Shown one piece after another: positions 1 through 64,000 of a stretch of DNA of 64,000 nucleotides. The number at the start of each line of letters is the position of its first letter. Positions within the stretch are counted from its first letter, which is position 1. The DNA comes from a virus. Location of the stretch: the IMG/VR virus record IMGVR_UViG_3300009183_006007, positions 1 through 64,000 of that record; one strand, 5' to 3'. The position numbers and the translations under genes are program-made. The notes beneath the pieces are model-generated. The model searched no databases and was not told the origin of the DNA. It was given only the letters and a program-made list of their open reading frames with translations.

Positions 1-1782
1 ATGTATATTGGGTCGATTAAACCACATAAAGCAAATAAGTGGATTATCCAAGATGATAAGATGGTTCAAAAAGAATTAAACTATAATCCTGGTTTATTAA
101 AAATATTTGATGAGATTGTCACTAACTCAGTCGATGAGAGTAAAAGAAGTGGATCCAAATTAAATACTATTAAAGTAGATATAAATAGAGAAACAAATTA
201 CATCAATATTTGGGATAATGGTGGAATACCTGTTGTTAAACATACTGAACATAAAGAGTGGATTCCAGAAATGATTTTCTCAAATCTTAAGGCTGGTTCC
301 AACTTTGATGATACCGAAGAAAGAACTGGAGCTGGGACAAATGGTGTTGGTTCTACTCTTACAAACATATATTCAAAAGAATTTACGGTAAGTACTTGTG
401 ATGGTAAGAATCATTACACACAAACTTTCTCTAATAATATGAGAAAAAGAACTACTGCTAAAATCAAAAAAAGCACTAAAGGATTTACAGAGATTAATTA
501 TTTAGTAGACTTTGATAAATTCGAGCTCAAAGGAATAGACGAAGATCATTTCAAAATGCTTGAGAAAAGAGTTTATGATATTGCTGGTTGTAATACTAAT
601 CTTAAAGTTTACTTTAATGGTAAACTAATTAACTTTAAGGCATTTGAAGATTATATTAAGTTATATACTCCGAATTTCTTTTATGAATCCAAAAAAGATA
701 AAACTTGGTCATTAGGTATCGCACTTTCTGAAAATGGATTCCAACAAGTTTCATTTGCTAACTCAACTGACACTTATGATGGTGGAACCCATGTTGAGTA
801 TGTTATGAAACAAATTCAAGTTGCTTTAATAGAGTATTTTCAGAAAAAACATAAAGTAGAAGTAAAGCCAAATGAACTAAGAAATCATATGTTTTTATTT
901 TTAGATTCTACTATAATCAATCCATCTTTTTCATCTCAAACAAAAGAAAAGTTAATTACTGAGGTAAAGGAATTTGGTTCTACATTTGAAGTTCCTACAA
1001 AGTTAATTCAATCAATTCTAAAATCTGAAATTGTAAATTCAATATTAGACTGGATTCAACAAAAGAAAAACGCAGAGGATTCAAAACTTCAAAGAGACTT
1101 AAATAAGAAACTTGGTAAGATTAAAGTTGAGAAACTTATTGATGCTAAAGGTAAAGATCGTTGGAAATGTTCTATTGGATTATTTGAAGGCGATTCAGCT
1201 ATCTCAGCTTTTAGAAAGTACAGAACTCCAGAGACTATGGGAGCTTTCGCTCTTAAAGGTAAATTTGTTAATGTATCTGAAATGACAAATCAAAAACTAG
1301 TTCAAAATGATGAGGTTGTAAATTTAATGGCGGCTATCGGTCTTAAACTAGGACAAACTATTGATTTGAAGAATCTTAGATATGGTAGAGTTCTTTTTTA
1401 TGTAGATGCTGATGTTGATGGTAATTCAATTGCAGCTCTTCTTTTAAATTTCTTTTACAAGTATTGGCCAGATATGTTCGATAGACGAATGGTTTATAAA
1501 GTTGAAACTCCAATTGTAGTAGCTATTCCAAAAGCTAAGACTAAAAAGAAAATTCTTTTCTATACACAAACTGAATACAATGTGTGGTCTGAAAAGAATG
1601 ATCTAAAACAATTTGAGATTAAGTATAAAAAAGGTTTGGCAGCTCTTGTTGATGATGAGTACCAAGATATTATAAATACACCTAGACTTACCTTGATAAC
1701 TAAAGATGATGTGTCAGATAAATCACTTGATATTTGGTTTGGCAAAAACTCTGATCTAAGAAAAACAGAATTGTTAAAGTAA
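1..1782 (+). CDS. 39: Type II DNA topoisomerase large subunit (T4 gp39-like), 5' end outside window
   Basis: ATPase and TOPRIM subunit of a T4-type type II topoisomerase, which relieves supercoiling during phage DNA replication. The 593 visible residues carry a GHKL ATPase domain (E-I-V-T-N-S-V-D-E near residue 38, D-N-G-G-I-P near 74, G-A-G-T-N-G-V-G-S near 111) and a TOPRIM region (E-G-D-S-A near 397, D-A-D-V-D-G near 465). In this family the M-Y-I-G-S motif lies about 15-20 residues from the start; here it is at residue 1 and base 1 of the window, so the real start is probably upstream. The partner subunit (gp52) is not in the window. Confidence 0.9.
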   Translation: MYIGSIKPHKANKWIIQDDKMVQKELNYNPGLLKIFDEIVTNSVDESKRSGSKLNTIKVDINRETNYINIWDNGGIPVVKHTEHKEWIPEMIFSNLKAGSNFDDTEERTGAGTNGVGSTLTNIYSKEFTVSTCDGKNHYTQTFSNNMRKRTTAKIKKSTKGFTEINYLVDFDKFELKGIDEDHFKMLEKRVYDIAGCNTNLKVYFNGKLINFKAFEDYIKLYTPNFFYESKKDKTWSLGIALSENGFQQVSFANSTDTYDGGTHVEYVMKQIQVALIEYFQKKHKVEVKPNELRNHMFLFLDSTIINPSFSSQTKEKLITEVKEFGSTFEVPTKLIQSILKSEIVNSILDWIQQKKNAEDSKLQRDLNKKLGKIKVEKLIDAKGKDRWKCSIGLFEGDSAISAFRKYRTPETMGAFALKGKFVNVSEMTNQKLVQNDEVVNLMAAIGLKLGQTIDLKNLRYGRVLFYVDADVDGNSIAALLLNFFYKYWPDMFDRRMVYKVETPIVVAIPKAKTKKKILFYTQTEYNVWSEKNDLKQFEIKYKKGLAALVDDEYQDIINTPRLTLITKDDVSDKSLDIWFGKNSDLRKTELLK

Positions 1783-1784
1783 TA

Positions 1785-2498
1785 ATGAATGATCTAGAAT
1801 TATTACAGGTCTATAGCTTTGATAAAAAAGTTAGATATGGATCTAATAATGATGGTGGTTATGTAATAGCTGAACTTGATGGTGGATATGATTGTTATAT
1901 TTCTGCTGGTATATCTGACGAGGAAAGTTTCTCAAGAGATTTTATTAATGAATATAATATGAATGAATATAATAGTTTTGGTTTCGATGGAACTATAGAT
2001 AATTATCCATATCATTATACAGAAAAAATTTCATTTATAAAAAAAAATATAAATAGTTTTAACGATGATAGTAATTCTAATCTATCTTTTTATACTGAAA
2101 GATATAATAATATTTTTTTAAAAATGGATATAGAAGGAGGTGAGTATAAATGGTTATTGGAAATCGATGAAGAACAATTAAATAAATTTAAACAAATTGT
2201 AATAGAATTTCATGGAATTACTAATAATACCTGGGGTTATAACTATATCGATAAAATAAAATGTCTAGAAAAGTTATCAAAAACACATTACATTATACAC
2301 GCTCATGGTAATAATAATGATTGTGTTGTTAATAATATTCCAAATGTTATTGAGTTAACTTATGTTAATAAGAATTATTTTGATTTATCACCAGGATTTA
2401 ATACAACATCTTTGCCTATTATCAATTTAGACTTCTCAAATAAACTCAATTGTGATGATATTAATTTAAATTTTTATCCATTTGTGATGTCCAATTAA
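1785..2498 (+). CDS. FkbM-family SAM-dependent methyltransferase
   Basis: A 237-residue protein with the FkbM signature F-L-K-M-D-I-E-G-G-E-Y near residue 110 and the Y-G-S-N-N-D-G-G-Y-V start typical of one branch. FkbM enzymes usually O-methylate sugars or other small groups. It begins 3 bp after the topoisomerase stop, so it is co-transcribed with it. Two other FkbM-type genes lie in the glycan operon at 49237 and 53903, so glycan modification is the likely role. The substrate cannot be read from sequence. Confidence 0.75.
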   Translation: MNDLELLQVYSFDKKVRYGSNNDGGYVIAELDGGYDCYISAGISDEESFSRDFINEYNMNEYNSFGFDGTIDNYPYHYTEKISFIKKNINSFNDDSNSNLSFYTERYNNIFLKMDIEGGEYKWLLEIDEEQLNKFKQIVIEFHGITNNTWGYNYIDKIKCLEKLSKTHYIIHAHGNNNDCVVNNIPNVIELTYVNKNYFDLSPGFNTTSLPIINLDFSNKLNCDDINLNFYPFVMSN

Positions 2499-2504
2499 AA
2501 TCAC

Positions 2505-2512
2505 TATCTTTG
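2505..2512 (+). promoter_or_regulatory. Host-type (Bacteroidetes) promoter for the 2518 gene
   Basis: TATCTTTG fits the Bacteroidetes -7 consensus TAnnTTTG, and a TTTG lies at 2481-2484, exactly 20 bp upstream. The -7 box ends 5 bp before the ATG at 2518, so the transcript would be almost leaderless. Confidence 0.6.
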
Positions 2513-2517
2513 CTTTT

Positions 2518-2841
2518 ATGAGAGATCGTGCCTGGAGAAGATATGTCGAAGAACGTGTAGTTATTAGAAGACTACATTGGTATAGTAGTAGTGTCACTTG
2601 GAGTTGGAGAGGATTTGAAGATGTTAATAAAATATGTCATCAACATCCAAAATTTAATAGTAGTATCGGAACACAGATAAACTTTAGATTCAAGACACAC
2701 ACAACAACAAAATATGATAGTAGGTATAAAACAAAATACTCACCAAATAGAGGACCAAGATATTGGCGTGATGGTTTTAAAACTAGAGAAAACGACAAAA
2801 AAATATTCTTAAAAATATTAAAAGAAAATGGACTTAAATAG
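2518..2841 (+). CDS. Small, very basic hypothetical protein
   Basis: 107 residues, rich in Arg, Lys, Trp and Tyr, with no family I recognise. It has its own host-type promoter, which suggests early expression directly by the host RNA polymerase and possibly a nucleic-acid-binding or host-takeover role (inference only). Its 3' end overlaps the next gene by 14 bp. Confidence 0.6.
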   Translation: MRDRAWRRYVEERVVIRRLHWYSSSVTWSWRGFEDVNKICHQHPKFNSSIGTQINFRFKTHTTTKYDSRYKTKYSPNRGPRYWRDGFKTRENDKKIFLKILKENGLK

Positions 2842-3373
2842 TTTAATACCTGATAAATTCAGACCTTTAGTTAATCCGAACTGGGTTATTAAAGGTAAAT
2901 TTCTTATGTTTAAGAAGTATGAAAATATACCTATTTGTTTTATCGAAGATGATATTGTTTATATTTTCTTAGACGCTAAGATTTCAAAACAGGTAATATT
3001 ATTAACTAAACATATTGTTGATCAAAATATTGAATTTTACTTTACTAGTCCGACTTTATCAAATCCAAAGGGTGTAGATGAAGATGATTATAAAGATTTA
3101 ATAATCAGACATTATTTATTATCATTTGTAAATAAGTTATTTTATAACGGATTCAAAAATATCGATTTTGACTTAATTAGAAATATGGTTTTGTGGTGTG
3201 AGAAAGAAGATTGTTATGAATTAATTAAAGATAATTATGATGATATACTAAAAGATGTTTCACGTAAACACTATGATTACTATGCTAATAAGGAATTTTA
3301 TGATTATGAAATTGATATCAGAGAGGAATTTCAAACTTTATATCGAGAAATACAGATAAATAAAATTCTTTAA
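2828..3373 (+). CDS. Hypothetical protein, 181 aa
   Basis: Unrecognised protein with mixed acidic and aromatic composition and no signal peptide or membrane segment. Its start overlaps the end of the preceding gene, indicating translational coupling. Followed by a 172 bp non-coding gap. Confidence 0.65.
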   Translation: MDLNSLIPDKFRPLVNPNWVIKGKFLMFKKYENIPICFIEDDIVYIFLDAKISKQVILLTKHIVDQNIEFYFTSPTLSNPKGVDEDDYKDLIIRHYLLSFVNKLFYNGFKNIDFDLIRNMVLWCEKEDCYELIKDNYDDILKDVSRKHYDYYANKEFYDYEIDIREEFQTLYREIQINKIL

Positions 3374-3512
3374 TCCATTCAGAACAAAAATACACACTTT
3401 CAGAACATTTTTATAAATAAAAAAATTGATATTAACATTAGTGTTTGCAATGCTAATTGGTTAACTACATATGCTCATTTGTGTGAATTTTTCAAAACTT
3501 AGTATATTTTTC

Positions 3513-3523
3513 TAAATATATAC
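3513..3523 (+). promoter_or_regulatory. Candidate phage promoter element (TAAATATATAC variant)
   Basis: A variant of the TTAATATATA element seen ahead of several plus-strand genes. It lies 22 bp before the ATG at 3546, in the 172 bp gap at 3374-3545, which otherwise shows only AT-rich sequence. Confidence 0.35.
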
Positions 3524-3545
3524 AGCAAATTAAAAATGTATATTT

Positions 3546-5000
3546 ATGAAAACAATCTTATCTTTATTTTTCGTTATTTTATCATTTGGTCTTTTAGCAC
3601 AAGGTGTTGCTATTAATACTGATGGTAGTAACCCGGACGCATCCGCTATTCTGGATGTCAAATCAAATTCTAAAGGTGTTTTAATACCTAGAATGACACT
3701 TTCCGAAAGATCATCAATCTCAACACCAGCAAGTGGTTTACTTGTATATCAAACTAATGGAACAAGTGGTTTTTACTTCTATGATGGAAGTGGATGGGTT
3801 AGATTAGCAACCGGTTCAGAAGTAGACCAAACCGTTTCTTTAACAGGAGGTACAGGTATTTCAGTTTCTGGAACTTACCCTAACTTTACTATTGTTAACT
3901 CAAGTCCATCAAGTGGTGGTACTTTAACAAGTGTAACCGCTGGTACTGGATTGTCAGGAGGAACTATAACTTCAACTGGGACTATTTCAATGCCTTCAGT
4001 TGGAACAGCTGGAACATATGGTTCAGCTACTCAAGTTCCTGTCCTAACTACAGATGCGCAAGGTAGAGTAACCGGTGTTACAAACACAACAATTTCTGGT
4101 GTTGTTCCTTCTGCTGGTAGTGGTGACTATATTCAAAATGGAACTTCTCAACAAACAACCGCAAATTATAATATAGATGGAAACGGAACATTAGGTGGTG
4201 ATATCAATGTTAATGGTTCCGATATTAATGGACCAGGTATAAGTGGTGGAACAAGTGGTATCTTAAGAATCAATTCAAACACAGATGTTAGAGTTGCCTT
4301 AGATAAAGACGCTAATGGTTCTCAAAGTTTTGATATTGCTCCTAATGGTGGGTCAACTGCAGTCTTTTCAGTAACTGAGGCGGGAAATGTCTCTACAGAT
4401 GGTTATGTGAGAATGAAAGAATCAGGAACAACTCCAACATTTTATACGGCTTTACAAAGTGGTGACTTAACAGGAAATTTAACACTAACTTTACCAATAA
4501 CTGCAGGTGCTTCAGGTCAATATTTAAAAACCGATGGAACTGGAGTAACTTCTTGGAGTACTTTAACTCAAAGTTCTTCAACTACTTATCAAACTGCCGC
4601 TCTTGTACCAACAACCACAACATCATCGGTTATTACAGGTTTGACAACAACTTTTACAGCTGACGCTAATCACCTTTATTATATATCAACAACAGGATGT
4701 GTTGTTGACGCTTCTGCCACAACAAATAGAAATGTCAACTCACAAGTTGGTATTTTTGTCGATGGTGTTGTATTAGCCGCGGGAACTCAAGTGGCTTGTG
4801 CTCAAAATTTAGGAACAATATCTTTATGGACTTATGGTAATTGGTCAATAAATCAGGTTATATCACTTACTGCGGGGTCACATACAATAGATGTTAGAGC
4901 AAACAGAAGGACTGATTCTAATATTGATAATCCTACAGTTGGTGGGGCATCAGGAACTGTTTGTCAAGGACAATTAACTGTTATGGTTATTTCTAAATAA
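3546..5000 (+). CDS. Secreted fibre-like protein with Bacteroidetes-type N-terminal module
   Basis: 484 residues. It starts with a clear signal peptide (Lys, about 15 hydrophobic residues, then L-A-Q-G), followed by the module common in Bacteroidetes surface and phage fibre proteins: [18 protein letters not shown], then K-G-V-L-I-P-R-M-T and G-L-L-V-Y-Q-T-N-G. The middle is Gly/Ser/Thr-rich with fibre-like G-T-G-L-S-G-G-T repeats; the C-terminal 130 residues look like a compact beta domain. Could be a tail fibre or a secreted surface protein. The signal peptide is odd for a virion part and favours secretion. The next gene is also secreted. Confidence 0.7.
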
Positions 5001-5014
5001 AATAATAAGAAAAT

Positions 5015-6397
5015 ATGAAAAAAATTTTAACAATATTATTCACATTTTTAACATTCACTCAATTACTATCACAAAATAGTTTTATAGTGAATGGTGGTTT
5101 AGATGTTGTAGCAACTGGTTCTGTTGAAATAGTTTTAAGTGATTATAACTATACTAATCAAACTGGTTCGTTATTAAATATTGGTAGTTACTTAAATTTC
5201 ACAGGAAGTACAAACCAAACAATAACTGGAACTACTCAATTTGAAAATATAAAAGTAAATAAATCAAGTGGTGAGTTACTATTAGTTGATGATATTTCAG
5301 TTTCAGGTGACGTTACTATGACAAATGGTAGTATAAATTTAAATGGTAAAATATTAGATTTAGGAACAACCGGCTCGCTTGTAAATGAAACAAATATTAA
5401 AAAAGTTTACTCAACATCATCAACATCCTATGTTAGAGTTATAAGAACAATTGGTAGTGGTGTTACAATAAACCCAGGTAATATTGGTTTATCATTAGTA
5501 ACAACAAATGCACTTGGTAGTACCGAAGTTAGAAGAAGAAATGAAATTGTTGATGTCGGATCATCAAATATGAGTATCGATAGAGTTTATTCAGTTTTCC
5601 CATCTACAAATAATGGAAGTCTTAATGCGACACTAGACGTTAACTATTTTAATTCAGAATTAAATGGATTAGATGAAAGTTCTTTAGCAACTTTCAGAAG
5701 ACCATCTATAAGTTCAGCTTGGGTAAATAAAGGTGGGACAAATATACAAACTTCAACTGGAAGTGGAACAGGTATAGTTCAAAATTTGAATTGGATGGAA
5801 TTTTCAGAAGTTACACTGGCTTTAAATGCAACTCCATTACCGATAGAACTATTAAGCTTCTCGGCTGATTGTTTCGATGGTGGTGTTAAATTAACTTGGG
5901 TAACAGCATCTGAGTTAAACTCTGACCATTTTGAAATAGAAAGATCTAGAGATGGTTTCAATTGGGATTTAGTTTTAAATAAACCTGCTGCTGGAAATAG
6001 TAATCAAGTTCTTACATATGAAGTAGATGATAAAGGAAGTAAATTGTTTGATGATATCTTATATTATAGACTTAAACAATTTGACTTTGATGGTTATTAT
6101 AAAATCTATGATGCAATTTCAATAAATTGTTTGAAAGATGTCAATAATTACATAAAAATATATCCTAACCCTAGTGATAACTTATTTAATATTATATTAA
6201 ATAATGATTTACTAATTGGAAATTCTGTAATAAAAATAACAGATGCATTGGGTAGAACAATTTATAACAATAATGTTAATGTAACTCCTGGTGTGAATTT
6301 ATTTGTTTTAGATTTAGATATTAAACCTGGTATTTATTACATATCAATTGATAATAATGGACACTCATCTGGTGTAGTTACACAAATAATAAAGTAA
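5015..6397 (+). CDS. Secreted protein with type IX secretion C-terminal sorting domain
   Basis: 460 residues with an N-terminal signal peptide (about 19 residues, ending L-L-S-Q). The N-terminal half resembles beta-helix surface proteins. Around residues 275-365 there is the Bacteroidetes module P-L-P-I-E-L-L-S-F-S-A ... L-T-W-V-T-A-S-E-L-N ... F-E-I-E-R-S-R-D-G. The last 75-80 residues form a typical T9SS type A sorting domain, starting Y-P-N-P-S-D-N and ending in a short beta strand and Lys. Such proteins cross the inner membrane by Sec and are exported or anchored at the cell surface by T9SS, which occurs only in Bacteroidetes. Forms a pair with the gene 15 bp upstream and is followed by a terminator. 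Confidence 0.85.
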   Translation: MKKILTILFTFLTFTQLLSQNSFIVNGGLDVVATGSVEIVLSDYNYTNQTGSLLNIGSYLNFTGSTNQTITGTTQFENIKVNKSSGELLLVDDISVSGDVTMTNGSINLNGKILDLGTTGSLVNETNIKKVYSTSSTSYVRVIRTIGSGVTINPGNIGLSLVTTNALGSTEVRRRNEIVDVGSSNMSIDRVYSVFPSTNNGSLNATLDVNYFNSELNGLDESSLATFRRPSISSAWVNKGGTNIQTSTGSGTGIVQNLNWMEFSEVTLALNATPLPIELLSFSADCFDGGVKLTWVTASELNSDHFEIERSRDGFNWDLVLNKPAAGNSNQVLTYEVDDKGSKLFDDILYYRLKQFDFDGYYKIYDAISINCLKDVNNYIKIYPNPSDNLFNIILNNDLLIGNSVIKITDALGRTIYNNNVNVTPGVNLFVLDLDIKPGIYYISIDNNGHSSGVVTQIIK

Positions 6398-6410
6398 TAA
6401 AAAATACTTA

Positions 6411-6440
6411 AAACCCACTCAAAACTGAGTGGGTTTTTTT
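6411..6440 (+). terminator. Rho-independent terminator
   Basis: Perfect 10 bp stem AAACCCACTC / GAGTGGGTTT with a 6 nt loop and a following T run, just after the T9SS-substrate gene. Confidence 0.85.
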
Positions 6441-6468
6441 ATTCAAATTAAATTGTGAAAAATGAATA

Positions 6469-6478
6469 TTAATATATA
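6469..6478 (+). promoter_or_regulatory. Candidate phage promoter element TTAATATATA
   Basis: Exact copy of a 10 bp element that recurs ahead of plus-strand genes. It ends 6 bp before the ATG at 6485 and follows a terminator, as expected of a new transcription unit. Confidence 0.5.
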
Positions 6479-6484
6479 AAACAT

Positions 6485-8011
6485 ATGAACTATATTCAAA
6501 AATATAATGAGTGGGAGAATATTTCAGAAGCTACTTTAGATGATACTAAAGAGTTAGTTGATTATGATATATCAAGAAAGGGTAGAGTTAAAATTAACTT
6601 ACTTGGTATTAGTGAGAATATAAAGTTAACTACATGTAGTTCAGTTCCCGCTGACAATGAGTTTGTAATTCAAATTAGACCTAGTTCTTTTAGATTAATT
6701 GAATTCTCAAAATTTATTGAGTTGTATAAAATAGAAGACATGAATAATATATTTGTTTATGAAACAACTTCTACTAAATATCCATATGCTGTTGTTTTAA
6801 AAGGAACAAAAACAACTATGGTTAGACAATCTAATAGGGTTGGTGGTTCTGCCAGAGGTAACTATTTTAGAGAAACCGCTTTTATAATAACACTTGCTAT
6901 TAGACTTTGGGAAAATAAAGGAGTTAAAATTGATATTTATTCCAATAGAGGAAAAATCGAAATGAATTTTGCTAAAGGAGTTGCAACTATGTCTAAGAAG
7001 GAAAGAGCTGAATTTAGAAATCAATATGATGAGTTTGTTCATGATAAGAAAATATATGATGCTATGGTTACTCAAATAGATTCTTTGATTCAATATCTTG
7101 GTGTTTCGATTTTTAATATTAAATCGGTGGTTAAGAACTCAGTAGATTTACTTATTAATAGAATAGCTAATGATTTATTAGATGATGAAGAAGACTTACA
7201 TAGTGATATTGTTAAAAGTCAACCTCAAAATATAGCTGATTTTAATACCTTTGAAATTCCTAAAGGTGTAACCTTATCAAAATGGAATCCAAGTGATATC
7301 TGGATTTTATATAAAGACGCCGATTGGACTTTAATCGAACCAAAAGGATATGATGATAATGAAATAGAGAGTCTTGAAGAATTAAATGTTTACTTACATA
7401 ATTGTATTGTAAATAAAGAAGGTATAGTTGGTGTTTCACTTAAACAACAAATAACTAATGCTGGTGGTTTATATGAAATAAATTTAGATGAGAATAGAAA
7501 GTTCTCACACGATTATAAAGGATATTATGTTAAAAACACTATAAAGTCTTCTAAGATTAAATTCTCATATGAGAAACTTGGTGGTGTAATCGGTGGTGGT
7601 GAAATAGATGTTAGAACATTTGACACTGATACTAAATCTCCAATATCTGCTGAGGTTAAAGGTTCTACAGCTTCTCAACATATGAGTGGTAAAGCCGGTT
7701 CTTATATAAAGTTTGTTATGCCTGTTGATAAATATAAAGTATTAGAATTTATCAGAAAGAATAATGTGGATGATATTAAGGAATTTGTAGAAAATAACTA
7801 TACATTCACTAAATCAGATTTGAAAGTTATTTTTGAAAAAGACTTAGAAAGTCCAAAAAATGGTCAAAGTAACTCTAGAATGCAAGCTATTATATTTACT
7901 GATTGGTTAGAAAGTTTATCTAAAAAAACTAGAAATGAAGTAGTTTCTGGTATAATTAGATATGCAAAGTCAGAATCTAATTGGTCAGCTCCTCACTTAT
8001 TGTTAAAATAA
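6485..8011 (+). CDS. Capsid-targeting-tagged hypothetical protein, 508 aa
   Basis: The N-terminus M-N-Y-I-Q-K-Y-N-E-W-E-N-I-S-E fits a T4-like capsid-targeting sequence, with I-S-E as a possible gp21-type cleavage site after residue 15. The rest is an unrecognised, soluble protein with no membrane segment. It has its own promoter-like element and terminator-bounded unit. If the tag works as in T4, it would be packaged in the head and injected. Function unknown. Confidence 0.7.
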   Translation: MNYIQKYNEWENISEATLDDTKELVDYDISRKGRVKINLLGISENIKLTTCSSVPADNEFVIQIRPSSFRLIEFSKFIELYKIEDMNNIFVYETTSTKYPYAVVLKGTKTTMVRQSNRVGGSARGNYFRETAFIITLAIRLWENKGVKIDIYSNRGKIEMNFAKGVATMSKKERAEFRNQYDEFVHDKKIYDAMVTQIDSLIQYLGVSIFNIKSVVKNSVDLLINRIANDLLDDEEDLHSDIVKSQPQNIADFNTFEIPKGVTLSKWNPSDIWILYKDADWTLIEPKGYDDNEIESLEELNVYLHNCIVNKEGIVGVSLKQQITNAGGLYEINLDENRKFSHDYKGYYVKNTIKSSKIKFSYEKLGGVIGGGEIDVRTFDTDTKSPISAEVKGSTASQHMSGKAGSYIKFVMPVDKYKVLEFIRKNNVDDIKEFVENNYTFTKSDLKVIFEKDLESPKNGQSNSRMQAIIFTDWLESLSKKTRNEVVSGIIRYAKSESNWSAPHLLLK

Positions 8012-8040
8012 ACTTTATTTCACTTTGTTATATAATTAAC

Positions 8041-8403
8041 ATGGCAAAGAAAATGAAATCACCTACAACTACAACATCAAGTAATGGTACATTAACAACC
8101 AGTAATAGTGGTGCTACATTAACAACAAGTTATAACGGTAATATAAACTATGTTACAACTGGATATTCATCTATTTCAACAATATATCATATTTTAGGAG
8201 AAGACTTTGAGACTAGTAATTATTTAGATGGAACAACTGCTGTTATGATATCCACTTTAAATGTTTTAGGAAGACCATTCTATGAAGAATTGAAAAAGAA
8301 TAAGATATCTTTTCCACAAGAAATGGATGAATTTATTCAACAAAGACTTAAAGTTTTAGAAAGAGATCTTAAAATAGAATCTATCATAGAAAACAATTCA
8401 TAA
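8041..8403 (+). CDS. Hypothetical protein with Ser/Thr-rich N-terminus
   Basis: 120 residues. The ATG at 8041 is chosen because the longer reading overlaps the previous stop and has no support. The first 50 residues are Thr/Ser/Gly-rich and low in complexity; the rest is helical and charged. No family recognised. Confidence 0.6.
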   Translation: MAKKMKSPTTTTSSNGTLTTSNSGATLTTSYNGNINYVTTGYSSISTIYHILGEDFETSNYLDGTTAVMISTLNVLGRPFYEELKKNKISFPQEMDEFIQQRLKVLERDLKIESIIENNS

Positions 8404-8466
8404 TAAATCAAAAGTTGGAAACTTATAGTATTATTTTATCTATAAAATTAAAATTAAGAAAATCCA

Positions 8467-9441
8467 ATGATATGTGATTTAATAATAGATGGGAATTATA
8501 TTTTAAGTAAAAATACATTTACCCTACATAAAAACAATTTACTTTTTGGTGCACTTCATAAGTCACTAGAAAATACAATAAACAATTATAGAAAATGGTA
8601 TCCATTTGCTAATGTTTACTTAGTATCAGACTCTAAAGAAAAATCTTGGAGAAAACAACTAACAACAAGCTACAAAGCCACCAGAAAAAAAGATTCAGAT
8701 ATTGACTGGACATTTGTTTATACTGCCTATGGTGAGTTTAAAGATTCAATGAAAGGACTTGTAAAAGTCTTAGAAGCCCCACACGTTGAGGGAGATGATT
8801 GGATTTCATTTTTGGTAACAAAAGCAAATAGAGAAGGTAGGTCAACAATTATAGTTTCAAATGACTACGATATTAAACAGATAGTAAACTATGGTTTGGA
8901 TCCTTTATTTATTAACATTATGACTAATGAAATGTATAATAGAGAGAAGTTATTTCTACCTAAAAATTATCAAATCTTTTTGAACAAAGTATCTAAACTA
9001 CCAAGTGATGATATCTTTAATCTTAATGACAATAGTGACTTTTTACTATTACTTGATAGATTTATCAACAAGTATGAAATTAACGAGATTAATCCGGTTG
9101 AATCTTTAATGGTTAAAATAATATCAGGAGATGCCTCAGATAACATTGGATCAGTTTGGTCTGTTGTTAAAAATGGTAAGAAAAGAGGGATTGGTAATAA
9201 AGGAGCTCAAAGTATTTATGATGAGTATATTTTAGAGTTTGGAGAGATAAACTTATCTGATCCAGATTTATATGAGAATATAGCTGACTTAATCTGTGAG
9301 AAAAAGAAATTGAGTAAAACTCAAATCGAATCTATTGTCGAGAATATAAAAGATAATATGAAACTGATAGATTTGAGAATGCACAATTTACCAGGTGAGA
9401 TAGTTGAAAAGATGGAAAATGGATATTCAAATATAAAATGA
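8467..9441 (+). CDS. rnh: RNase H / 5'-3' exonuclease (T4 Rnh-like, FEN1 family)
   Basis: Flap-type nuclease that removes RNA primers and 5' flaps during lagging-strand synthesis. Catalytic acidic motifs are visible: I-D-G-N-Y near residue 7, the basic Y-K-A-T-R-K arch region near 75, E-G-D-D near 109, S-N-D-Y-D near 136, and G-D-A-S-D-N-I-G near 220, followed by a helix-hairpin-helix-like R-G-I-G-N-K-G-A. The 324 residues are close to T4 RNase H (305). It sits directly before a possible clamp-loader subunit, in keeping with a replication cluster. Confidence 0.85.
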   Translation: MICDLIIDGNYILSKNTFTLHKNNLLFGALHKSLENTINNYRKWYPFANVYLVSDSKEKSWRKQLTTSYKATRKKDSDIDWTFVYTAYGEFKDSMKGLVKVLEAPHVEGDDWISFLVTKANREGRSTIIVSNDYDIKQIVNYGLDPLFINIMTNEMYNREKLFLPKNYQIFLNKVSKLPSDDIFNLNDNSDFLLLLDRFINKYEINEINPVESLMVKIISGDASDNIGSVWSVVKNGKKRGIGNKGAQSIYDEYILEFGEINLSDPDLYENIADLICEKKKLSKTQIESIVENIKDNMKLIDLRMHNLPGEIVEKMENGYSNIK

Positions 9442-9442
9442 T

Positions 9443-9841
9443 ATGGTAGAATTAATAGATGTAGCAAAAGCAATATTTACTAATAAAAATAATTGGAAGA
9501 ATATATCTGATGAAGATAAGGAAAGATTTTTCTTTATCTTCAATAGATATTTTTCTAAAAAATATCCAGAAAAGTCCCAACTTTTGAATCTAAAAGTAAT
9601 AGATAAAGTATCAGCTCTTGATCTTTGGTATCATTTTATGTTAAACAAACCTTATCCAAATTGGTTTTGGTCAAAGAGTGAAAAAGCTGAAAAGTCTGAT
9701 ATCTCGGAAAAAGAATACAAACTACTTTTATTAAACTTAAAAATAAAAGATATAGACTTGGACTACTTAATAGAACACCACATAGAATTTATTAAAGAAG
9801 AATTAAAGTATTATAAAGATTTAGATAAAAACAATAAATAA
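9443..9841 (+). CDS. Possible sliding-clamp loader small subunit (gp62-like)
   Basis: 132 residues. The pattern of a short N-terminal helix, then F-I-F-N-R-Y-F-S-K-K-Y-P, then an L-W-Y-H-F-M-L-N-K-P-Y-P-N-W-F-W-S-K block recalls gp62-type subunits of marine T4-like phages (N-R-f-x-S plus a W-K/S-K block). Identification is tentative: gp62 proteins are very divergent, and gp44 and gp45 are not in the window. The gene starts 2 bp after the RNase H stop. Confidence 0.4.
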   Translation: MVELIDVAKAIFTNKNNWKNISDEDKERFFFIFNRYFSKKYPEKSQLLNLKVIDKVSALDLWYHFMLNKPYPNWFWSKSEKAEKSDISEKEYKLLLLNLKIKDIDLDYLIEHHIEFIKEELKYYKDLDKNNK

Positions 9842-9851
9842 AACAAACAAT

Positions 9852-10415
9852 ATGAGCATAACAATTGAAAAACAAACAACAAGTATGAAATGGTATATCG
9901 TTAGAGCACAATCTAATAGAGAGAGATCAGTATCTGAAAGAATTATGAAAGAAGCTGAAAAAGGAGACTTAATGAATAAAGTAGGTCAAGTAGTAGTTCC
10001 TATTGAAAAAAGTTTCTTTATGAAAAATGGTAAGAAAGTTGTTAGAGAAAAAGTAATGTACCCTGGGTATATCTTTGTAGAAACTAATGCAATTGGTGAA
10101 TTAAAATACTTCATCAAAGGATGTAACGGAGCTAGTGGTTTCTTAACCAACAGAGCTGGTGATATTCAAGCACTACAACAAATTGAAATCGACAGAATGT
10201 TGGGTATCCAAAAAGAAGCTGAAGAAAAAGAAATCGAAACAACTTTTGTTTATGATGAAGAAATCAAAATCATTGATGGACCATTTAATGGATTCGTTGG
10301 AACAATTGAAGAAATTAAAGAAAAAGAACAAAAAGTTAAAGTTGGTGTCTTAGTCTTTGGAAGAAAAACACTTATGGAACTTAGCATCAATCAAATTGAT
10401 AAAAAGACAAACTAA
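9852..10415 (+). CDS. nusG: NusG-family transcription factor
   Basis: 187 residues. The NGN domain starts M-K-W-Y-I-V-R-A-Q-S-N-R-E near residue 12 and contains V-M-Y-P-G-Y-I-F-V near 71; a KOW domain follows (G-P-F-N-G-F-V-G-T-I-E-E-I near 139). Length and domain order match bacterial NusG. NusG binds RNA polymerase and adjusts elongation and termination, so a phage copy could direct host polymerase to phage genes or replace the host protein. An internal Met at residue 12 is an alternative start. Lies between replication and nucleotide genes. Confidence 0.85.
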   Translation: MSITIEKQTTSMKWYIVRAQSNRERSVSERIMKEAEKGDLMNKVGQVVVPIEKSFFMKNGKKVVREKVMYPGYIFVETNAIGELKYFIKGCNGASGFLTNRAGDIQALQQIEIDRMLGIQKEAEEKEIETTFVYDEEIKIIDGPFNGFVGTIEEIKEKEQKVKVGVLVFGRKTLMELSINQIDKKTN

Positions 10416-10417
10416 AA

Positions 10418-10606
10418 TTGGATAACAAGGATATATATAAGAAGATATTAGAAGCTTCTAATATCATTGCTCAATCAAGTAGAAGGTCTTCAGCTAATTA
10501 TATGGTAACATCACCTGATGTTGCTGATATGATACAAGATATTTATAATCAAAAAAAGTCTCGTTGGAGAAAAGAAAAGATTAAAAAACTATTTCCTGAT
10601 GAGTAA
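10418..10606 (+). CDS. Mini-protein resembling a segment of the T4-like major capsid protein
   Basis: 62 residues beginning at TTG, 2 bp after the nusG stop; an internal ATG would give only 35 residues. The core I-I-A-Q-S-S-R-R-S-S-A-N-Y-M-V-T-S-P-D-V resembles the gp23 segment I-A-x-x-T-x-R-G-x-G-N-F-I-I-A-S-x-N-V as I recall it. The protein ends in a basic tail, R-K-E-K-I-K-K-L-F-P-D-E, shared with the next gene. Possibly a regulatory mimic of the capsid protein or a relic. Function unknown. Confidence 0.55.
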   Translation: MDNKDIYKKILEASNIIAQSSRRSSANYMVTSPDVADMIQDIYNQKKSRWRKEKIKKLFPDE

Positions 10607-10751
10607 GATAATTCTTAAGGGTGTTTTACAAACATTTGATAACAAACACAATGGTAGAATCTATTCAGAAGAAATCTTTACAAAGGCATATAAAGAGAGT
10701 GTTAGAAAACTTATAAGAAAGAAGAAAATTAGAAAATTATTCGATGAGTAA
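10599..10751 (+). CDS. Mini-protein resembling the start of the gp21 prohead protease
   Basis: A 50-residue gene that overlaps both neighbours by 8 bp and has an ATG start. L-K-G-V-L-Q-T-F-D-N-K-H-N-G-R-I-Y-S resembles the early part of gp21-type proteases (G-x-x-x-A-x-x-x-N-x-N-G-R-x-Y-P). It is far too short to hold the protease domain. It ends R-K-K-K-I-R-K-L-F-D-E, almost the same tail as the preceding mini-protein, so the two look like one designed family. Confidence 0.5.
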   Translation: MSKIILKGVLQTFDNKHNGRIYSEEIFTKAYKESVRKLIRKKKIRKLFDE

Positions 10752-11367
10752 ATATTTAGAAGGTATAACAAAAGATATGATTGAATCACAAGGTTATCTT
10801 TATGATGATATGAGTCCTATGGTTATTGACATGGAAGTGATTGATAATTCAGATAAAAATGCTACAAGAATGATAATCAAAGATAAATCTGGTAAAGAAA
10901 AATCAATTGATGGTGAAGATAACATTATAAGTTTTATAGATGAAATTAAATCAAGATACAAACAACTAAAATATGATAAAACTTATTTGAATATGGCTAC
11001 AGAGTGGGCTAAACTCTCACATTGTAGTAGAAAACAAGTAGGTGCTTTAATAGTTAAGAATGGTATGATTATATCTGATGGATATAATGGAACACCAACT
11101 GGATTTGATAACTCTTGTGAGAACGGAGATGGTGATACTAATTGGTATGTTATTCACGGAGAAGCCAATGCTATTCTGAAATGTGCTAAACACGGGCATT
11201 CTTGTGAGGGTGGTACTTTATACCAAACACATTCGCCTTGTAGAGATTGTTCTAAACTTATCTTACAATCAGGAATAAAAAGATTAGTATATAAAGAAGA
11301 TTACAAAGATACTTCAGGATTAGATTTTCTAAGAGAGGCTAAAATTGAAATAGTAAAATATGGATAA
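10744..11367 (+). CDS. cd: dCMP deaminase
   Basis: Zinc-dependent deaminase converting dCMP to dUMP, feeding dTTP synthesis. Zinc and catalytic motifs: H-G-E-A-N (H138, E140) and P-C-R-D-C (C166, C169). The N-terminal 75 residues are an extension ahead of the usual deaminase start (Y-L-N-M-A-T-E-W-A), longer than in most phage enzymes. The start overlaps the preceding mini-gene. The next gene overlaps its stop by 8 bp. Confidence 0.9.
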   Translation: MSKYLEGITKDMIESQGYLYDDMSPMVIDMEVIDNSDKNATRMIIKDKSGKEKSIDGEDNIISFIDEIKSRYKQLKYDKTYLNMATEWAKLSHCSRKQVGALIVKNGMIISDGYNGTPTGFDNSCENGDGDTNWYVIHGEANAILKCAKHGHSCEGGTLYQTHSPCRDCSKLILQSGIKRLVYKEDYKDTSGLDFLREAKIEIVKYG

Positions 11368-12043
11368 TGAACTAAAATTAATGGTAGAAGATTTTAAGGT
11401 TGAACAAATTTATAAAAACTCACTATTCTCTGTAAAAAGTATCTGTGAGCATTTAGAAATTTGGGATAATTATTCAGATGAGGAAAAGTTCAAGTTAGAA
11501 AACTTTACAGCCAGAGACTCCAAATTAAATAAGAACTTTACTTATAAAGGTAAGTATGACTCAAATTTAACATATGGTGAGATAACAAAAAAAGGAGTTC
11601 AAACAATAATTGAAAAGATAACTAAATATAAAGATATAAAAGAATCTGACGTATTTGCTGATATTGGAAGTGGTTGTGGTAAGTTGGTTTTACAAATGGC
11701 AGTTAAAACAAAATTCAGAAATTTAGTTGGTGTTGAGATTGTTGATATCAGAAATAAATATGCAAAATCAATATTAGAACAAATATCACCAATTGATGAT
11801 AAAAAGATTTTTTTTATCAATAAAGATGTAAGAGATTTTGACTTATCTATATGTAAAGTAATATTCACCAATAATGTACTTTTTGATTCTAACCTAAATA
11901 ATTTAATTTATGATAGACTACCTGAAGGTTGTCATATTATATCAATGTCACCATTTAACAAATGTAAGTTCTTAAAAGACACCTTTGATGTTGAAGTATC
12001 ATGGTCAGATAAAAAACATAAAATTTATTATTATATAAAATGA
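11360..12043 (+). CDS. DOT1-like SAM-dependent methyltransferase
   Basis: 227 residues. L-T-Y-G-E-I-T near residue 73, then D-V-F-A-D-I-G-S-G-C-G-K-L-V-L-Q near 97 and G-V-E-I near 122 give a class I methyltransferase fold arranged as in DOT1-type enzymes (Y-G-E, then D-x-G-S-G-x-G). DOT1 methylates lysine in histones; prokaryotic and viral relatives have unknown substrates. Overlaps genes on both sides. Confidence 0.65.
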   Translation: MDNELKLMVEDFKVEQIYKNSLFSVKSICEHLEIWDNYSDEEKFKLENFTARDSKLNKNFTYKGKYDSNLTYGEITKKGVQTIIEKITKYKDIKESDVFADIGSGCGKLVLQMAVKTKFRNLVGVEIVDIRNKYAKSILEQISPIDDKKIFFINKDVRDFDLSICKVIFTNNVLFDSNLNNLIYDRLPEGCHIISMSPFNKCKFLKDTFDVEVSWSDKKHKIYYYIK

Positions 12044-12534
12044 TATTTAGAGAATTTTTACAAAATATTAAAACACAATTAGTTAATGTTGAACCTAAAT
12101 CAATATCCGTTTACCCAATTGGTGAAAATAACCTAGAAGGTATTAAAGTTTTAATTGATAATTGTTATAGAATGGGTAGTGAAAATAACAACATTAGAGT
12201 TGCAACAATGGACCCGTCATTGTGGTTAGGTCAATTCTTAGATAAACATTGGAATAAAATTTCTTATGTAACATCATTACCAACCTTTATTATAATGAAA
12301 GTTGAAGATAATAAAATAGTTTCAAAACAATATAATACAGAAATAAGAGAGTTTGAATCTGAAGACTTAATTAATGATTTTTTTGAAAGAGGAAGATGGA
12401 AAACACTTGTTATATTCTCTATTATAAAACACGTTGACTTAGTTAGTCTAAGTTCAACATATCGAGTAAGATATGCTGATATAACAGAGAAGTATGAAGA
12501 AAGAGATAATATAATAAACGAAATACTTAAATAA
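12040..12534 (+). CDS. Hypothetical protein, 164 aa
   Basis: Unrecognised soluble protein. Overlaps the methyltransferase stop by 4 bp (ATGA), so it is translationally coupled. The core contains alternating hydrophobic strands and no conserved catalytic motif I can name. Confidence 0.6.
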   Translation: MIFREFLQNIKTQLVNVEPKSISVYPIGENNLEGIKVLIDNCYRMGSENNNIRVATMDPSLWLGQFLDKHWNKISYVTSLPTFIIMKVEDNKIVSKQYNTEIREFESEDLINDFFERGRWKTLVIFSIIKHVDLVSLSSTYRVRYADITEKYEERDNIINEILK

Positions 12535-12539
12535 AAAAT

Positions 12540-13016
12540 ATGGAATTAGTAACAACAAAAATTTGTATGGCATTTGACTTAGGAGTTCATGGTAATTACT
12601 TTGGTGGTAATATGATGTCTCTATTAGATGAATCGGCAGCGGCTTACTCTTGTCAAATATGTGACTCGGCTAAAATGGTCACACTAAAAATAGAAGAAGT
12701 GATTTTTCAAAGTCCAGTTAAAGTAGGTAATCTTATTAAGATTTATGCTTCTGTTGATAAATTTGGAACAACTTCAATAACTATTAATCTTGAGGCAAGA
12801 AAACATAATGTTCACACAGGTAAACAAGAATTGGTATGTTCAACAAAAATGATATTTGTTAAACTAGATGAAGAAGGATCTTCCATTCCTATTTCAGATA
12901 GAGTTAAATCAAGATATTCAGATAGATTCAAAAAGTATGGTAGAGGATTACTTCATCCAGAAGAACTTGAAAAAGAAAATGAAGAAAAGAAAATTGCTAG
13001 GCTAGCAACAAAATAA
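12540..13016 (+). CDS. Acyl-CoA thioesterase, hotdog fold (YciA-like)
   Basis: 158 residues. N-Y-F-G-G-N-M-M-S-L-L-D-E-S-A-A near residue 20 is the central helix signature of acyl-CoA thioesterases of the YciA/BACH type (G-x-x-M-x-x-x-D), followed by V-I-F-Q-S-P-V-K-V-G-N and a strand-rich C-terminal half. The family hydrolyses acyl-CoA esters. An unusual phage gene, which might alter host lipid or acyl-CoA pools. It sits between unknown genes in the same operon. Confidence 0.75.
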   Translation: MELVTTKICMAFDLGVHGNYFGGNMMSLLDESAAAYSCQICDSAKMVTLKIEEVIFQSPVKVGNLIKIYASVDKFGTTSITINLEARKHNVHTGKQELVCSTKMIFVKLDEEGSSIPISDRVKSRYSDRFKKYGRGLLHPEELEKENEEKKIARLATK

Positions 13017-13025
13017 ATAAAAAAA

Positions 13026-13370
13026 ATGGAAAATTTACAATTAATAATGGCAACCGTTTTGATCACTCTAATATCAGGTGCACTGGTGGGTTCTTTAATC
13101 TACTTGGGTGTAGTTGTGAGAAAGTTAAGACGAACTGTTAAAGACAATGTAGTAGACATTACAAATCTACAAAATAACCTAAATGGTGAGGTTATAAACA
13201 TATACAACAGAATAGATGAAGTTGAAAAATGTTTATATCAAAAATTAGATCAATTATATACATCATCTGATGATAATTATTCAGAATTGGATAGAAAAAT
13301 AGATAGTCGATACGACAAATTGGTAGATAATATCTATAAAGATATGGAACAACTAAGACAAACAAAATAA
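13026..13370 (+). CDS. Membrane-anchored coiled-coil protein
   Basis: 114 residues. One membrane segment covers about residues 8-30 (hydrophobic, then V-R-K-L-R-R), followed by a long heptad-like charged region to the end. The topology suggests an N-terminal anchor with the coiled coil in the cytoplasm. Last gene of the operon, followed by a bidirectional terminator. Confidence 0.65.
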   Translation: MENLQLIMATVLITLISGALVGSLIYLGVVVRKLRRTVKDNVVDITNLQNNLNGEVINIYNRIDEVEKCLYQKLDQLYTSSDDNYSELDRKIDSRYDKLVDNIYKDMEQLRQTK

Positions 13371-13387
13371 TAAACTACTAGCCTAGC

Positions 13388-13417
13388 AAAAAAGAGAGTC
13401 AAATGACTCTCTTTTTT
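13388..13417. terminator. Bidirectional terminator between convergent genes
   Basis: 13 bp stem with arms AAAAAAGAGAGTC and GACTCTCTTTTTT around an AAAT loop. It lies between the plus-strand gene ending at 13370 and the minus-strand gene ending at 13416, with T runs in both directions. Confidence 0.85.
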
Positions 13418-13775
13418 AGTTTAATACTTGTTTTAACTTCCAATCTCTTTCTTTAGAATTATCTTCAAATTGAAGTTCCTCTTCAGCAAATATAATAGGA
13501 ATTAAATGTTGCTTTATTTGATATTGACTTGGATATAAATCTAACTCAACTCTATAAACATTTAAGTCTTGTGTTGATTCCTTACTAGTAACTATACTAC
13601 CTACTCGATACTTAAGATCATCATAAGCTCTTGTTACAATAACAACCCGATCACCCTTTGAGAACTTTAAATTGTTGTCTGTATCTGATAACTGCCAGGT
13701 CTTTCGCTTTCGCTTCAATTTCCGTGTCAAAGTCAAGACCAAATGTTTTAATTTCTTCATAAATATAATCTGCAT
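13416..13775 (-). CDS. Small protein with SH3/KOW-like domain; start uncertain
   Basis: The C-terminal 75 residues are convincing: F-S-K-G-D-R-V-V-I-V then Y-R-V-G-S-I-V, an SH3/KOW-like barrel, with an acidic end. The N-terminal 40 residues overlap the UV endonuclease in another frame and look like a shadow, but no internal ATG, GTG or TTG lies between that overlap and the domain. Either translation starts inside the upstream gene (positions 13760 or 13775) or ribosomes reach this frame by a +1 shift near the upstream stop. Confidence 0.5.
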   Translation of the reverse strand: MQIIFMKKLKHLVLTLTRKLKRKRKTWQLSDTDNNLKFSKGDRVVIVTRAYDDLKYRVGSIVTSKESTQDLNVYRVELDLYPSQYQIKQHLIPIIFAEEELQFEDNSKERDWKLKQVLN

Positions 13776-14577
13776 GTGCTGTTTGTTTTCCTGAATTATC
13801 TTCTAATGTTTTTGGTGAACTCATATGAGTCATTGGTTGAATATCACCCCAAGTAGAACAAGCAAGTTTTAATGCCTCTTCTTGTGAGATATCTTTTGGT
13901 CCATAATTATGATGATGAAAATCATGAGTTATAGGTATTCCAATTTTCTTATAAATTAAATCATATAAAATCTTTGTTGAATATTGATTAGGACCATCGT
14001 CATTTTCAACAACCAATCTTCTACGACAAGACTCACTTAAATTAAAAAATTGTTTACAGAATCTGTCAGCAGCTTCTTCTCTTGTTGGTTTGGTGGTATT
14101 AACATGTATGTTAATTGGATAATAACGGGTCTGATCTAAACACATTAAATCCATTATTTGAGCATGTTTATCTAATTCATCAATAGCATTTTTAACAACA
14201 ATTGGATTTTCACTAGCTGGAATACAGAAGTGTGTTGGGTGAAAAGAAAGTCTTATTTTTTTAGACTTTGAATAATCACCTATTGACTTTAACTTATCTG
14301 ATATAAGTTTGAAGTTTGGTAAATCTTCTAATTTATAAAAACCAATACATGGAAACATGTCACTTGACATTCTATAAACAAAAATATTATTTTTTACATT
14401 CCATTGAAGTATTTTTTCAAGATCATTTATATTCTGTATGGCTAACTCAGATACATATCCAAGACCTTTAGTCTCAAATGTCTTTTTAGTCATTCCTCTA
14501 TTGACTGTTATTTGGTCTTTTTTCTTTTTACCCTCGTTTATCGAGATATTAATACAACAATATCCTATATTACCCAT
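13651..14577 (-). CDS. uvdE: UV damage endonuclease (UvdE family)
   Basis: 308 residues with the UvdE TIM-barrel pattern: N-I-G-Y-C-C-I-N at the start, R-L-S-F-H-P-T-H-F near 108, V-E-N-D-D near 198, T-H-D-F-H-H-H near 225 and H-M-S-S-P near 259, which supply the metal-binding His, Glu and Asp residues. UvdE nicks DNA 5' of UV photoproducts to start repair. Well suited to a phage of sunlit water. A TATATTTG box lies 5 bp upstream of the ATG. Confidence 0.85.
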   Translation of the reverse strand: MGNIGYCCINISINEGKKKKDQITVNRGMTKKTFETKGLGYVSELAIQNINDLEKILQWNVKNNIFVYRMSSDMFPCIGFYKLEDLPNFKLISDKLKSIGDYSKSKKIRLSFHPTHFCIPASENPIVVKNAIDELDKHAQIMDLMCLDQTRYYPINIHVNTTKPTREEAADRFCKQFFNLSESCRRRLVVENDDGPNQYSTKILYDLIYKKIGIPITHDFHHHNYGPKDISQEEALKLACSTWGDIQPMTHMSSPKTLEDNSGKQTAHADYIYEEIKTFGLDFDTEIEAKAKDLAVIRYRQQFKVLKG

Positions 14578-14582
14578 AAATA

Positions 14583-14590
14583 CAAATATA
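14583..14590 (-). promoter_or_regulatory. Host-type -7 box upstream of uvdE
   Basis: On the minus strand this reads TATATTTG, matching TAnnTTTG and ending 5 bp before the uvdE ATG. No TTTG is visible at the expected -33 position, so the promoter is only half-supported. Confidence 0.4.
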
Positions 14591-14646
14591 CTAAAAAATA
14601 ATATATAGTATATGATAATTTATAGAATTTTTAATAAAATAATATC

Positions 14647-14723
14647 ACACCAAGAAAAGTAACTTGGTGTATTAAAAAGAACAACCTAGATACACCTGGT
14701 AAAAATTATTGGCAAACCAATAA
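14647..14723. repeat. Two inverted repeats in a divergent intergenic region
   Basis: ACACCAAG/CTTGGTGT (14647-14670, 8 bp arms) and TTATTGG/CCAATAA (14706-14723, CAAA loop) lie between divergent uvdE and the 14751 gene. Neither has a T run after it, so they may be operators or RNA hairpins rather than terminators. The 173 bp gap at 14578-14750 holds nothing else apart from the flanking promoter elements. Confidence 0.4.
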
Positions 14724-14736
14724 ATAGAATTAATTT

Positions 14737-14746
14737 TTAATATATA
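14737..14746 (+). promoter_or_regulatory. Candidate phage promoter element TTAATATATA
   Basis: Exact copy of the recurring element, ending 4 bp before the ATG at 14751. Confidence 0.5.
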
Positions 14747-14750
14747 CAAT

Positions 14751-15317
14751 ATGAGAATTATAAAATACACAGAGTTTATTAAAGAAGAATTTACAGACAC
14801 TCCAGAATCATATATTGAGGTAGCTCTTAAACAAATTAAGAAGAAAATCGACAAGATGTTTGAATTTCAAGAGGCTATTGATACTGAACCATCTGATGAA
14901 GAAGAAGGTGATAAAGAAATCAGAAAAGCTAAATTAGATAGTAAGAAGAAGTCAGAGATGTCATTCAAAGATTTGGGTGTGAGACTTGAAAGTTCGGAGA
15001 TATCAAAATATTCTAAACTTCATGACTCTTTAACTATTAAATTTTCAGATGATGAAGCAACTTATAGCTTACTTATATCAATTGACTTAAAAGATGCTCT
15101 ACCAAAAGATCCAAATGGTGACTATTCATATGAAGACATTGAGAAATGTTATATGAAACTAAAGAAATATAATCTTGATACATTTGAAGTTATTGGTCAA
15201 ATAACTAAAAATGTTGAGATTAAGAAAATTGACGAAGATTTCCTAATTAGTTTAAAAATTGATATGGATGATAAATTCGGAGATGATGAAGAATTTGAAA
15301 TTGAAACCAATGATTAA
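14751..15317 (+). CDS. Capsid-targeting-tagged acidic protein, 188 aa
   Basis: Starts M-R-I-I-K-Y-T-E-F-I-K-E-E, very close to the T4 internal-protein tag M-K-T-Y-Q-E-F-I-x-E, with a possible cut after I-K-E at residue 12. The remainder is highly acidic and Lys-rich, with a coiled middle and a beta-strand C-terminal half. Function unknown; the tag predicts packaging in the head. Confidence 0.7.
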   Translation: MRIIKYTEFIKEEFTDTPESYIEVALKQIKKKIDKMFEFQEAIDTEPSDEEEGDKEIRKAKLDSKKKSEMSFKDLGVRLESSEISKYSKLHDSLTIKFSDDEATYSLLISIDLKDALPKDPNGDYSYEDIEKCYMKLKKYNLDTFEVIGQITKNVEIKKIDEDFLISLKIDMDDKFGDDEEFEIETND

Positions 15318-15363
15318 AAAGTATAAAGAATTTTCAATTAACTTGGCATATGTCTTGGAGTAA
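15310..15363 (+). CDS. Possible 17-residue tag-like mini-ORF
   Basis: A 17-codon reading frame starting M-I-K-K-Y-K-E-F-S-I-N, overlapping the preceding stop (ATG inside A-ATG-ATTAA). It resembles the capsid-targeting tag but ends after 17 residues and overlaps the next small gene. It may be a leader peptide, a broken tagged gene or chance. Confidence 0.25.
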   Translation: MIKKYKEFSINLAYVLE

Positions 15364-15481
15364 TAGAAGAAATTATGAATTCGACTATGATGTTAAGTTA
15401 GTTGATAATAAGATACATCTTATTTATAAACAGATGTTTCAACTTGATAGACATAATCGCAGAATAGAACCTGAAAATTAA
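15350..15481 (+). CDS. Small basic hypothetical protein, 43 aa
   Basis: ATG start; 43 residues rich in Arg, Asn, Asp and Tyr, starting M-S-W-S-N-R-R-N-Y. No family recognised. It fills most of the gap between the 14751 and 15516 genes and keeps the same strand. Confidence 0.4.
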   Translation: MSWSNRRNYEFDYDVKLVDNKIHLIYKQMFQLDRHNRRIEPEN

Positions 15482-15515
15482 TAAAGGAGACATCATTTAT
15501 TTTAATAAATAGTGT

Positions 15516-16034
15516 ATGGTATATAATGTAGTAACAAATGCGATGGTTATGAATGAAGTAAAAAAATGTAGATACTTCAAAATGAATCTTGGTCTCGCAG
15601 CAACAGTCGATAAAGGAGTTAAAAGAGATTACAATGATAAAGATAAGTTCTCTTATAACTATTCAAATACTTATAAAACATTTATTTACGCTCAAGGTAA
15701 TGTTGGTGATATAAAATTTTATATTGACCATTATATTAAAGATCCAGTAATGGCAGTTTATTACTCTGATAATTTTGAGGAGTTTTTATTTGATATTGAT
15801 TTTAATCAAATAAAAGAAAAAGGAATAGATGGATTTTTAGGATATATCTTGAAAGAAGTAGATACTCAATATGAGGAAAGACTAAAAGAAAATACTTTAA
15901 AGAAAGCTGAACCTAAAAAATCTGGTAATCCTGATTTAGTTCTTCAAAATCCAGGAGCCGTAACATATGAAGATTTGAAAGCTTATTTAGAAATAGAAAG
16001 ATCACAAAGATATAAAAATAATAATCAGTTATGA
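15516..16034 (+). CDS. Hypothetical protein, 172 aa
   Basis: Unrecognised. The pattern of strands with K-T-F-I-Y-A-Q-G-N-V-G and a helical, charged C-terminus ending near a Gln/Asn-rich tail suggests a soluble protein. Overlaps the endolysin start by 4 bp, so it may belong with the lysis gene. Confidence 0.6.
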   Translation: MVYNVVTNAMVMNEVKKCRYFKMNLGLAATVDKGVKRDYNDKDKFSYNYSNTYKTFIYAQGNVGDIKFYIDHYIKDPVMAVYYSDNFEEFLFDIDFNQIKEKGIDGFLGYILKEVDTQYEERLKENTLKKAEPKKSGNPDLVLQNPGAVTYEDLKAYLEIERSQRYKNNNQL

Positions 16035-16990
16035 AATTAAGTAGAGTGCTAACAATATCGATGTCTGGAGATGATGTAACATTTCTACAGACTAATTTAA
16101 AAAACTTTGGTTTCTTAAAAGAAAGAATTGATGGTTATTTTGGACAGAATACACTTGTGGCTGTTACAAACTTCCAAAGAAAGATGAACATAAAGGCCGA
16201 TGGTGTTGTGGGTTCTTTAACTTGGAGTAAAATGATAAACTATGGTAAACCAGTAGAAGTTAAAGTAGTATCAGTTCCGAAATATGAAGACATACCACTT
16301 AAAGTTTCTCATATTGGTGAGAGTGGTTTTAAAATATACGATTGTTTATTATCTGATGATGAATATATTAAAACAGAAACTAGAAAAGAAACAATCTATT
16401 TACATCACACCGCTGGTGGTTCTAGACCGGATTGGACTGTAGGTGGTTGGGAAAAAGATACTGATAATAATGGAAATTCATTAAAAGTTGCAACAGCTTA
16501 TGTCATAGGTAGAAAGTCATCGTCTTCAAATGAAACCATATGGGATGGTAAGATTATAAGAACATTTGATGATAGATATTGGGCTTATCATTTAGGTATT
16601 AAAAAAGATAATGTTGAATTAAACTCAAAATCAATTGGTATAGAAATTTGTAATTATGGTCCACTTACTAAAAGAGGTGATGTTTTTTATAACTATGTTA
16701 ATAAACCAATTCCTGAAAGTGATGTTGTTAAATTAGATAAACCATTTAGAGGGTATCAATATTATGAGAAATACACAGAATATCAAATAGAAAGTCTTAG
16801 ATTGTTACTTCTTTATTTATCAAATAGATGGGGTATAGAATTTGAAAAAGGTATTTATAACGAAGAGTGGTTTGAATATAATGACAAATGGTTTACAAAT
16901 GGTGGATTAAGAAGTCACACACAAGTTAGAAAAGATAAAATTGACGTATTTCCTCAACCAGAGTTAATCCAGATGTTAAATAGTCTTTAA
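16031..16990 (+). CDS. Endolysin: N-acetylmuramoyl-L-alanine amidase with peptidoglycan-binding domain
   Basis: 319 residues. Residues 1-72 form a PG-binding-1 domain (D-D-V-T-F-L-Q-T-N-L-K ... I-D-G-Y-F-G-Q-N-T ... V-T-N-F-Q-R-K ... A-D-G-V-V-G). Residues 115-310 form an Amidase-2 domain with zinc-binding H-H-T-A-G-G and later histidines (A-Y-H-L-G, S-H-T-Q-V-R-K-D). The enzyme cuts the amide bond between muramic acid and the stem peptide at lysis. No signal peptide, so a holin or other export route is needed; none is evident next to it. Confidence 0.9.
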   Translation: MKLSRVLTISMSGDDVTFLQTNLKNFGFLKERIDGYFGQNTLVAVTNFQRKMNIKADGVVGSLTWSKMINYGKPVEVKVVSVPKYEDIPLKVSHIGESGFKIYDCLLSDDEYIKTETRKETIYLHHTAGGSRPDWTVGGWEKDTDNNGNSLKVATAYVIGRKSSSSNETIWDGKIIRTFDDRYWAYHLGIKKDNVELNSKSIGIEICNYGPLTKRGDVFYNYVNKPIPESDVVKLDKPFRGYQYYEKYTEYQIESLRLLLLYLSNRWGIEFEKGIYNEEWFEYNDKWFTNGGLRSHTQVRKDKIDVFPQPELIQMLNSL

Positions 16991-17247
16991 TTATAGATAA
17001 TTGCTAAAGTCTTATAGATAATTATTTGATTTTCAGTAGAAAGTTCTTCAAAATCAATAAAGTAGTCTATATCATCATCTTCAAAAATGTGAAGTAGTAT
17101 AACCTCTTCTTCTTCTAACCATTCAATAGAATTAAAGGTCATATCCCCGACGTTTATATCAATAACTAACTCATATAAACCTATACCTAATATTTTAATT
17201 AGGTCTCTTACTTTTTCCTTCATTCTTGACGAGATAATTTTTTTCAT
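16987..17247 (-). CDS. Small acidic hypothetical protein, 86 aa
   Basis: Unrecognised 86-residue protein on the opposite strand, converging on the endolysin with a 4 bp overlap. Acidic and strand-rich (E-E-E-E-V-I-L-L-H-I-F-E-D-D-D-I-D-Y). No motif identified. Confidence 0.55.
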   Translation of the reverse strand: MKKIISSRMKEKVRDLIKILGIGLYELVIDINVGDMTFNSIEWLEEEEVILLHIFEDDDIDYFIDFEELSTENQIIIYKTLAIIYN

Positions 17248-17305
17248 TTCTATATATATTATTGTGTTATAATATAAAAAAATATCAATATTGGAATTTT
17301 CAAAA

Positions 17306-17315
17306 TTAATATATA
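17306..17315 (+). promoter_or_regulatory. Candidate phage promoter element TTAATATATA
   Basis: Exact copy of the recurring element, 23 bp upstream of the ATG at 17339, in the 91 bp divergent gap. Confidence 0.5.
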
Positions 17316-17338
17316 TTGGTAGAAAATAATTTTAAAAT

Positions 17339-18598
17339 ATGTCAATATTAAGATATAATGATTACATCTCGGAGAAAATGGCTTATGAGATGATACTTGA
17401 GTCAAAAGTTATCTATTCAAAGAAGTTTATTAATTTACTTAGTAAAATGAAAACGAATAAATTAGCAAAAGAATTATTAAACCTTTATTCAAAAGATGTT
17501 GATGCTCTAACACAAAATTATATCGATATTACTGATGAAAAAGATGCTGTGAGTTTTACACCTGATAGAAAGGTTCAAGAATTAACTAAAGATAAACCAG
17601 AAACTTGGTCTGTTACGGATTCTCAAAGATACTTAACTAAAAGTGATAGAAATAATAAAATATTTGAAGCTTTAGGATATGATAAAGAAAAATATGAATG
17701 TTGGGCACCAGAAGTAGATACAGTTGGATTAATACTTTCTGAGACAGTTAGTAGATCATCTGGTAAAATATATGTAATGTTTCAAGAGTATAAAGCAACA
17801 GATGAACCTAGAATCGGTGTTATTAACAAAGATGCTTTGGAATTATCAGATGCTGAAGATATGAGAATTTGGTCAACATCAAGAAATCCAATTAAAATAG
17901 GTAGACTAGTAAGAGCTATTTTAAATGCCGCTAAAATTACATTTGTTGATAAAGACATTGAAGATTTTACAAATACATATAAAGCAACTTATGACTTTGC
18001 TAAAGATGCTCTTAGACAATTTGATATTGTTAAAGGTGATAAGATTGCTTATTGGTATAATCAAGATAATTATGTAGATGGTGGTGGTTCTTTAAATAAC
18101 TCTTGTATGGCTGATGTAGATACTGATGATTATTTTGATATTTATACACAAAATCCTCAAGTATCACTTGTTATTCTTTATGGAGATACTGGTGTTATAG
18201 ATGGTGATAAGTATAGTGCCGATCTTATTAAAGGAAGAGCAATTCTTTGGGATTGTAAATTAGATGGTCAACCCGTTAAATTTATGGATAGAGTATATAC
18301 TACTCACGATTCTGATGTTGAGTTATTCAAACAATTTGCTGAAAAGAATGGATGGTGGTATAAAAAATCACAATCTATGGAACCAAGTGAAAAATTAACA
18401 AATGGTTCAGATGTTAAAAAAGGAGTAATAATTGCTAATCTTAATGATACTGACTTTAATTATTATCCTTATTGTGACACTATGTGTTATATTGATAGTG
18501 AATCAGGTGTTGTTTCAAATACATATTGGGATGATTCTAATAAACTTTTAAGAGATACTGGAGGTGAGTATGAAGATTCATATGATATGGAAGATTAA
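17339..18598 (+). CDS. Capsid-targeting-tagged conserved phage protein, 419 aa
   Basis: Starts M-S-I-L-R-Y-N-D-Y-I-S-E-K, a tag-like N-terminus with a possible cut after I-S-E at residue 12. Around residues 245-300 it carries G-S-L-N-N-S-C-M-A-D then Y-F-D-I-Y-T-Q-N-P and K-G-R-A-I-L-W, a combination I associate with uncharacterised proteins of many large phages. The C-terminus is acidic. Unit bounded by its own promoter-like element and a terminator. Confidence 0.7.
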   Translation: MSILRYNDYISEKMAYEMILESKVIYSKKFINLLSKMKTNKLAKELLNLYSKDVDALTQNYIDITDEKDAVSFTPDRKVQELTKDKPETWSVTDSQRYLTKSDRNNKIFEALGYDKEKYECWAPEVDTVGLILSETVSRSSGKIYVMFQEYKATDEPRIGVINKDALELSDAEDMRIWSTSRNPIKIGRLVRAILNAAKITFVDKDIEDFTNTYKATYDFAKDALRQFDIVKGDKIAYWYNQDNYVDGGGSLNNSCMADVDTDDYFDIYTQNPQVSLVILYGDTGVIDGDKYSADLIKGRAILWDCKLDGQPVKFMDRVYTTHDSDVELFKQFAEKNGWWYKKSQSMEPSEKLTNGSDVKKGVIIANLNDTDFNYYPYCDTMCYIDSESGVVSNTYWDDSNKLLRDTGGEYEDSYDMED

Positions 18599-18603
18599 AT
18601 AAT

Positions 18604-18640
18604 AAAAAAACCCAGTCAAATAACTGGGTTTTTGTTTTTC
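18604..18640. terminator. Bidirectional terminator
   Basis: Stem AAAAACCCAGT / ACTGGGTTTTT with T runs on both sides. It serves the plus-strand gene ending at 18598 and also the minus-strand transcript that runs past dnaK. Confidence 0.8.
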
Positions 18641-18750
18641 ATACTAATCAATAAACGGGGTTAAAACATCAGGCTCTATGCTTTCGTTTCCTTACCTTAT
18701 TACTAATAGGTTTCTGCTCCGTTCCTTTTCCTGACTTACAACCTAATGAA
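18641..18750 (-). ncRNA. Candidate structured RNA in the dnaK 3' region
   Basis: A GC-richer stretch between the dnaK stop and a terminator. On the minus strand, TCAGG pairs with a later CCTGA, a bulged hairpin forms around TATTAGTAATA, and AACGG inside the first loop can pair with CCGTT beyond it, giving a possible pseudoknot. A segment at 18710-18734 reads GTCAGG-N4-GGAA-N3-AGCAG, similar to the conserved domain IV of SRP RNA, though the expected inner stem does not pair. Could be a processed 3' RNA. Confidence 0.35.
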
Positions 18751-18754
18751 AGTA

Positions 18755-20647
18755 TTACTTAACTTCTTCATAAGATGTATCTTCAACGTCTCCACCGCCA
18801 TTACCATTGTCAGTGCTTTCGTTAGAACTTTGTGGTTCTTCTTGAGATTGTTGATATAATCTTGTACTAATTGTTTGCCAAGTTTCATTTAACTTATTAG
18901 ATGTTTCATCAATTGATGTTACATCTTTTTCTGAGTGAGCCTTTTTCAAAGCATCTAAGTCAGTATTAAGTAAAGACTTATCTTCATCAGTCAACTTATC
19001 AGAAAATTCTTTGATTTGTTTTTCTGTTTGGAAGATAAGATTATCAGCCATGTTTACTTTGTCAACCAATTCTCTTTCGAGACGATCAGACTCAGCATTT
19101 AACTCAGCCTCAGCTTTCATTTTTTCAATTTCCTCTTTAGATAGTTGAGAACCACCTTCAATTCGGATTTTGTTTTCTTTACCACTAGCTTTATCTTTAG
19201 CAGATACAGATAGAATACCATTAGCATCAATATCTAATGTTACTTCTACTTGAGGAATACCTCTCGGAGCTGGCATGATACCATCAAGATGGAATCTACC
19301 TAACGAACGGTTATCCTTAGCCATTGGTCTTTCACCTTGTAGAACGTGAATTTCTACAGATGGTTGATTGTCAGAAGCTGTTGAGAACGTTTCAGACTTA
19401 CGGGTCGGAATTGTTGTATTAGCTTCAATCAACTTAGTCATCACACTACCCATAGTCTCAATACCTAAAGATAGAGGTGTTACATCAAGAAGAAGAACAT
19501 CAGTAATACCACCACTCAAAACAGCTCCTTGAATAGCCGCTCCTAAAGCAACAACTTCATCAGGGTTAACAGATTTGTTTGGTTTCTTACCTAAGTACTT
19601 CTCAATTGCTTCTTGAATAGAAGGTATTCTTGTAGAACCACCAACAAGAATTACTTCATCAATGTCAGATGGTTTAAGTCCTGCATTCTTCAAAGCACTT
19701 TTAGCACAAGCGATAGCTCTATCAACAAGACTTGAGGTCATTTGATCAAACTTAGCTTTAGTTAATTGTTTAACGAAGTGTAAAGGAATACCATCTTTAG
19801 CAGTGATGTATGGAAGATTGATTTCTGATTGAGAAGTTGAAGATAATTCAATTTTCGCTTTCTCAGCAGCTTCTTTCAAACGTTGAAGACCCATAGCATC
19901 TTTTGAAAGATCCATTCCGTGTTCAGATTTGAATTCATCAACCATCCAAGTAATGATTGCGTTATCAAAGTCGTCACCACCTAAGTGAGTATCACCATCA
20001 GTAGATTTAACTTCAAATACACCATCACCAATTTCTAGAACTGATACATCATGAGTACCACCACCACAATCGAATACTAAGATTTTAGAATCTGTATTCT
20101 TTTTATCTAACCCGTAAGCTAGAGCTGCCGCAGTTGGCTCATTAATGATACGCTCAACTTTCAAACCAGCGATTTCACCAGCTTCAATAGTTGCAGTTCT
20201 TTCAGCGTCCCCGAAGTAAGCAGGAACCGTAATAACAGCTCTTTTTACTTCATATCCTAAATAGTCTTCAGCAGTTTTCTTCATTTTCTGAAGAATCATT
20301 GCTGAGATTTCTTGTGGAGTGAAAGTTCTATCATCGATTTTAACACCTGGTACATTTTTACCAGCTTTAACAACTTCATAAGGAACTCTCGTTACCTCAT
20401 CAGTGCAAGCTGAAAAATCTTTACCAATGAACCTCTTAATAGAGTAAACAGTATTTTTTGGATTGGTAACTGCTTGTCTTTTAGCGGGGTCTCCAATTTT
20501 TCTATCTTTGTCGGTAAATCCGACAACTGAAGGAGTTGTTCTTTTCCCTTCAGAGTTGGTGATTACGATTGGTTCACCACCTTCAACTACAGCTACACAT
20601 GAGTTTGTAGTTCCTAAGTCAATTCCAATAATTACGTCTTTTGCCAT
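18755..20647 (-). CDS. dnaK: Chaperone DnaK (Hsp70)
   Basis: Full-length 630-residue Hsp70. ATPase motifs: G-I-D-L-G-T-T-N-S near residue 8, [11 protein letters not shown] near 168, F-D-C-G-G-G-T near 192, V-G-G-S-T-R-I-P near 330; substrate domain [10 protein letters not shown] near 386; charged, Ser/Asn/Gly-rich tail. GrpE (25132) and DnaJ (26481) are also in the window, so the phage has the complete system. Likely roles: folding of virion proteins and replication complex remodelling. A 21 bp imperfect palindrome lies upstream. Confidence 0.97.
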
Positions 20648-20702
20648 ATTTATTTTTTCTTTTTTTTATTACTATTATATCAATTTACTTGCCAAAGTTT
20701 AT

Positions 20703-20723
20703 TATGTGACATTTTGTCATATA
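20703..20723. promoter_or_regulatory. Imperfect palindrome upstream of dnaK (possible operator)
   Basis: TATGTGACATTTTGTCATATA has 9 bp arms with one mismatch around a TTT centre. It lies in the 132 bp gap between divergent dnaK and the 20780 gene. No matching regulator is evident in the window. Confidence 0.35.
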
Positions 20724-20779
20724 TTTTTTCTTAACATAAGATTATATTTTTTGATATTAAAAAAGTTTATATATAACTA

Positions 20780-21049
20780 ATGAAATTTATAAAAGAATGG
20801 TCTGAATGGAATCCTACATTAAATAAGGAAGTTTTAGATTTTGTTGAAACCAATAAAGTGAACTTAAGACATCTTTGGAAAGATGATATGAGTGAAGAAG
20901 AAAATATGAAATTCTTAATAGATTACTTTACTGAATACCCAGATGAAATGACTTCTTCTATAAAGACTGACAAAATTAAATCAGTAACACCTATATCCGG
21001 TATTAAAAATGCGGTTCCGACTCTTCAAAATATTGGAGGTGTTTGTTAA
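20780..21049 (+). CDS. Small tag-like hypothetical protein, 89 aa
   Basis: Starts M-K-F-I-K-E-W-S-E-W-N, similar to the tag on the 6485 gene, though the cleavage site is less clear. The rest is acidic and helical with a Gly/Val end. Preceded by a TTTATATATA stretch 9 bp from the ATG. Converges with the next gene, overlapping by 4 bp. Confidence 0.55.
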   Translation: MKFIKEWSEWNPTLNKEVLDFVETNKVNLRHLWKDDMSEEENMKFLIDYFTEYPDEMTSSIKTDKIKSVTPISGIKNAVPTLQNIGGVC

Positions 21050-21312
21050 ATATTAACTAAACTTTTTTCATTCCATTTTTCTAATGGAATTGAAATTAAA
21101 GATTTTGTAAAATGCTCGTGTGATTTTCTTTGTTCTTCGGTTCCTCTATTAAAGTTCCAAAATTTAGCATCATCAGATGAGCATTGTAAAGTAACTGATC
21201 TTCCACCACCATCTGTTCTATATAGTCTAGAACCACAAATACTACATTTATAATTTGTATTCATTTCATTTAGTTGGTTAAAAAATGATTCATATTTAGT
21301 TAAGTGCTTCAT
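21046..21312 (-). CDS. Tagged zinc-ribbon-like protein, 88 aa
   Basis: Starts M-K-H-L-T-K-Y-E-S-F-F-N-Q-L-N-E, a capsid-targeting-like tag with a possible cut after L-N-E at residue 16. A C-S-I-C pair near residue 22 and a later single Cys plus several His residues suggest a small, possibly incomplete zinc-binding fold. Function unknown. Confidence 0.6.
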   Translation of the reverse strand: MKHLTKYESFFNQLNEMNTNYKCSICGSRLYRTDGGGRSVTLQCSSDDAKFWNFNRGTEEQRKSHEHFTKSLISIPLEKWNEKSLVNI

Positions 21313-21338
21313 TATTACTATATATAAAATTAAAATAG

Positions 21339-22670
21339 TTAATTATCATCAGATTCTTCCGGATCTTGAAAGAACAAGGTTTTATCCTTTGTTTGTAACC
21401 ATTCTCTAGATAGATTTAATCTCTTAGTTAAATCTCTTAACCAAGTCTTAGCCATTTCATATGGTTCACATCTTTGTAATGATTTCTCATATCTTTCCAT
21501 ACCACCATAGATTTTAAGAATATCTTCTTTAGATAACTTTCTCATATCATCAGCTTTAACCATAGCCATTACAAAACTAAAGTTTGTGTTATCTTTTTCC
21601 TGTAAGGCATAATCTTTTCTAGAAATACCAGAATTGATATATTGTTTATAAGCCTTTTCAATATCTACTGATTTATCAGTTAAAGCCTTTTTCACAATAG
21701 AAATAATTTTGTTAATTCTAATATGTGCTTCTTTTTCATCTTCTGGAACTTGTCCTAAGATATCATCTATCTTATCATCTAAGATATAACCAATAATAAT
21801 ATGTTCTCTATATAAGTCTTCGGTAAGTAAACCATGACGTTCACAATACCAAGGAGTCTTCAACTTAAAGAAGAAGTCTCTTCCGTGTTCATCTTCACAA
21901 GTAACAATTGAACCTTCTTTATCTACTTGAGTTGCAGTTAGTTCAATTAACTTGTCTAAGTCATGAATTTCATCTTCAAATGGAGCAACTCTAATAGAGC
22001 CAACTTTATCTAAGTGGTCTCTAATATCAATATGTTTACCAGTAACATTATCTCTTAATCTTAATAAGATTAATTCTTCACTTGGGTATCTTAGAACAAT
22101 ACGATTGTTTGGTGCCACATATTCAAAAATTGGCACGATATTATTATTCAAAGCCCAATCAACTAAAGATTTAACTTCTTTATTAGTTTTATAAACTCTG
22201 TTTATACCATCAGCTTGGTCATTATCAAATCCCATTTTGGATTTACCAATAACTTTACCATTTGGTAGTTTAATGAATGAAGCAATAGAACCATCTTCTT
22301 TGTTATTTACAAATTTGATTTTATAGTTCTTAACAACTGAATATAAAGAGTCAGGTACTTGATTTAAGTTAAAGAACTTTTCAAGTAAAACATATCTATT
22401 GAATAGGGAACCATCTTCATTAAAAACGAAAGTTAGTCCTCTCATTTCATAACCTTTCAATTCTGGTTTATCAGGAATAGGGTTAGAGAAGTCTTTGTAT
22501 TGAGCAAGACGATAATTAAACACAGATACATTAAATCCATCAACAACCATCTTAGATTCATAAAATGGTGCTTCCTCACCTGAACATAACTCTACGGCTT
22601 GTTCATATGTTGGGATAGCGTTTATTGAAACACTTTCCTTTATAAACTCTGTATATCTAAATAATTTCAT
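21339..22670 (-). CDS. rnlA: RNA ligase 1 (T4 RnlA-like) with N-terminal capsid-targeting tag
   Basis: ATP-dependent RNA ligase, 443 residues. Motif I is K-E-D-G-S with lysine 124 as the AMP acceptor; further matches to T4 Rnl1 are M-R-G-L-T-F near 76, E-K-F-F-N-L-N near 97, S-K-M-G near 143 and F-E-Y-V-A-P-N-N-R-I-V-L near 182. T4 Rnl1 repairs tRNA cut by the host anticodon nuclease PrrC. Compared with T4 it has an extra 18-20 residues at the start, M-K-L-F-R-Y-T-E-F-I-K-E-S, matching the tag of other proteins here, with a possible cut after I-K-E. Confidence 0.9.
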   Translation of the reverse strand: MKLFRYTEFIKESVSINAIPTYEQAVELCSGEEAPFYESKMVVDGFNVSVFNYRLAQYKDFSNPIPDKPELKGYEMRGLTFVFNEDGSLFNRYVLLEKFFNLNQVPDSLYSVVKNYKIKFVNNKEDGSIASFIKLPNGKVIGKSKMGFDNDQADGINRVYKTNKEVKSLVDWALNNNIVPIFEYVAPNNRIVLRYPSEELILLRLRDNVTGKHIDIRDHLDKVGSIRVAPFEDEIHDLDKLIELTATQVDKEGSIVTCEDEHGRDFFFKLKTPWYCERHGLLTEDLYREHIIIGYILDDKIDDILGQVPEDEKEAHIRINKIISIVKKALTDKSVDIEKAYKQYINSGISRKDYALQEKDNTNFSFVMAMVKADDMRKLSKEDILKIYGGMERYEKSLQRCEPYEMAKTWLRDLTKRLNLSREWLQTKDKTLFFQDPEESDDN

Positions 22671-22682
22671 CTTTGTATATAT

Positions 22683-22916
22683 TCATATTTTCAATCTAAA
22701 AAGATTTAATAATCTTTCACTTTTTTCAAATACCTCACCATCTTCACTAGTGACCATAATCTCACCAGTTTCAAAAACTTCTATCAACCAGTAAAGTTCT
22801 CCATCTTTTTCAGTTCCAAAAAAGGCAGCTTCGTCGGTCTCATAAACAAATTCAAGTTCTAATTCATCAGACTCTTTGAATAGTTTAGTATTTGATGCTT
22901 TATGTGATAGATTCAT
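22683..22916 (-). CDS. Small acidic hypothetical protein, 77 aa
   Basis: Strand-rich acidic protein (F-V-Y-E-T-D-E-A-A-F-F-G) with no family recognised. Starts 1 bp after the stop of the gene upstream on the same strand, so probably co-transcribed with the 23334 gene and RNA ligase. Confidence 0.6.
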   Translation of the reverse strand: MNLSHKASNTKLFKESDELELEFVYETDEAAFFGTEKDGELYWLIEVFETGEIMVTSEDGEVFEKSERLLNLFRLKI

Positions 22917-22917
22917 T

Positions 22918-23334
22918 TTATTTACCTAGAAGTTTATCTAAGTTAGCATTTCTATTAATAATCTTATCTCCACCGATAAGTCTTTTAATATGGTCAACTG
23001 AAAACTTATATGAGTTTCCGTTTGTGGATATAGCAATTACAGGATACTTTCTATTCTTAGTTTTGATGTCTGTAATTTCATAAACACCATTTGTTCCATG
23101 AAATTGCATACCTATAATATTCTGAGTGAATCCTAATCTTTTACAAACAGATTCGAATATCTTATCAACTCTTTCATTTTTCTCAGTAGTTACTACTGAC
23201 ATTGTAGTAGTATATTTTGCAGGATTATAACTAATAGTACCAAATTCTATTTTAACATTTTCATCTTTCTCAATTTGAGCCAATGCTTTTCTAATTTTGT
23301 CTTGTACAGATTTAATTTTAATATCAGTTATCAT
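22918..23334 (-). CDS. Hypothetical protein, 138 aa
   Basis: Unrecognised alpha/beta protein, basic at its C-terminus. A host-type promoter with 20 bp spacing lies 22 bp upstream, so it likely starts the minus-strand unit that includes the small 22683 gene and RNA ligase. Confidence 0.65.
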   Translation of the reverse strand: MITDIKIKSVQDKIRKALAQIEKDENVKIEFGTISYNPAKYTTTMSVVTTEKNERVDKIFESVCKRLGFTQNIIGMQFHGTNGVYEITDIKTKNRKYPVIAISTNGNSYKFSVDHIKRLIGGDKIINRNANLDKLLGK

Positions 23335-23356
23335 ATATCTTATTTTGTTTGAAATA

Positions 23357-23387
23357 CAAATATAATAAATTTAATTAATATATACAA
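23357..23387 (-). promoter_or_regulatory. Host-type promoter for the 22918-23334 unit
   Basis: On the minus strand: TTG (23385-23387), 20 bp, then TATATTTG (23357-23364), a good fit to the Bacteroidetes promoter. It overlaps the plus-strand element at 23375-23384, making a compact divergent pair. Confidence 0.6.
23375..23384 (+). promoter_or_regulatory. Candidate phage promoter element TTAATATATA
   Basis: Exact copy of the element, ending 5 bp before the ATG at 23390 and sharing bases with the opposing host-type promoter. Confidence 0.5.
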
Positions 23388-23389
23388 GT

Positions 23390-23977
23390 ATGCGAAACAG
23401 ACCAATAACTGATAAAGAAAGAAAAGCTTGGAAATTTGCTAGAGAAGCACATAAAGGTCAAGTAAGAAAGTTTATAAACAAACCATATTTCGGAGCTCAC
23501 GTTGTAAAAGTAAATGGTATTGTTAAACAATATACAACTGATGAAGATATACTATGTGCTGCTTTACTTCACGATACAATTGAGGATTGTTTTGAGGATC
23601 CAAAAGTAGGTTATCAGATTATTGAGAGTGAGTTTGGTAAAAGAGTGGCTGATATAGTAATGGAGTTAACTTCTTCAAAAGAAGACATTGAATCAAAATA
23701 TGATACAAAAGGTGATTATCTTATATCAAAAATGTCTAGTATGTCAGATGATGCTTTGATTGTGAAATTAGCAGATAGATTACAAAATATATCAGATGCT
23801 TTTACCGCTTCTGAAAGATTTAGAAATAATTACTTTCAAGAAACTGCTAAAATCATGGGTCAGTTAGAAAAGAATAGAAGATATAATCGAGTTCAAGGTT
23901 TACTTGCAGGACAAATAAAAATGAAACTTGACAATATCGGTACTATATTTAAAATAAAAAGATTTGATGAAATTTAA
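23390..23977 (+). CDS. HD-domain alarmone (ppGpp) hydrolase-like protein (MESH1/SpoT type)
   Basis: 195 residues with the RelA/SpoT hydrolase-type HD pattern: A-H-V-V near residue 36, A-A-L-L-H-D-T-I-E-D (H61, D62, E65, D66), and K-L-A-D-R-L-Q-N near 126. There is no synthetase domain, as in small hydrolases of the MESH1 type that remove the 3'-pyrophosphate of (p)ppGpp. It could block the stringent response or defend against alarmone-synthetase toxins during infection (inference). Family identification is good, substrate unproven. Confidence 0.75.
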   Translation: MRNRPITDKERKAWKFAREAHKGQVRKFINKPYFGAHVVKVNGIVKQYTTDEDILCAALLHDTIEDCFEDPKVGYQIIESEFGKRVADIVMELTSSKEDIESKYDTKGDYLISKMSSMSDDALIVKLADRLQNISDAFTASERFRNNYFQETAKIMGQLEKNRRYNRVQGLLAGQIKMKLDNIGTIFKIKRFDEI

Positions 23978-24162
23978 GAAAGTGAGTTAATGATAGCTTC
24001 ATATTGCTTATCACTCAAAATCTTAATTTGTCTATTACCAAAATCAACCTTAGTAAGATACTTACTTGTTTTCAATTGTTTCCGAATAGATAGTACAAAA
24101 GAATTATCACCTTTGTAAGCTCTAATTTGTTTGTTTAGTTCATTTTTTTCTTCGATAGTCAT
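23974..24162 (-). CDS. Small hypothetical protein, 62 aa
   Basis: Basic, helical 62-residue protein with no family recognised. Its stop overlaps that of the HD protein on the other strand. A TATATTTG box lies 14 bp upstream. Confidence 0.55.
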   Translation of the reverse strand: MTIEEKNELNKQIRAYKGDNSFVLSIRKQLKTSKYLTKVDFGNRQIKILSDKQYEAIINSLS

Positions 24163-24176
24163 ATTTCAATTTTTTA

Positions 24177-24184
24177 CAAATATA
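24177..24184 (-). promoter_or_regulatory. Host-type -7 box
   Basis: Reads TATATTTG on the minus strand, 14 bp from the ATG at 24162. No TTTG at -33, so support is partial. Confidence 0.35.
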
Positions 24185-24207
24185 ATAAAAAATCTTTAAA
24201 ATGAAAT

Positions 24208-24230
24208 AAGTTGACTAATTTGTCAACTTA
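24208..24230. repeat. Inverted repeat at the end of the 24215 gene
   Basis: AAGTTGAC / GTCAACTT arms with a TAATTT loop. On the minus strand it overlaps the stop codon of the 24215-24445 gene and could act as a weak terminator. The arm GTCAACTT also occurs near 24525, upstream of the same gene, so an operator function is possible. Confidence 0.4.
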
Positions 24231-24445
24231 TTTTCTATTTTTATACTTTTCTCCCATTCGGATACCAGTTTTAGATTTTTTGCATCTAACAGATTTTTTA
24301 TATCTCCTATTTTATGATTTACCCATGCGTTCTTTTTTGGGTAGAAGATTTTAGCCATTATGTAACCAAGTTCAGTTACATAAAAATTACATAGAGTGGC
24401 TTTGCCGTCAGGTGTGTCCACTTCCGAATTAACAGATTTTTTCAA
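24215..24445 (-). CDS. Small hypothetical protein, 76 aa
   Basis: Unrecognised basic protein (M-K-K-S-V-N-S-E-V-D-T-P-D-G start). Divergent from the 24644 gene; the 198 bp gap at 24446-24643 contains T-rich tracts and a second GTCAACTT near 24525 but no clear promoter match. Confidence 0.55.
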   Translation of the reverse strand: MKKSVNSEVDTPDGKATLCNFYVTELGYIMAKIFYPKKNAWVNHKIGDIKNLLDAKNLKLVSEWEKSIKIENKLTN

Positions 24446-24643
24446 TAGATTAATGTGATTTTTTATAGCTTATGCTGTGTGCAAAAAGTTAATTATATAT
24501 TCATGTTTTTTTATAAGTTTGTCAACTTTTTTGATTTTTTTAATAAATTTTTTATAAATTTTTAAGACTAGAAATTAGGTTAAACTTTAATAGAAAACTT
24601 TGTTAGGTTCTGGCTCTATAAGATAAAAAATAACTATTTTAAA

Positions 24644-25129
24644 ATGACAATCAAAATTTATCCAGAAGATATAGTAAGAATGTGTTTATGGGATAACTAT
24701 GTATATTACATCGTTGGATCAGAGAAAGAAGCAGAAAAAATTCTGAAAGAAAATGCTGAAATGGAAATTACAGAAAGAGATGCACTTGTAATAGGTTTAT
24801 TGAAAATTATTGAGACAGATAATCTTATTCATAAATTTAATACTTATGTAATGGAATTTTTAACAAACAAATCTATAAAACATAATGACTATTTACTAGT
24901 TAGAAAAAAAACATTTGACTTATCAATTGATAAGTTTGTAGATAAATTCCCAGATTATTGGGAACCAAATAGCTACTGGTCTAATTCTTTAAAAGACTTA
25001 GTAGATTATGTAGAAGTAATGAAAGTAGATATCGAAAAGATTGAGATTCATAAAGTTGTAGATAAAAACGTAACTTATGAGTTTTATAACTCAAATAATA
25101 TAAAAAAACTTTTAAAATTTAATTATTAA
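24644..25129 (+). CDS. Hypothetical protein, 161 aa
   Basis: Unrecognised helical protein. First gene of an operon that continues into grpE, two unknowns and dnaJ, with 2 bp to grpE, so it may serve the chaperone system. Confidence 0.6.
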   Translation: MTIKIYPEDIVRMCLWDNYVYYIVGSEKEAEKILKENAEMEITERDALVIGLLKIIETDNLIHKFNTYVMEFLTNKSIKHNDYLLVRKKTFDLSIDKFVDKFPDYWEPNSYWSNSLKDLVDYVEVMKVDIEKIEIHKVVDKNVTYEFYNSNNIKKLLKFNY

Positions 25130-25131
25130 TT

Positions 25132-25596
25132 ATGGAGGAAAACACAAACCCTGAAGAAACTATTGAAAACACAATAGATCCTATTGAGGATCTAAAGTTG
25201 AAATTATCAGAATCTGAAGATAAGTATGTTAGACTTTTCGCAGAGTTTGATAATTATAAAAAGAGAGTTCAAAAAGAAAAAGAAGATATCAAAAACAATA
25301 CAAAGGTATCTATGATAACATCTATTCTTGATATGGATAATGATATTGCTATTGCTATCAAAAATATCAAAGATGAAGTAACCAGAGAAGGTGTTGAACT
25401 GATTGCTCAAAAGTTAGAAAGATTCTTAAAGAGTCAAGGTATCGAAAGTATTCAAACTGAAACTTATGATGATGAGTTACACGAAGTTATCAGTGTAGTA
25501 CCTACTGGCAAGACTGAGGTTATTGATGTCGTTAGTAAAGGTTATATGTTAAATGGTAAACCTTTCAGACACCCAAAAATTGTTATTGGTAAATAA
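25132..25596 (+). CDS. grpE: GrpE nucleotide exchange factor
   Basis: 154 residues. An acidic start and long coiled coil (L-K-L-K-L-S-E-S-E-D-K-Y-V-R-L-F-A-E-F-D near residue 22, then N-Y-K-K-R-V), then a beta C-terminal domain with H-E-V-I-S-V-V-P-T-G and a final H-P-K-I-V-I-G-K typical of GrpE. It releases ADP from DnaK. Overlaps the next gene by one base. With dnaK and dnaJ it completes a phage-coded Hsp70 cycle. Confidence 0.9.
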   Translation: MEENTNPEETIENTIDPIEDLKLKLSESEDKYVRLFAEFDNYKKRVQKEKEDIKNNTKVSMITSILDMDNDIAIAIKNIKDEVTREGVELIAQKLERFLKSQGIESIQTETYDDELHEVISVVPTGKTEVIDVVSKGYMLNGKPFRHPKIVIGK

Positions 25597-26168
25597 TGAA
25601 AACTAAAAGCTTATTAGAAATTTATAAAGATGTTGACTATAAAAAAACCATCATTGATACATTGTGTCAAGGTATAGGTAGTCAACATATTTATTCTTTT
25701 AAGGCTTTATTAGAGTACGTGATAGATAAAAAATATCATCTATTCGACAGAGAAGAATTCAAAGGTTCTTTATACTCAGATGAAGATGAAACTTTAGATT
25801 TAGTTTTACCAGCAGTTAGGAGAGTTTTTGGAAAAGTTTTCATTGACCAACCACCTCTATTTAAAAGTGGAGGTCCTTTTACAGCTAGATATAAATTATT
25901 CACTATGTATTTCAATGCTGATGAATTTGTTGATTATCTAATTGATATGTTTATTAAATCAAAAGATTGTCTTCAACACTTTGAACATATTGATAGAACT
26001 GCTGAGACATTATCTTTAATAGTTGATAACTATGTTGCTGATTTAGTTCAACGAGTTCTAAGTATTGAAGATCACCAAGAAGCAATTAATAATATTTTGA
26101 AGCAAATTAAAAGAGAAGAAACTATTGAACAAGTACTTGATGATGAAGAATCAAATGAACTATTATGA
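25596..26168 (+). CDS. Hypothetical protein, 190 aa
   Basis: Unrecognised, helical and acidic toward the C-terminus. Overlaps grpE and the following gene, within the grpE-dnaJ operon. No catalytic motif identified. Confidence 0.6.
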   Translation: MKTKSLLEIYKDVDYKKTIIDTLCQGIGSQHIYSFKALLEYVIDKKYHLFDREEFKGSLYSDEDETLDLVLPAVRRVFGKVFIDQPPLFKSGGPFTARYKLFTMYFNADEFVDYLIDMFIKSKDCLQHFEHIDRTAETLSLIVDNYVADLVQRVLSIEDHQEAINNILKQIKREETIEQVLDDEESNELL

Positions 26169-26479
26169 TTGATTGGTATGTTGAAATATCCGACTCAGCT
26201 CCAGAAGGATTCAAAGGAGATAGGTATTTAGGAAATGTCATAGATACAGCCTCTCCTTGTATGGATTACTTTTGTAATCGACTGACTGAGATGAAAGATT
26301 GGAAACTAGAAGATGCTAATAATATCTTTAGGGAAATAATAGAAGAACTTCCAATTATGTCAGCCAAAATTTATAACAATGAATTTAGAATAGATTATAA
26401 TAGATGGGTAACTATAAAACTGACAGAAACACCCATACAAATATATAGAGAATCAAAAATAAGACAAATATTAGAATAA
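26165..26479 (+). CDS. Hypothetical protein, 104 aa
   Basis: Unrecognised. Overlaps the previous stop by 4 bp and ends 1 bp before dnaJ, so it is translated as part of the chaperone operon. Confidence 0.6.
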
Positions 26480-26480
26480 G

Positions 26481-27548
26481 ATGAGTAAAGATTATTACAA
26501 AGTACTAGGCGTAGATAAAAACGCTTCAGATGATGAAATAAAAAAAGCATATAGAAAAAAAGCTATGGAATTTCATCCAGACAAAAATCCGGATAATCCA
26601 GAAGCAGAGTCTAAATTTAAAGAAGCTGCTGAAGCATATGATACATTATCATCACCGGATAAAAAAGCTAGTTATGATAGATACGGAACAACTGGTAACC
26701 CATTTGGTGGAGGTGGAAATCCATTTGGTGGAGGTGGATTTAATATGGAAGATATTTTTTCACAATTTGGTGATGTATTTGGAAATTCATTTAATCAAAG
26801 ATATGGTGGTGGACAAAGACCACAAAGTAAAGGATCTAATCTAAGAATAAAAGTTAGTTTAACTATTGATGAGATTCTAAAAGGAGCAGTTAAGAAATTA
26901 AAATATAAGAGACAAGATAAATGTAATTCTTGTAATGGTGTAGGTGGAACTGATCCAAGAACTTGTATTCCTTGTAATGGTTCTGGTCAAAGAACAATTG
27001 TTCAAAACACACCATTCGGTCAAATCAGACAAGTCGCTACTTGTCCAGATTGTTCTGGTAGTGGTAAAGTTGTTGCTGTGAAATGTAACTCTTGTAGAGG
27101 TGAAGGAGTAAGTATTAAAGAACAAGTAGTTGATGTTGAAATCCCCAAAGGAGTTTCTAATGGAATGCAATTAACAATGCAGGGATTTGGTAACTTTATT
27201 AAAAATGGATCGGCTGGTGACTTACAAATTATAATAGAAGAAATAATTGACCACTCTTTTAGAAGAGAAAATAATAATATAGTTGTGGAAAAAACTATAT
27301 CTGTTATAGATGCTATTATTGGATCAAATATTAAAGTCTCAACACCACATGGTGAGATACCAATTGCTATTGAGCCAGGAACAGAACACGGAAAGGTTTA
27401 TAGAGTATCAGGTAAAGGAATTCCAGATATTAATTATGGACTTGGTGATCTTTATGTTAAAATCAGTATTAAAATTCCAAAGAAAATTGAGTTGGATGAA
27501 AAATACACTCTTGAGAAATTAAAATCTTCGAAAAACTTTTCAGTATAA
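26481..27548 (+). CDS. dnaJ: Chaperone DnaJ (Hsp40)
   Basis: 355 residues. J domain 1-70 with H-P-D at 32-34; Gly/Phe-rich linker with N-P-F-G-G-G-G repeats about 75-112; zinc-finger region with four C-x-x-C-x-G-x-G-type repeats (C-N-S-C-N-G, C-I-P-C-N-G, C-P-D-C-S-G, C-N-S-C-R-G) about residues 151-217; C-terminal substrate-binding domains. A type I DnaJ that delivers clients to DnaK. Slightly shorter than E. coli DnaJ (376). Ends just before a strong terminator. Confidence 0.96.
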
Positions 27549-27552
27549 GAAT

Positions 27553-27582
27553 AAACCTGTTCAAATAAGAACAGGTTTTTTT
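27553..27582 (+). terminator. Rho-independent terminator after dnaJ
   Basis: Stem AAACCTGTTC / GAACAGGTTT, 6 nt loop, T tail. Also faces the end of the small minus-strand gene at 27584. Confidence 0.85.
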
Positions 27583-27583
27583 A

Positions 27584-27763
27584 TTAGATAAAAGAAAGTT
27601 TGTGTTTAGGTTTTCTTGTATAATCTTTAGCAGATTTGTGTGCTTTATGAGTAGATACCCATCCAGTAGAATTTTCTAAAGACATTTCTCTTGAAGCTTT
27701 TTTATTTGCTTTCATAGCGTCTTCTTTTGTGAATTTTCCTAAGTGAATTTTACCGTTTTTCAT
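27584..27763 (-). CDS. Small basic protein, 59 aa
   Basis: ATG at 27763; M-K-N-G-K-I-H-L-G-K-F start, strongly basic with many Lys and His. A host-type promoter lies upstream, so it is probably an early gene. Unknown function; the charge suggests nucleic-acid binding (inference). Confidence 0.6.
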   Translation of the reverse strand: MKNGKIHLGKFTKEDAMKANKKASREMSLENSTGWVSTHKAHKSAKDYTRKPKHKLSFI

Positions 27764-27803
27764 TTTATATAGTTTTTTGTAGTGATTTATCTTATTTGTC
27801 TTA

Positions 27804-27835
27804 CAAAGATATAAAAAATAAGTAGATTCTCCAAA
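27804..27835 (-). promoter_or_regulatory. Host-type promoter for the 59-aa gene
   Basis: On the minus strand: TTTG (27832-27835), 20 bp, TATCTTTG (27804-27811), then GTAAGACAAA. The same leader beginning follows the promoter at 35067. It abuts the opposing TTAATATATA at 27836. Confidence 0.65.
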
Positions 27836-27845
27836 TTAATATATA
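27836..27845 (+). promoter_or_regulatory. Candidate phage promoter element TTAATATATA
   Basis: Exact copy, 19 bp ahead of the gp13-like gene, back to back with a host-type promoter on the other strand. Confidence 0.5.
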
Positions 27846-27864
27846 AAGAAAATAAACATAATTT

Positions 27865-28671
27865 ATGGCATTAAATGATATAAATGGATATGGTGACACT
27901 TATGTTCCCTACCAAGGGGGATATACGATAGAAGAAATGGTGGATCTTGTTCAAAATGAATTAACAATTTCTTGTGCATTACCAAAGTCTTTACCTGATG
28001 CAAATATCAGACAGATAATTGAAACAAGAGCTTTACCTTGGTTCTATAGATCTTATCAATTCGCCGTTCAAAAAATGTATTTCTTAATAAAGAAAGATGC
28101 TTTCTTCTCAGAAGAATTTACAAAATATAATTATGTTAATGTTCCGTGTGAGATTCAATCAGTTGTTTATCTTTATGAGGTTAGAGGAGATAGTTTATTT
28201 CAATTAGGTATTAACACTCCTAACTTATCAGTAAACTTAGGTGTTACCAATCAACCTTATTTATCATCTTATGTTACAACTATTGGTGAATTAGGTGTTT
28301 ATAAAACGGTATTAGACTCGATGTCTGATATGTTAAATCAGTTAAATAAATATACATTAAAGTATCAGTTTAATCAATTGAACCATAGAATTCATATCTT
28401 AACTAATGTTCAATATGATGTTATTATGGAAGCTTATGCTAATATTCCTGCTGAAAATCTATTCAAAGATGATTTATTCTTTAAGTATGTAACCGGATAT
28501 GCTAAACAACAATTAGGTAATATGATGGGAAGGTACGATTTTCAATTACCGGGTGGTATTAAAATACAGGCTGCTGACTTAGTTTCACAAGGTAAAGAAG
28601 AAGTAAAAGAAGTTGAAGAGGAAATTAAGGGTCAATCGAATTCAACTTGGTTCATTATGGTGAAAAAATAA
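27865..28671 (+). CDS. 13: Neck protein (T4 gp13-like)
   Basis: 268 residues. Similarity to T4 gp13 as I recall it: a conserved C-terminal block L-P-G-G-I-K-I-Q-A-A-D-L near residue 231 (gp13 has L-P-G-G-V-T-I), a preceding Y-A-K-Q-Q-L-G region, a middle Y-L-S-S-Y-V-T-T-I-G and a hydrophobic T-N-V-Q-Y-D-V-I-M-E-A-Y strand. gp13 closes the filled head and joins it to the tail. Its promoter element fits late expression. Confidence 0.75.
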   Translation: MALNDINGYGDTYVPYQGGYTIEEMVDLVQNELTISCALPKSLPDANIRQIIETRALPWFYRSYQFAVQKMYFLIKKDAFFSEEFTKYNYVNVPCEIQSVVYLYEVRGDSLFQLGINTPNLSVNLGVTNQPYLSSYVTTIGELGVYKTVLDSMSDMLNQLNKYTLKYQFNQLNHRIHILTNVQYDVIMEAYANIPAENLFKDDLFFKYVTGYAKQQLGNMMGRYDFQLPGGIKIQAADLVSQGKEEVKEVEEEIKGQSNSTWFIMVKK

Positions 28672-28678
28672 AAAGTAA

Positions 28679-29074
28679 ATGAAACACTTAAAAAAATTTA
28701 ACGAATCATTAAAAGAACCAATTGATGTTGAATCTGATATTATCGAGTTCAAAGAAAAATTGGGTAAAGCTTATCATAACTTCTTTTTAAAAATGTATGT
28801 CTATTCACCTGAAGAAGAATATGCTAAAGCAATGAATAATATAGAACACCTTATAGTATCTAATCCAACTATGACTGATGATTGGGATGTTTGGGAAGTT
28901 TATGGAACAGATGATTATGGTAGAAATTCTGGAACAATTATGAATGTTAGAGCTGTTTCTAAATTACATGCTAAAATTAAAGTAGCTACTATTAAAAATA
29001 ATTTAGAAATATTAGCTACTGGTTACTACTCAGCATCTAAGACTTCTAAATCCGATTTCCATAGGTATATATAG
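28679..29074 (+). CDS. Capsid-targeting-tagged hypothetical protein, 131 aa
   Basis: Starts M-K-H-L-K-K-F-N-E-S-L-K-E, a clear example of the tag with L-K-E as possible cut after residue 13. The rest is an unrecognised acidic protein with W-D-V-W-E-V-Y-G near the middle. It follows the neck gene by 8 bp, which fits late expression alongside virion genes. Confidence 0.7.
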   Translation: MKHLKKFNESLKEPIDVESDIIEFKEKLGKAYHNFFLKMYVYSPEEEYAKAMNNIEHLIVSNPTMTDDWDVWEVYGTDDYGRNSGTIMNVRAVSKLHAKIKVATIKNNLEILATGYYSASKTSKSDFHRYI

Positions 29075-29091
29075 TGTATCTAATCAAAATA

Positions 29092-29120
29092 AAAAAACCC
29101 AGTCGATGACTGGGTTTTTT
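29092..29120. terminator. Bidirectional terminator
   Basis: 13 bp stem (AAAAAACCCAGTC / GACTGGGTTTTTT) with a GAT loop. Downstream to 29167 there are two short further inverted repeats but no gene. Confidence 0.85.
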
Positions 29121-29167
29121 GCTCTGTTCACACGGAGTGCCAATTGATTTTTAAGAGTCAATATCTC

Positions 29168-30184
29168 TTACTTGTTAAATCGATTAAATGAGTTTTGACT
29201 AATAACTTCCCATCTGACTTCACCTATGAAATCTTCAAGACTTCTACTATCTGTATATGACATAGCAGATTTTAAGTAATCAGTAAAGTTCTCACACCAA
29301 CCTTCTAAAGTATAATCAACCTTATTGTATTTAGTAATACCTTCTCCAGTTTTTAATTCAGATTTGTTCCAAGACTTTTGAACTTCTTTAGTAGACATTC
29401 CTCTATAATATTTATAGACATCAATCCCAGTATTAAAATTCAAAGTTGCTATTTCTGGTTCAATTGTGTGATAAACTCCATTAGCATCTTGTAAAAAGTT
29501 ATCACCACAACTTTCTAAACATTTGTTAAATACGCCGCCTAACATCACATAGTCAGCTCCCAAAGCAAGTGCCTTTATAATATCAGAGAAGTTTCTGAAT
29601 CCACCATCAGCAACTATTTTAGTTGGTTTATCATAAATATGTTTCCAATCAGCACATTCGCTAATAAGTGAAGCCATTGGATAATGGATGGAAACATTGG
29701 CAGAGGTAGTACAAGCACTACCACCACCAATTCCAACTCTTATATAATCGACGCCTATTTCACAATACTTTCGGTAAGTATCTGGGTTAGCGATATTCCC
29801 AATCATCAATTCTATATTATATCCGTAAGTTTCTTTAATTTGTTTAGATGTTTCCCATAGTTTCATCATATGACCATTAGCAACATCAATTAGAACTCTT
29901 TTAGGAAGAGGTTTACCCGATTTAATGATTTCAATGATTTCATCTAATCCATATGAGTAGAAATAGTTATCATTTTTCAAATCATCATATTTGACGTGTC
30001 TTGGAAGACAGACATTAATAAGATTATCATCAAATGATTTAACATTTGTTTCATCGATTACTTTATCCATTGGTGCTGTAAATAATGGTAACCTACCATT
30101 ACTTAATGGATTAATTTCTTTTCTTGAGGCAATCGTACTTAATGTTTCAGGCACAATAGAAACATCATTCCAGTCATATTTCAT
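29168..30184 (-). CDS. IMP dehydrogenase / GMP reductase family enzyme
   Basis: 338-residue TIM barrel. Start Y-D-W-N-D-V-S-I-V-P; A-P-M-D near residue 37; D-V-A-N-G-H near 100; D-Y-I-R-V-G-I-G-G-G-S-A-C-T-T near 145-160 with the catalytic Cys; A-D-G-G near 191; G-A-D-Y-V-M-L-G-G near 208. No CBS domains, which with the length favours GMP reductase (GMP to IMP), though the two enzymes are hard to tell apart here. Would alter purine pools with dCMP deaminase and NrdB. Confidence 0.8.
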   Translation of the reverse strand: MKYDWNDVSIVPETLSTIASRKEINPLSNGRLPLFTAPMDKVIDETNVKSFDDNLINVCLPRHVKYDDLKNDNYFYSYGLDEIIEIIKSGKPLPKRVLIDVANGHMMKLWETSKQIKETYGYNIELMIGNIANPDTYRKYCEIGVDYIRVGIGGGSACTTSANVSIHYPMASLISECADWKHIYDKPTKIVADGGFRNFSDIIKALALGADYVMLGGVFNKCLESCGDNFLQDANGVYHTIEPEIATLNFNTGIDVYKYYRGMSTKEVQKSWNKSELKTGEGITKYNKVDYTLEGWCENFTDYLKSAMSYTDSRSLEDFIGEVRWEVISQNSFNRFNK

Positions 30185-30199
30185 AAATTTGATTTATTT

Positions 30200-30514
30200 T
30201 TAATAAAAGATATATCTACCTTCTTCTTTGACGCAATAGATAGAGATTGGATAAAGTCTTAACTCTCCTTGAGTTTCATCGACCATAAATCTCATTGCTC
30301 CGTCAACAACCTCTTCATTTATAATTTTAGTTGTTATTCCATTAAGACCTTTGAATATTGTGTAATTTATTTCATCAGATTCTACTATCTTAATGAAGTG
30401 GTCTTCTTTTCGAAGAATTTTACCCATATGGCCTTCTTCAAAATAGGCTTTTTCAATAATAGATTTTAGAACATCTGAGTTACTAAACTCAACTTTAATT
30501 TCGTGTTTAATCAT
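30200..30514 (-). CDS. Hypothetical protein, 104 aa
   Basis: Unrecognised strand-rich protein lying 15 bp upstream of the purine enzyme on the same strand, so likely co-transcribed with it. Confidence 0.55.
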   Translation of the reverse strand: MIKHEIKVEFSNSDVLKSIIEKAYFEEGHMGKILRKEDHFIKIVESDEINYTIFKGLNGITTKIINEEVVDGAMRFMVDETQGELRLYPISIYCVKEEGRYIFY

Positions 30515-30575
30515 TTTTTAAATTATTTTGTTAACATTGATTTACTTTTGTTTTATAGATTAGGGAGTAGAAAGT

Positions 30576-30585
30576 TTAATATATA
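30576..30585 (+). promoter_or_regulatory. Candidate phage promoter element TTAATATATA without a following ORF
   Basis: Exact copy of the element on the plus strand. No plus-strand gene follows; instead the GC-richer hairpin region at 30598-30682 begins 13-15 bp downstream, suggesting it drives a non-coding RNA. Confidence 0.45.
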
Positions 30586-30589
30586 CTTT

Positions 30590-30684
30590 ATATTTTTAAT
30601 CCGACTTAGGGCCGGAATAGTTATAACCCCATCGGGTTACTATTGAGAAACACCGAATTCGCTCCTCGGTGTTCTCGCTTTTAA
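30590..30684 (+). ncRNA. Candidate structured non-coding RNA
   Basis: Two long, directly adjacent hairpins: 30616-30644 (11 bp, AATAGT and AACCC arms with a 3-nt bulge, CATC loop) and 30645-30676 (11 bp, GAGAA/TTCTC and CACCGA/TCGGTG with one bulged A). Much GC-richer than its surroundings and preceded by a promoter element. Not a tRNA by pattern. Ends in a short T run. It fills most of the 166 bp gap between minus-strand genes. Confidence 0.45.
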
Positions 30685-30872
30685 ATAAGTTTGTTTAATT
30701 GTGATTCTCTATGACATTCTTTACAAACTCTTACATTCATGAACCCATTTATCCCAAGTACGGTTCTTGGGACTTGTATAATACTGGATTCTTTTGTTGG
30801 TGTTTCATTCTTACATAAATGACAATCAACCACCATTATCCATTCTTCCATTGGATTTAACCGACGGTTCAT
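30681..30872 (-). CDS. Small zinc-finger-like protein, 63 aa
   Basis: C-H-L-C near residue 17 and C-K-E-C near 51 form a likely four-cysteine zinc site separated by about 30 residues. A later in-frame Met (residue 8) gives a slightly shorter form. Overlaps the upstream gene by 4 bp. Role unknown. Confidence 0.6.
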   Translation of the reverse strand: MNRRLNPMEEWIMVVDCHLCKNETPTKESSIIQVPRTVLGINGFMNVRVCKECHRESQLNKLI

Positions 30873-31273
30873 ACAAGTTCATTTAATAAGATGTTTCTTA
30901 ATTCAGATTTATCTAATTCAGTTTCTTCAAATACAGAAATATCAAATACAACTTTTACATCATCGTTTCTAAACTTAGAAGATATAGTAGCTCTATTTAG
31001 ATATGTTTCCATTTCCCAGAATTCACTGGTCTCAACCACTAACCTATCTCTATCTCTAGACATTTCACCTTTTTGTAGCAATAGTTTGAACCTAAAAATA
31101 TCGTTTAGTGTATTGTTAGTATCATCAAGTTTTATATCTAAGAGAATTATATCATATAGTGATCGAGGAATTGTAACCGTTAACTTAACTGGTTCCATAC
31201 TATACCACATATCTCCTTTGATTTGAGTTTTCCACTTACACGGAAAACCTTTACCATTGTAAAAAAACTTCAT
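30869..31273 (-). CDS. Hypothetical protein, 134 aa
   Basis: Unrecognised strand-rich protein (M-K-F-F-Y-N-G-K-G-F-P start). Overlaps neighbours on both sides by 1-4 bp, within a three-gene minus-strand unit. Confidence 0.6.
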   Translation of the reverse strand: MKFFYNGKGFPCKWKTQIKGDMWYSMEPVKLTVTIPRSLYDIILLDIKLDDTNNTLNDIFRFKLLLQKGEMSRDRDRLVVETSEFWEMETYLNRATISSKFRNDDVKVVFDISVFEETELDKSELRNILLNELV

Positions 31274-31545
31274 TAGTAAGTATCTTTATTTGAGAATGTG
31301 ATAATAACATTCTTTGGACTTCCAATTTTCATCAAACCTTCTTTGATATTTGGAATATCATTAGGAACATCATCAATTTTTCCCCTGAAAACTACTTTAT
31401 CAATTAAGTGATAATTAGTTAAAAACCAGGAGTTATAAGACATCATGTCATCCTGATGTAACATTAGGATTCCGTTATCTGATTGTAGTTGTGTTTTGTT
31501 TTTAAAAATGCCCAACTCACGCATTTTTTTAATTTGAATTTCCAT
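31273..31545 (-). CDS. Hypothetical protein, 90 aa
   Basis: Unrecognised; first gene of a three-gene minus-strand unit with a host-type promoter just upstream, so probably early. Confidence 0.6.
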   Translation of the reverse strand: MEIQIKKMRELGIFKNKTQLQSDNGILMLHQDDMMSYNSWFLTNYHLIDKVVFRGKIDDVPNDIPNIKEGLMKIGSPKNVIITFSNKDTY

Positions 31546-31561
31546 ATTTTTAATATATAAA

Positions 31562-31593
31562 CAAATATATGAAGTTTAATTAAATAATCCAAA
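31562..31593 (-). promoter_or_regulatory. Host-type promoter for the 31545 unit
   Basis: On the minus strand: TTTG (31590-31593), 20 bp, TATATTTG (31562-31569), 16 bp before the ATG. Confidence 0.65.
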
Positions 31594-31645
31594 AACTAAA
31601 CAAACTTAATTTATTTACTATAAAAATAACAAACTAATTTAAAAT

Positions 31646-32602
31646 ATGGAACATATATTACAAGAAAACAAAGACCGTTTTGTAATGTTTCCCTTAAAAT
31701 ATCACGATATTTGGGAAATGTATAAAACTCAACAACATTCATTTTGGACTGCAGAAGAAATTGACTTAGCTCAAGATTTAACTGATTGGAATGAAAAATT
31801 AAATGAGAATGAACAACATTTTATTAAAATGGTTCTGGCTTTCTTTGCGGCATCTGATGGTATCGTAAATGAAAATTTGGCTGAGAACTTTTTGAAAGAG
31901 GTTCAGTATCCAGAGGCTAAATCATTTTATGGATTCCAAATTGCTATGGAGAATATTCATTCTGAAACATATTCTTTATTAATTGATACTTATATCAAAG
32001 ATTCGGAAGAAAAAGATAGATTGTTTCACGCAATTGATAACTTTCCTTCTATTAAAGAAAAAGCTGATTGGGCTTTGAAATGGATTGAATCTGATTCACT
32101 TGATGAGAGATTAATTGCTTTTGCAGCAGTTGAAGGCATCTTCTTCTCAGGTTCATTCTGTTCTATCTTTTGGTTAAAGAAAAGAGGTTTAATGCCTGGT
32201 CTAGCATTTTCTAATGAGTTAATCTCTAGAGATGAGGCTTTACATTGTCAGTTTGCTTGTTTATTACATAATAGATATATTAAAGATAAAGTATCAGAGG
32301 AAAGAATCAAAGAAATCATCTGTTCAGCAGTTGATATTGAAAGATTATTTATTACAGAATCTTTACCGGTTTCTTTAATTGGAATGAATGGTAAATTAAT
32401 GGAACAATACATTGAGTTTACTGCAGACTTTTGGTTACAAGCATTAGGATGTTCAAAAGTTTACAATGTAGAAAATCCTTTCGACTTTATGGATATGATT
32501 TCATTACAAGGTAAAACTAACTTCTTTGAAAAAAGAGTTGCTGAGTATCAAAAAGTATCAGACAAAGCAATTGACTTTGACAAATTAGATGATGATTTTT
32601 AA
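31646..32602 (+). CDS. nrdB: Ribonucleotide reductase class I, small subunit
   Basis: 318 residues, with the di-iron and radical pattern of class Ia NrdB: F-F-A-A-S-D-G near residue 67, E-N-I-H-S-E-T-Y near 102 (Glu, His and candidate radical Tyr), A-A-V-E-G-I-F-F-S near 160, and [11 protein letters not shown] near 191. Supplies deoxynucleotides for phage replication. The large subunit gene is not in the window. The acidic C-terminus ending D-D-D-F fits the tail that binds NrdA. Single-gene unit with terminator. Confidence 0.95.
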
Positions 32603-32622
32603 TTAAATTATCTTAAAAAATT

Positions 32623-32651
32623 AAACCCACTTCAAAAGAGTGGGTTTTTTT
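32623..32651 (+). terminator. Rho-independent terminator after nrdB
   Basis: Stem AAACCCACT / AGTGGGTTT, 7 nt loop, T run. Immediately followed by the next promoter element. Confidence 0.85.
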
Positions 32652-32653
32652 AT

Positions 32654-32663
32654 TTAATATATA
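32654..32663 (+). promoter_or_regulatory. Candidate phage promoter element TTAATATATA
   Basis: Exact copy, 4 bp before the ATG at 32668 and right after the nrdB terminator. Confidence 0.5.
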
Positions 32664-32667
32664 TGTT

Positions 32668-33186
32668 ATGAAAATTATTAGGACACGATTGAAACCTTTT
32701 GGAGGGTCAGCTGAATTCATTTCTATGAAAGGAAAGATTAAATCCATCATTGAAAAAAACAAAGGAGATGTATTTCATTTTGTAATGGAAGATAGTGGTG
32801 TTAAAACCGTAAAAGAATTTGGACCGGAAAATATTAATCCAGAATTAGTAGGTCAATCTATTATTATCTGTGATGGACCTTGGATGGCACAATTTAATGA
32901 TGATGGTACAATTGATGTTGTAATTGGGACTAATGAATCATTACCTCGTCAACAATCTGTTGATCAACTTAAAAGAGTTATGAAGATGTCAGCAAAAACT
33001 GATATTGGTAATAGAATATCTGATATGAATAAACAAGGAGCTAATGTTCAATATATTCAGAATCCAATTGATTCAGGAATTGAATCATATGAAGACTTTG
33101 AAAAAAAGAATAAATCATTTGTACCTTCTTGGAATCTTAAACATTTATTAAGTCCATTTTCAGGAGAATCAAAAAAGAAGAAATAG
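32668..33186 (+). CDS. Hypothetical protein, 172 aa
   Basis: Unrecognised. Basic C-terminus ending in four lysines. The start M-K-I-I-R-T-R-L-K-P-F lacks the full tag. It precedes the array of tagged genes and may share their promoter. Confidence 0.6.
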   Translation: MKIIRTRLKPFGGSAEFISMKGKIKSIIEKNKGDVFHFVMEDSGVKTVKEFGPENINPELVGQSIIICDGPWMAQFNDDGTIDVVIGTNESLPRQQSVDQLKRVMKMSAKTDIGNRISDMNKQGANVQYIQNPIDSGIESYEDFEKKNKSFVPSWNLKHLLSPFSGESKKKK

Positions 33187-33207
33187 AAAAAAAGAAATAA
33201 AAAAAAT

Positions 33208-33924
33208 ATGAAACATTTAAAAACTTATAATCAAATGAATGAGGAAATATCCTTTAAAGGATTAGCCCCAATTTTAACATCTTTAATTATGACACTAAGT
33301 TCTTCAGATGTTGCTGCATTTGGTGGTGCATTTGGTGGACATGGTGGATTTGGTGGACATGGATTTGGTAATCCATATGCTAATAGAGGAGGTGGACAAA
33401 TTGGCAACGGAGAAGGAAACGGACAAATTGGTATCGGACAAATTAGTGATCCCGGATACAAAAGACAGGCATCTAGTATAATTCAATCTCAATCAAGAAA
33501 TATAATTAATGATTTGGAAAAGATGAAATCAGTAACTGATGATCCTCAATTACTATCCTTAATTAGCTCAATTAGTGAGTTATCAAATTGGCAATATTCT
33601 GAGGGTGTTGAACCGATTAATTTGGTTCTTGGTAAGTTGAGAGGTTATATTAAATCACATGATGTAAATGATGATGTAATAAATAGCACTTTAGATCATT
33701 TATCAAAGGGTGATATTGATAATATTAAATCTGACTATAACAGATTGTTGACAGAATATGATGATATTATCGGACATGGTACTGGTAATGCTAGATCTGG
33801 AAATGTTAGTGGATTTGTTACTGCTATAGATGTTTTAAATATTATTTTATGCTTGTTATTATCAGTTTTAGTATTAGTTGTGGGTAAAGGATTCTGGGAT
33901 TTATGGAGAACTAAATCCTATTAA
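33208..33924 (+). CDS. Tagged glycine-rich membrane protein, 238 aa
   Basis: Starts M-K-H-L-K-T-Y-N-Q-M-N-E-E (tag-like). A hydrophobic stretch around residues 20-35, then a Gly/His/Phe-rich segment (G-G-H-G-G-F-G-G-H-G) and Gly/Gln/Asn repeats at about 37-85, then a helical middle and a strong C-terminal membrane segment (about 208-230) ending W-R-T-K-S-Y. An injected membrane protein is one possible reading. First gene of the tagged array. Confidence 0.65.
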   Translation: MKHLKTYNQMNEEISFKGLAPILTSLIMTLSSSDVAAFGGAFGGHGGFGGHGFGNPYANRGGGQIGNGEGNGQIGIGQISDPGYKRQASSIIQSQSRNIINDLEKMKSVTDDPQLLSLISSISELSNWQYSEGVEPINLVLGKLRGYIKSHDVNDDVINSTLDHLSKGDIDNIKSDYNRLLTEYDDIIGHGTGNARSGNVSGFVTAIDVLNIILCLLLSVLVLVVGKGFWDLWRTKSY

Positions 33925-33937
33925 AAAATAAATAATT

Positions 33938-34546
33938 ATGAAATACTTAAAAAGATTTAACGAAAGTAATAGTACACCATTTAGAAGTAAACTTCTTTAT
34001 AAAGATTCTAATATTGGTAAATATGAACTATATGTTGATGGTTCTACTGGATGGGGAATAATATTCCCTAATGGTTATATGGAAATTGAAGAGGGTCCAC
34101 ACGAGTCTGTTGGTTTTATGAATGGTGAAATAAATGGAGTTAGTATAGGAGCAAGAGGAAATGATGTACCTAGAATACCTGGAAAATATTGGGAAGGTAA
34201 TATGTCAAGTGATGAATTGTCAAGATTTTTTGATAGGGTTATTAGCAAATACAATAATATCACTGAATCATCTGATGATTATAAAGATTTAAGTATGTAT
34301 AATCCATACTATAGTGATAAAGATGAAAGTGATAAAGATAATCTATTGAAATGGTATATGAAAGGATTTAATGATGAGTTAAGAGGAACAACCACAATTG
34401 AATCAGACAATAAAATAGATATGGTTGCTTATAACTTAGGAGCACAACACGCCATAATTGGTGATGATGTTTCTAGTATTGATAATCTATCTGATGAAGA
34501 AATAATATCTATGATTGAAGATATTTATAATAAAAATCAAAAATAA
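33938..34546 (+). CDS. Capsid-targeting-tagged hypothetical protein, 202 aa
   Basis: Starts M-K-Y-L-K-R-F-N-E-S-N. The first half is a beta-rich domain (Y-E-L-Y-V-D-G-S-T-G-W-G-I-I-F), the second an acidic helical one. No family recognised. Second gene of the tagged array. Confidence 0.7.
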   Translation: MKYLKRFNESNSTPFRSKLLYKDSNIGKYELYVDGSTGWGIIFPNGYMEIEEGPHESVGFMNGEINGVSIGARGNDVPRIPGKYWEGNMSSDELSRFFDRVISKYNNITESSDDYKDLSMYNPYYSDKDESDKDNLLKWYMKGFNDELRGTTTIESDNKIDMVAYNLGAQHAIIGDDVSSIDNLSDEEIISMIEDIYNKNQK

Positions 34547-34549
34547 GAT

Positions 34550-34840
34550 ATGAAATATTTAAAAACATTTGAATCATATGATAATGATATCGCTACTCAG
34601 ATAGCTGAAGACCTTTTACCAAAACTTCAAAAGCTTAGACAAGAGAAAGGTAAGTTTACCGTAGGCATGTTTGATAACTATATGGAAGAAAGAGGTGGTA
34701 ATATGAAACTAACTGATGAAATTATGAGTATACTTGTAAGTATGGGATTTGATTTTGATCCATATGATGATGAAGATGATAATGAATATGGTGATGATGA
34801 TTTAGATGATCATCCACTTTTTTCATATAATAAGAATTAA
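34550..34840 (+). CDS. Capsid-targeting-tagged acidic protein, 96 aa
   Basis: Starts M-K-Y-L-K-T-F-E-S-Y-D. Helical core (Q-I-A-E-D-L-L-P-K-L-Q-K-L-R-Q-E-K) then an acidic end rich in Asp. Ends at a strong palindromic terminator. Confidence 0.65.
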   Translation: MKYLKTFESYDNDIATQIAEDLLPKLQKLRQEKGKFTVGMFDNYMEERGGNMKLTDEIMSILVSMGFDFDPYDDEDDNEYGDDDLDDHPLFSYNKN

Positions 34841-34872
34841 AAAAGAGAGACCAATTGGTCTCTCTTTTTTAT
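34839..34872. terminator. Palindromic bidirectional terminator
   Basis: 14 bp arms (AAAAAAGAGAGACC / GGTCTCTCTTTTTT) around AATT, shared by the plus-strand gene ending at 34840 and the minus-strand mini-gene ending at 34869. Confidence 0.9.
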
Positions 34873-35042
34873 TTTAATACCATATACTTAACACCGTCAA
34901 CAATCTTCACTTTATACTTTCCAGTATCTTCTGATTTGACTTTCTTCTCAGCTCTTTTGGTAGCCTTAGTTCCTTTGGTGCTTTTATCTACTTCACCAAA
35001 TTTATTCTTTAATACCTCTCTCATTGAAAATCTCTCAGTCAT
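34869..35042 (-). CDS. Small basic protein, 57 aa
   Basis: ATG at 35042; M-T-E-R-F-S-M-R-E-V-L start, Lys-rich middle. It sits on the opposite strand inside the tagged array with its own host-type promoter, like the 59-aa gene at 27584. Probably an early gene; function unknown. Confidence 0.6.
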   Translation of the reverse strand: MTERFSMREVLKNKFGEVDKSTKGTKATKRAEKKVKSEDTGKYKVKIVDGVKYMVLK

Positions 35043-35066
35043 ATTTTTTAGTTTTTGTTTGTCTTA

Positions 35067-35095
35067 CAAATATAAGGAATCTTTTTGAATAACAA
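35067..35095 (-). promoter_or_regulatory. Host-type promoter for the 57-aa gene
   Basis: On the minus strand: TTG (35093-35095), 18 bp, TATATTTG (35067-35074), followed by TAAGACAAA as in the 27804 promoter. Confidence 0.6.
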
Positions 35096-35097
35096 TA

Positions 35098-35108
35098 TTA
35101 AATATATA
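35098..35108 (+). promoter_or_regulatory. Candidate phage promoter element (TTAAATATATA variant)
   Basis: Variant with one extra A, 4 bp before the ATG at 35113, again back to back with a host-type promoter. Confidence 0.4.
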
Positions 35109-35112
35109 CAAT

Positions 35113-35553
35113 ATGAAATATCTTAAAGGATTTAACGAATCAATGGAAGAACAAATCTATAAACAAGTTCTTGATTCTATAAAAGATTGTTTTCAAGAGT
35201 TTGAGGATAATGGTTGGTATTGGATAGCGGATTCTTATTCAGGTACTTATCCAGGTATATCTATTTGGCAAAATCCAAACTTTAATTGTAGAATGATGAA
35301 TAAAGAAGAATCTGATCCAAGAAACTGGACTCTAAATAAAAATCCTTACGAAAAAAACATTGATATTACTGGTGAAATTAAATCAGATGGTTCTATTAAT
35401 TGGGAAATGAATGAAGACGAAACAGATAGTGAAGATGGTAAAGATTTTTTAGTTGCTGTAAAAAGATTACATGATGAAACTGGACTTGATTTCAATTTCT
35501 CATATAATAATAGAGGTGGTGAAAGAAGAATAATAATACAAGGTAGAATATGA
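35113..35553 (+). CDS. Capsid-targeting-tagged hypothetical protein, 146 aa
   Basis: Starts M-K-Y-L-K-G-F-N-E-S-M-E-E. The body has a W-Y-W-I-A-D-S-Y-S-G-T-Y-P-G-I-S-I-W segment and an alternating-strand C-terminal half. Not recognised. ATGA overlap with the next gene. Confidence 0.7.
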   Translation: MKYLKGFNESMEEQIYKQVLDSIKDCFQEFEDNGWYWIADSYSGTYPGISIWQNPNFNCRMMNKEESDPRNWTLNKNPYEKNIDITGEIKSDGSINWEMNEDETDSEDGKDFLVAVKRLHDETGLDFNFSYNNRGGERRIIIQGRI

Positions 35554-35948
35554 AAAGACTAAGAAAATTTAATGAGAGTGTATCTCAAATAGATTATGAT
35601 TATGTATATAGTTGTTTTGCTGAACTTATAGATGATAATAAAGCTGAGATAGAATTGATGCAAGGTGAATATGTTAAAGTACCATACATAACTATTAGAT
35701 TAAAAACTATTCCTAAAATAGATCCTAGAACTACTAGTCAAGCAAAACCTATTGAAAATAAAAAGTCCTCTATCTATAATTATATTACAGGACATAATAG
35801 TAATAATGAGTTATTACAAGAATTAGAAGTTAGTATAAATAGATTATCGGAAGAATATCCTGATTATAAATTACAATTTAATGATTGGGGTACTTCCATA
35901 TTTATGGAAATATTTAAAAATACAGAAGAAGAAAAATATCCATTTTAA
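35550..35948 (+). CDS. Capsid-targeting-tagged hypothetical protein, 132 aa
   Basis: Starts M-K-R-L-R-K-F-N-E-S-V-S-Q. Unrecognised mixed alpha/beta protein. Overlaps genes on both sides. Confidence 0.7.
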   Translation: MKRLRKFNESVSQIDYDYVYSCFAELIDDNKAEIELMQGEYVKVPYITIRLKTIPKIDPRTTSQAKPIENKKSSIYNYITGHNSNNELLQELEVSINRLSEEYPDYKLQFNDWGTSIFMEIFKNTEEEKYPF

Positions 35949-36487
35949 TGAAAATAAAGAATTATATACAATTTATAAAAGAATCATCTGGATATCAATA
36001 CGGATGTGTAATGGTTGAAGTACCAGTAAGTAATTGGAATGAGATAACTAGTTATATCGATCCAGAAGATGTTTATACAGGAGGTGATGATACTCACGGA
36101 ATTCAAGAAAATCCACATGTTACTATATTATATGGTTTACATAAAGAAGTAACATCAGAGATGGTTAAATCAGTATTTGAAGGGTTTACAAAAGACATTA
36201 ATATAGAAGTTAATGGTATTGACATCTTTGAAAATAAAGACTATGATGTTGTCAAGTTTAATGTTAATCCTGATGGTGCTCTTCAAGAACTACATGATAA
36301 ACTTTCTGAGTTTCCTAATTCAAATGATTTTCCGGATTACAAACCACATATAACAATTTCGTATGTTAAAAGTGGAACAGGTAAAAAATATGTTAAACCA
36401 GATTATAAATATGAAGTTAAGAATGTTGATAAGATAACTTATTCAATGGTTGATGGTAATAAAATAAAATTCAAATATACTAAATAA
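35948..36487 (+). CDS. 2H phosphoesterase with capsid-targeting tag
   Basis: 179 residues. Two H-x-T motifs, P-H-V-T-I (H57, T59) and P-H-I-T-I (H134, T136), about 77 residues apart, define the 2H phosphoesterase fold, which acts on 2'-5' or cyclic phosphodiesters. Relatives include 2'-5' RNA ligases and the phage anti-CBASS enzyme Acb1. The N-terminus M-K-I-K-N-Y-I-Q-F-I-K-E-S is a tag with a possible cut after I-K-E. If packaged, it would act at once after injection. Substrate not determinable from sequence. Confidence 0.8.
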   Translation: MKIKNYIQFIKESSGYQYGCVMVEVPVSNWNEITSYIDPEDVYTGGDDTHGIQENPHVTILYGLHKEVTSEMVKSVFEGFTKDINIEVNGIDIFENKDYDVVKFNVNPDGALQELHDKLSEFPNSNDFPDYKPHITISYVKSGTGKKYVKPDYKYEVKNVDKITYSMVDGNKIKFKYTK

Positions 36488-37743
36488 TGAAACATCTAAC
36501 TCCATATAAAATATTTGAATCGATGTTTAAGTTAGACACTATAGCTAATCAGTTTATTACTGATATGTCTAAAGTTTATAATCTTAGATTTGGAGAATCA
36601 TTTGATAAAAATAAAGCCAATTGTGCTTGGTTTACTGGTGAGTTTTACAAATGGGCAAAATCAAAAGATTTGAATGTTAAAGTAGTTTACTTTGATTCTA
36701 ATATTGAAGCTCATATTGCTCCTATGATAGATGATAAAGTTATAGATTTTGCTATTAAACAATTTACTAAAAATCCTAATGATAATTATTTAATACTTAT
36801 ACCAGAAGACTATAAGAAATATGGATATGATAAGTTTGAAATATATGATGAGATGCCTAAATTAGAAACTATTTTTTCGGCTGATAAAATTCAAGAATCT
36901 AATCAAATGTATTATAGTATCTATGATTGGTTTGAAGATCTAAAAAGATATCAATGGTCAAAAAATCAAAAGTCAATGGTAAATGAATCATCACTAAATA
37001 AATGGTGTGATTATTTTGTTGGTGATGGTTATTGGGGAAAGATTAAAGATTTAGTTGATAAAATATTTATTTCTTTATCTAAAGTTGATACTGAGTATAT
37101 AAATGACAGAATGTATGATGTTTATGATGAGATACCTTCTGGTAAAGAAAAATGGACAATGTGTTGTGTTGCTTATGGTGGTTATGAAAATCATGATAAA
37201 CCAAATAAAGTAAAATACAATGGTGCGATTTATATTAAAAATCCTAAAGACGGTGATAAATTAGATATAATCATACACATTCTAAAAGAAATAGTTAGTC
37301 CAACATTAACAATTGGTTACCCTTCTTATGTAATAAGACAAAGTGATGAACAATTTTATGTTACTGATAAGAAATGGCAATGTAAAAACTTTAACATCGA
37401 TGACTATGGTATACAAGATGGATTTGAATATAAAACAGATGATAGAAGAGGTAAAGGTAATGTATATTCATCCGATATTAAAAATAAAAAAGATTATTCT
37501 ATTGATAAGATATTAGATATGTATAAACCTTGTATCGCTATTAACATAGGAGGATATCAAGATGCACACTCAACTGGTAAAATGAATATGAGAAAATTAG
37601 AGTCCGATATAGATGAAGTTTTACCTTCTATTTTACCAACCTTAGATTATGAAGAAGTTATATTTGATTCTTCAAGAGGTGATAGAAGATTTGATGATGA
37701 TATAGATATTTATGAATACACAATTAAAATATTACTAAAATGA
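36487..37743 (+). CDS. Tagged protein with possible cysteine-peptidase/transglutaminase-like N-terminal domain
   Basis: 418 residues. Tag M-K-H-L-T-P-Y-K-I-F-E-S. Then N-C-A-W-F near residue 41, A-H-I-A-P-M-I-D near 72 and D-F-A near 81 give a Cys, His, Asp order like papain or transglutaminase-type enzymes; this is suggestive only. The C-terminal 260 residues form a separate unrecognised domain with W-C-D-Y-F-V-G-D-G-Y-W near 172. Fits a packaged protein that could act on a host target. Confidence 0.6.
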   Translation: MKHLTPYKIFESMFKLDTIANQFITDMSKVYNLRFGESFDKNKANCAWFTGEFYKWAKSKDLNVKVVYFDSNIEAHIAPMIDDKVIDFAIKQFTKNPNDNYLILIPEDYKKYGYDKFEIYDEMPKLETIFSADKIQESNQMYYSIYDWFEDLKRYQWSKNQKSMVNESSLNKWCDYFVGDGYWGKIKDLVDKIFISLSKVDTEYINDRMYDVYDEIPSGKEKWTMCCVAYGGYENHDKPNKVKYNGAIYIKNPKDGDKLDIIIHILKEIVSPTLTIGYPSYVIRQSDEQFYVTDKKWQCKNFNIDDYGIQDGFEYKTDDRRGKGNVYSSDIKNKKDYSIDKILDMYKPCIAINIGGYQDAHSTGKMNMRKLESDIDEVLPSILPTLDYEEVIFDSSRGDRRFDDDIDIYEYTIKILLK

Positions 37744-38237
37744 AAATAAAAACATTCGAATCTTTTAATGATGAGTTCTCAGGTGAATGGGATGGACCGA
37801 GATGGCAACAACATTTTAAAAGGTTGAAAGAAGATCCTGATTATAAGATTAGATGGATAGAACACCGAGATTCACAAGTTAAGGAATATTGGATGAGTCT
37901 TAAACCATTTGAAAAGGAATCTGATGTGCCTGATTTACCAAATCCATTAAACGACTTTTATAAACAAAGAATTATAGAACTAGGTGGTATTCCTAAATCC
38001 GAGTTAGAAGATGGTCAATGGTATTATGGTAACTTTAGAAATTCAGACTTAGGTAAGTGGGATTCTGAGAAACAAGAATTTGGACATTGGAGATATAAAT
38101 TTGGACACAGATGGGACACTTGTAATCATTTCGAAGATGATAATAGATATGCACTTTTTGTTCCATTAAGAAAAGCTAACAATGAAGAGTTAGAATCAAT
38201 TAAAAAAATAGAAAATGAAGCATCTAAAAACATATAA
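37740..38237 (+). CDS. Capsid-targeting-tagged hypothetical protein, 165 aa
   Basis: Starts M-K-I-K-T-F-E-S-F-N-D-E-F. Rich in Trp and charged residues (H-W-R-Y-K-F-G-H-R-W-D-T). No family recognised. Its last 23 bp encode the tag of the next gene in another frame. Confidence 0.65.
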   Translation: MKIKTFESFNDEFSGEWDGPRWQQHFKRLKEDPDYKIRWIEHRDSQVKEYWMSLKPFEKESDVPDLPNPLNDFYKQRIIELGGIPKSELEDGQWYYGNFRNSDLGKWDSEKQEFGHWRYKFGHRWDTCNHFEDDNRYALFVPLRKANNEELESIKKIENEASKNI

Positions 38238-38484
38238 AATATTTGAGTGGGTTGAAGTTAGTAATAAACTTGAGAAGAAATTTGAATTTAAGGATTTCTT
38301 ACAAGCTCTTAAATTCATAAATGAACTTTCTAAAATTTGTGAAGAGCAAAATCATCACCCCGAAATAAATTGGATTTATAATAAAGTGAAACTTACTTTA
38401 TCTACACACGATGCTGGTGATATTGTTACAAAAAAAGATTTAAAATTATCAAAGTCAATTGATGAAATACTTAAAAACATATAA
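38215..38484 (+). CDS. phhB: Pterin-4a-carbinolamine dehydratase with capsid-targeting tag
   Basis: 89 residues. The family signature is clear: F-K-D-F near residue 25, then E-E-Q-N-H-H-P-E (H47, H48), W-I-Y-N-K-V near 53 and T-H-D-A-G (H65), followed by a final helix. The enzyme dehydrates 4a-hydroxytetrahydropterin and can act as a dimerization cofactor. The tag M-K-H-L-K-T-Y-K-I-F-E replaces the usual N-terminal helix start up to the conserved Trp12. The gene overlaps both neighbours by 23 bp. Confidence 0.85.
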   Translation: MKHLKTYKIFEWVEVSNKLEKKFEFKDFLQALKFINELSKICEEQNHHPEINWIYNKVKLTLSTHDAGDIVTKKDLKLSKSIDEILKNI

Positions 38485-39172
38485 ACTATTCGAATCAGTT
38501 ATTACTGAATTTGAATTTCCTACAGAATTGGATATTCAAGAACTATTCTATGATCTAACAGATGAAGATACAAACTCTAAATGTAAATTATATTCATCAG
38601 GTTATCAGTTTTTTACAACAGATAATATAACAAGATCTATTAGAAGTCAATTATTCTCCGATATGAGTTTTGAAGAAAACTGGATAAATAAAGAATGTGA
38701 AGATACTCAAGATACTTGGAAAAATATGTTTATTGATTTATCTAAACCTGTATCAAATGATATGATTAAATTGGCTGTTAGAAATTATAATGATGTTTAT
38801 TTTTTAGAGGTTGAAGAATCAAAAAATAGTGCTGGTAAAAGTTATCTTGAAAGATTACAAGAAAATATATTAAATGATATTATTCCGGCTTATCCAATTA
38901 TTTATTTAAATCTAGGTCTTTTTCATCCAGATAAATTACCAGTAGTTGTAGAGTGTTTACAAAGATTATATGAAGTAACTGGGTTTAGACCAACTTCATC
39001 AGTTTGGGCTGAAGATTATGTAGATGAGGAAACAGGAGATCTTGTTACTTTTTATGGAGCTGACTTACAACTTTATAAAGTAAATGATATAGAATATCAG
39101 AATCTATGTAAGATTGTTGGAAGAATAAATCCAAATAATAAAACACAAGAAGTAACTAAACATTTTTTATGA
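38462..39172 (+). CDS. Capsid-targeting-tagged hypothetical protein, 236 aa
   Basis: ATG at 38462 preferred over a TTG 3 bp upstream. Starts M-K-Y-L-K-T-Y-K-L-F-E-S-V-I-T-E, with I-T-E as a possible cut after residue 15. Its tag is read in a different frame over the end of the dehydratase gene. Body unrecognised, acidic. Last tagged gene of the array. Confidence 0.7.
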   Translation: MKYLKTYKLFESVITEFEFPTELDIQELFYDLTDEDTNSKCKLYSSGYQFFTTDNITRSIRSQLFSDMSFEENWINKECEDTQDTWKNMFIDLSKPVSNDMIKLAVRNYNDVYFLEVEESKNSAGKSYLERLQENILNDIIPAYPIIYLNLGLFHPDKLPVVVECLQRLYEVTGFRPTSSVWAEDYVDEETGDLVTFYGADLQLYKVNDIEYQNLCKIVGRINPNNKTQEVTKHFL

Positions 39173-39306
39173 CAGACTTAGCAAAAGAAATAATTCAAAC
39201 TAACATTGATGTATGGGGTGAGAACTTTCTTATCGGTGGATTGATAACTATGTTAGTAGTTGGAGTTGTAATTACTCTAGTTCTTATTAAGAGAAATAAG
39301 ATATAA
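39169..39306 (+). CDS. Small single-span membrane protein, 45 aa
   Basis: ATG overlapping the previous stop (ATGA). One hydrophobic segment (about residues 20-40, G-G-L-I-T-M-L-V-V-G-V-V-I-T-L-V-L-I) followed by K-R-N-K-I. The topology suits a small inner-membrane protein; a holin is conceivable but unproven. Confidence 0.55.
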   Translation: MTDLAKEIIQTNIDVWGENFLIGGLITMLVVGVVITLVLIKRNKI

Positions 39307-39353
39307 ACTATTTTTCAAATAAACAAGAAATCTTAAAACTTTTTCACACACAA

Positions 39354-39365
39354 TTAATATAAATA
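39354..39365 (+). promoter_or_regulatory. Candidate late-type promoter upstream of gene 32
   Basis: TTAATATAAATA contains TATAAATA, the T4 late promoter consensus, 52 bp before the gp32 ATG. Confidence 0.45.
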
Positions 39366-39417
39366 CTAATCAGATACACAAAGTATTTGATATAAACAAA
39401 AAAAATATAAAGCAATT

Positions 39418-40383
39418 ATGGCAAATGAATTTGACGATTTATTTAATGGTAGTCTAGATACAAAGATGGACTTCCTTAATGATCAAAAAGCAGTAAACAA
39501 TGACGGTATTTACCGTGTAGATCTTTCTAAAGTGAAAGACAAAAAAAGAGGTTGGAGATCTGTAGTAAGATTAATTCCTAACTTAACTAAAGATGGTAAA
39601 GTAGGACAATCAGCTATTGAGAAAATCACTCACTATGTTGATATTAAACAACCAAGAGAATTAGCAGGTTGGTTCGACTCACCAAAGAATTTCAACGAGA
39701 AATGTCCTTTGACTGATTTGTATTACACAATGCAGAATTCAAAAAATGCAATCTTAATCGAGAAATCAAAACAATTAAAATATTCTAAGAAATATTACTC
39801 TTATGTATTGGTTCTAGAAGACGAACAACAACCAGAATTAGTTGGTAAGATTTTAATCTTCCAATACGGTAAAACTATTAAAGATAAAATCATGGCTGAA
39901 AAGAATGGTGAAATCTCTGGAGTTGGTTGTAACGTATTTGATTTAGCAGCTGGTAAAGATTTCGTTTTAGTTGTTAAAGAAATTCAAACAGGTGACGAAA
40001 CATATCCTGATTACAAAATGAGTATGTTCAAACCAGAAGTATCTTCTTTACCTATCTATTTCAAAGAGAAACAAGCTTTCAAAAACGCACCTCTTAACGA
40101 TGGTAAAATTGAAGCTTCAGTTCAAGGTAAAATTAGAGAGTTCTTATTAGACCGTGAACACGACTTAGAAGAATTTTCACCAAAACATCTTGATGAAAAA
40201 CAACAAGCTAAAATCACAGAAATTACAAACTTCTTAACTGGTAAAGCTTCTTCTTCATTCTCTGGAGCAAAAGAATCAAAACCAACTTCTAGTGACTTTG
40301 AATTTGAAGATAACTTCACAAAAGAAGCATCTACAACAACAAGTGAGTCTGAAGATGAAGACGATTTCTTTTCTGGGTTGTAA
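39418..40383 (+). CDS. 32: Single-stranded DNA-binding protein (T4 gp32-like)
   Basis: 321 residues, close to T4 gp32 (301). N-terminal segment for cooperativity, core OB fold (R-S-V-V-R-L-I-P-N near residue 47, K-C-P-L-T-D-L-Y near 100, Y-Y-S-Y-V-L-V-L near 124), and an acidic Ser/Asp/Glu tail ending D-E-D-D-F-F-S-G-L that binds partner replication proteins. Unlike T4, where one His and three Cys hold zinc, only one Cys is present in this region. Coats single-stranded DNA in replication and repair. Confidence 0.9.
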   Translation: MANEFDDLFNGSLDTKMDFLNDQKAVNNDGIYRVDLSKVKDKKRGWRSVVRLIPNLTKDGKVGQSAIEKITHYVDIKQPRELAGWFDSPKNFNEKCPLTDLYYTMQNSKNAILIEKSKQLKYSKKYYSYVLVLEDEQQPELVGKILIFQYGKTIKDKIMAEKNGEISGVGCNVFDLAAGKDFVLVVKEIQTGDETYPDYKMSMFKPEVSSLPIYFKEKQAFKNAPLNDGKIEASVQGKIREFLLDREHDLEEFSPKHLDEKQQAKITEITNFLTGKASSSFSGAKESKPTSSDFEFEDNFTKEASTTTSESEDEDDFFSGL

Positions 40384-40408
40384 AATTCTTATAATAAATT
40401 AATTACAA

Positions 40409-40447
40409 AATAAGAGTTCTTTTTTCAGGGAACTCTTATTTTTTTTT
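40409..40447 (+). terminator. Rho-independent terminator after gene 32
   Basis: Stem AATAAGAGTTC / GAACTCTTATT, 10 nt loop, long T tail. Confidence 0.8.
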
Positions 40448-40458
40448 ATATATACTTT

Positions 40459-41100
40459 ATGATAAAGATATGTATAAAATGCAAGAAGGAAAAAGAGTTG
40501 GAACTTTTTGTAAAAGCTAAAAACTCTTGTAAAGAATGTGAGAAGGAATATAAGAGAAATCACAGAGAAAAAAATAAAGAAAAAATAAAAGAAAGTGCTT
40601 CTAAATATTATGAGAGTAATAAAGATTCTATCTTAGAAAGAGTTGCTAATAATTATTCCAACAACAAAGAGAAAAAACTTAAGTATCAAAAGGAATATGC
40701 ATCCTTAAATAAAGAGAAGATTTCTGCTTACAAGATGGAATATCAGAGAAATAGAAGACTTAGTGATCCTGTTTACAAATTGAAATATGTTGTTGGTCGT
40801 TTAATAAGAAACTCACTTAAATGTAAGGGGTTATCTAAAAATAAACGTTCTAAAGACATTTTGGGATGTTCTATAGAATTTTTTAAAGTTTATATAGAAG
40901 AGAAGTTTATAGATGATATGTCTTGGGATAATTATGGTACTAATTGGGATATAGACCATAAAATACCATTAGCAACTGCAATAACAGAGGAAGATGTATT
41001 AAAATTAAATCACTATACAAATCTACAACCATTGGATTCATACATAAATAGAAATGTTAAACGTGATAAAGTAGATTTCTATAAAACTTTTAATAAATAA
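40459..41100 (+). CDS. HNH endonuclease (homing type)
   Basis: 213 residues. An N-terminal zinc ribbon (C-I-K-C and C-K-E-C around 5-27), a long Lys/Glu-rich coiled linker, then the HNH core W-D-I-D-H-K-I-P-L near residue 170 and H-Y-T-N-L-Q-P-L ... N-R-N-V-K-R-D-K near 190-205. Free-standing genes like this are mobile elements of T-even phages. It lies between gene 32 and a virion-type operon and shows no sign of interrupting a gene. Confidence 0.85.
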   Translation: MIKICIKCKKEKELELFVKAKNSCKECEKEYKRNHREKNKEKIKESASKYYESNKDSILERVANNYSNNKEKKLKYQKEYASLNKEKISAYKMEYQRNRRLSDPVYKLKYVVGRLIRNSLKCKGLSKNKRSKDILGCSIEFFKVYIEEKFIDDMSWDNYGTNWDIDHKIPLATAITEEDVLKLNHYTNLQPLDSYINRNVKRDKVDFYKTFNK

Positions 41101-41138
41101 AAAATATAATCAATAGATATAAAAATAAAAACAAAGAG

Positions 41139-42068
41139 ATGAGTCTTAAAGATAAAATATTTAAAAATAATAAAACTGGAGAAGTTGTAAAAGTTATCGA
41201 TTCGTTTGAAAACATTGCTATTCTTGAAAATAGAGATAAAGCTGATGTTAGTAGACTTATGAATCCGGAATTTTATACCGAACAAATAGATCCATCAACT
41301 TTCTTTAATAACCAAGGTTCTTATAACTTACTAGCAGATAAAATTAAAAATATACCAGCTGATAAAATCAGAGATGATGAAGGTGGAGAAGTTATGATTA
41401 ATATAGATGGTAATAATTCATCAAGTTCTGTTAGACCATCTACTGATGAAAGTGCTATAGTTATGGTATCTGAAGAAGATGAAAGAGCTGAGTTAGCTAG
41501 AAAGTATAATGTTGATACCTCTCAAAATGAGGTTGCTAAACAAAATCAAGCCTTTGCTAAACTATTAGGTGAAGAAGAGGAAGTTCAAACTATTGAAGTA
41601 AATAGAGAACAACCTCAACCAGTTCAACAAAGACCTCAGGTTCAATCACAACCTATTCAACCAGTTGCTCAAGTAGAAGATCCTATTATTACAATGTTTA
41701 AGAATGTTAAAAGAATAAAAGATTTTTCAATATCTCTTGAAATAAAAAATAAAATTCCAAGACCTGACTTTATTGAAATGATGGAAGATTCATATAATAC
41801 AAGTATTATTGATTTCCTGGCATCTGAATTTACAGATAACTTACTTAGAAATCCACAAATCATAGAAGATATGATTAGACAGAAGATTAAAGAGGTTGTT
41901 TACGGTGCTGAAGTTGGAGTTAAAGATGTTAATCCACAGATTACTGATTCAGTTACTCAGGTTGAACACGAACCTCTTAGTATTGAAAAGGAACCTGTTT
42001 TATCAAAAGACCTTCCTAAAAAAACAACTACTAGAAAACCTAGAGCTAAAAAAGAAGTTTCTAAATAA
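41139..42068 (+). CDS. Hypothetical protein with Pro/Gln-rich linker, 309 aa
   Basis: Unrecognised. Ordered N-terminal part, a central Q-P-Q-P-V-Q-Q-R-P-Q linker at about residues 155-180, and a basic Lys/Arg tail. It precedes likely virion genes with 1 bp overlap, so a structural or scaffold role is possible (inference). Confidence 0.55.
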   Translation: MSLKDKIFKNNKTGEVVKVIDSFENIAILENRDKADVSRLMNPEFYTEQIDPSTFFNNQGSYNLLADKIKNIPADKIRDDEGGEVMINIDGNNSSSSVRPSTDESAIVMVSEEDERAELARKYNVDTSQNEVAKQNQAFAKLLGEEEEVQTIEVNREQPQPVQQRPQVQSQPIQPVAQVEDPIITMFKNVKRIKDFSISLEIKNKIPRPDFIEMMEDSYNTSIIDFLASEFTDNLLRNPQIIEDMIRQKIKEVVYGAEVGVKDVNPQITDSVTQVEHEPLSIEKEPVLSKDLPKKTTTRKPRAKKEVSK

Positions 42069-42463
42069 TGATTGATGAAAAATATCTAAAAGTAGCTATA
42101 AATATAAGAAGAACATATTTAAAACTAATTAATAATCTAGATTTATATAAAAAAATAGCAGACTCAATTTCTAAAAAATTAATCGAGACAGTAAAAGATA
42201 TTGAAGATATCGAAAAAGATTACATTGATAAAAAAATTAATGATGAGCAATCTTTACAAAAAGCTTTATCTATTTTAAGTAGTGTTGAGAAAGAAGGTAA
42301 AAGATTGGAAGAAGCTATAGATCCAATAAATATAGAGATAGAAAAATTAGCAAAAGAAGAACAAGAATTATTTCGACAAATAGTTGAACGACATTCTAAC
42401 TTATCACAAGACCAAATAGTCTCAATAGTAAGAGATAGATTAATAAAAGAGGGACTTTCTTAA
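42068..42463 (+). CDS. Coiled-coil protein, 131 aa
   Basis: Almost entirely helical with heptad spacing and high Lys/Glu/Ile content. No family recognised. Overlaps the upstream gene by one base. Confidence 0.6.
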   Translation: MIDEKYLKVAINIRRTYLKLINNLDLYKKIADSISKKLIETVKDIEDIEKDYIDKKINDEQSLQKALSILSSVEKEGKRLEEAIDPINIEIEKLAKEEQELFRQIVERHSNLSQDQIVSIVRDRLIKEGLS

Positions 42464-42484
42464 TAAGAAGGTTTCTTTTTTTTA
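42449..42484 (+). terminator. Weak terminator
   Basis: Imperfect 8 bp hairpin around CTTTCTTA / TAAGAAGG, then TTTC and eight Ts. Confidence 0.45.
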
Positions 42485-42513
42485 TATATAATTCAAAAGA
42501 TTCTATCTCATAA

Positions 42514-44475
42514 ATGGCAAAAATTTCCAAATATATTAAACTGGACAAGAATATTCTTTTAGAATATATTTATAATGAAGGTAACTTACTTAGCGAACCA
42601 TATAACATACTTGTAGATTCTAGAGATAGAAGACAATCATATATGGCTGCTGGTGATTCAGCAACCGGAAATGGCGTAGGTAATCAATTATTTAAAGTTG
42701 ATAGTGTATCTGGTAAATATGCTAAAGTAAATCCAGACTATTATTCATTTTTACAAGTTAAAGATTACACATCAGGAACCCCAGTTAGACACGATACTTT
42801 AAAGTTTCACTTACCTATTAACTGGACATTTGGAGAGTATTTAGGATTCTATGTTAGAATCTATGGATTCGATACATCAAATACAAGAATATATGACTTA
42901 TGTAACTTTTACTTTGATATGACTGATATTAGTCAACAATATTTATTGAACTTTACATCACCACCTCTTTTATTTCAAGAAAAATTATGGGGTAAAAATG
43001 TTCAAATTGATATACCTGCATTAAATGATTTATCATCACAGAGAGTAAATAACTCACCTAAAGAGAATAGTATAAATGCTAACTTAACAGGAGGTGTTGG
43101 GTTAAATATGACTTCTCCCGTTTTTATAGATTTTCATTTTGTTAAAAATATTCAGACTATAAATGCAGTTACTAGTTATTTATTAACACCTAAGGTAACA
43201 TCAACAATACCACAAACTCCAGAGTTTGAAAGACTAGGACTTGTAATTCAACATTCTCCAAATGGTGACTTCTTTGAAATATTTGGAACCTATAATAATA
43301 CGATTTCAGGATTTAATCAATTTATAGATGAGTCTTATAATATTGGTCATAGATACTATGTTCAATATAATGTAACAATGTATGAGCAAAATATTAGAGG
43401 TAAGACTACAACAGTTACTCAACATGAGAATTTTAATGAAACAGTTGAATACAGACCTATTATAAAATATTCAACAACAACAGCTATAATTGATGTAGAG
43501 ATGAGATTAATAGATGCTGTTGATGATTCTTATATTTTAAGAAGAGCTTCTTATGGTATGTTACAGGATGAAGTTGCTAAGTATTCATTAAGAATGATGA
43601 AGATTAATTTAGTAAATGCTTCTAAACCAAAGATTTATAATATTAAAGCTAGTATTGATCCGTCACTAGTTGGATTCTCAAACTCAATGGGTAGAATAAC
43701 AAAACCAATTTCTCAGTCAAAAGCTGTGAGTGGTATTATCGCAGGTGGTGGGAATGGTTCAAATGGAAATGGAACAGGAAATGGAACAGGAAATGGAACA
43801 GGAAATGGGTCAGGATCATCTAATGTTACTATTCAAACTGTTAAGGTTCCTTTCCCGGTTCTTACTGAGAAATTTAATATTATAGGTAAGTCGGATAACG
43901 CAATTGTTAATAAAACAACTTTCTTTGGACTAGGCAAAATAACTATAGTAATATATCCATTTGATAATGTTATCAAATTTGTATTGGCTGATGGAACACC
44001 AACAACTCCAAACTATCTTAATATGACAGGGTTAGGTGAGATAAGATTAGTATTTAAAAATACAACTGATATTGTTGAAATACCATTATATTCAGAAACT
44101 GAAATAAATTTAGAGATAGGTCAAATTGCATTTAAAATAACAGAAAGTAAAATATCAACTTTAAGAAAAATAGAAAACTCAGGAATTAACATATTCTATA
44201 TAACTGCAACTAATCAAGGGTTATCAACTGCTATCTATACAGGATTGTATAAATTATATGATAGTATAAATAATGCTAGTCAACTTAATGCTGAAGCTCC
44301 TTCAAGTAGCTCGAATCCAAGTATTATTAAAGATCCTAATTTACCATCAGAAACTGCAATAGTTACTAGAAGAAAAATAGGAACTGAAAGCAAGCCTGTT
44401 GTTAAACCAGGTTCTATTTCAAGTTCTGTTAAAAATACAATTAGTACAGCCATTAATAAAAATAATAATTTATAA
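42514..44475 (+). CDS. Large virion-type protein, 653 aa
   Basis: Beta-rich protein with a central low-complexity G-N-G-T repeat (about residues 415-430) splitting an N-terminal domain of some 400 residues from a C-terminal one, and a Ser/Pro-rich tail. No family named, but the composition, size and neighbouring tube-like protein suggest a tail or baseplate component. Confidence 0.6.
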   Translation: MAKISKYIKLDKNILLEYIYNEGNLLSEPYNILVDSRDRRQSYMAAGDSATGNGVGNQLFKVDSVSGKYAKVNPDYYSFLQVKDYTSGTPVRHDTLKFHLPINWTFGEYLGFYVRIYGFDTSNTRIYDLCNFYFDMTDISQQYLLNFTSPPLLFQEKLWGKNVQIDIPALNDLSSQRVNNSPKENSINANLTGGVGLNMTSPVFIDFHFVKNIQTINAVTSYLLTPKVTSTIPQTPEFERLGLVIQHSPNGDFFEIFGTYNNTISGFNQFIDESYNIGHRYYVQYNVTMYEQNIRGKTTTVTQHENFNETVEYRPIIKYSTTTAIIDVEMRLIDAVDDSYILRRASYGMLQDEVAKYSLRMMKINLVNASKPKIYNIKASIDPSLVGFSNSMGRITKPISQSKAVSGIIAGGGNGSNGNGTGNGTGNGTGNGSGSSNVTIQTVKVPFPVLTEKFNIIGKSDNAIVNKTTFFGLGKITIVIYPFDNVIKFVLADGTPTTPNYLNMTGLGEIRLVFKNTTDIVEIPLYSETEINLEIGQIAFKITESKISTLRKIENSGINIFYITATNQGLSTAIYTGLYKLYDSINNASQLNAEAPSSSSNPSIIKDPNLPSETAIVTRRKIGTESKPVVKPGSISSSVKNTISTAINKNNNL

Positions 44476-45074
44476 TGAGATTAAGTAGTCAGGGTAGTCA
44501 GTTCGTTTTTAATCTTCCAAGTGATTTTCTCAAACCAGAGGTACTTGCAACATATACTCCAATTTTAGAAAAGAATTGGGTTCAATATGAGAATGTTATA
44601 GATTATATTAATTCGACAATTAAGTCGGTTAATTTCCCAGGTATCTCATTTGATATGCCTAAACAAACATTAATCAGAGGTAAGGAAAGACAATACAAAC
44701 CAGCAAAGAATGTTCAGGATATCACAACTACACACGATTTAACAATTACTTTTAGATCAGTAGATTCTGATTTAAATTATTGGTTAGTTTTTGATATTAT
44801 TAATAAACATTATTTAGATGTTGAAAACTCATTTGTATTTCCATTTACAATTACTTGTGTTGATATACATAGAGATGGTATTTATGTTATTAGATTTTAT
44901 GAAATTATATTAAAATCATTATCTGAGAATAACTTTAATTACTCTCAACAAAAGGTGAGCTCTAAAGAATTCACAATGACATTTCATTTTAACTTCTATG
45001 ATATTGAATTCTTACTTAATAGAAGTAAGATATTGGAATTGGGCACATTACCAATAATTATTCAGAAGCTCTAA
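44475..45074 (+). CDS. Tail-tube-like structural protein, 199 aa
   Basis: Shows V-N-F-P-G-I-S-F-D near residue 56 and D-L-T-I-T-F-R near 90, a pattern like the tube fold of T4 gp19 and gp54 (F-P-G near the start, then a strand with T-x-T-F). Could be a tube, tube initiator or baseplate protein. Overlaps the upstream virion gene by one base; ends over the converging mini-gene at 45058. Confidence 0.5.
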   Translation: MRLSSQGSQFVFNLPSDFLKPEVLATYTPILEKNWVQYENVIDYINSTIKSVNFPGISFDMPKQTLIRGKERQYKPAKNVQDITTTHDLTITFRSVDSDLNYWLVFDIINKHYLDVENSFVFPFTITCVDIHRDGIYVIRFYEIILKSLSENNFNYSQQKVSSKEFTMTFHFNFYDIEFLLNRSKILELGTLPIIIQKL

Positions 45075-45282
45075 ATATTTTATTAATAGAGTTCTTTCTT
45101 CTTTTATTTCTTGATTCTAATCCTAAGCTTTTTAGAATTTCCATGTCAATAGATTTTGATAATTCATCTGATAACATTTTACTCAGTTCATCAACAACAT
45201 CAAGTCCATAATGTTCACTTAATTTATCTGCTTCCGAATTTGAGTAGATTTCACCACCGGATCCTGTTTTAATTTGATTCAT
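45058..45282 (-). CDS. Mini-protein resembling another segment of the major capsid protein
   Basis: 74 residues, starting inside the end of the mutase gene. Residues 18-50 (A-D-K-L-S-E-H-Y-G-L-D-V-V-D-E-L then S-K-M-L ... I-D-M-E-I-L) resemble T4 gp23 A-Q-D-L-R-A-V-H-G-M-D-A-D-A-E-L ... I-N-R-E-V as I recall it, with about 10 identities in 33 positions. It ends with a basic tail K-R-R-K-N-S-I-N-K-I-F-R-A-S-E, like the mini-proteins at 10418 and 10599. Confidence 0.5.
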   Translation of the reverse strand: MNQIKTGSGGEIYSNSEADKLSEHYGLDVVDELSKMLSDELSKSIDMEILKSLGLESRNKRRKNSINKIFRASE

Positions 45283-46375
45283 TTGATAGTTCTTTTTTTA
45301 CTCTACTTAGAGATGATCCAATTATCTGATGCATGTCATAATATTTATACTCAGATAATCTACCTCCAAATATTATATTTGGATACTGTTCACTTAATTT
45401 TTTATATTGGTTATAAATTTTATTATTTTTATCATCATTTATTGGATAAAATGGAACACAACTTCTATTATAATCTAAAGGATATTCTTTTGTTATCCAA
45501 GTAACATTTGATTTTGAATTTTCAAAATGTTTATGTTCTGTAATTCTTGTATATGGTACTTCCTCTGATGTATAATTTACAATTGAACATCCTTGAAAAT
45601 CTTCTTTATCTAATTTCTCATTAATAAATCTAAGAGATCTATATTCCAATTCACCAAATTGATAGTCAAAAAACTCATCAATCTTACCAGTGAATACTAT
45701 TTTTTTAGCCATAGAATTAAAATATTCTTTATTAGAGAAATAATTATTACTTAATCTAACTTCAATCCCTTCAAGTAGTTTTTCAAATATTTTTGTATAT
45801 CCACCAATCGGTATACCCTGATATTTATCAAAGAAGTAATTATCATCAAAGTTAGTTCTGATAGGTAGTCTTTTAATAATTGAAGATGGTAAATTCTTAG
45901 GATGTTTACCCCATTGTTTTTTAGTATATCCTTTTATAAATATTTCATAAATATCTCTACCAACTTGTGATAATATCCAATCTTCAAGATTATAAGGACT
46001 TTCACAAGGAATTGAAACTTCTTTAAGTTTTTCTTTTGCTTCTTCAGGTGTATTAACACCCCATATCTGATTTAGAGTTAAAAGATTAATAGGAAATGAA
46101 TATACTTTATCTTCAAATTTAACCTTTGGGTTGTGTTTATAAGGATGGAATTCACAAAATTGATTTATCCAATTCCATATTACTTTATCATTTGTATGAA
46201 AAATATGAGGACCATAAGTATGTATGTTTATATTATCCTTTTCTTCTGTATAGCAGTTACCAGCAATATGGTCTCTACCTTCAATAACTAAACATTTTTT
46301 ACCTAACTTATTCATCTCATAAGCAAATGTTGATCCAAATAATCCAGATCCAACTATTAAATAATCATACATCAT
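45269..46375 (-). CDS. glf: UDP-galactopyranose mutase
   Basis: 368 residues, FAD enzyme converting UDP-galactopyranose to UDP-galactofuranose. FAD-binding G-S-G-L-F-G-S near residue 8, E-G-R-D-H-I-A-G-N-C-Y near 32, the Glf signature Y-G-P-H-I-F-H-T-N near 54, and K-G-Y-T-K-K-Q-W near 148. Near the 3' end of the minus-strand glycan operon, so Galf is probably part of the glycan made. Confidence 0.92.
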   Translation of the reverse strand: MMYDYLIVGSGLFGSTFAYEMNKLGKKCLVIEGRDHIAGNCYTEEKDNINIHTYGPHIFHTNDKVIWNWINQFCEFHPYKHNPKVKFEDKVYSFPINLLTLNQIWGVNTPEEAKEKLKEVSIPCESPYNLEDWILSQVGRDIYEIFIKGYTKKQWGKHPKNLPSSIIKRLPIRTNFDDNYFFDKYQGIPIGGYTKIFEKLLEGIEVRLSNNYFSNKEYFNSMAKKIVFTGKIDEFFDYQFGELEYRSLRFINEKLDKEDFQGCSIVNYTSEEVPYTRITEHKHFENSKSNVTWITKEYPLDYNRSCVPFYPINDDKNNKIYNQYKKLSEQYPNIIFGGRLSEYKYYDMHQIIGSSLSRVKKELSNESN

Positions 46376-46982
46376 ATTTTGTTTTAAAATTTTTATTGAA
46401 TAGGTATGTCCAAACTCTCTCCATTACCCAAGGCATTTTATTACCTTGAGTACCACCACCTCCACCGGTGTTAATGTTATCAATATCTGTTCTATCAAAT
46501 TCTTTTAATAAGTCTTCATAGAATTCTTTTTTTCTTCTTAAAATTGCTGACTTTTTAACAATAAACTGAGCACCTACAACAAATACTAAATACTCTGGAT
46601 AATTATTAAAAAACTTATCAAATATTATTTCTCTAACTTCCAACTTTGGATGGTGAGGATTACCATCTAAATCACATTGTAATAAATAACTTAAAGGGTA
46701 AAATTCAACATCTTCATTAAAATTTTGAATAAAGTCAGTATCTTTATTCAAATGTCCTTTTACACCATCGAATGGGTTTCCTTGTAAAAAACAAGTATAA
46801 TCAGATAGATTATCATAATTTTCTATTATATGTGTTAGGTATGTATGTGCTTCTCTTCCAAAATTTGGTAAGTTTATAAAACCATTATCTTCACCACTTT
46901 TATCGTATATAAATAACCTAGACTTATCAAACTTGGATACCCAAGACATATCTTCTTTATATTTAGCAACTACTATATCCAC
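46365..46982 (-). CDS. DUF3431-like protein
   Basis: 205 residues. V-V-A-K-Y-K-E-D-M-S-W at the start, G-R-E-A-H-T-Y-L-T-H-I near 43 and T-C-F-L-Q-G-N-P-F near 63 match a family found with glycosyltransferases; the activity is unknown but a sugar-transferase role is likely. Overlaps glf by 11 bp. Confidence 0.65.
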   Translation of the reverse strand: MDIVVAKYKEDMSWVSKFDKSRLFIYDKSGEDNGFINLPNFGREAHTYLTHIIENYDNLSDYTCFLQGNPFDGVKGHLNKDTDFIQNFNEDVEFYPLSYLLQCDLDGNPHHPKLEVREIIFDKFFNNYPEYLVFVVGAQFIVKKSAILRRKKEFYEDLLKEFDRTDIDNINTGGGGGTQGNKMPWVMERVWTYLFNKNFKTKYDV

Positions 46983-46993
46983 TTTTCCACAAA

Positions 46994-47680
46994 TTATTTT
47001 TTTTCATATAACTCTTTAGGATAACTTTGTTGATAGTGATCCACATTTGAACGCCAAGCATTATGATATTTAGCATCCGGTAATTGACAAAGCCACATCT
47101 CAGCCATCATCCTCCATCTCACACAATCACTATCAGGTAACCAATTATAGGGACTTGGTAGATTCTTAATGTGAGAAGATTTACTCCACCAGAAGTTACC
47201 ACTATAATGAACAGGAGCTTTTCCATAACCCCACCAAGATGGATGTGAGTTTATGTCATCAGGATTACCACCTAAATTAACACCTGAGGTATCATTAGAT
47301 TCTAAATCTTTAACTCTATCACTCCACTTATTAATATTAAAGTATGATAAGTAATTAGTCCAGTCTTCTATTGTTTTAACACCCGGTTTAGTTACTCCTT
47401 TTGTGTGTAGATATAAAATATCAAATTCTTCATTTTTTGAATGTTCATGTATGATATCCAATGTGGGAAATTCACATTTAGATATATCTGAGTTAGAATC
47501 AATTATAACATATTTCTCACTAACTAGATTAAATGATAACAGGCTTCTATCACCATTAAAAACTAAATATATCTTATTAGCAGAATCATATAAACCACTT
47601 TGTTTAATTCTTGTTAATAAGTTCCAAAGAACTTGATTAACACTTCCAACCATTGATACATTTATATAAATATTAATCAT
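46994..47680 (-). CDS. Glycosyltransferase-like protein
   Basis: The ATG at 47680 is preferred because it overlaps the upstream stop and the longer form adds only out-of-frame-looking residues. The 228-residue product has I-L-Y-L-H-T-K-G-V-T near residue 89 and Y-S-G-N-F-W-W-S-K-S near 160, as in glycan-synthesis proteins of unknown specificity in large viruses. Part of the glycan operon. Confidence 0.65.
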   Translation of the reverse strand: MINIYINVSMVGSVNQVLWNLLTRIKQSGLYDSANKIYLVFNGDRSLLSFNLVSEKYVIIDSNSDISKCEFPTLDIIHEHSKNEEFDILYLHTKGVTKPGVKTIEDWTNYLSYFNINKWSDRVKDLESNDTSGVNLGGNPDDINSHPSWWGYGKAPVHYSGNFWWSKSSHIKNLPSPYNWLPDSDCVRWRMMAEMWLCQLPDAKYHNAWRSNVDHYQQSYPKELYEKK

Positions 47681-48443
47681 TCTCTGTAATATATTTCTCA
47701 ACTCTATTATATCTCTCAATATTCGGTAGACCCCAAACATCCATATCGGAATTCCATTGTCTAGTATACCACATATGTATTCCAATATCTTCAGAATCTT
47801 CAGTTAATCTTGGATTTGTAGATTTAAATCTCTCATCAAAGTGTGGGTATAGATAATCAAATTTACAACCTAAATCTTTCATTAACCATAAAAATGCATA
47901 ATATGGTTCTTGTTCTGATTCAAAATTTGAATCAGCAAACTTTCTATGATTATATACAAAATCATTTTTATACTCTTCTTTAAATTTCAAATTTGCATTA
48001 TTAAACCATAAATAATTTTTACCATCATAGGTTCCTAATTGATATTTCAGACTCTTTAAGTCTATATTTATTCTTTTTATATCAGAGACTCTACCACACA
48101 TAAAAAATGTATTAATAGCAACTCCATTAGCTCCTCTGAAATGATGGTATCCATCAGAGCATCCAATTAAGTCTATATTATTAGACTCCATTGAATTAAT
48201 AACTTTTAAAACTTCATCCTTACTTGTTATGAAGAAGTCTTCGTCTATGTGTATGTAATATTTTTTATTTGATTTTTTAACCTCATCTATCCAATAAAAC
48301 CAAGAGTTGGGCCAATTTCCACTACCATTAACTATTATATGTTGGCTTTCTGGGAATAAATTTTTAATTATACCAGATTGGTGTTCTAACCATTTTGTAT
48401 ATAAAGTGGTTGTTACAAAAACTATATCTTTATCTTTTATCAT
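47673..48443 (-). CDS. Probable glycosyltransferase, 256 aa
   Basis: Residues 60-75 contain Y-Y-I-H-I-D-E-D-F-F, a D-x-D-like metal site typical of GT-A transferases, and a later N-H-R-K. Specificity unknown. Overlaps neighbours by 4-8 bp in the operon. Confidence 0.6.
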   Translation of the reverse strand: MIKDKDIVFVTTTLYTKWLEHQSGIIKNLFPESQHIIVNGSGNWPNSWFYWIDEVKKSNKKYYIHIDEDFFITSKDEVLKVINSMESNNIDLIGCSDGYHHFRGANGVAINTFFMCGRVSDIKRINIDLKSLKYQLGTYDGKNYLWFNNANLKFKEEYKNDFVYNHRKFADSNFESEQEPYYAFLWLMKDLGCKFDYLYPHFDERFKSTNPRLTEDSEDIGIHMWYTRQWNSDMDVWGLPNIERYNRVEKYITEND

Positions 48444-49231
48444 ATTTTTATCCAGTTACTTGGTAATATATCACTTTCATTTAGATTAGTTTGAAATCCA
48501 AACCAATTATTAGGAGCAATAACCTTTTTATTTGGATTCGAGTTTAACCAAGCACCCCACCAACTAAATGATGAGTTTGCTATTATATTATTCTTACACA
48601 TTGACATAAGCCAAAGGTCTTCAACATCATCAAATCCTTCCATAAATATCATATTATTAAATGTTAGATTGTCTTTACACCATTGAATATCATCTGAGAA
48701 TACAAATATGTAATCATACTCTCCAATAATATCTAATGCTTTTTTATAATACTCAATGGATTGAACTGGATGATACCCATTTGATGTTACATAGTCTGTT
48801 CTTCTAACATGAAGTGAAACTACATTTGTATCTATAAAGGGTGTTAGGTTTAACTTTTTTAATATCTCATCAGAAGGAGATAAATCTTTTCTTATCAAAT
48901 CAGATGATTCTAAAAAGTATTTTTCAGATTGCCAATATCCATCTAAGTAATAATTATAATTATTATCATAACTCAACTCATTAAATTTAAAATTATCACT
49001 TAGTTTTTGAAAGTTTTTGCCATTTGATAAATTAGATGGATTGAATGCTGATGTATTAATATTAGGAAACTTGGATAATGAATAGTTTCTTTTTGTAGTT
49101 CCTGGTATATGTTGATTATAAAAACTCAAATCAATGTATAATTCAACATTATATTTATTTGATAGATTTCTACCATAAGCCCATTGGAATAACTGGTTTG
49201 CTAATCCACCTTGTAATTTAGTTATTATCAT
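48440..49231 (-). CDS. Alpha-1,2-fucosyltransferase (GT11)
   Basis: 263 residues. N-terminal K-L-Q-G-G-L-A-N-Q-L-F-Q and motif I H-V-R-R-T-D-Y (141-147) are signatures of GT11; F-S-D-D near 177 and S-S-F-S-W-W-G-A-W near 222 complete the pattern. Transfers fucose from GDP-fucose to the 2-position of galactose, as in H-antigen synthesis. GDP-fucose can be made by the fused enzyme at 58123. Confidence 0.9.
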   Translation of the reverse strand: MIITKLQGGLANQLFQWAYGRNLSNKYNVELYIDLSFYNQHIPGTTKRNYSLSKFPNINTSAFNPSNLSNGKNFQKLSDNFKFNELSYDNNYNYYLDGYWQSEKYFLESSDLIRKDLSPSDEILKKLNLTPFIDTNVVSLHVRRTDYVTSNGYHPVQSIEYYKKALDIIGEYDYIFVFSDDIQWCKDNLTFNNMIFMEGFDDVEDLWLMSMCKNNIIANSSFSWWGAWLNSNPNKKVIAPNNWFGFQTNLNESDILPSNWIKI

Positions 49232-49236
49232 TTTAA

Positions 49237-49863
49237 TTAGTTAATTTTAGTAGCTATGCTATTATGTGGTGTATAACTTGTACCATTTGATACCTTATAT
49301 CCTAAATTTTCTAAAAAGTTAGACATATCTACTGCATCGATATGCATGTTCTCATAGTATATTTTACTAACATTAAAATTATCAAAGTCAATGCTTTTAA
49401 TGATTTTAGAATCAAATCCTTCAGCATCAATAAAAAGAATATCAATATTTTTTAACTCATACTTATTAAAGAGTTCATTTATTGTAGAACAATTAACTTC
49501 CATTTCTATCAATTGTACATCATATGGCTTATCGGATGTATATTCTGGTCTATTAAAAACTTTATTTATATGAGATTTTAACAGAGAAGCTTGTTCAACA
49601 TTTTCATCCATTTTTTCATGTAAGTAAAATACTTCACTTTTTTTATCTACATCATCTGTTATTGCTATATTTTCAATAGATAAATTATCTATATCTTCAT
49701 AACACTTCAAAAGACTTTCATTAAATTTACTCATAGGTTCTACTAATATAAGTTTACTAACAGAAATATCTTTTATTATACTTGTCAATTCATCATTTCC
49801 TCTATTTGCTCCAATTTGTACTACTATCATTTCTTTTATTATTTTTTTGCTAAAATCCAACAA
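49237..49863 (-). CDS. FkbM-family methyltransferase
   Basis: 208 residues. V-Q-I-G-A-N-R-G-N-D near residue 15, V-E-P near 41 and D-I-L-F-I-D-A-E-G-F-D near 143 give the FkbM pattern. Likely methylates a sugar of the glycan. Overlaps the upstream gene by 25 bp. Confidence 0.8.
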   Translation of the reverse strand: MLDFSKKIIKEMIVVQIGANRGNDELTSIIKDISVSKLILVEPMSKFNESLLKCYEDIDNLSIENIAITDDVDKKSEVFYLHEKMDENVEQASLLKSHINKVFNRPEYTSDKPYDVQLIEMEVNCSTINELFNKYELKNIDILFIDAEGFDSKIIKSIDFDNFNVSKIYYENMHIDAVDMSNFLENLGYKVSNGTSYTPHNSIATKIN

Positions 49864-50546
49864 TTAACAACATTTCTTTCCTCATTTTTAATACCATATT
49901 CTGATAAGTCTTTATAACCTGGCCACTGATGATTTGAAAATAATTTTGTTATATATTCATAATTACCCCATTGACCAACTTCTAAAACTTCAAATCCACA
50001 TGACTTAAATAACATTGTTAAACCTATAGGTGTAAATCCATTAAAATATATAGGCATTGAATGTGGTATATTTATTGTCGGAACACTTGTAAAAACATAT
50101 CCACCTTTAACTAAACTATTATAAATATTTTTAACTGCTATAAATGGATTATATAGATGCTCTAATGTTTGATTAAATAAAAAGAAGTCATACTTTTCAA
50201 TATCATTAATCTCATGTAAATCACCAGAAAAATCAGATGTGTTATATTCAATTAATTTCGAATTAGAATATTTTAATAATTTTATCTCAGGATCATCATC
50301 GTATGTATATGCTAAATTTTCGGAAATTATATTATACTTTTCAATCCAATCTTTGAAGTCTAAAATTGTTCTAACTCTAGTATAATCACGAGTGTCCCAT
50401 TTATAATATGGGTGTGAAAAAATCTCATCTAAAAAATTAATTACATTAGAATCTAAAATATCATATTTTGATAAGTAATTATTATTCTTTTTTACTAAGT
50501 TGTATATTTCTTTAATTTCTTTTTCTGTAAATTTTTTAAATTCCAT
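49839..50546 (-). CDS. SAM-dependent methyltransferase (class I)
   Basis: 235 residues. The C-terminal half carries the methyltransferase pattern Y-D-F-F-L-F-N-Q-T-L-E-H-L-Y-N-P near 125 and L-V-K-G-G-Y-V-F near 150, but the usual glycine-rich SAM loop is degenerate. Probably methylates a glycan. Confidence 0.65.
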   Translation of the reverse strand: MEFKKFTEKEIKEIYNLVKKNNNYLSKYDILDSNVINFLDEIFSHPYYKWDTRDYTRVRTILDFKDWIEKYNIISENLAYTYDDDPEIKLLKYSNSKLIEYNTSDFSGDLHEINDIEKYDFFLFNQTLEHLYNPFIAVKNIYNSLVKGGYVFTSVPTINIPHSMPIYFNGFTPIGLTMLFKSCGFEVLEVGQWGNYEYITKLFSNHQWPGYKDLSEYGIKNEERNVVNCWILAKK

Positions 50547-51360
50547 TATTTATATTTATAATTTTATTATAACAACCATCATAAGAAAAAAAATTGTTAT
50601 ATATTGATTTACCATTTATAATATAATTATCTATTTCAGAATCACTTTTTGACTTTAATATGTCATCAATTTTATCTAATTCACTTTCATGTATTAAAAT
50701 TCCTATATTATTAAATTCAAATTCATTTTCAAATGGTATTAATGGATCATCATAAATATAAACTGGAATACTACCAGATTGTAAGGCCTCACAAATTCTA
50801 AATGATGTTAGTCCATATCCACGAGGACAAAGAGAAAAAACACTTCTAGACATAACATCCTTAAATGTGTTATAATCAACTGAGTCTGAAATAAAAAAAT
50901 CACCTTTTTTAAGATTTTGAAAAATAAAATCTCTTATTTTATGAGTTTTTCTTCCTATAAAAGAAGCAAAGATATTCTTTTCTCTACTCACAACTTCTCC
51001 TTGACAAATCAACGGAATTGCATAAGATTTTTCTTTGTAGTTACCCCAACCACCTTGACAAAATATTAAAATATCTAAATCAGATAAGTCGTTTAATATA
51101 TTATCATCATATTGAACAATTGTAAAATACTTTTTACTCCTATCAAGTCCATTTAATAAATTCTGTAACTCAGAAATATCTCCTTTTCCATAGTCTTTAG
51201 AAATATAATAGTTTGTCCAAAAAATAGGAATATAGATTCTATCTGATAATATATCAGATATTGAGTATTTATCATAAAAATATTCCTCAAATGTTTGATT
51301 ATTACCAGGTGGATAAATTAAAATATTTCTTGGTCTAAGATTCTCACTAATTTCTAACAT
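50536..51360 (-). CDS. Exostosin-type glycosyltransferase (GT47-like)
   Basis: 274 residues. C-P-R-G-Y-G-L-T-S-F-R-I-C-E-A-L-Q-S-G-S-I-P-V near residue 190 is the exostosin signature; S-F-I-G-R near 134 precedes it. Specificity unknown. Confidence 0.75.
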   Translation of the reverse strand: MLEISENLRPRNILIYPPGNNQTFEEYFYDKYSISDILSDRIYIPIFWTNYYISKDYGKGDISELQNLLNGLDRSKKYFTIVQYDDNILNDLSDLDILIFCQGGWGNYKEKSYAIPLICQGEVVSREKNIFASFIGRKTHKIRDFIFQNLKKGDFFISDSVDYNTFKDVMSRSVFSLCPRGYGLTSFRICEALQSGSIPVYIYDDPLIPFENEFEFNNIGILIHESELDKIDDILKSKSDSEIDNYIINGKSIYNNFFSYDGCYNKIININNGI

Positions 51361-51363
51361 AAT

Positions 51364-52083
51364 TTATGACCATTTTTTAACATCCTCAACTATTTCATTG
51401 ATGAAAATATCACTACCTGGTCCACTAGTCACAAAATAACTTGATGAGTGTAATCGGTGTTTATATTCTAAATTAGGAACAACTTCAAATTTTGAACCAT
51501 CTATATTCTTAAATAATAAATAAATAATATAATAAGCATCTGCGGCAAAAGGATCTTTAACTGGTTCTTCCTTTTCAATACATTCTAAATATGTTTCTTT
51601 ATTAAAGAAGTAGTTACCAGTATTAAAAATACAATCCCAAATACTTCTACCAGCAGAAATATTATTTCTATAATCTTCTTTATGTAAGACACCTATATAG
51701 TTTTTATAGTTTAATATTGGTGAATCACATATAGCATGTGATGGACAATAGATAGTTTTAATATCTTTTTTGTCAATTATATTATCTATATAATCAGTGT
51801 CAATTATATTATCAGAATCTAATAGTATAATCCAATCATTACTTGATAAAGTAACAGCCTTTTTTTTATTTAAAAAAGCACCTAGATTACTATCATTCCT
51901 ATATAGTTTAATTTTTGGATTTTTAAGATTATCTATTCTATTTTTTAAATCATTGTATATGTCTATACTAGAGAAGTCATCTACTATAACTATCTCATCT
52001 ATTCTATCATCAGTTAGTACTTTATTAAAGCTCTCTATTACTAATTCTGATCTGTTATAGTTGGTTATCGAAAGTGTTATCAT
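51364..52083 (-). CDS. Glycosyltransferase family 2
   Basis: 239 residues. GT-A start I-T-L-S-I-T-N-Y-N-R, V-D-D-F-S near 34, and L-L-D-S-D-N near 87 as the D-x-D site. Inverting transferase; donor unknown. Its start overlaps the upstream epimerase by 29 bp. Confidence 0.8.
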   Translation of the reverse strand: MITLSITNYNRSELVIESFNKVLTDDRIDEIVIVDDFSSIDIYNDLKNRIDNLKNPKIKLYRNDSNLGAFLNKKKAVTLSSNDWIILLDSDNIIDTDYIDNIIDKKDIKTIYCPSHAICDSPILNYKNYIGVLHKEDYRNNISAGRSIWDCIFNTGNYFFNKETYLECIEKEEPVKDPFAADAYYIIYLLFKNIDGSKFEVVPNLEYKHRLHSSSYFVTSGPGSDIFINEIVEDVKKWS

Positions 52084-53005
52084 AATATTTTAATGTTTTT
52101 TTAATTCCATCTTCTATACAGAATTTGTATTCTATTTTACTTTCAGATACTCTATAGTACACCCCTTTTGGTTTATCATTCAAGACTTTTATCTCTGGGT
52201 TGTATCCATATATATTTGAAGCAATTTTAGCTAACTCTGAAAAGGATGTTGCTATTGAAGTTCCTATGTTTAATGATCTACCATCATTTATAGTGTACAT
52301 TGTATTATTAACATACTCAACAATATCATCAATATAAACAAAGTCTCTAATAGAATCACTCCATATTACCAAAGGATCTTCTTTATCTACTATTCTTTTT
52401 ATTATAGCTGGGAAAGGATATGCTGTATTTTGGTCTTCACCATATCCTGAAAATGGCCTATAACTAATAACATTTAGACCAGTATTTTGATGAGCTATTT
52501 TACAAAGATACTCACCTGTCATTTTAGCCCAACCATATGTTAAATCAGGCAATCCTATATTGTTATCATAATCCAATAATGATTCATTTAATTTAATCTT
52601 CTCATCATTATCCATTTGATGTTTAACTGGATAAACAGCGCTTGATGAAAAGAAAACCAATCTATCTACTTTTTTATCAGAACACCATTTTATAACATGT
52701 GAGTCTATAATTAAATCAGTTGCTACATCGAGAGGACTTTCTTCAATTTTTGTTCTACCACCAACAATAGCTGCTAAGTGAATAACAATATCGTATTTAG
52801 TCTCATCTACATTCAAGAATTCAATTATATCTTTTTCAATAAATTTAAAATCACATTTAAGTCTATCTTGCCATTGGTCTGGATATAAAGAACTTTCAGA
52901 TGACATATTATCAACTCCTATTATTATATACTTATCAGAGAAAAATTTACAAAAGTGTCGACCAACAAATCCACAACACCCAGTTATTAACATTTTTTTA
53001 TTCAT
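52055..53005 (-). CDS. NAD-dependent sugar epimerase/dehydratase
   Basis: 316-residue extended SDR protein. G-C-C-G-F-V-G-R-H near residue 9, S-S-S-A-V-Y near 119 and Y-G-W-A-K near 156 (catalytic Tyr and Lys). Closest in pattern to UDP-glucose 4-epimerase or GDP-fucose synthase types. Provides a nucleotide sugar for the operon. Confidence 0.8.
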   Translation of the reverse strand: MNKKMLITGCCGFVGRHFCKFFSDKYIIIGVDNMSSESSLYPDQWQDRLKCDFKFIEKDIIEFLNVDETKYDIVIHLAAIVGGRTKIEESPLDVATDLIIDSHVIKWCSDKKVDRLVFFSSSAVYPVKHQMDNDEKIKLNESLLDYDNNIGLPDLTYGWAKMTGEYLCKIAHQNTGLNVISYRPFSGYGEDQNTAYPFPAIIKRIVDKEDPLVIWSDSIRDFVYIDDIVEYVNNTMYTINDGRSLNIGTSIATSFSELAKIASNIYGYNPEIKVLNDKPKGVYYRVSESKIEYKFCIEDGIKKTLKYYDNTFDNQL

Positions 53006-53900
53006 ATATTTTTTTAAATTTTTTAATAAAATTCTGAGCTAGTTGAAAATAAGTACCTTGTTTTTTTAAGTAATCATATCCATCTTGTTGAACCTTTGTA
53101 AATAAATCTAGATTATTTTTGTATAAATTTATATAGTGTTGAACATCTTCAAATGTAGATACATATTTTACTATTCCATTTGTACATTCTTCCGCTGATT
53201 TATTATCACTTAGAACAATACATCCGTAAGCCATTCCCTCAAATACTCTTTCTACAACACAAGAATTTTCAATATTAGGATCACTATGAAAACCTAAACA
53301 AACTCTACTATTTAAGTAAGCTTTTACTTTTTCTTCTTCTGATAAAAATACATCAGATGAGTTGCTATAATATTTAAAGCAGTTATTTAGAGAAGATACC
53401 CAACTTGTTTTATATGGAGCACCAATAAAACAAGAATCATATGTTATATTCTTTTCTAATTTACCAATATCATCTGGATGAATAGAACTAGAAAAAACAA
53501 AGGGTATCCATTCTTTACAATTCATTGAAAATTTATAAGCATCAATATGTTGTTGTGATGATCTTGGTTCATTTCTATAATATTCACCGGTTATTAAATA
53601 TTTCTTAAATGGCATATTCTCTATCATTTTACTTTCAAAATTAAAATGCCAACATATAAAATATGCTTTGTCTAATTTTTTACCTATATCATAAACCACA
53701 TTAATATCACCCATTGTAATAAAATGATTTGATAACAGAAATATATTTTCATCACTGTTATATTGCTCAATATTATTCAAAGTAGTAAGTTCAATAAATT
53801 CATAACCATTTTGTTTAAAACCATTACAAAATTTAGTTGATGTATAATGATGACTACCAGGACAAGGAATTTCAGGAGTATTTAAATTTATTATTTTCAT
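52998..53900 (-). CDS. Glycosyltransferase, GT-B type (CgeB-like)
   Basis: 300 residues. C-terminal V-V-E-R-V-F-E-G-M-A-Y-G-C-I-V-L-S-D near residue 215 is the GT-B donor-binding region. Specificity unknown. Overlaps the epimerase start by 8 bp. Confidence 0.7.
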   Translation of the reverse strand: MKIINLNTPEIPCPGSHHYTSTKFCNGFKQNGYEFIELTTLNNIEQYNSDENIFLLSNHFITMGDINVVYDIGKKLDKAYFICWHFNFESKMIENMPFKKYLITGEYYRNEPRSSQQHIDAYKFSMNCKEWIPFVFSSSIHPDDIGKLEKNITYDSCFIGAPYKTSWVSSLNNCFKYYSNSSDVFLSEEEKVKAYLNSRVCLGFHSDPNIENSCVVERVFEGMAYGCIVLSDNKSAEECTNGIVKYVSTFEDVQHYINLYKNNLDLFTKVQQDGYDYLKKQGTYFQLAQNFIKKFKKIYE

Positions 53901-53902
53901 TT

Positions 53903-54532
53903 TTAAATATTTTTATTTATATAAAGAGCATCACCCCATTCAAATTCAGTCATTGATGTTTCAACTCTTTTGAATCCATAGTTTCCTAAATACTCATCTA
54001 TTTCATTTAATAAAGCACAATCTTTATAAAGTGTGTCTGTATTCACTTCAGTATAGATATATTTAAAGTTACTAATCGTATCACCAAACCCTTTTATAGC
54101 CAACAATTCAGCTCCTTGTATATCAATATTAACGAAATCATATTTAGAAGTATCTATATTATTCTCTTTGAATAAAGTGTCAACTCTTTTTGACATAACT
54201 TCTATTGTCTCAGTAACATAAATATGAGGATGATGTATTTTATGTTTATCCAATTCTAATATTGATGAGGATTGTCCATTATTTGTTACATTTAGACTGA
54301 AAACTTGATTATCTGAATCAGAAATAGCATAGTTAAAAACCATCTCAGAATAGGATCCATCATTTATAAAGTCTATATTTTTATACACATTGGGATTTGC
54401 TTCAATCCAAATTGTATTATTTAATCCTTGTGAGATATAATCCTCTCTTTCTTCCATTAAATGGGCACCAATATGGATTATACCTTTTGGTTTTCCATAT
54501 TTATTTACTATGTCATTAAATTTTATTAGCAT
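53903..54532 (-). CDS. FkbM-family methyltransferase
   Basis: 209 residues. I-H-I-G-A-H near residue 20, W-I-E-A-N-P near 42 and D-F-V-N-I-D-I-Q-G-A-E near 130 match FkbM. The third such gene in the window. Confidence 0.8.
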   Translation of the reverse strand: MLIKFNDIVNKYGKPKGIIHIGAHLMEEREDYISQGLNNTIWIEANPNVYKNIDFINDGSYSEMVFNYAISDSDNQVFSLNVTNNGQSSSILELDKHKIHHPHIYVTETIEVMSKRVDTLFKENNIDTSKYDFVNIDIQGAELLAIKGFGDTISNFKYIYTEVNTDTLYKDCALLNEIDEYLGNYGFKRVETSMTEFEWGDALYINKNI

Positions 54533-54535
54533 ATA

Positions 54536-55180
54536 TTATAATATTTTTCTTAAATCAAATTTTTTTGTATTAAAATTACTATTACTATGTAATCTATGTA
54601 ATACTAGTTCCGAAGGAACATTTATAAACTTTTTACCTTTTCTCATTAGTCTTAACCAGAAATCATAATCTTCAGGATCAATATCTCTCCACCCATTTAT
54701 ATCTAAGGCATCTTGTTTTTTAAATACGACACTACTATTAGCTATCTGATTAAGACCTTTCATTGAAAGATGTTCTATTTGAGTTGGATGAGTTGATAGA
54801 TTTGGTCTACCAATTATATTACCCTCCTCATTAATATAAGATATTAGTGTTCCAACAACATCATATTTATCAAAATATGGAATCTGACTTTCCAATTTAT
54901 TAGACAACCAAATATCATCATCATCTTGAATTGCTACCCAATCATACTTAGCCTCTTCAATCATTTTATTTAGTGTCTTGTATTTACCTTTATCATCACC
55001 AAAATCAAAAACTCTTATTCTCGGATCATTATACCTATAAACAATTCCTTTTGAACTATCTGTAGTTCCATTAAATCCAATTAATAATTCAAAATCTTTA
55101 AATGATTGGTTTAAAACAGATTCAATTGCTAGTGAAATATATTTCTCACCATTATAGGTCGCTAGTAGTATTGATATCAT
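54536..55180 (-). CDS. Glycosyltransferase family 2
   Basis: 214 residues. S-I-L-L-A-T-Y-N-G-E-K-Y at the start, V-L-N-Q-S-F-K-D-F-E near 23, and Q-D-D-D-D near 85 (D-x-D). W-R-D-I-D-P-E-D-Y-D-F-W-L-R near 159 matches the acceptor region. Confidence 0.85.
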   Translation of the reverse strand: MISILLATYNGEKYISLAIESVLNQSFKDFELLIGFNGTTDSSKGIVYRYNDPRIRVFDFGDDKGKYKTLNKMIEEAKYDWVAIQDDDDIWLSNKLESQIPYFDKYDVVGTLISYINEEGNIIGRPNLSTHPTQIEHLSMKGLNQIANSSVVFKKQDALDINGWRDIDPEDYDFWLRLMRKGKKFINVPSELVLHRLHSNSNFNTKKFDLRKIL

Positions 55181-55776
55181 TTACTTTTTATTTTTATCAT
55201 AGCTTCTTCCCAAATAGAAGAATTATTCCAATCTCCTTTTTCTTCTGGAAAACAAGTTATTATTTCATCACTCTCAAAATAAACACCAGGTCCAGCAACA
55301 ATATATTTTATATTTTCTTTATTGAATTTACTTTTGGTGATATTTTTAAATTTTTCTATATTTCCTATAGACCCTCTATATAATACAATTAAATCCGTCT
55401 CACTTTTTAATATATCAATAAATCGATTTATTCTTCTATTATATTTTTCCAGATTCATTTCAATGTAATCTTCCCAATTATCGTTAATTACTTTTTCACC
55501 AAACACACCAGTGCCTATATTTTCAAAATCGATTACTTCACTATTGGGATAATCATGTGGATACTCAAAACCATAGTGGTCTATAACTCTTGTTTTCGAA
55601 GAATTCAATCTTAAATTTTTATGAAAGTTAATGAAGTCCTCAGATATACAATCTACTATTCTACTCAAATCACTAACCATCCAATCAAATGGTAGTGATT
55701 TTGTTCTTAAATTCATATTTTTTAGTGCGGAAGATGTTGAACAGTCATTTCCTAATGTTATATAATTATAATCCAT
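55177..55776 (-). CDS. DUF1796-type papain-like protein
   Basis: 199 residues. Start L-G-N-D-C-S-T-S-S-A-L and P-F-D-W near 29 are the signature of DUF1796, predicted to be a papain-like cysteine peptidase fold often found with glycan genes. Activity unproven. Confidence 0.7.
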   Translation of the reverse strand: MDYNYITLGNDCSTSSALKNMNLRTKSLPFDWMVSDLSRIVDCISEDFINFHKNLRLNSSKTRVIDHYGFEYPHDYPNSEVIDFENIGTGVFGEKVINDNWEDYIEMNLEKYNRRINRFIDILKSETDLIVLYRGSIGNIEKFKNITKSKFNKENIKYIVAGPGVYFESDEIITCFPEEKGDWNNSSIWEEAMIKIKSK

Positions 55777-55777
55777 A

Positions 55778-56467
55778 TTATTCTTCTAATCTTATTTCTG
55801 AGTGATTTTTATCCAACGCTAATAGTCTTCTACCAAATGGACAATCAATCCACCATTCAATACAACAATAAGACGGATCTAAAATTTTAGTTGGTTTATT
55901 ATCAATCATATATCTATTTAAATGACTTTCATCATGCCAAATAGCAATTAAATCCTTTGAGTAGTCTATGTCAATATTATTTGATATATGACTAGCCATT
56001 TTTAAGTATTCATTAGAAGTTCCTCCATTAAATCCACCAGCAAAATATTGCATTTCTTCGTGGTCATAAACACAAGCTAGTGATAAAGGATTAGTTTCTG
56101 GTGTTCCTCTTCTGTCGTAATAACCAGGATGTTGTGTAGCAACTCTTTCACTTAAGATTTCATTTCCGACATACCCTACAAATCTCATATCAGCATCACA
56201 ATAATATAAATAATCCATTTCTGATAATTTATCTGAACTCTCGGTAAATATCTTATATCTACCTAAAGTCATCCAAGGCCATTCTTTATGATTGACATCT
56301 ATTTTAACAATATTTCTACTTGATTGTATATCAATATCTTTATTTGTAAAAATAAAATATGTAACTTCACAATCCTTTAAGAAGAATTCATCAGCACTTG
56401 ATATAAGTGGTTGTAGAAATCGAGTATATTTATTTGTTGCTATTACTAGCAGTCCTACTTTTTTCAT
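55778..56467 (-). CDS. Glycosyltransferase family 6 (ABO blood-group type)
   Basis: 229 residues. Start V-G-L-L-V-I-A-T-N-K-Y; W-P-W-M-T-L-G-R-Y near 63; D-A-D metal motif at 91-93; A-G-G-F-N-G-G near 139; W-H-D-E-S-H-L-N near 183. These are hallmarks of GT6, which adds Gal or GalNAc alpha-1,3 to fucosylated galactose. Many bacterial GT6 enzymes have N-x-N; here the D-x-D of the mammalian and cyanophage type is kept. Confidence 0.85.
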   Translation of the reverse strand: MKKVGLLVIATNKYTRFLQPLISSADEFFLKDCEVTYFIFTNKDIDIQSSRNIVKIDVNHKEWPWMTLGRYKIFTESSDKLSEMDYLYYCDADMRFVGYVGNEILSERVATQHPGYYDRRGTPETNPLSLACVYDHEEMQYFAGGFNGGTSNEYLKMASHISNNIDIDYSKDLIAIWHDESHLNRYMIDNKPTKILDPSYCCIEWWIDCPFGRRLLALDKNHSEIRLEE

Positions 56468-57387
56468 TTAAAAACTTTATTACATTTTATACAAAATACA
56501 GACTTTTGTTTTACAATTACAGAATCTATAACTTTTGTTTTAATAGTTATAGATAATTCACCACCACATTTACAAATCTGAACTTGTGGTACATGTTCTA
56601 ATATCTTATCAATAGTTTTGGTGGCTTCTTTAGTTTTGATGGCTTCTTCATCAGATAAAATTTTATCAATAAACTCTTTACTTAATCCTAAATTAGAAAG
56701 CATATTTTTATCACTCTCTAATGCTATCTTAATATCTTCTATTTTTCTTGATTTTGTTGTTATTTGCTCACTATGTATTCTATAAAATAATAAAAAATCT
56801 TCACATATATAAAATTTAAATTTACCAGAAGTTCTTTTCCATAATTCCCAATCTTCTTTAGGTATTTCACTTGGAATATATTTGTTCTTATTAATGAAAT
56901 TCCTACTATAACAAACAGATGGATGTCCAATTATATTATCAAATTCTAACTTTTCTGAAATGTTTTCACCGTTATATTTAAATTCATCTTGACCCCCCCA
57001 TCCATTAAATTTAATATCACCAATATATTTAAAATTAGAACTAACTATATCATATCCCTCTTTAATTTTAACTAATTGTATATCAAACCTATTTAAATCA
57101 TAACAATCATCTAAGTTAATATTGAATACGCAATCTATATCATCTTCGATACATTTATCAAATAAATAATTCATAGCTTCTGCATGATTTTCTAAATTCT
57201 CTGAGAAAAATTTATAATTACTCCCAAAGTGATTTGAGAAGTTAAAATCATCACCACCATAATTCAAATCATATACAAAATAGTCTTTGTAAGTTTGATT
57301 AACTATCGATTGAATACACTCTTCAATCCATTCGGACTTATAGATTTTATTTATATTTTTATGATATAGTATTACAGCGGATTTCAT
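56464..57387 (-). CDS. Glycosyltransferase family 2 with C-terminal zinc ribbon
   Basis: 307 residues. A GT2 domain covers about 1-215 (I-V-N-Q-T-Y near 29, N-I-N-L-D-D near 90), then a helical linker and a C-K-C ... C-I-K-C zinc ribbon in the last 40 residues, an unusual addition for GT2. Overlaps the GT6 start by 4 bp. Confidence 0.75.
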   Translation of the reverse strand: MKSAVILYHKNINKIYKSEWIEECIQSIVNQTYKDYFVYDLNYGGDDFNFSNHFGSNYKFFSENLENHAEAMNYLFDKCIEDDIDCVFNINLDDCYDLNRFDIQLVKIKEGYDIVSSNFKYIGDIKFNGWGGQDEFKYNGENISEKLEFDNIIGHPSVCYSRNFINKNKYIPSEIPKEDWELWKRTSGKFKFYICEDFLLFYRIHSEQITTKSRKIEDIKIALESDKNMLSNLGLSKEFIDKILSDEEAIKTKEATKTIDKILEHVPQVQICKCGGELSITIKTKVIDSVIVKQKSVFCIKCNKVFK

Positions 57388-58115
57388 TGTTTTACACTAA
57401 ATTTTGGTTTTGCAAAAATCTCATCAGCGACAGATTTTTGTAGTGTTGGATCAACAAAGTGATCGTTTTGTTGATGTATTCTATAATAGTAGACCGGATC
57501 AGGATTAAACTTAACTCTTTCAAATCCAGCAATCTCCATTAGTGGTGTCATTATAGCAACATCGTAAGTTATTGTATAGAAATTACCATCTTTATCTTTA
57601 TAACAAGATAACTCAGGATCTTGATTCATTAATTCCTTATAGAGTTTGTATTTGAATGTTCTTATATGAGAGGCCCAATATCCACCAGTTCTTAATTTCT
57701 CAAAGCTTTCTTTTGTGTATGCAATGCAGTGACCAGGTTGACCATTTGGTAAAATATACTGACCATAAGTTAAAAGAGTCTCATCTTGATAAAGATTGTT
57801 AATTATATCTACTGCATCTTTTCTAATTAGAAAATCATCACCATCTAACAAACAGATGATATCTTCATCTTCTAAATTAGATTCAACTATTCCAAAGTGA
57901 ATATTAGGAAGAGCTGTTATTCTTTTTTCATTTCTTCTAATAATAAATCTATCATCTTTCGGTATTCTACTTATAGTACCATCATTTGACTCATCATCAC
58001 AAAAGATTGCAATCCAGTTTTTATTATCTTGTTTAAGAAGTGTATCAGCACATTGTGATATAAAATCTTTAACATTTCTAAATGGAATTATAAATACGAA
58101 TCTATTGTTTTTCAT
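57384..58115 (-). CDS. Glycosyltransferase family 2
   Basis: 243 residues. I-I-P-F-R-N-V-K-D-F near residue 9, D-D-E-S-N-D-G-T near 40 and L-L-D-G-D-D near 89. Donor unknown. Follows the Fcl-Gmd gene by 7 bp. Confidence 0.85.
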   Translation of the reverse strand: MKNNRFVFIIPFRNVKDFISQCADTLLKQDNKNWIAIFCDDESNDGTISRIPKDDRFIIRRNEKRITALPNIHFGIVESNLEDEDIICLLDGDDFLIRKDAVDIINNLYQDETLLTYGQYILPNGQPGHCIAYTKESFEKLRTGGYWASHIRTFKYKLYKELMNQDPELSCYKDKDGNFYTITYDVAIMTPLMEIAGFERVKFNPDPVYYYRIHQQNDHFVDPTLQKSVADEIFAKPKFSVKQ

Positions 58116-58122
58116 TGGTTTT

Positions 58123-60105
58123 TTATATATTTTTTATATCACTCTCCATCATGATTTTTACCAATTCATTAAACTTAACTTTTGGTTTCCATCCTAATTC
58201 CTTTCTGGCTTTAGAAGAGTCTCCTAAAAGAATATCTACTTCTGCTGGTCGATAATATCTACTATCAATCTCTACAAGTACTATTCCTTCTTTAGTAATA
58301 CCTTTCTCTGACTCTCCTTCACCAACCCAGATAATATCCCATCCACATTCTTTTCCAGCTAATTCTATAAACTCTTTAATTGAATGTGTTTCATTTGTTG
58401 AAAGAACATAATCATCTGGTTTGTCTTGTTGCATCATTAACCACATACCATAAACATAATCTTTAGCATATCCCCAATCTCTTTTAGAATAAAGATTTCC
58501 TAATTTAAGAGTTTCAAAATTGGTATACTCTGCATCAAGATTAAGTTTTATTTTAGAAAAGGCTTTTGTTATTTTACGAGTAACAAATGTCTCACCTCTT
58601 CTTTCACCTTCGTGGTTAAAAAGTATTCCGTTACAAACAAACATATTATAAGATTCTCTATAATTCTTTGATATCCAAAGACCATACATCTTAGCACAAC
58701 CATAAGGACTTCTAGGGTGCATTTTAGACTCTTCAGTATATCCCGTTTCAGGCATGTTTTCAGCGATACCTCCATATAACTCTGAGGTAGAAGCTTGATA
58801 AACTTTACAACTTGGACAATGATTTTTAACAGCCTCTAAAATAACTAAAGTTCCTAATCCATCAACTTGACCAGTATAATATGGAATTTCAAAGGAAACT
58901 CTTACATGTGATTGAGCTGCTAAATTATAAATTTCATCAGGTTGTATTTCATTTATAATATTTGAAATAACTAATGGGTCGGTAAGATCACCATAGTGTA
59001 GTTTTAATTTATCAAAAATGTGGTCTATTCTATCAGTATTAAAAGTTGATGTTCTTCTTATGATACCGTGTACTTCATAACCCTTATCTAAGAGTAATTC
59101 AGCTAAATGACTACCGTCCATTCCTGTAATACCTGTAATCAAAGCTATTTTTTTACTTAAATTCATTTTTTCATTTGATTTTTTCAAATTAACATAATCA
59201 TTATATGTCTTTTCTATTCCATCTTTCAAAGATGTTTTATATTCCCAGCCAAGACCTTTCAACTTAGAAACATCTAAAAGTTTTCTTGGTGTACCATCTG
59301 GCATTTCAGTATTGAAGTAAATATCTCCTTCAAAGCCAACTATATTTTTAATACCAACTGCAAGTTCAGCAATTGTAACATCTTGACCAGTTCCAATATT
59401 TACTATTTCAGAGTCATTATAATTTAACATAAGGTGATGACAAGCATCAGCCAAGTCATCAACGTAAAGAAACTCTCTTTTAGGTGTTCCTGTTCCCCAG
59501 ATTTCAACCTTGTCTTTTCCTTCTAACTTAGCTTCGTGAAATTTACGAATCATTGCTGGTAAAACATGAGAGTTATTCAAATCATAATTATCATTTGGAC
59601 CATAAAGATTTGTAGGCATTACAGAGATAAAGTTAGTACCATATTGTTGATTAAATGATTGACACATTTTAATACCAGCAATCTTAGCAATAGCATAAGC
59701 ATCATTTGTTGGTTCTAATAAACCAGTTAATAAATATTCTTCTTTAATTGGTTGTTCTGAAAACTTAGGATAAATACAAGATGATCCTAAGAATAGTAAT
59801 TTTTTAACATTGTAATCTTTTGAGCTTTTGATAATATTTGATTGAATCATAAGATTTTCATAAATAAAATCTCCTTTCATTTCGTTGTTGGCTTTTATAC
59901 CACCTACTTTAGCGGCACAAAGAAAAACATATTCAGGTTTTTCAGATGAAAAAAATGATTGAACGTCTGTCTGATTTAATAGATTTAATTCTTTTCTAGA
60001 TGTTGTTATAATATTTTTATAACCTAACTCTTTAAGTTTTCTAACTATTGATGATCCAACCATACCGTTATGACCAGCAACATATATTTTCGATTCTAAA
60101 TTCAT
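58123..60105 (-). CDS. fcl-gmd: Fused GDP-L-fucose synthase and GDP-mannose 4,6-dehydratase
   Basis: A single 660-residue frame. Residues 1-313 are GDP-L-fucose synthase (G-H-N-G-M-V-G-S near 11, Y137-x3-K141, T-N-L-Y-G-P near 165). Residues 314-660 are GDP-mannose dehydratase (G-I-T-G-M-D-G-S near 325, A-A-Q-S-H-V near 398, Y-G-C-A-K near 470, N-H-E-G-E-R-R near 500). Together they turn GDP-mannose into GDP-fucose. Normally two genes, usually gmd first. M314 could be an internal start. Confidence 0.92.
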
Positions 60106-60119
60106 ATTTATTATATAAA

Positions 60120-60152
60120 AAAAAAGAGAGAAGTTAACCTTCTCTCTTTTTT
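60120..60152 (-). terminator. Terminator between clpC and the glycan operon
   Basis: 14 bp arms (AAAAAAGAGAGAAG / CTTCTCTCTTTTTT) around TTAAC. On the minus strand it follows the ClpC-like gene and precedes the Fcl-Gmd gene by 14 bp. Confidence 0.85.
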
Positions 60153-60154
60153 AA

Positions 60155-62284
60155 TTACTCAGAATCTTTCTTTTTTCTTGTAGCTTTCTTCTTTGGTGGA
60201 GAAGTAATTACAACAAACATATTATCATCTTCTTTGTTATAATCCAATAATAATTTAGAATTTTTCTCAGGATTCTGTTGAATGATTTCCTCTGTTAGAA
60301 CATCTTCAACATATTTCTGAATAGCTCTCTTCAAAGGTCTTGCTCCATATTCTGGATCAAACCCTTGAGTAGCGATATATTCAGATGCTCCTTCTGTGAT
60401 TTCTAATTCAAATTCCATCTTTTTAACTCTTTCTACCAAGCCACCCAACTCAATATCAATGATTTTGTTGATATCTTCTTTGTTTAAAGAGTTAAACATT
60501 ACAACATCATCAATACGATTTAAGAACTCAGGTGCAAATTTCTTCTTCAATTCTTTTTCAATTACTGAATTAGTTTCTTCGGTTGATTTGCTTTCTTTAT
60601 TCTTAGTAGAGAATCCAACACCTGTTCCGAATTCTTTCAACTGACGTGAACCAGTATTAGAAGTCATAATGATAATTGTATTCTTAAAGTTTACTTTTCT
60701 ACCAAGTGAATCTGTTAACTGACCATCATCAAGTACTTGAAGTAACAAGTTGAATACTTCTGGATGAGCTTTCTCAATCTCATCTAAAAGAATTACTGAG
60801 TAAGGTTTACGTCTAACTTTTTCAGTTAACTGACCACCTTCATCGTGTCCAACATATCCTGGAGGAGCTCCAATCAAACGAGATACTGCGAATTTCTCCA
60901 TATATTCAGACATATCAATTCTAATTAAAGAATCTTCTGACTCGAATAAGTATCTAGCAAGAATCTTAGCCAATTGAGTTTTACCAACTCCTGTAGGTCC
61001 CAAGAACATAAATGAACCAATTGGTTTACTTGGATCTTTCAAACCAACACGACCTCTTTGAATAGCTTTTACAATCTTCTTAACAGCTTCATCTTGACCA
61101 ATAACTTTACCAATGATACTTTCTTGCATTTTGGCTAATTTACTAGTTTCGTTTAGAGATACTTTTTGAAGAGGAATGCCAGTCATCATCGAAACAACTT
61201 CAGCAACATTATCTTCTGTAACCGTTTGTTTGTTGTTAGAACATTCTTCTTCCCATTTCTTTCTCTCTTTTTCCAAAGACTCGTTAAGTTGTCTTTCAAC
61301 GTCTCTTAACTTAGCAGCTTCTTCATATTTCTGAGAACGAATAACTCCATTTTTCTTTTCTTTAATCTCAACTATCTTATTTTCAATATCAGTGATTTCT
61401 TTCGGAACAACGATATTAGAAATGTGAACACGAGATCCAGCTTCGTCTAAAGCATCAATAGCCTTGTCTGGTAAGAATCTATCAGCAACATATCTGTCAG
61501 TTAAGTCAACACAAGCCTTGATAGCTTCTTCTGTGTAAATCACATTATGGTGTGATTCATACTTATCTTTAATGTTGTTGATAATTTGGAATGTTTCATC
61601 TGGTGATGCAGGTTCAACAATAACTTTTTGAAAACGTCTTTCCAAAGCTCCATCCTTTTCAATATGCTTACGATATTCATCTAAAGTAGTAGCACCAATG
61701 ATTTGGATTTCTCCACGAGCTAAAGCCGGTTTGAACATATTAGAAGCATCTAAAGATCCTGAAGCACCACCTGCACCGATAATTGTATGAATTTCATCGA
61801 TGAAAAGTATCACATCTGGTTCTTTTTCAAGTTCAGCCATTAAAGCTTTAATTCTTTCTTCAAATTGACCACGATATTTAGTTCCAGCAACCATAGAAGC
61901 CAAATCCAACATAACGATTCTTTTATTAAAAAGAATTCTACTAACTTTTCTTTGAATGATTCTCAATGCTAATCCTTCAGCGATTGAAGATTTACCAACA
62001 CCAGGTTCACCAATTAAAATAGGGTTATTCTTTTTTCTACGAGATAGAATTTGAGATACTCTTTCGATTTCTTTTTCTCTACCTACGATAGGGTCAAGAC
62101 GACCTTCTTCCCCCATTTTGGTTAAGTCTCGACTATAAGTGTCTAAAACCGGAGTTTTAGATTTAGAATCAGACTTTTTAGAAGAACCAAAAGATGAATC
62201 ATCTTCATCATCTTCAATAGCGGATCTAATATCAGGTATTGTGTAATTTCCCTCTTCAATTTTTTTATTATCCATAGTATTCAT
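60155..62284 (-). CDS. clpC: ClpC-like AAA+ ATPase lacking the N-terminal Clp domain
   Basis: 709 residues. A disordered, charged N-terminus of about 50 residues replaces the usual 150-residue Clp-N repeat domain. Then AAA domain 1 (G-E-P-G-V-G-K-S near 95, D-E-I-H near 165), a middle UVR-type helix (Y-E-E-A-A-K-L-R near 348), and AAA domain 2 (G-P-T-G-V-G-K-T near 435, L-L-D-E-I-E-K near 508), as in ClpC. An unfoldase that may partner host ClpP or act alone. Loss of the N domain may change adaptor and substrate choice. Confidence 0.9.
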
Positions 62285-62295
62285 TATTTTATTAT

Positions 62296-62640
62296 TTAAT
62301 TTATATTATTTTTATTGTCATTGTTTAGTAAATCATCTATAATTTCATCACGTCTTTCAGAAATATTTGATGGGTTTAATAAATCACATCTTAAAGATAT
62401 ATTCATTCTGGATGAATTGCAATCAATAGATTTTATTTGAGTTCCTTTTCCATCGAATTCTTTTCCTATTAAATCGAATTTAGTTTTATTCTCATACATA
62501 TTAAAAAAGAAATCAGAATATGTTGGGTATTTCTTCAAATCGATTTCTATATTAATTGTTGCGTGTGCCATAACAGATAATTGAACAACACAATCTTTAA
62601 TAAAATAAATCTCATTTTCTATTTTTACCCAATCACTCAT
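62296..62640 (-). CDS. Hypothetical protein, 114 aa
   Basis: Unrecognised strand-rich protein between a PTH2-like gene (4 bp overlap) and the ClpC-like gene. Confidence 0.6.
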   Translation of the reverse strand: MSDWVKIENEIYFIKDCVVQLSVMAHATINIEIDLKKYPTYSDFFFNMYENKTKFDLIGKEFDGKGTQIKSIDCNSSRMNISLRCDLLNPSNISERRDEIIDDLLNNDNKNNIN

Positions 62641-63233
62641 GCTAATCTGAAATTTCTAAGAAAGTCTATTAAAAATACATTCTTCTCACCACCAACAAAA
62701 TTTACCCAAGTTTTATAAACTTTTTGGTCTTCTTTATTAGTTGATTCTCTTAATTTATTAATTATTGATTTTCTTGTTTCGTATGGATCATCTGTAATAA
62801 GTAAATCTCCATAGTTATCTATAACCCAGTCTCCAAAATCAGGATACTTTTTCCTATTAAAAACTCTTTCATCTACAACAAAAACAATTGCAGACAACAT
62901 ATCATTTAGATCGGGTTCATAAAAGGTAGCAACCTCAACATTATTCTGTTCTAATGTAATTAGATTTGACTCCATTGAACCAACAAATGGCTCATCAGTT
63001 GAATGATATCTATTTATAGAGTGATTAGAAGTTCCACCATTTAGTATAATAAATGTTTTCCAGTTATCAGCCCAATCATTATACTGAGTATTTAGTGATT
63101 GATTGTGTTCACCAAGATACTTCATTTTTTGACCATATTCAACTACAGCATGTCCAAACTGAATAGCCTGTTGAATTGGTGAGATATTGTATGGAACTAA
63201 TCCATACATTCTTAGTTCTAATTTATTTTCCAT
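62637..63233 (-). CDS. PTH2-like protein (peptidyl-tRNA hydrolase II fold)
   Basis: 198 residues. I-Q-Q-A-I-Q-F-G-H-A-V-V-E-Y near residue 19 matches the Q-x-x-H-A start of PTH2, followed by W-K-T-F-I-I-L-N-G-G near 57 and E-V-A-T-F-Y-E-P-D-L near 99. PTH2 releases peptides from tRNA; phage relatives are uncharacterised. The C-terminal 60 residues are extra. Confidence 0.5.
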   Translation of the reverse strand: MENKLELRMYGLVPYNISPIQQAIQFGHAVVEYGQKMKYLGEHNQSLNTQYNDWADNWKTFIILNGGTSNHSINRYHSTDEPFVGSMESNLITLEQNNVEVATFYEPDLNDMLSAIVFVVDERVFNRKKYPDFGDWVIDNYGDLLITDDPYETRKSIINKLRESTNKEDQKVYKTWVNFVGGEKNVFLIDFLRNFRLA

Positions 63234-63243
63234 ATTTTTTATA

Positions 63244-63726
63244 TTAGATTTTATTGGAAAGGTTTTTATTACTGAATTGTTTTATTCCAGTAACTTCAAT
63301 TATAACTATATTTTTGATATAATCAGGAATTACAACTTCAAAATCTTGACTAGGTATTTCAATTTCGGCAATAATTAAATGACCTTCAAATTTATCAACT
63401 TCCCATTTTAATTTACCTTGTGGATAGATACATCTTTTTTTAGATATACTTCTAGATTCTACTTCTTCTTTTTTACAATTCTCAACAAATAGGTTAAACT
63501 CCTCTTTTGTTAGAGGATGTTCATCTTCCATATTCACACCTTTTGAAATTGTTGTTTTGATGGTATGTATATAATACTTACCTTTAATATTAGAGTTACA
63601 ATATCGAGCTCGTTCCCAAATACCTTCTTGATTTTTAAAATACCATTGTTCAATTTTAATAACCTCAGTTGGTTTTACATCTGGCATTGATTTGAGTAAA
63701 AATTTTCTCTCTATTTCTAATTCCAT
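63244..63726 (-). CDS. CYTH-domain protein (triphosphate tunnel enzyme)
   Basis: 160 residues. The signature E-I-E-R-K-F-L-L starts at residue 3, followed by basic strand motifs (R-A-R-Y, K-K-R), W-E-V-D-K-F near 110 and A-E-I-E near 121. CYTH enzymes hydrolyse triphosphates or form cyclic AMP. Here probably a tripolyphosphatase-type activity; possibly counters nucleotide-based host defence (speculative). Confidence 0.8.
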   Translation of the reverse strand: MELEIERKFLLKSMPDVKPTEVIKIEQWYFKNQEGIWERARYCNSNIKGKYYIHTIKTTISKGVNMEDEHPLTKEEFNLFVENCKKEEVESRSISKKRCIYPQGKLKWEVDKFEGHLIIAEIEIPSQDFEVVIPDYIKNIVIIEVTGIKQFSNKNLSNKI

Positions 63727-63743
63727 TTATTATACTATTTATC

Positions 63744-64000
63744 TTATTTTTTAATGAATCTTTCGACTCTTTCAAAGTACGAAGATATGAATAAAAGTCC
63801 AATTGTTAAAATAATTGGCATTAATACTGTACCCATTCCACATAAAATACCTATTCCTGATATTACCCATATAAATGCTGCTGTTGTTACACCAATTATC
63901 TTATCATCGTGTTTCATAATAACACCACCTCCTAAAAATCCTATACCTGTTACGATATTTGATATTATTCTTGTTGGATCACCACCTCCATAATATTTAG
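63744..64000 (-). CDS. MgtC-family membrane protein, 5' end outside window
   Basis: 84 residues visible of a gene running off the window's end. G-G-G-D-P-T-R-I, then V-T-G-I-G-F-L-G-G-G-V-I-M, then G-V-T-T-A-A-F-I-W-V match the MgtC/SapB core. Two or three membrane segments. MgtC proteins of intracellular bacteria lower F1Fo ATPase activity and aid low-magnesium survival. A phage copy is unusual. Confidence 0.75.
   Translation of the reverse strand, partial: KYYGGGDPTRIISNIVTGIGFLGGGVIMKHDDKIIGVTTAAFIWVISGIGILCGMGTVLMPIILTIGLLFISSYFERVERFIKK

Follow-up and report, generated by a model that had tools for sequence, protein, structure and literature searches.

A predicted type IX secretion cargo in a two-gene insertion of a Bacteroidota phage

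Why would a phage carry a gene whose product bears the export signals of a bacterial secretion system? We asked this of ORF2, a gene near one end of the window, by which we mean the whole stretch of 64,000 nucleotides analyzed here (positions 1 to 64,000 of IMG/VR record IMGVR_UViG_3300009183_006007). A preliminary description had called ORF2 a phage gene for a type IX secretion system (T9SS) substrate. Its neighbors are indeed phage genes: the window encodes a topoisomerase II large subunit, a gp32-like SSB, a head-tail adaptor, an endolysin-like amidase, NrdB and a NusG-like protein, among others. Five relatives of the topoisomerase sit on 281–508 kb contigs and the head-tail adaptor is 45% identical to that of a 636-kb phage, hence we took the window to belong to a jumbo-phage lineage.

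We noted several other features of the window. Genes resembling DnaK, GrpE, DnaJ and Clp chaperones were seen by eye at 18755–20647, 25132–25596, 26481–27548 and 60155–62284, as was a long reverse-strand block (45269–60105) of glycosyltransferase-, FkbM-type and nucleotide-sugar-like genes, where 58123–60105 appears to be a fusion of two sugar-nucleotide enzymes. Sixteen of 87 greedily chosen genes (for example 6485, 14751, 28679 and 33208–39172) share a leader of the MKxLKxFNES or MKxxRYTEFIKE type, a loose pattern that may include a few false members such as 32668; we take these leaders to be reminiscent of T4 capsid-targeting sequences.

Export signals of ORF2 and its partner ORF1

The features of ORF2 are as follows.

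5015..6397, forward strand: ORF2, 460 aa, T9SS type A cargo-like, ATG start
5015..5071, forward strand: predicted signal peptide, residues 1–19, cut before Gln20 (from the sequence and an all-Gln alignment column)
5072..5836, forward strand: N-terminal region, residues 20–274, beta-rich, poorly modeled except at about 60–120
5837..6136, forward strand: LPIELLSF... Ig/FN3-like domain, residues 275–374, pLDDT mostly 89–94, FN3-type structural matches
6158..6370, forward strand: T9SS type A sorting domain (CTD), residues 382–452, matched by TIGR04183 and PF18962, modeled fold like that of the PorU CTD

The preliminary description had read a C-terminal sorting domain with the motif Y-P-N-P, and this was borne out. 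The motif is present in the translation, and profile searches scored above both curated cut-offs: TIGR04183 matched residues 382–451 (E = 3.1e-8, 33.5 bits, cut-off 23) and PF18962 matched residues 382–452 (E = 5.4e-7, 30.2 bits, cut-off 27). A search of the complete 75,196-bp virus record returned a single TIGR04183 match, at 38.6 bits. In the AlphaFold model, confidence was confined to the C-terminal domains, residues 275–374 being FN3/Ig-like; an LPxEL Ig/FN3-like module ahead of a CTD is common in Bacteroidota proteins. Residues 377–460 of this predicted model superimposed on the Ig-like beta-sandwich CTD of Porphyromonas gingivalis PorU (6za2) over 82 residues (2.2 Å, Z = 9.6, 18% identity). 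Since FN3 and Ig structures scored Z values like that of PorU, the match backs the fold but is not diagnostic on its own. A sequence search of the PDB with the CTD gave weak matches (best E = 0.11).

Leaders were scored by a simple rule, used in place of a dedicated predictor, that asks for K or R in the n-region and an uncharged hydrophobic 11-mer. This rule picked two of the 87 window genes, ORF2 and the gene in front of it, ORF1; a stricter rule, which also screened the residues that come next, picked ORF1 and missed ORF2. In an alignment of 27 phage cargo proteins, 25 of which pass the simple rule at the start used, Gln20 of ORF2 occupies the sole column that is Gln throughout (27/27). One leader listing had cut ORF2 at an earlier Gln; the alignment puts the site at Gln20. 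This column agrees with the published Q-rule of Bacteroidetes, by which Gln is expected after cleavage, and which, averaged over Bacteroidetes species, holds for 71% of the predicted substrates (as given in passages of PMC5837995 and PMC10653852). The leader rule and the Gln20 column thus uphold the signal peptide that had been proposed. Collectively, it is well supported, and in our judgment highly probable, that ORF2 would leave its host by T9SS-type export signals.

Cellular relatives of the C-terminal module point to the host phylum. Among the best 80 of 140 confirmed cellular loci with this module, 79 were titled Bacteroidota and one Ignavibacterium, which together with the Q-rule site argues for a Bacteroidota host, as previously proposed. 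The related claim of strict confinement to Bacteroidetes did not hold for the CTD profile, as Deinobacterium chartae and Bacteroides ihuae were both matched in the control set, one of them over the cut-off. Cellular cargo of Flavobacteriales (in a Crocinitomicaceae-titled genome and its family) likewise carries an LPxEL Ig/FN3-like module followed by a full or short tail; unlike such cargo, ORF2 is phage-borne, paired with ORF1 and flanked by phage-like signals. No close cellular relatives of ORF2 were found in genome contigs searched with an alignment of the window protein and its counterpart in viral contig L002. The notion of a phage-specific N-terminus was dropped because 9 of 40 host-family genomes gave matches to the N-terminal region of ORF2. 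Pfam and NCBIfam recognized no enzyme domain in ORF1 or ORF2, and PADLOC returned no match at E ≤ 0.1 for these two and two neighbors; we therefore rejected the candidates that the pair are enzymes or a known anti-phage defense system.

The partner gene ends fourteen bases upstream of ORF2.

3546..5000, forward strand: ORF1, 484 aa, signal peptide (...LLA|Q), fiber-like shaft, exchangeable C-terminal tip

Gln stands at the leader site in all seven ORF1 proteins listed and is invariant in eight aligned. ORF1 matched no Pfam or NCBIfam family, no CTD was found in it, and a PHROG search gave two matches, both of unknown function. A match of the tail-fiber type was obtained with the ORF1 relative in L007, not with ORF1 of the window. 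Its structure model (pLDDT 40) was uninformative and was not used. The GVAINTD...LDVKS motif of ORF1 is also present in host genomes, and parts of the protein were matched in 17 of 40 host-family genomes.

The insertion and its flanking signals

We gathered 46 viral loci that carry the topoisomerase gene found at the left end of the window. In 28 of these, some of them near-duplicates, gene D and the exonuclease gene were each matched, in the same order as in the window, and none of the 28 had an ORF1 or ORF2 match between the two (tblastn, E ≤ 1e-6). Within this comparison, gene E was matched by L223 and L264 only; there D and E lie 30 bp apart, an empty site, hence the ORF1-ORF2 pair is an insertion. 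Similarity to L223 on the right side starts at about 6469.

3374..6468, forward strand: insertion, approximate extent, between gene D (2828–3373) and gene E (6485–8011)
3374..3545, forward strand: region ahead of the cassette, with a promoter-like motif, AATATATA, at 3515–3522, 31 bp before the ORF1 start
6410..6437, forward strand: hairpin resembling a terminator, behind ORF2, with a stem of 12 bp and a T-rich tail

Judged by this gene order, ORF2 is the second gene of a two-gene insertion, probably an accessory cassette (moron). The preliminary description had mentioned neither ORF1 as a partner, nor the hairpin, nor the insertion. The gene behind D matched E weakly in L244 (9e-5), L247 (1e-4) and L238 (0.03). 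Two of the 28, L229 and L247, have ORF2-like matches elsewhere, upstream of the topoisomerase gene. We rejected the D-exonuclease interval of relatives as a cargo slot, the 20 of 28 intervals examined giving no C-module match; one leader-like ORF (L232, 164 aa) was seen in them. Between the topoisomerase gene and gene C of the window lies an FkbM-methyltransferase-like gene (1785–2498, below the Pfam cut-off) that had no match in the 46 topoisomerase loci and is perhaps a second insertion.

The motif AATATATA was the top-scoring 8-mer upstream of window genes (13 of 79) and also stands ahead of several genes besides ORF1. It was counted in 13 of 78 in the forward orientation versus 4 of 78 as the reverse complement, and 500 first-order resamples gave a mean of 3.4 and a maximum of 10. 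The hairpin search returned two sites, which are both strands of one hairpin, with 1.2 expected. A hairpin and T tract like those of ORF2 also occur just upstream of window gene 32668. GC3 was 0.151 for ORF1 and 0.128 for ORF2, versus a mean of 0.171 (sd 0.034, 73 genes); the overall GC of ORF1 was the highest among the 73.

Related pairs, tails and cargo genes in other contigs

The pair was found in the same order, and whole, in L002, L007, L019 and L154, and with an ORF2 truncated where the contig stops in L008 and L009. ORF1 also occurs about 4 kb behind the capsid gene in L010 and at the contig end in L012. The L002 pair is 66% (ORF1) and, over the whole protein, 61% (ORF2) identical to that of the window; a capsid gene was not seen in L002. 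At L002:9242–11869 we noted by eye an RNA-ligase-like gene that an intein and an endonuclease-like gene appear to split. A T4-type major capsid gene stands directly upstream of the pair in L007, L008, L009, L019 and L154, and L019 has a homing endonuclease-like gene (by eye) between the two.

When the capsid protein of these carriers was compared with 19 large records, four capsid-set records matched at 77–81%, and the 15 others gave four short weak matches and eleven blanks. It was unmatched in the record of the window, in a search run without a positive control. A capsid-slot context for the window was accordingly left unsupported, with no capsid match in its record and short weak ones in its relatives, and its phage presumably has a different capsid protein from the capsid-slot carriers. 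The ORF1 tips of the window and L019 are nevertheless near-identical (138 of 148 residues), and such a tip in phages whose capsid is not recognizably shared suggests transfer of the cassette; it probably moves between phage lineages.

The tails of ORF2 differ as well. The ORF2 proteins of L154 and L019 are orthologs, one with a short tail and the other with a full type A-like tail, and by these comparisons ORF1 tips and ORF2 tails have both been exchanged between phages. Short tails score below TIGR04183, five of the 27 aligned cargo proteins matching at E ≤ 1. We rejected the short tail as a phage-specific feature, since short tails occur in cellular loci too: among the fetched loci of the first 18 host genomes they were seen in L113, L115 and L131, which come from the two genomes reached via loci titled Crocinitomicaceae bacterium. 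The family of one of these two, G003, gave 15 short versus 14 full tails among ORFs that a script could classify, a count biased to short because its loci were the best matches to a short-tail query. In passages of PMC11285876, the targeting signal of HBP35 is placed within the last 22 residues of its CTD. The short tail may be a working T9SS signal.

Substitution ratios were low over most of the pair. For ORF1, pN/pS was 0.27 between the window and L019 (0.13 in the tip) and 0.35 between the window and L002. For ORF2, the window/L002 ratio was 0.20 over residues 120–270, 0.63 over residues 271–460, where the tails differ, and 0.46 overall; that of L154 and L019 was 0.135 over residues 1–295. 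On these ratios, purifying selection acts on most of the cassette.

We also ran a scan with a capsid alignment, which matched at least 579 loci; the best 80 were taken (64 of the 80 distinct at 97%; L215 and L216 share one identical protein, and a profile seed came from the L171 contig). In these 80, the 346 kb downstream of the capsid gene contained 14 C-module matches and the 317 kb upstream none. With at least 2 kb of downstream sequence, 12 of 58 loci had a protein with leader and C-module, a frequency that may be biased upward because the four capsid seeds came from cargo-bearing phages; by the stricter leader rule, 21 of the 58 had any leader-bearing ORF downstream. The occupants of this slot vary. 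In L222, the major capsid gene is immediately followed by a run of five leader-bearing genes (L222:9015–15812); the first encodes a subtilase that combines SprB repeats with a T9SS CTD (43.9 bits, cut-off 27), and the second an SprB-repeat protein that also has a CTD. Downstream of the capsid gene, L153 (L153:7875–10733) and L155 (L155:9097–12023) encode subtilases that have a leader as well as Asp, His and Ser motifs, next to a leader-bearing 191-aa protein that in L155 matches Endonuclease_NS. The C-module profile does not score these two subtilases, whose ends look short-tail-like by eye only. Homing endonuclease-like genes (by eye) also occupy the slot. At L174:12625–15324, 3.7 kb downstream of a phage capsid gene, we noted a gene for a leader-bearing protein with a TonB-dependent receptor plug domain.

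In the capsid lineage, 16 of 19 first cargo genes have TATTTAT in the 60 bp ahead of them, compared with 154 of 302 other genes with a free upstream region (Fisher p = 0.0075, an optimistic value because the motif was chosen by eye from the same sequences). L153 was left out of the 19 because the gene given came second in its pair. Within 100 bp upstream of the 20 cargo genes listed, the T4 late promoter, TATAAATA, was absent.

Across 20 records, 12 of which were known carriers beforehand, TIGR04183 scored over its cut-off in 12 and the module matched in 16, each record having at least one of these. The other eight records, picked as large contigs of 178–508 kb (L224, L258, L238, L266, L254, L244, L199 and L217), were all positive. 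Twenty further records chosen by topoisomerase (30–172 kb) gave TIGR04183 matches in four and module matches in none, the module search lacking a positive control. TIGR04183 found nothing in any of nine reference phages (T4, phiKZ, Bacillus phage G, Atu_ph07, phi14:2, phi38:1, FCL-2, RM378 and crAss001). T9SS-tagged genes thus look frequent in very large contigs, though not universal.

Possible roles at the surface of the infected cell

We favor, with a probability of about 0.6, the reading that ORF2 is the export-tagged half of a two-gene moron in a jumbo phage of Bacteroidota, and that the two proteins are sent out to change the surface of the infected cell. Both would exit the cytoplasm through the host Sec pathway; the host T9SS would then recognize the CTD of ORF2 and carry this protein over the outer membrane, leaving it on or near the cell surface. 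ORF1, fiber-like and with an exchangeable tip, probably acts with ORF2. ORF1 has no CTD that would take it over the outer membrane, which counts against this explanation. Receptor masking would be the foremost effect, preventing adsorption by other phages or by progeny of the same phage, and we offer receptor masking or superinfection exclusion only tentatively as the purpose. The preliminary description had suggested that ORF2 may coat the infected cell, block other phages or change gliding or adhesion; no enzyme domain in the protein favors one of these over the others. Known examples of superinfection exclusion include the lipoproteins T5 Llp and phi80 Cor, each of which blocks one receptor. 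They too are products of small phage accessory genes acting at the host surface, although as lipoproteins they involve no T9SS.

The same observations could be read in other ways. ORF1 and ORF2 might be virion proteins, such as head or tail fibers, whose hydrophobic leader has another role. The exchangeable tips of ORF1, the tail-fiber-type stretches of other phages matched by its L007 relative and the position of the pair beside the major capsid gene in other contigs all fit such a role, and passages of PMC6949934 discuss, with regard to receptor-binding proteins, gut-phage BACON proteins that lie close to tail and head genes and in some cases next to T9SS-tagged proteins. We nevertheless consider it unlikely, as the leaders resemble Sec signal peptides and end at a Q-rule site, and the presumed capsid-targeted proteins of the window start with a different leader. 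CTDs, moreover, are not known to act in virions. Alternatively, export may be real but serve adhesion, aggregation or the handling of polymers or matrix, for progeny spread or nutrient gain, rather than phage exclusion. The subtilases with catalytic motifs, SprB-repeat proteins and nuclease-family protein of the capsid slot are consistent with this, as is the cargo of Cryophage (an endoglucanase, a glycoside hydrolase 39 and a PA14 protein, in passages of PMC7468147). ORF1 and ORF2 have no recognized enzyme domain, and for this pair we regard such a use as possible but rather doubtful.

It is also conceivable, though improbable, that the pair are host genes captured recently and functionless in the phage. 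Host-family homologs of the ORF2 N-terminal region (9/40) and of parts of ORF1 (17/40), together with the GC of ORF1, would suit a recent capture, but pN/pS is well under 1 over most of the cassette, GC3 of both genes lies inside the phage range and several viral contigs carry the cassette. An assembly chimera or host contamination comes to mind because the record is solely metagenomic. We rejected this as scarcely credible, given that the order of D and the exonuclease gene is kept in 28 relatives, two of them with an empty site, and that similar pairs occur in other contigs.

Taking ORF2, as we prefer, for an exported cargo, how does it compare with known cases? T9SS sorting domains have been described in phage proteins before, in passages of two reports (PMC7468147; PMC6949934). 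Those of the first (Nat Commun 2020) propose T9SS hijacking by Cryophage, mention superinfection and call the case unique. Cryophage, with a 76-kb genome and endoglucanase, GH39 and PA14 cargo, likewise encodes T9SS type A sorting-domain proteins, which vary between Cryophage variants (PMC7468147). Unlike in Cryophage, the locus described here has jumbo-phage relatives, a two-gene insertion, a fiber-like partner and short-tail cargo. Passages of the second report (Viruses 2019, PMC6949934) describe gut-phage T9SS sorting-domain proteins that are linked to BACON repeats and encoded upstream of the head section, and mention no pair with a fiber-like protein. As they also place T9SS-tagged genes beside head genes, the novelty of the capsid slot is lessened. 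In the literature searched on phage T9SS cargo, neither the ORF1-ORF2 pair nor tail exchange was described, and no frequency was given for jumbo phages; as far as that literature goes, the two-gene insertion with a fiber-like partner, the tail exchange and the recurrence in very large contigs are new.

The locus may be part of something broader. Large Bacteroidota phages might run an exported-protein program of swappable effectors with host-type T9SS tails, full or short, some with fiber-like partners and, in one lineage, encoded behind the capsid gene. Late in infection, such a program would rebuild the cell exterior through receptor masking, surface proteolysis and nuclease release. We put the chance of this somewhat below even. 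If it is true, phages of an abundant phylum would place their own proteins outside the cell through the secretion machine of the host during infection, which would open a testable route to superinfection exclusion or surface remodeling in Bacteroidota. The combination of a CTD and a Q-rule leader would then provide a sequence handle for finding such genes in metagenomes, and may give a hint of the host family for giant phages that have no host assigned.

Follow-up and report, generated by a model that had tools for sequence, protein, structure and literature searches.

Short terminal motifs common to many unrelated proteins are known from encapsulin cargo-loading peptides, the peroxisomal targeting signal PTS1 and microcompartment encapsulation peptides. 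Phage T4 makes two small proteins, Srd and Srh, each of which looks like a portion of a larger protein and is annotated as a postulated decoy. The locus described here is like Srd and Srh in that its small products resemble pieces of larger proteins; however, Srd and Srh mimic host sigma factors instead of the phage's own head proteins, carry no shared C-terminal tag and are not arranged in a cassette. The C-terminal tag found here is unrelated in sequence to the encapsulin, PTS1 and microcompartment motifs and stands on about 1 in 6-9 proteins of the phage. A search of the open-access literature turned up neither a phage with one C-terminal motif, varying by clade, on 11-16% of its otherwise unrelated proteins, nor a conserved cassette miniaturising three head proteins.

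The stretch of DNA that was analysed (the window) is 64 kb out of a 75-kb virus record. Among the phages of the collection it is most closely related to the megaphages LR756502 (642 kb, W01) and LR745206 (635 kb, W02). Further comparisons were made with LR756504 (636 kb, W03), LR756501 (735 kb, W04) and LR756500 (462 kb, W05), and with the IMG/VR records G001 (29 kb) and G002 (385 kb). Five genomes longer than 634 kb, all of the Mahaphage clade and with predicted hosts in Bacteroidetes, were reported in a survey of huge phages (Al-Shayeb et al. 2020, PMC7162821), and in our reading LR756502 and LR745206 are among them. Because the gp23 and gp21 of the window's own phage, like its gp20, are absent from the 75-kb contig, those of the relatives were used for comparison.

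The cassette between the NusG and dCMP deaminase genes

Two small genes lie on the plus strand between the gene for a NusG-like transcription antiterminator (9852..10415, +; Pfam NusG, 3.2e-16), the constant upstream neighbour in the cassette loci examined, and that for a dCMP deaminase (10744..11367, +; Pfam dCMP_cyt_deam_1, 3.7e-23), the constant downstream neighbour. The first, mini-gp23 (mini62, 10418..10606, +), encodes 62 aa that comprise a segment of about 40 residues of the major capsid protein and a C-terminal tag (RKEKIKKLFPDE, 10568..10603, +; located with the tail PWM), and its TTG start is supported by the relative in LR756502, where an ATG stands at the equivalent 'MDN'. The second, mini-gp21 (mini50, 10599..10751, +; ATG start), encodes 50 aa that comprise an N-terminal ILxGVLQ...NGRIY segment of the prohead protease and a C-terminal tag (RKKKIRKLFDE, 10716..10748, +; tail PWM). 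Each gene overlaps the gene downstream by 8 bases, mini-gp21 being overlapped on both sides, and because the overlap GATGAGTAA contains the ATG of the next gene, it accounts for the last D-E of the miniatures, although only for these two residues and not for the rest of the tail. The two open reading frames of the preliminary description are present as it reported them, and they are well supported as genuine small genes in a conserved, translationally overlapping cassette.

The product of mini-gp23 matched the Pfam profile PF07068 (Gp23) with 26.3 bits (cutoff, 24.4; E 6.4e-6) at profile positions 222-260 and the PHROG major head protein with 3e-5, and it was recovered with E 1.1e-7 from all six-frame ORFs of four genomes by an HMM built from the capsid proteins of nine phages. 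In a comparison of family profiles by hhalign, mini-gp23 matched the megaphage capsid profile with a probability of 96.8 (P 2.9e-10), the next of the 93 core families reaching 1.5, so that the resemblance to a gp23 segment proposed earlier lies beyond chance. The family profile also matched residues 356-388 of T4 gp23 in the PDB, a match that is weak alone (E 0.85). The 39 aligned positions out of 376 in the Gp23 profile, however, fall short of a full-length HK97-fold subunit, and with only about 40 of the 521 capsid residues of T4 the product cannot form a capsid subunit. AlphaFold models of the two miniatures were modest (pLDDT 74 and 65, pTM about 0.3) and consisted of two helices, the tag ending the second; mini-gp23 was predicted to be a two-helix hairpin (pTM 0.31) in which helix 33-58 contains the tag at its end. 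Residues R51, K54 and I55 of mini-gp23 were invariant across 10 relatives.

As a single sequence, mini-gp21 resembled gp21 more weakly (protease HMM, E 0.006), and no direct match to the Pfam gp21 profile was obtained. The family profile, by contrast, matched the prohead protease clearly (hhalign probability 94.7, P 5.9e-8; next of the 93 core families, 1.8), and the conserved residues of the family follow the N-terminus of that protein, ILxGxxQxF...NGRIY. Homology to Peptidase_S77 (PF03420), the family of T4 gp21, is reached through this family profile and the megaphage prohead proteases, which themselves match PF03420 in five phages, in one of them above the cutoff. Mini-gp21 keeps the N-terminal ILxGVLQ...NGRIY of the megaphage protease but aligns only to positions of about 22-60 in the 240-residue N-domain profile, so that nearly the whole protease domain of T4 gp21 is missing. 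No relatives of mini-gp21 were found among bacterial and archaeal genome contigs. An identity as an EF-hand protein was rejected, since the score for Pfam EF-hand_7 (23.1 bits) is below the cutoff of 30 and the relatives insert a loop residue or lose the loop, yet keep the gp21-like residues.

In 13 other virus records, namely W01, G001 and 11 other IMG/VR records including G002 (L190 and three others were read; two pairs are near-identical), a relative of mini-gp23 with an intact frame occupies the corresponding locus between NusG and dCMP deaminase. Three more matches of the same scan (L196-L198) fall inside a larger ORF (565 aa in L196 and L197) and evidently represent the full-length capsid protein of other phages. 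Mini-gp21 occurs at the cassette place in G001, G002 and four other records, and elsewhere in W02. A third miniature gene, mini-gp20, was detected in at least six records and in W02 (for example 'PYFSIDWIIKMLGLERNEV' plus tag); its family profile matched the portal protein gp20, near the portal C-terminus, with a probability of 75.6 (P 2.4e-5; next of the 93 core families, 1.9), and this homology is the weakest of the three. Each of the three families matches a single head protein and none other of the 93 core families. The comparisons show each miniature to be, as judged from sequence similarity, a segment of a head protein (gp23 and gp21, and gp20 in relatives) joined to the C-terminal tag of the clade. 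The preliminary description had treated the two genes as a related pair; the pair is real, but the cassette often has a third member, the portal piece, and the tail is no bond between these two genes.

The miniatures evolve fast. Leaving aside the most diverged pairs, those with W01, dN/dS for mini-gp23 was 0.07-0.84. It was 0.23-0.61 for mini-gp21, and 0.3-0.8 for mini-gp20 plus one noisy value of 1.5; some pairs of the short mini-gp20 are near or above 1. Overall, the values show a tendency towards purifying selection. It is highly improbable that the miniatures are debris of gene birth, that is, partial duplications of head genes that acquired the common tail and drift without function. The fast evolution, the origin of fragments from many capsid segments and the variable membership of the cassette would agree with such an origin, but order and place are conserved in 14 records, the frames are intact, dN/dS is mostly below 1, and three different head proteins are represented in one cassette. 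The earlier suggestion of fused relics is likewise disfavoured because position is conserved, frames are maintained and dN/dS is mostly below 1.

Around the cassette, a gene named HNH by eye often lies between NusG and the miniatures. The dCMP deaminase of the window has an N-terminal extension of about 70 aa (10744-10950) that is absent from relatives; a fused third miniature in this extension was rejected, as no similarity to the portal or other core proteins was found. In LR745206, near 605.5 kb, a 48-aa ORF (L010, 1650-1796) stands in tandem with the mini-gp21 relative and resembles by eye a piece of a peptidoglycan-binding repeat followed by a basic tail.

The C-terminal tag in the megaphage proteomes

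The two miniatures had been reported to share the tail K-I-[KR]-K-L-F-x-D-E. This similarity is real, but it extends far beyond the pair: K-I-[KR]-K-L-F is one form of a clade-specific, proteome-wide tag with the pattern R-x-x-[KR]-[IL]-x-x-[IL]. The search for the tail motif in related genomes, which had been proposed as a check, found it at the end of 11-16% of the proteins of these megaphages (gene counts and tag percentages are approximate because a simple home-made gene caller was used). In W01, W02, G001 and the window contig together, 312 of 1977 called proteins (16%) carry the tag, as against 0.3% of internal windows and about 15 proteins expected from shuffled C-termini, and in G002 it is carried by 49 of 438. 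The W03 genome uses the dialect R-K-x-[KRI]-I-[DEN]-x-L; it stands on at least 124 of the 867 proteins, the number that reach the motif score set for W01/W02, and is dense at the genome ends. The absence of the tag from W03, suggested by a 50-kb sample, was overturned, since the dialect is present across the whole genome. No tag-like enrichment of note was seen in 50-100 kb of Lak-B6, PTm1, PAU, MA9V-1, LR756500 and T4, samples in which a rare or regional tag could still occur.

Tagged proteins are short (median about 95-130 aa), fast-evolving and mostly accessory. Ortholog pairs tagged on both sides numbered 32 between W01 and W02 and 0 of 149 between W01 and W03. At the R, D, N and first I of the tag, synonymous codons are used at close to their average frequencies in the genome, a degree of bias appears at the K and last L/I positions, and 49 of 311 tagged genes have a convergent neighbour. 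Because of these near-average codons and convergent neighbours, translational coupling was rejected as the full origin of the tail; the same motif is selected at the protein level on many unrelated proteins. A 65-aa tagged ORF in W01 (482640-482837) resembles by eye a tail-fibre segment (PVEGDSYYDRKTNSVYTYSSGIW) followed by the tag.

Tag-bearing phages also encode components of a Clp system. In W01, W02 and W03, all three with the R..K[IL] tag, genes for ClpS (205052-205333 in W01, with equivalents in W02 and W03), for a ClpC-type unfoldase and for two to three ClpP are present, and the partial genome G002 has ClpS (48902-49108) and ClpC; ClpS and ClpP are missing from the phage with the DPYGEE motif described below, and ClpS and ClpC from W05. 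Through this co-occurrence, the ClpC-like double AAA+ unfoldase with a UVR motif encoded in the window (60155..62284, -; Pfam AAA_2, ClpB_D2-small, UVR) becomes a candidate partner of the tag, a role we infer. It is nevertheless very unlikely that the miniatures are proteolysis adaptors, with the tag docking on phage ClpC, ClpP or ClpS so that head proteins (or sensors) are delivered, or that the tag is a degron. The existence of tagged fragments of the ClpC UVR motif would fit such a role, but the co-occurrence comes from few and mutually related genomes, ClpS normally reads N-termini, no obvious N-terminal adaptor domain is found in the window's ClpC among the matches listed, and 11-16% of proteins as substrates or adaptors would be extreme.

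In W04 (735 kb), DPYGEExW replaces the R..K tag. The motif DPYGEE[DNE]W ends 42 proteins and occurs near the N-termini or in linkers of dozens more, and a scan of IMG/VR contigs for DPYGEExW gave 94 stretches. A handful of proteins per genome in W01-W04 open with an N-terminus like the capsid-targeting sequence (CTS) of T4 (e.g. MKYLKKYKIFEE). It is unlikely, on balance, that the tag is a capsid loading signal, comparable to encapsulin cargo peptides or the N-terminal CTS of T4, and that tagged accessory proteins and miniatures are packaged cargo inside the head that is injected along with the DNA. The tagged proteins do resemble the internal proteins of T4 in being small, accessory and fast-evolving, and about a dozen W04 proteins have DPYGEE immediately after a CTS-like N-terminus (MIKKFKIFE...). 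The miniatures, however, start with MDNKD and MSKII and have no N-terminal CTS-like motif; a CTS-like N-terminus and the R..K tag almost never coincide (0 proteins in W01 and 1 in W02, where only about 1-2 would be expected); and the W04 motif also occurs internally in a large protein that combines tRNA nucleotidyltransferase and deaminase domains and is not an obvious cargo.

We put at even chances a broader reading, in which a common receptor reads an address tag that these megaphages place at C-termini across the proteome and that differs by clade (R-x-x-[KR]-[IL]-x-x-[IL] in one lineage group); DPYGEExW would be a similar signal in another lineage. The tag would route a changing accessory repertoire, in which the conserved capsid, prohead protease and portal miniatures are included and would act in trans. 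Should the tag be an address, it would provide a handle on the destination and the reader of many uncharacterised accessory proteins of megaphages.

Head-protein fragments and the putative role of the miniatures

Small stand-alone ORFs matching pieces of head proteins were found 29 times at E <=1e-3 and 40 times at 0.01, and they cover different segments of the capsid protein, the prohead protease, its scaffold repeats and the portal. Among the 29, 14 (48%) are tagged, compared with 633 of 3263 other small proteins (19%), corresponding to an odds ratio of 3.9 (Fisher p=5e-4, with orthologs counted as independent). When fragment paralogs were counted for the 93 core proteins, the capsid protein had by far the most (12), followed by the protease-scaffold and one unidentified protein (4 each), and the portal had 3, level with one more core protein. 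Within the window, a further capsid-protein fragment from another gp23 segment (74 aa; 45058..45282, -) ends in the tag-like tail RRKNSINKIFRASE and matched Pfam Gp23 with E 4.5e-4 (profile 162-199, below the curated cutoff) and MCP HMMs with E 7.9e-4 to 8.9e-5. In W04, two adjacent tagged ORFs comprise a clear capsid piece (145891-146127, E 4e-9) and a weak candidate (145582-145887, E 0.09), and a tagged protease fragment was found with E 1e-28.

While the anatomy of the cassette is well supported, its function is inferred. Our first choice, held tentatively and at somewhat under even chances, is that the tagged miniatures imitate head-assembly proteins in trans and, most probably, act as decoys for the host sensors that respond to capsid, prohead protease and portal. 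The N-terminal part of a miniature would occupy the partner that normally contacts the corresponding surface of the parent, and the tag would dock the peptide on a shared phage factor; the partners would most probably be host immune sensors, to which the peptides may bind without activating them. Host sensors are favoured as partners because bacterial anti-phage sensors triggered by each of the three parents are documented: CapRel (PMC9712102) and Thoeris are activated by the capsid protein, Lit by a gp23 peptide and CBASS by the prohead protease (PMC11312562, PMC12409349), and the portal activates SpbK, which it binds via its clip domain, and is sensed by Avs4 (PMC12847820). A mimic or decoy role is also consistent with the correspondence of three families to three head proteins, the fixed locus, dN/dS mostly of 0.07-0.8 save in the most diverged comparisons, the enrichment of head fragments for the tag, and the presence in W04 of capsid and protease fragments with a different tag. 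Against decoys, the portal piece lies near the C-terminus and not in the clip domain bound by SpbK, and no single epitope is kept, because some of the tagged fragments, located elsewhere in the genomes, correspond to different segments of the capsid protein. As decoys, the miniatures would represent a new counter-defence strategy against pattern-recognition sensors of capsid, protease and portal.

A second branch of the mechanism, possible though on the doubtful side, is that the peptides modulate head assembly, binding the full-length parents of their own or a competing phage and delaying, tuning or poisoning the prohead. Assembly control fits nearly or equally well because the same three parents, the portal, the protease-scaffold and the capsid, are all early prohead components, and for several fragments the source is the capsid gene of the phage itself, as with W04_552412 and W03_472614, whose scores to their own MCP are far higher. 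A piece of 40 residues from an HK97 fold need not bind its parent, however; mini-gp23 is predicted, with low pTM, to be a helical hairpin, and in W01 the head genes are distant from the cassette (about 225 kb versus 502 kb). A competitor-specific origin of the fragments was rejected as a general rule, since several come from the phage's own capsid gene.

Small ORFs whose products match the part of the ClpC-like unfoldase of the same phage that bears the UVR motif were observed in W01 (320919-321134), W02 (296085-296384) and G002 (194233-194529), those of W01 and W02 being tagged.

Follow-up and report, generated by a model that had tools for sequence, protein, structure and literature searches.

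A tagged T4 Rnl1-family RNA ligase as predicted capsid-targeted cargo in a relative of the 'Mahaphages'

Is an RNA ligase that begins with a short peptide, one also carried by many other proteins of the same phages, packaged in the virion and delivered with the DNA? The gene in question lies in a stretch of 64,000 nucleotides (positions 1 to 64,000 of IMG/VR record IMGVR_UViG_3300009183_006007; here called the window), which is a portion of a virus record 75,196 bases long. The phage is a relative of the 634-642 kb 'Mahaphage' genomes, a clade with Bacteroidetes as predicted hosts (PMC7162821). The record was compared with three complete genomes of uncultured phages, W01 (LR745206, 634,780 bases), W02 (LR756502, 642,428 bases) and W03 (LR756504, 636,363 bases).

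The ligase and its N-terminal extension

The locus has the following parts:

21339..22670, minus strand: Rnl1-family RNA ligase of 443 residues, N-terminally tagged (PF09511, PHROG 562, structure 2c5u, Foldseek)
21357..22616, minus strand: Rnl1 core, residues 19-438, with motifs KEDGS (K124), FEYV, EG and KxK-WY (two alignments)
22632..22670, minus strand: tag MKLFRYTEFIKES, residues 1-13, with a predicted prohead-protease cut after E12 (I-K-E|S) (class A matrix, pLDDT)
22676..22683, minus strand: AATATATA element, 5 bases ahead of the ligase ATG, present also ahead of virion genes and other tagged genes

To judge from its sequence, the open reading frame encodes a T4 Rnl1-family ligase, predicted to join 3'-OH and 5'-phosphate RNA ends with ATP. 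This identity, already proposed in a sequence-only reading of the window, was borne out by matches to PF09511 (RNA_lig_T4_1; E=8.9e-20 over residues 76-275, above the cut-off), PHROG 562 (E=1.8e-54 over residues 21-380) and the T4 Rnl1 structure 2c5u (E=2e-23, with the alignment starting at residue 23); structures 9do4 and 5tt6 were matched as well. Nucleotidyltransferase motifs I, III, IV and V and the fold of the T4 Rnl1 family are present, and K98, K124, D126, G127, E183, E252, G253, K269 and K271 are invariant in the ligase alignments. In a Foldseek search with the ligase model, T4 Rnl1 ranked first (E=1.8e-21), with a TM-score of about 0.5 and a high rmsd that is put down to domain orientation. 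The window ligase is 68% identical to its counterpart in W01, 65% to that in W02 and 36% to that in W03.

The N-terminus reads MKLFRYTEFIKESVSIN, and the conserved core begins with IPTYE at residue 19; in the alignment with T4 Rnl1 the tag precedes the first conserved residue, as the sequence-only reading had expected. T4 Rnl1 has its start about 17-18 residues further in, and its alignment with the window ligase runs from about residue 22. Against the closest homologues without a tag, which are 55-58% identical and start, for example, MKTIYNIPTYDE or MKVIPTYEE, the extension measures 12-15 residues. Depending on the homologue compared, the extension comes to 12-18 residues overall, so that the earlier claim of added residues matching a tag stands while their proposed number, 18-20, was too high. 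The same extension in untagged homologues would have spoken for a part of the fold, but each of the 13 homologues that lack the tag begins right at the core, and some of these are from phages that tag other genes. An AlphaFold2 model made with only 7 close orthologues was poor (pLDDT 49.8), which was remedied by 42 diverse homologues; with these, pLDDT was below 50 for residues 1-16, which are disordered in the model, and high for nearly all of residues 17-438. By alignment and by model, the tag is placed outside the ligase fold.

A tree was made of 36 ligases with the tag residues excluded from the alignment. The untagged ligases occupy one side of a single branch with support of 97, the pattern that one gain of the tag would leave, in rows that are not independent of one another; the tag is kept in 20 rows, and two further rows have doubtful, possibly decayed tags. 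Automatic starts were wrong for ligases L119, L124, L125 and L127; three were re-set from upstream DNA, and L127, which lacks a clear start, was omitted. The W03 ligase is untagged and other W03 genes are tagged, and several phages with an untagged ligase carry tagged genes right beside it, indicating that the system is present there and the ligase not enrolled. The W02 ligase and the gene just upstream of it, unrelated in their bodies, are identical over 23 bases of tag DNA, a finding that points to the copying of tags from one gene to another. Since kindred phages carry the same ligase either tagged or untagged, any benefit of packaging would be open to direct comparison.

The peptide across the genomes

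Two tag matrices were built, one for class A tags (KKYxxFIxES) and one for class B tags (MKYLKKFNES), with a threshold that lets through no more than about 3 in 9,000 internal Met sites; the ligase tag scores 20.9 on the class A matrix against a threshold of 10.0. Among the 2,995 open reading frames of the window record and W01, W02 and W03, the union of class A (100 starts) and class B (175 starts) comprises 270 tagged starts, of which the window record has 13, W01 has 96, W02 has 115 and W03 has 46. The tagged proteins belong to 88 distinct body families in W01 and 107 in W02. When trained on W03 alone, the class A matrix found 69 tagged starts in the other records (about 2 expected) and passed all three tagged ligases. 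The tag is conserved between orthologues in 27 pairs, against 2.9 expected, and the 109 genes with MK[HY]L[KR] spell it in 48 different ways at the DNA level. None of 35 replication homologues and none of 19 virion structural homologues is tagged, and T4-like loci around rnlA gave no tag match in 464 open reading frames; a tblastn search of phage records with the tag consensus found matches only in W01 and W03. Orthologues in other lineages occur both tagged and untagged for a glutamyl-tRNA synthetase (GluRS), a HAD protein and the ligase. Taken as a whole, the comparisons identify the tag as a real N-terminal label common to mostly unrelated proteins, and its presence on the ligase, first noticed in the sequence-only reading, is upheld by the matrices, the cross-validation and the orthologue conservation.

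The window holds these further genes, called by matrix where described as tagged:

14751..15317, plus strand: tagged protein of unknown function (MRIIKYTEFIKEEFTDTPESY...), with tagged orthologues in W01 and W02
17339..18598, plus strand: tagged protein (MSILRYNDYISEK...) from the largest tagged body family
21046..21312, minus strand: downstream neighbor of the ligase, with a tag-like start (MKHLTKYESFFNQLNE...) below the matrix threshold; the W02 orthologue scores as tagged
27865..28671, plus strand: homologue of T4 gp13 (neck), an untagged virion gene with AATATATA upstream (phmmer E=4.9e-4)
28679..29074, plus strand: tagged small protein (MKHLKKFNES...), adjoining the neck-protein gene
33208..33924, plus strand: tagged protein (MKHLKTYNQMNEE...)
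33938..34546, plus strand: tagged protein (MKYLKRFNES...)
34550..34840, plus strand: tagged protein (MKYLKTFESYDND...)
35113..35553, plus strand: tagged protein (MKYLKGFNES...)
35550..35948, plus strand: tagged protein (MKRLRKFNES...)
35948..36487, plus strand: tagged 2H phosphoesterase (MKIKNYIQFIKES...) with two HxT motifs, Acb1/2'-5' RNA ligase-like
38215..38484, plus strand: tagged protein (MKHLKTYKIFE...)
38459..39172, plus strand: tagged protein (MKYLKTYKLFES...), the tag ATG lying one codon inside the listed ORF

The tagged cargo consists mostly of unknowns and includes NUDIX, Sa_NUDIX, PPK2, lysozyme, HNH and 2H phosphoesterase proteins. The family of the protein at 17339-18598 has 11 members in four genomes and neither a Pfam nor a PHROG match. 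The 2H phosphoesterase matches PF13563 (9e-11), PF23474 Acb1 (2e-9) and PHROG 755, and its tag is present also in W01, W02 and all six close viral-contig homologues. The tagged GluRS was seen in W03 (263096-264682; L087:3096-4682), and its W02 orthologue is untagged. The ligase region is flanked by genes for DnaK (HSP70; 18755-20647, minus strand) and an apparent DnaJ-like protein, recognized by eye (26481-27548, plus strand); in W01 and W02, too, DnaK is encoded close to the ligase.

Counted within 60 bases upstream of gene starts, an element of the AATATATA type precedes 15 of 19 homologues of T4 virion genes and 143 of 270 tagged genes, leaving about half of the tagged genes without it, compared to 10 of 35 homologues of replication (early) genes and 393 of 1879 others. 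In the window and in W01 the element lies ahead of the tagged ligase, and among the ligases as a group it accompanies 14 of 20 tagged genes and only 1 of 13 untagged ones. Conversely, the full Bacteroidetes-type promoter (TTTG-N-TAnnTTTG) stands ahead of none of the 257 tagged genes counted but of 74 among 1803 others (p=9e-5), and the untagged W03 ligase has this host-type promoter in place of the AATATATA element; taken by itself, the -7 box TAnnTTTG does not distinguish tagged (10/20) from untagged (7/13) ligases. This distribution is consistent with a late promoter. The ATATATA element of tagged genes, for example at 22676-22683 (minus strand), usually ends 4-6 bases ahead of the ATG, and transcripts would be nearly leaderless if it were a -10-like box.

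Capsid targeting and the prospect of RNA repair

Several results connect the tag with the capsid-targeting sequence (CTS) of T4. The class A matrix, trained without T4, placed IPIII and IPII at the top of 276 open reading frames from two T4 segments, and when a third segment was included gp61.1 (MKTFKEFIKE...) ranked top. The class B matrix did not recover the T4 internal proteins, the commoner flavor, MKYLKKFNES, being a poorer CTS match. In the IPIII sequence MKTYQEFIAE, as mutants show, residues 4 (Y) and 7 (F) serve in targeting and residues 8 (I) and 10 (E) in processing (PMC9026906). At the equivalent positions, the class A tag has Y/F/W in 100%, F/Y in 95%, I/L/V in 86% and E in 88% of cases, and these four functional positions are the most conserved ones of the tag; the pattern of Y4, F7, I8 and E10, common to unrelated proteins, is present in the huge-phage tags.

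W01, W02 and W03 each have a gene for an S77-like (gp21-like) protease (E=4e-6 to 1e-4, below the Pfam gathering score), placed between those for the portal and the major capsid protein; the window record, itself a genome fragment, gave no S77 match. The pro-regions of the major capsid proteins appear to end in INE|N (...HSINE|N) or IHE|N, the same type of site as in the tag. At W01 93266-93520 and W02 80294-80539, the tag is fused, at the pro-region glutamate, to a copy of the N-terminal end of the mature capsid protein, as placed by pairwise alignment. By BLAST, T4 gp61.1 is 46% identical to gp23 over 37 residues (E=6e-9), with FIKE aligned to FLTE, the sequence at which gp21 cuts gp23; a MAFFT alignment gave no position for this site in the huge-phage capsid proteins. 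The gp61.1 gene (NC_000866 18966-19130, minus strand; L115:2967-3131) encodes what looks like a CTS, then a copy of the start of mature gp23, then a Lys-rich tail. Small proteins like the capsid N-terminal region with its pro-segment are also encoded outside the capsid gene at W01 291407-291880 and W02 315773-316270.

It is probable, on these grounds, that the ligase is a cargo of T4-type capsid targeting, packaged and injected. Packaging is well supported by the match to the CTS, the I-x-E end, the position of the tag outside the fold, the unrelated proteins that bear it and the upstream element shared with virion genes. From the sequence we infer core binding, cleavage, presence in the virion and injection as successive steps. 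Residues 1-12/13 (MKLFRYTEFIKE|S) would bind the prohead core, by which newly made ligase would be incorporated in the head; the gp21-like (S77) prohead protease would cut after the Glu of I-K-E, leaving mature Rnl1, starting SVSINAIPTYE, within the capsid, and the mature enzyme would enter the next host along with the DNA. The ligase would be one item in a large injected payload of about 50-115 tagged proteins per huge-phage genome. With about 100 tagged proteins per genome, far above the handful of T4, some tags may serve another purpose.

Once injected, the enzyme would most likely be used to seal tRNAs, of the host or the phage, that anticodon nucleases have cut early on; the ends would be healed by enzymes from early genes or from the host. 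Rnl1-type ligases require 3'-OH and 5'-phosphate ends (PMC7824862). HAD_PNKP, the T4 Pnkp-type phosphatase domain, is absent from W01, W02 and W03, and no kinase-phosphatase partner of the T4 Pnkp type was found. The candidate healing enzymes, an AAA_33 kinase and a SAK-type HAD phosphatase, are separate genes, both untagged and some with host-like promoter boxes; for repair, the ends would therefore have to be healed by enzymes made early, by the host or by the tagged 2H enzyme. Two HAD proteins, weakly matched by polynucleotide-kinase PHROGs, were set aside as the repair phosphatase, the true SAK-family members being other, untagged genes. The tagged 2H phosphoesterase may act on 2',3'-cyclic phosphates and open them, yet its resemblance to the anti-CBASS protein Acb1 is just as strong. 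Of the sequence-only reading's central proposal, virion packaging gains support, by way of the CTS match, the I-x-E end, the shared tag and the upstream element, while tRNA repair by the packaged ligase before phage genes are expressed, which may still occur, is weakened by the untagged candidate healing enzymes.

Could the tag be an address for another cell site, such as a replication compartment, a membrane or the ribosome, rather than the capsid? The tagged proteins are numerous, and bodies such as GluRS in W03, PPK2 and NUDIX would be useful inside the infected cell, but the agreement with the T4 CTS at its functional residues, the I-x-E end, the fusions to the mature capsid-protein N-terminus, the upstream element in common with virion genes and the lack of tags on the replication homologues make this improbable; a tubulin/PhuZ gene was looked for and none was found. 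Still less credible is shared ancestry of the tagged proteins, or a translation-start signal in place of a peptide. Some tagged genes are paralogous, as in the family of 11, and in many genes AATATATA lies only 4-6 bases ahead of the ATG, so that start regions do have features of their DNA in common; against this stand the 88-107 distinct body families per genome, the diversity of DNA spellings among the MK[HY]L[KR] genes and the GluRS, HAD protein and ligase orthologues that exist with and without the tag. T4 rnlA is annotated both as ligase and as catalyst of tail-fiber attachment, so an Rnl1 can act in assembly, and the extension might serve the ligase itself in a role like this one of gp63. 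We hold this to be the least probable of the readings, given that the extension is missing from T4 Rnl1 and from 13 untagged relatives, that the identical peptide sits on unrelated proteins and that residues 1-16 are disordered in the model.

A more serious contender, to which we give somewhat less than an even chance, overlaps with the packaging reading: the ligase is packaged, but as a passenger, for a role on other RNA, or as an enzyme active only after early healing enzymes are made. It draws on the untagged SAK-type HAD phosphatase and AAA_33 kinase, some with host-like promoter boxes, on the missing HAD_PNKP domain and on the untagged ligases that evidently suffice in kindred phages. Against it, no Rnl2 homologue was found by phmmer in W01 and W02 and the tagged ligase (window and W01) has the virion-type element ahead of it, so that ligase activity at an early stage would call for packaged copies; a tagged 2H phosphoesterase is also at hand.

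Under the preferred reading, in which the ligase is packaged and injected, a broader proposal has slightly better than even prospects: phages of 630-640 kb would inject roughly 50-100 proteins by means of a T4-type tag, including the ligase and a second-messenger-destroying 2H phosphoesterase, with genes joining or leaving the set by gain or loss of the tag. A search of open-access text found no RNA ligase reported as CTS cargo and no Rnl1 as packaged in a virion, nor such a tag in huge phages or on about a tenth of the genes of a phage. If the proposal is true, the tag would make it possible to tell directly, from sequence alone, which proteins uncultured huge phages inject, about a hundred unknown small proteins would be prioritized as first-wave anti-defense factors, and RNA repair could be delivered with the genome, ahead of a stop to translation by a host nuclease.

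Comparison with known systems

Other phages also deliver proteins with their DNA. The head ejection (inner-body) proteins of phiKZ and SPN3US, like the set proposed here, are many, are cut after glutamate by a gp21-like protease and are injected; according to a 2026 review, phiKZ injects the anti-defense protein Tad1 (PMC13282480). These ejection proteins mostly have long propeptides of about 80-130 residues (PMC5694885) and, unlike the huge-phage proteins here, no common short tag. The P1 proteins DarA and Hdf and other packaged anti-restriction proteins are anti-defense proteins tied to head assembly (PMC12810830), in a different phage and with proteins different from the tagged huge-phage cargo.

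T4 RNA ligase 1 (rnlA, gp63) shares with the window ligase the nucleotidyltransferase core, the invariant catalytic residues and the fold; it has no tag, whereas the window ligase has one at its N-terminus. T4 Rnl1 is not known to be packaged. The T4 protein gp61.1 (54 residues), for which no function was found in the open-access literature, is like W01 93266 and W02 80294 in its CTS-like start (MKTFKEFIKE), its copy of the N-terminus of the mature capsid protein (gp23) and its Lys-rich tail.

The nearest parallel is with the T4 internal proteins. IPI, IPII, IPIII and Alt, like the tagged proteins of the huge phages, have an N-terminal peptide of 10-13 residues with the spacing K-x-Y-x-x-F-I-x-E (MKTYQEFIAE in IPII and IPIII), diverse bodies, a gp21-type protease and an I/L-x-E cleavage motif. 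The T-even internal proteins are diverse defense proteins with only the CTS in common (PMC3012670), and the huge-phage cargo list resembles them in its diverse bodies under a common label. Unlike the handful in T4, there are 46 tagged proteins in W03, 96 in W01 and 115 in W02, and the cargo, whose packaging is here predicted, has an RNA ligase, an Acb1-like phosphoesterase and a second, shorter flavor of tag (MKYLKKFNES). CTS-tagged internal proteins being known from T4, the huge-phage tags would be a variant of the T4 CTS system on an unusually large scale.
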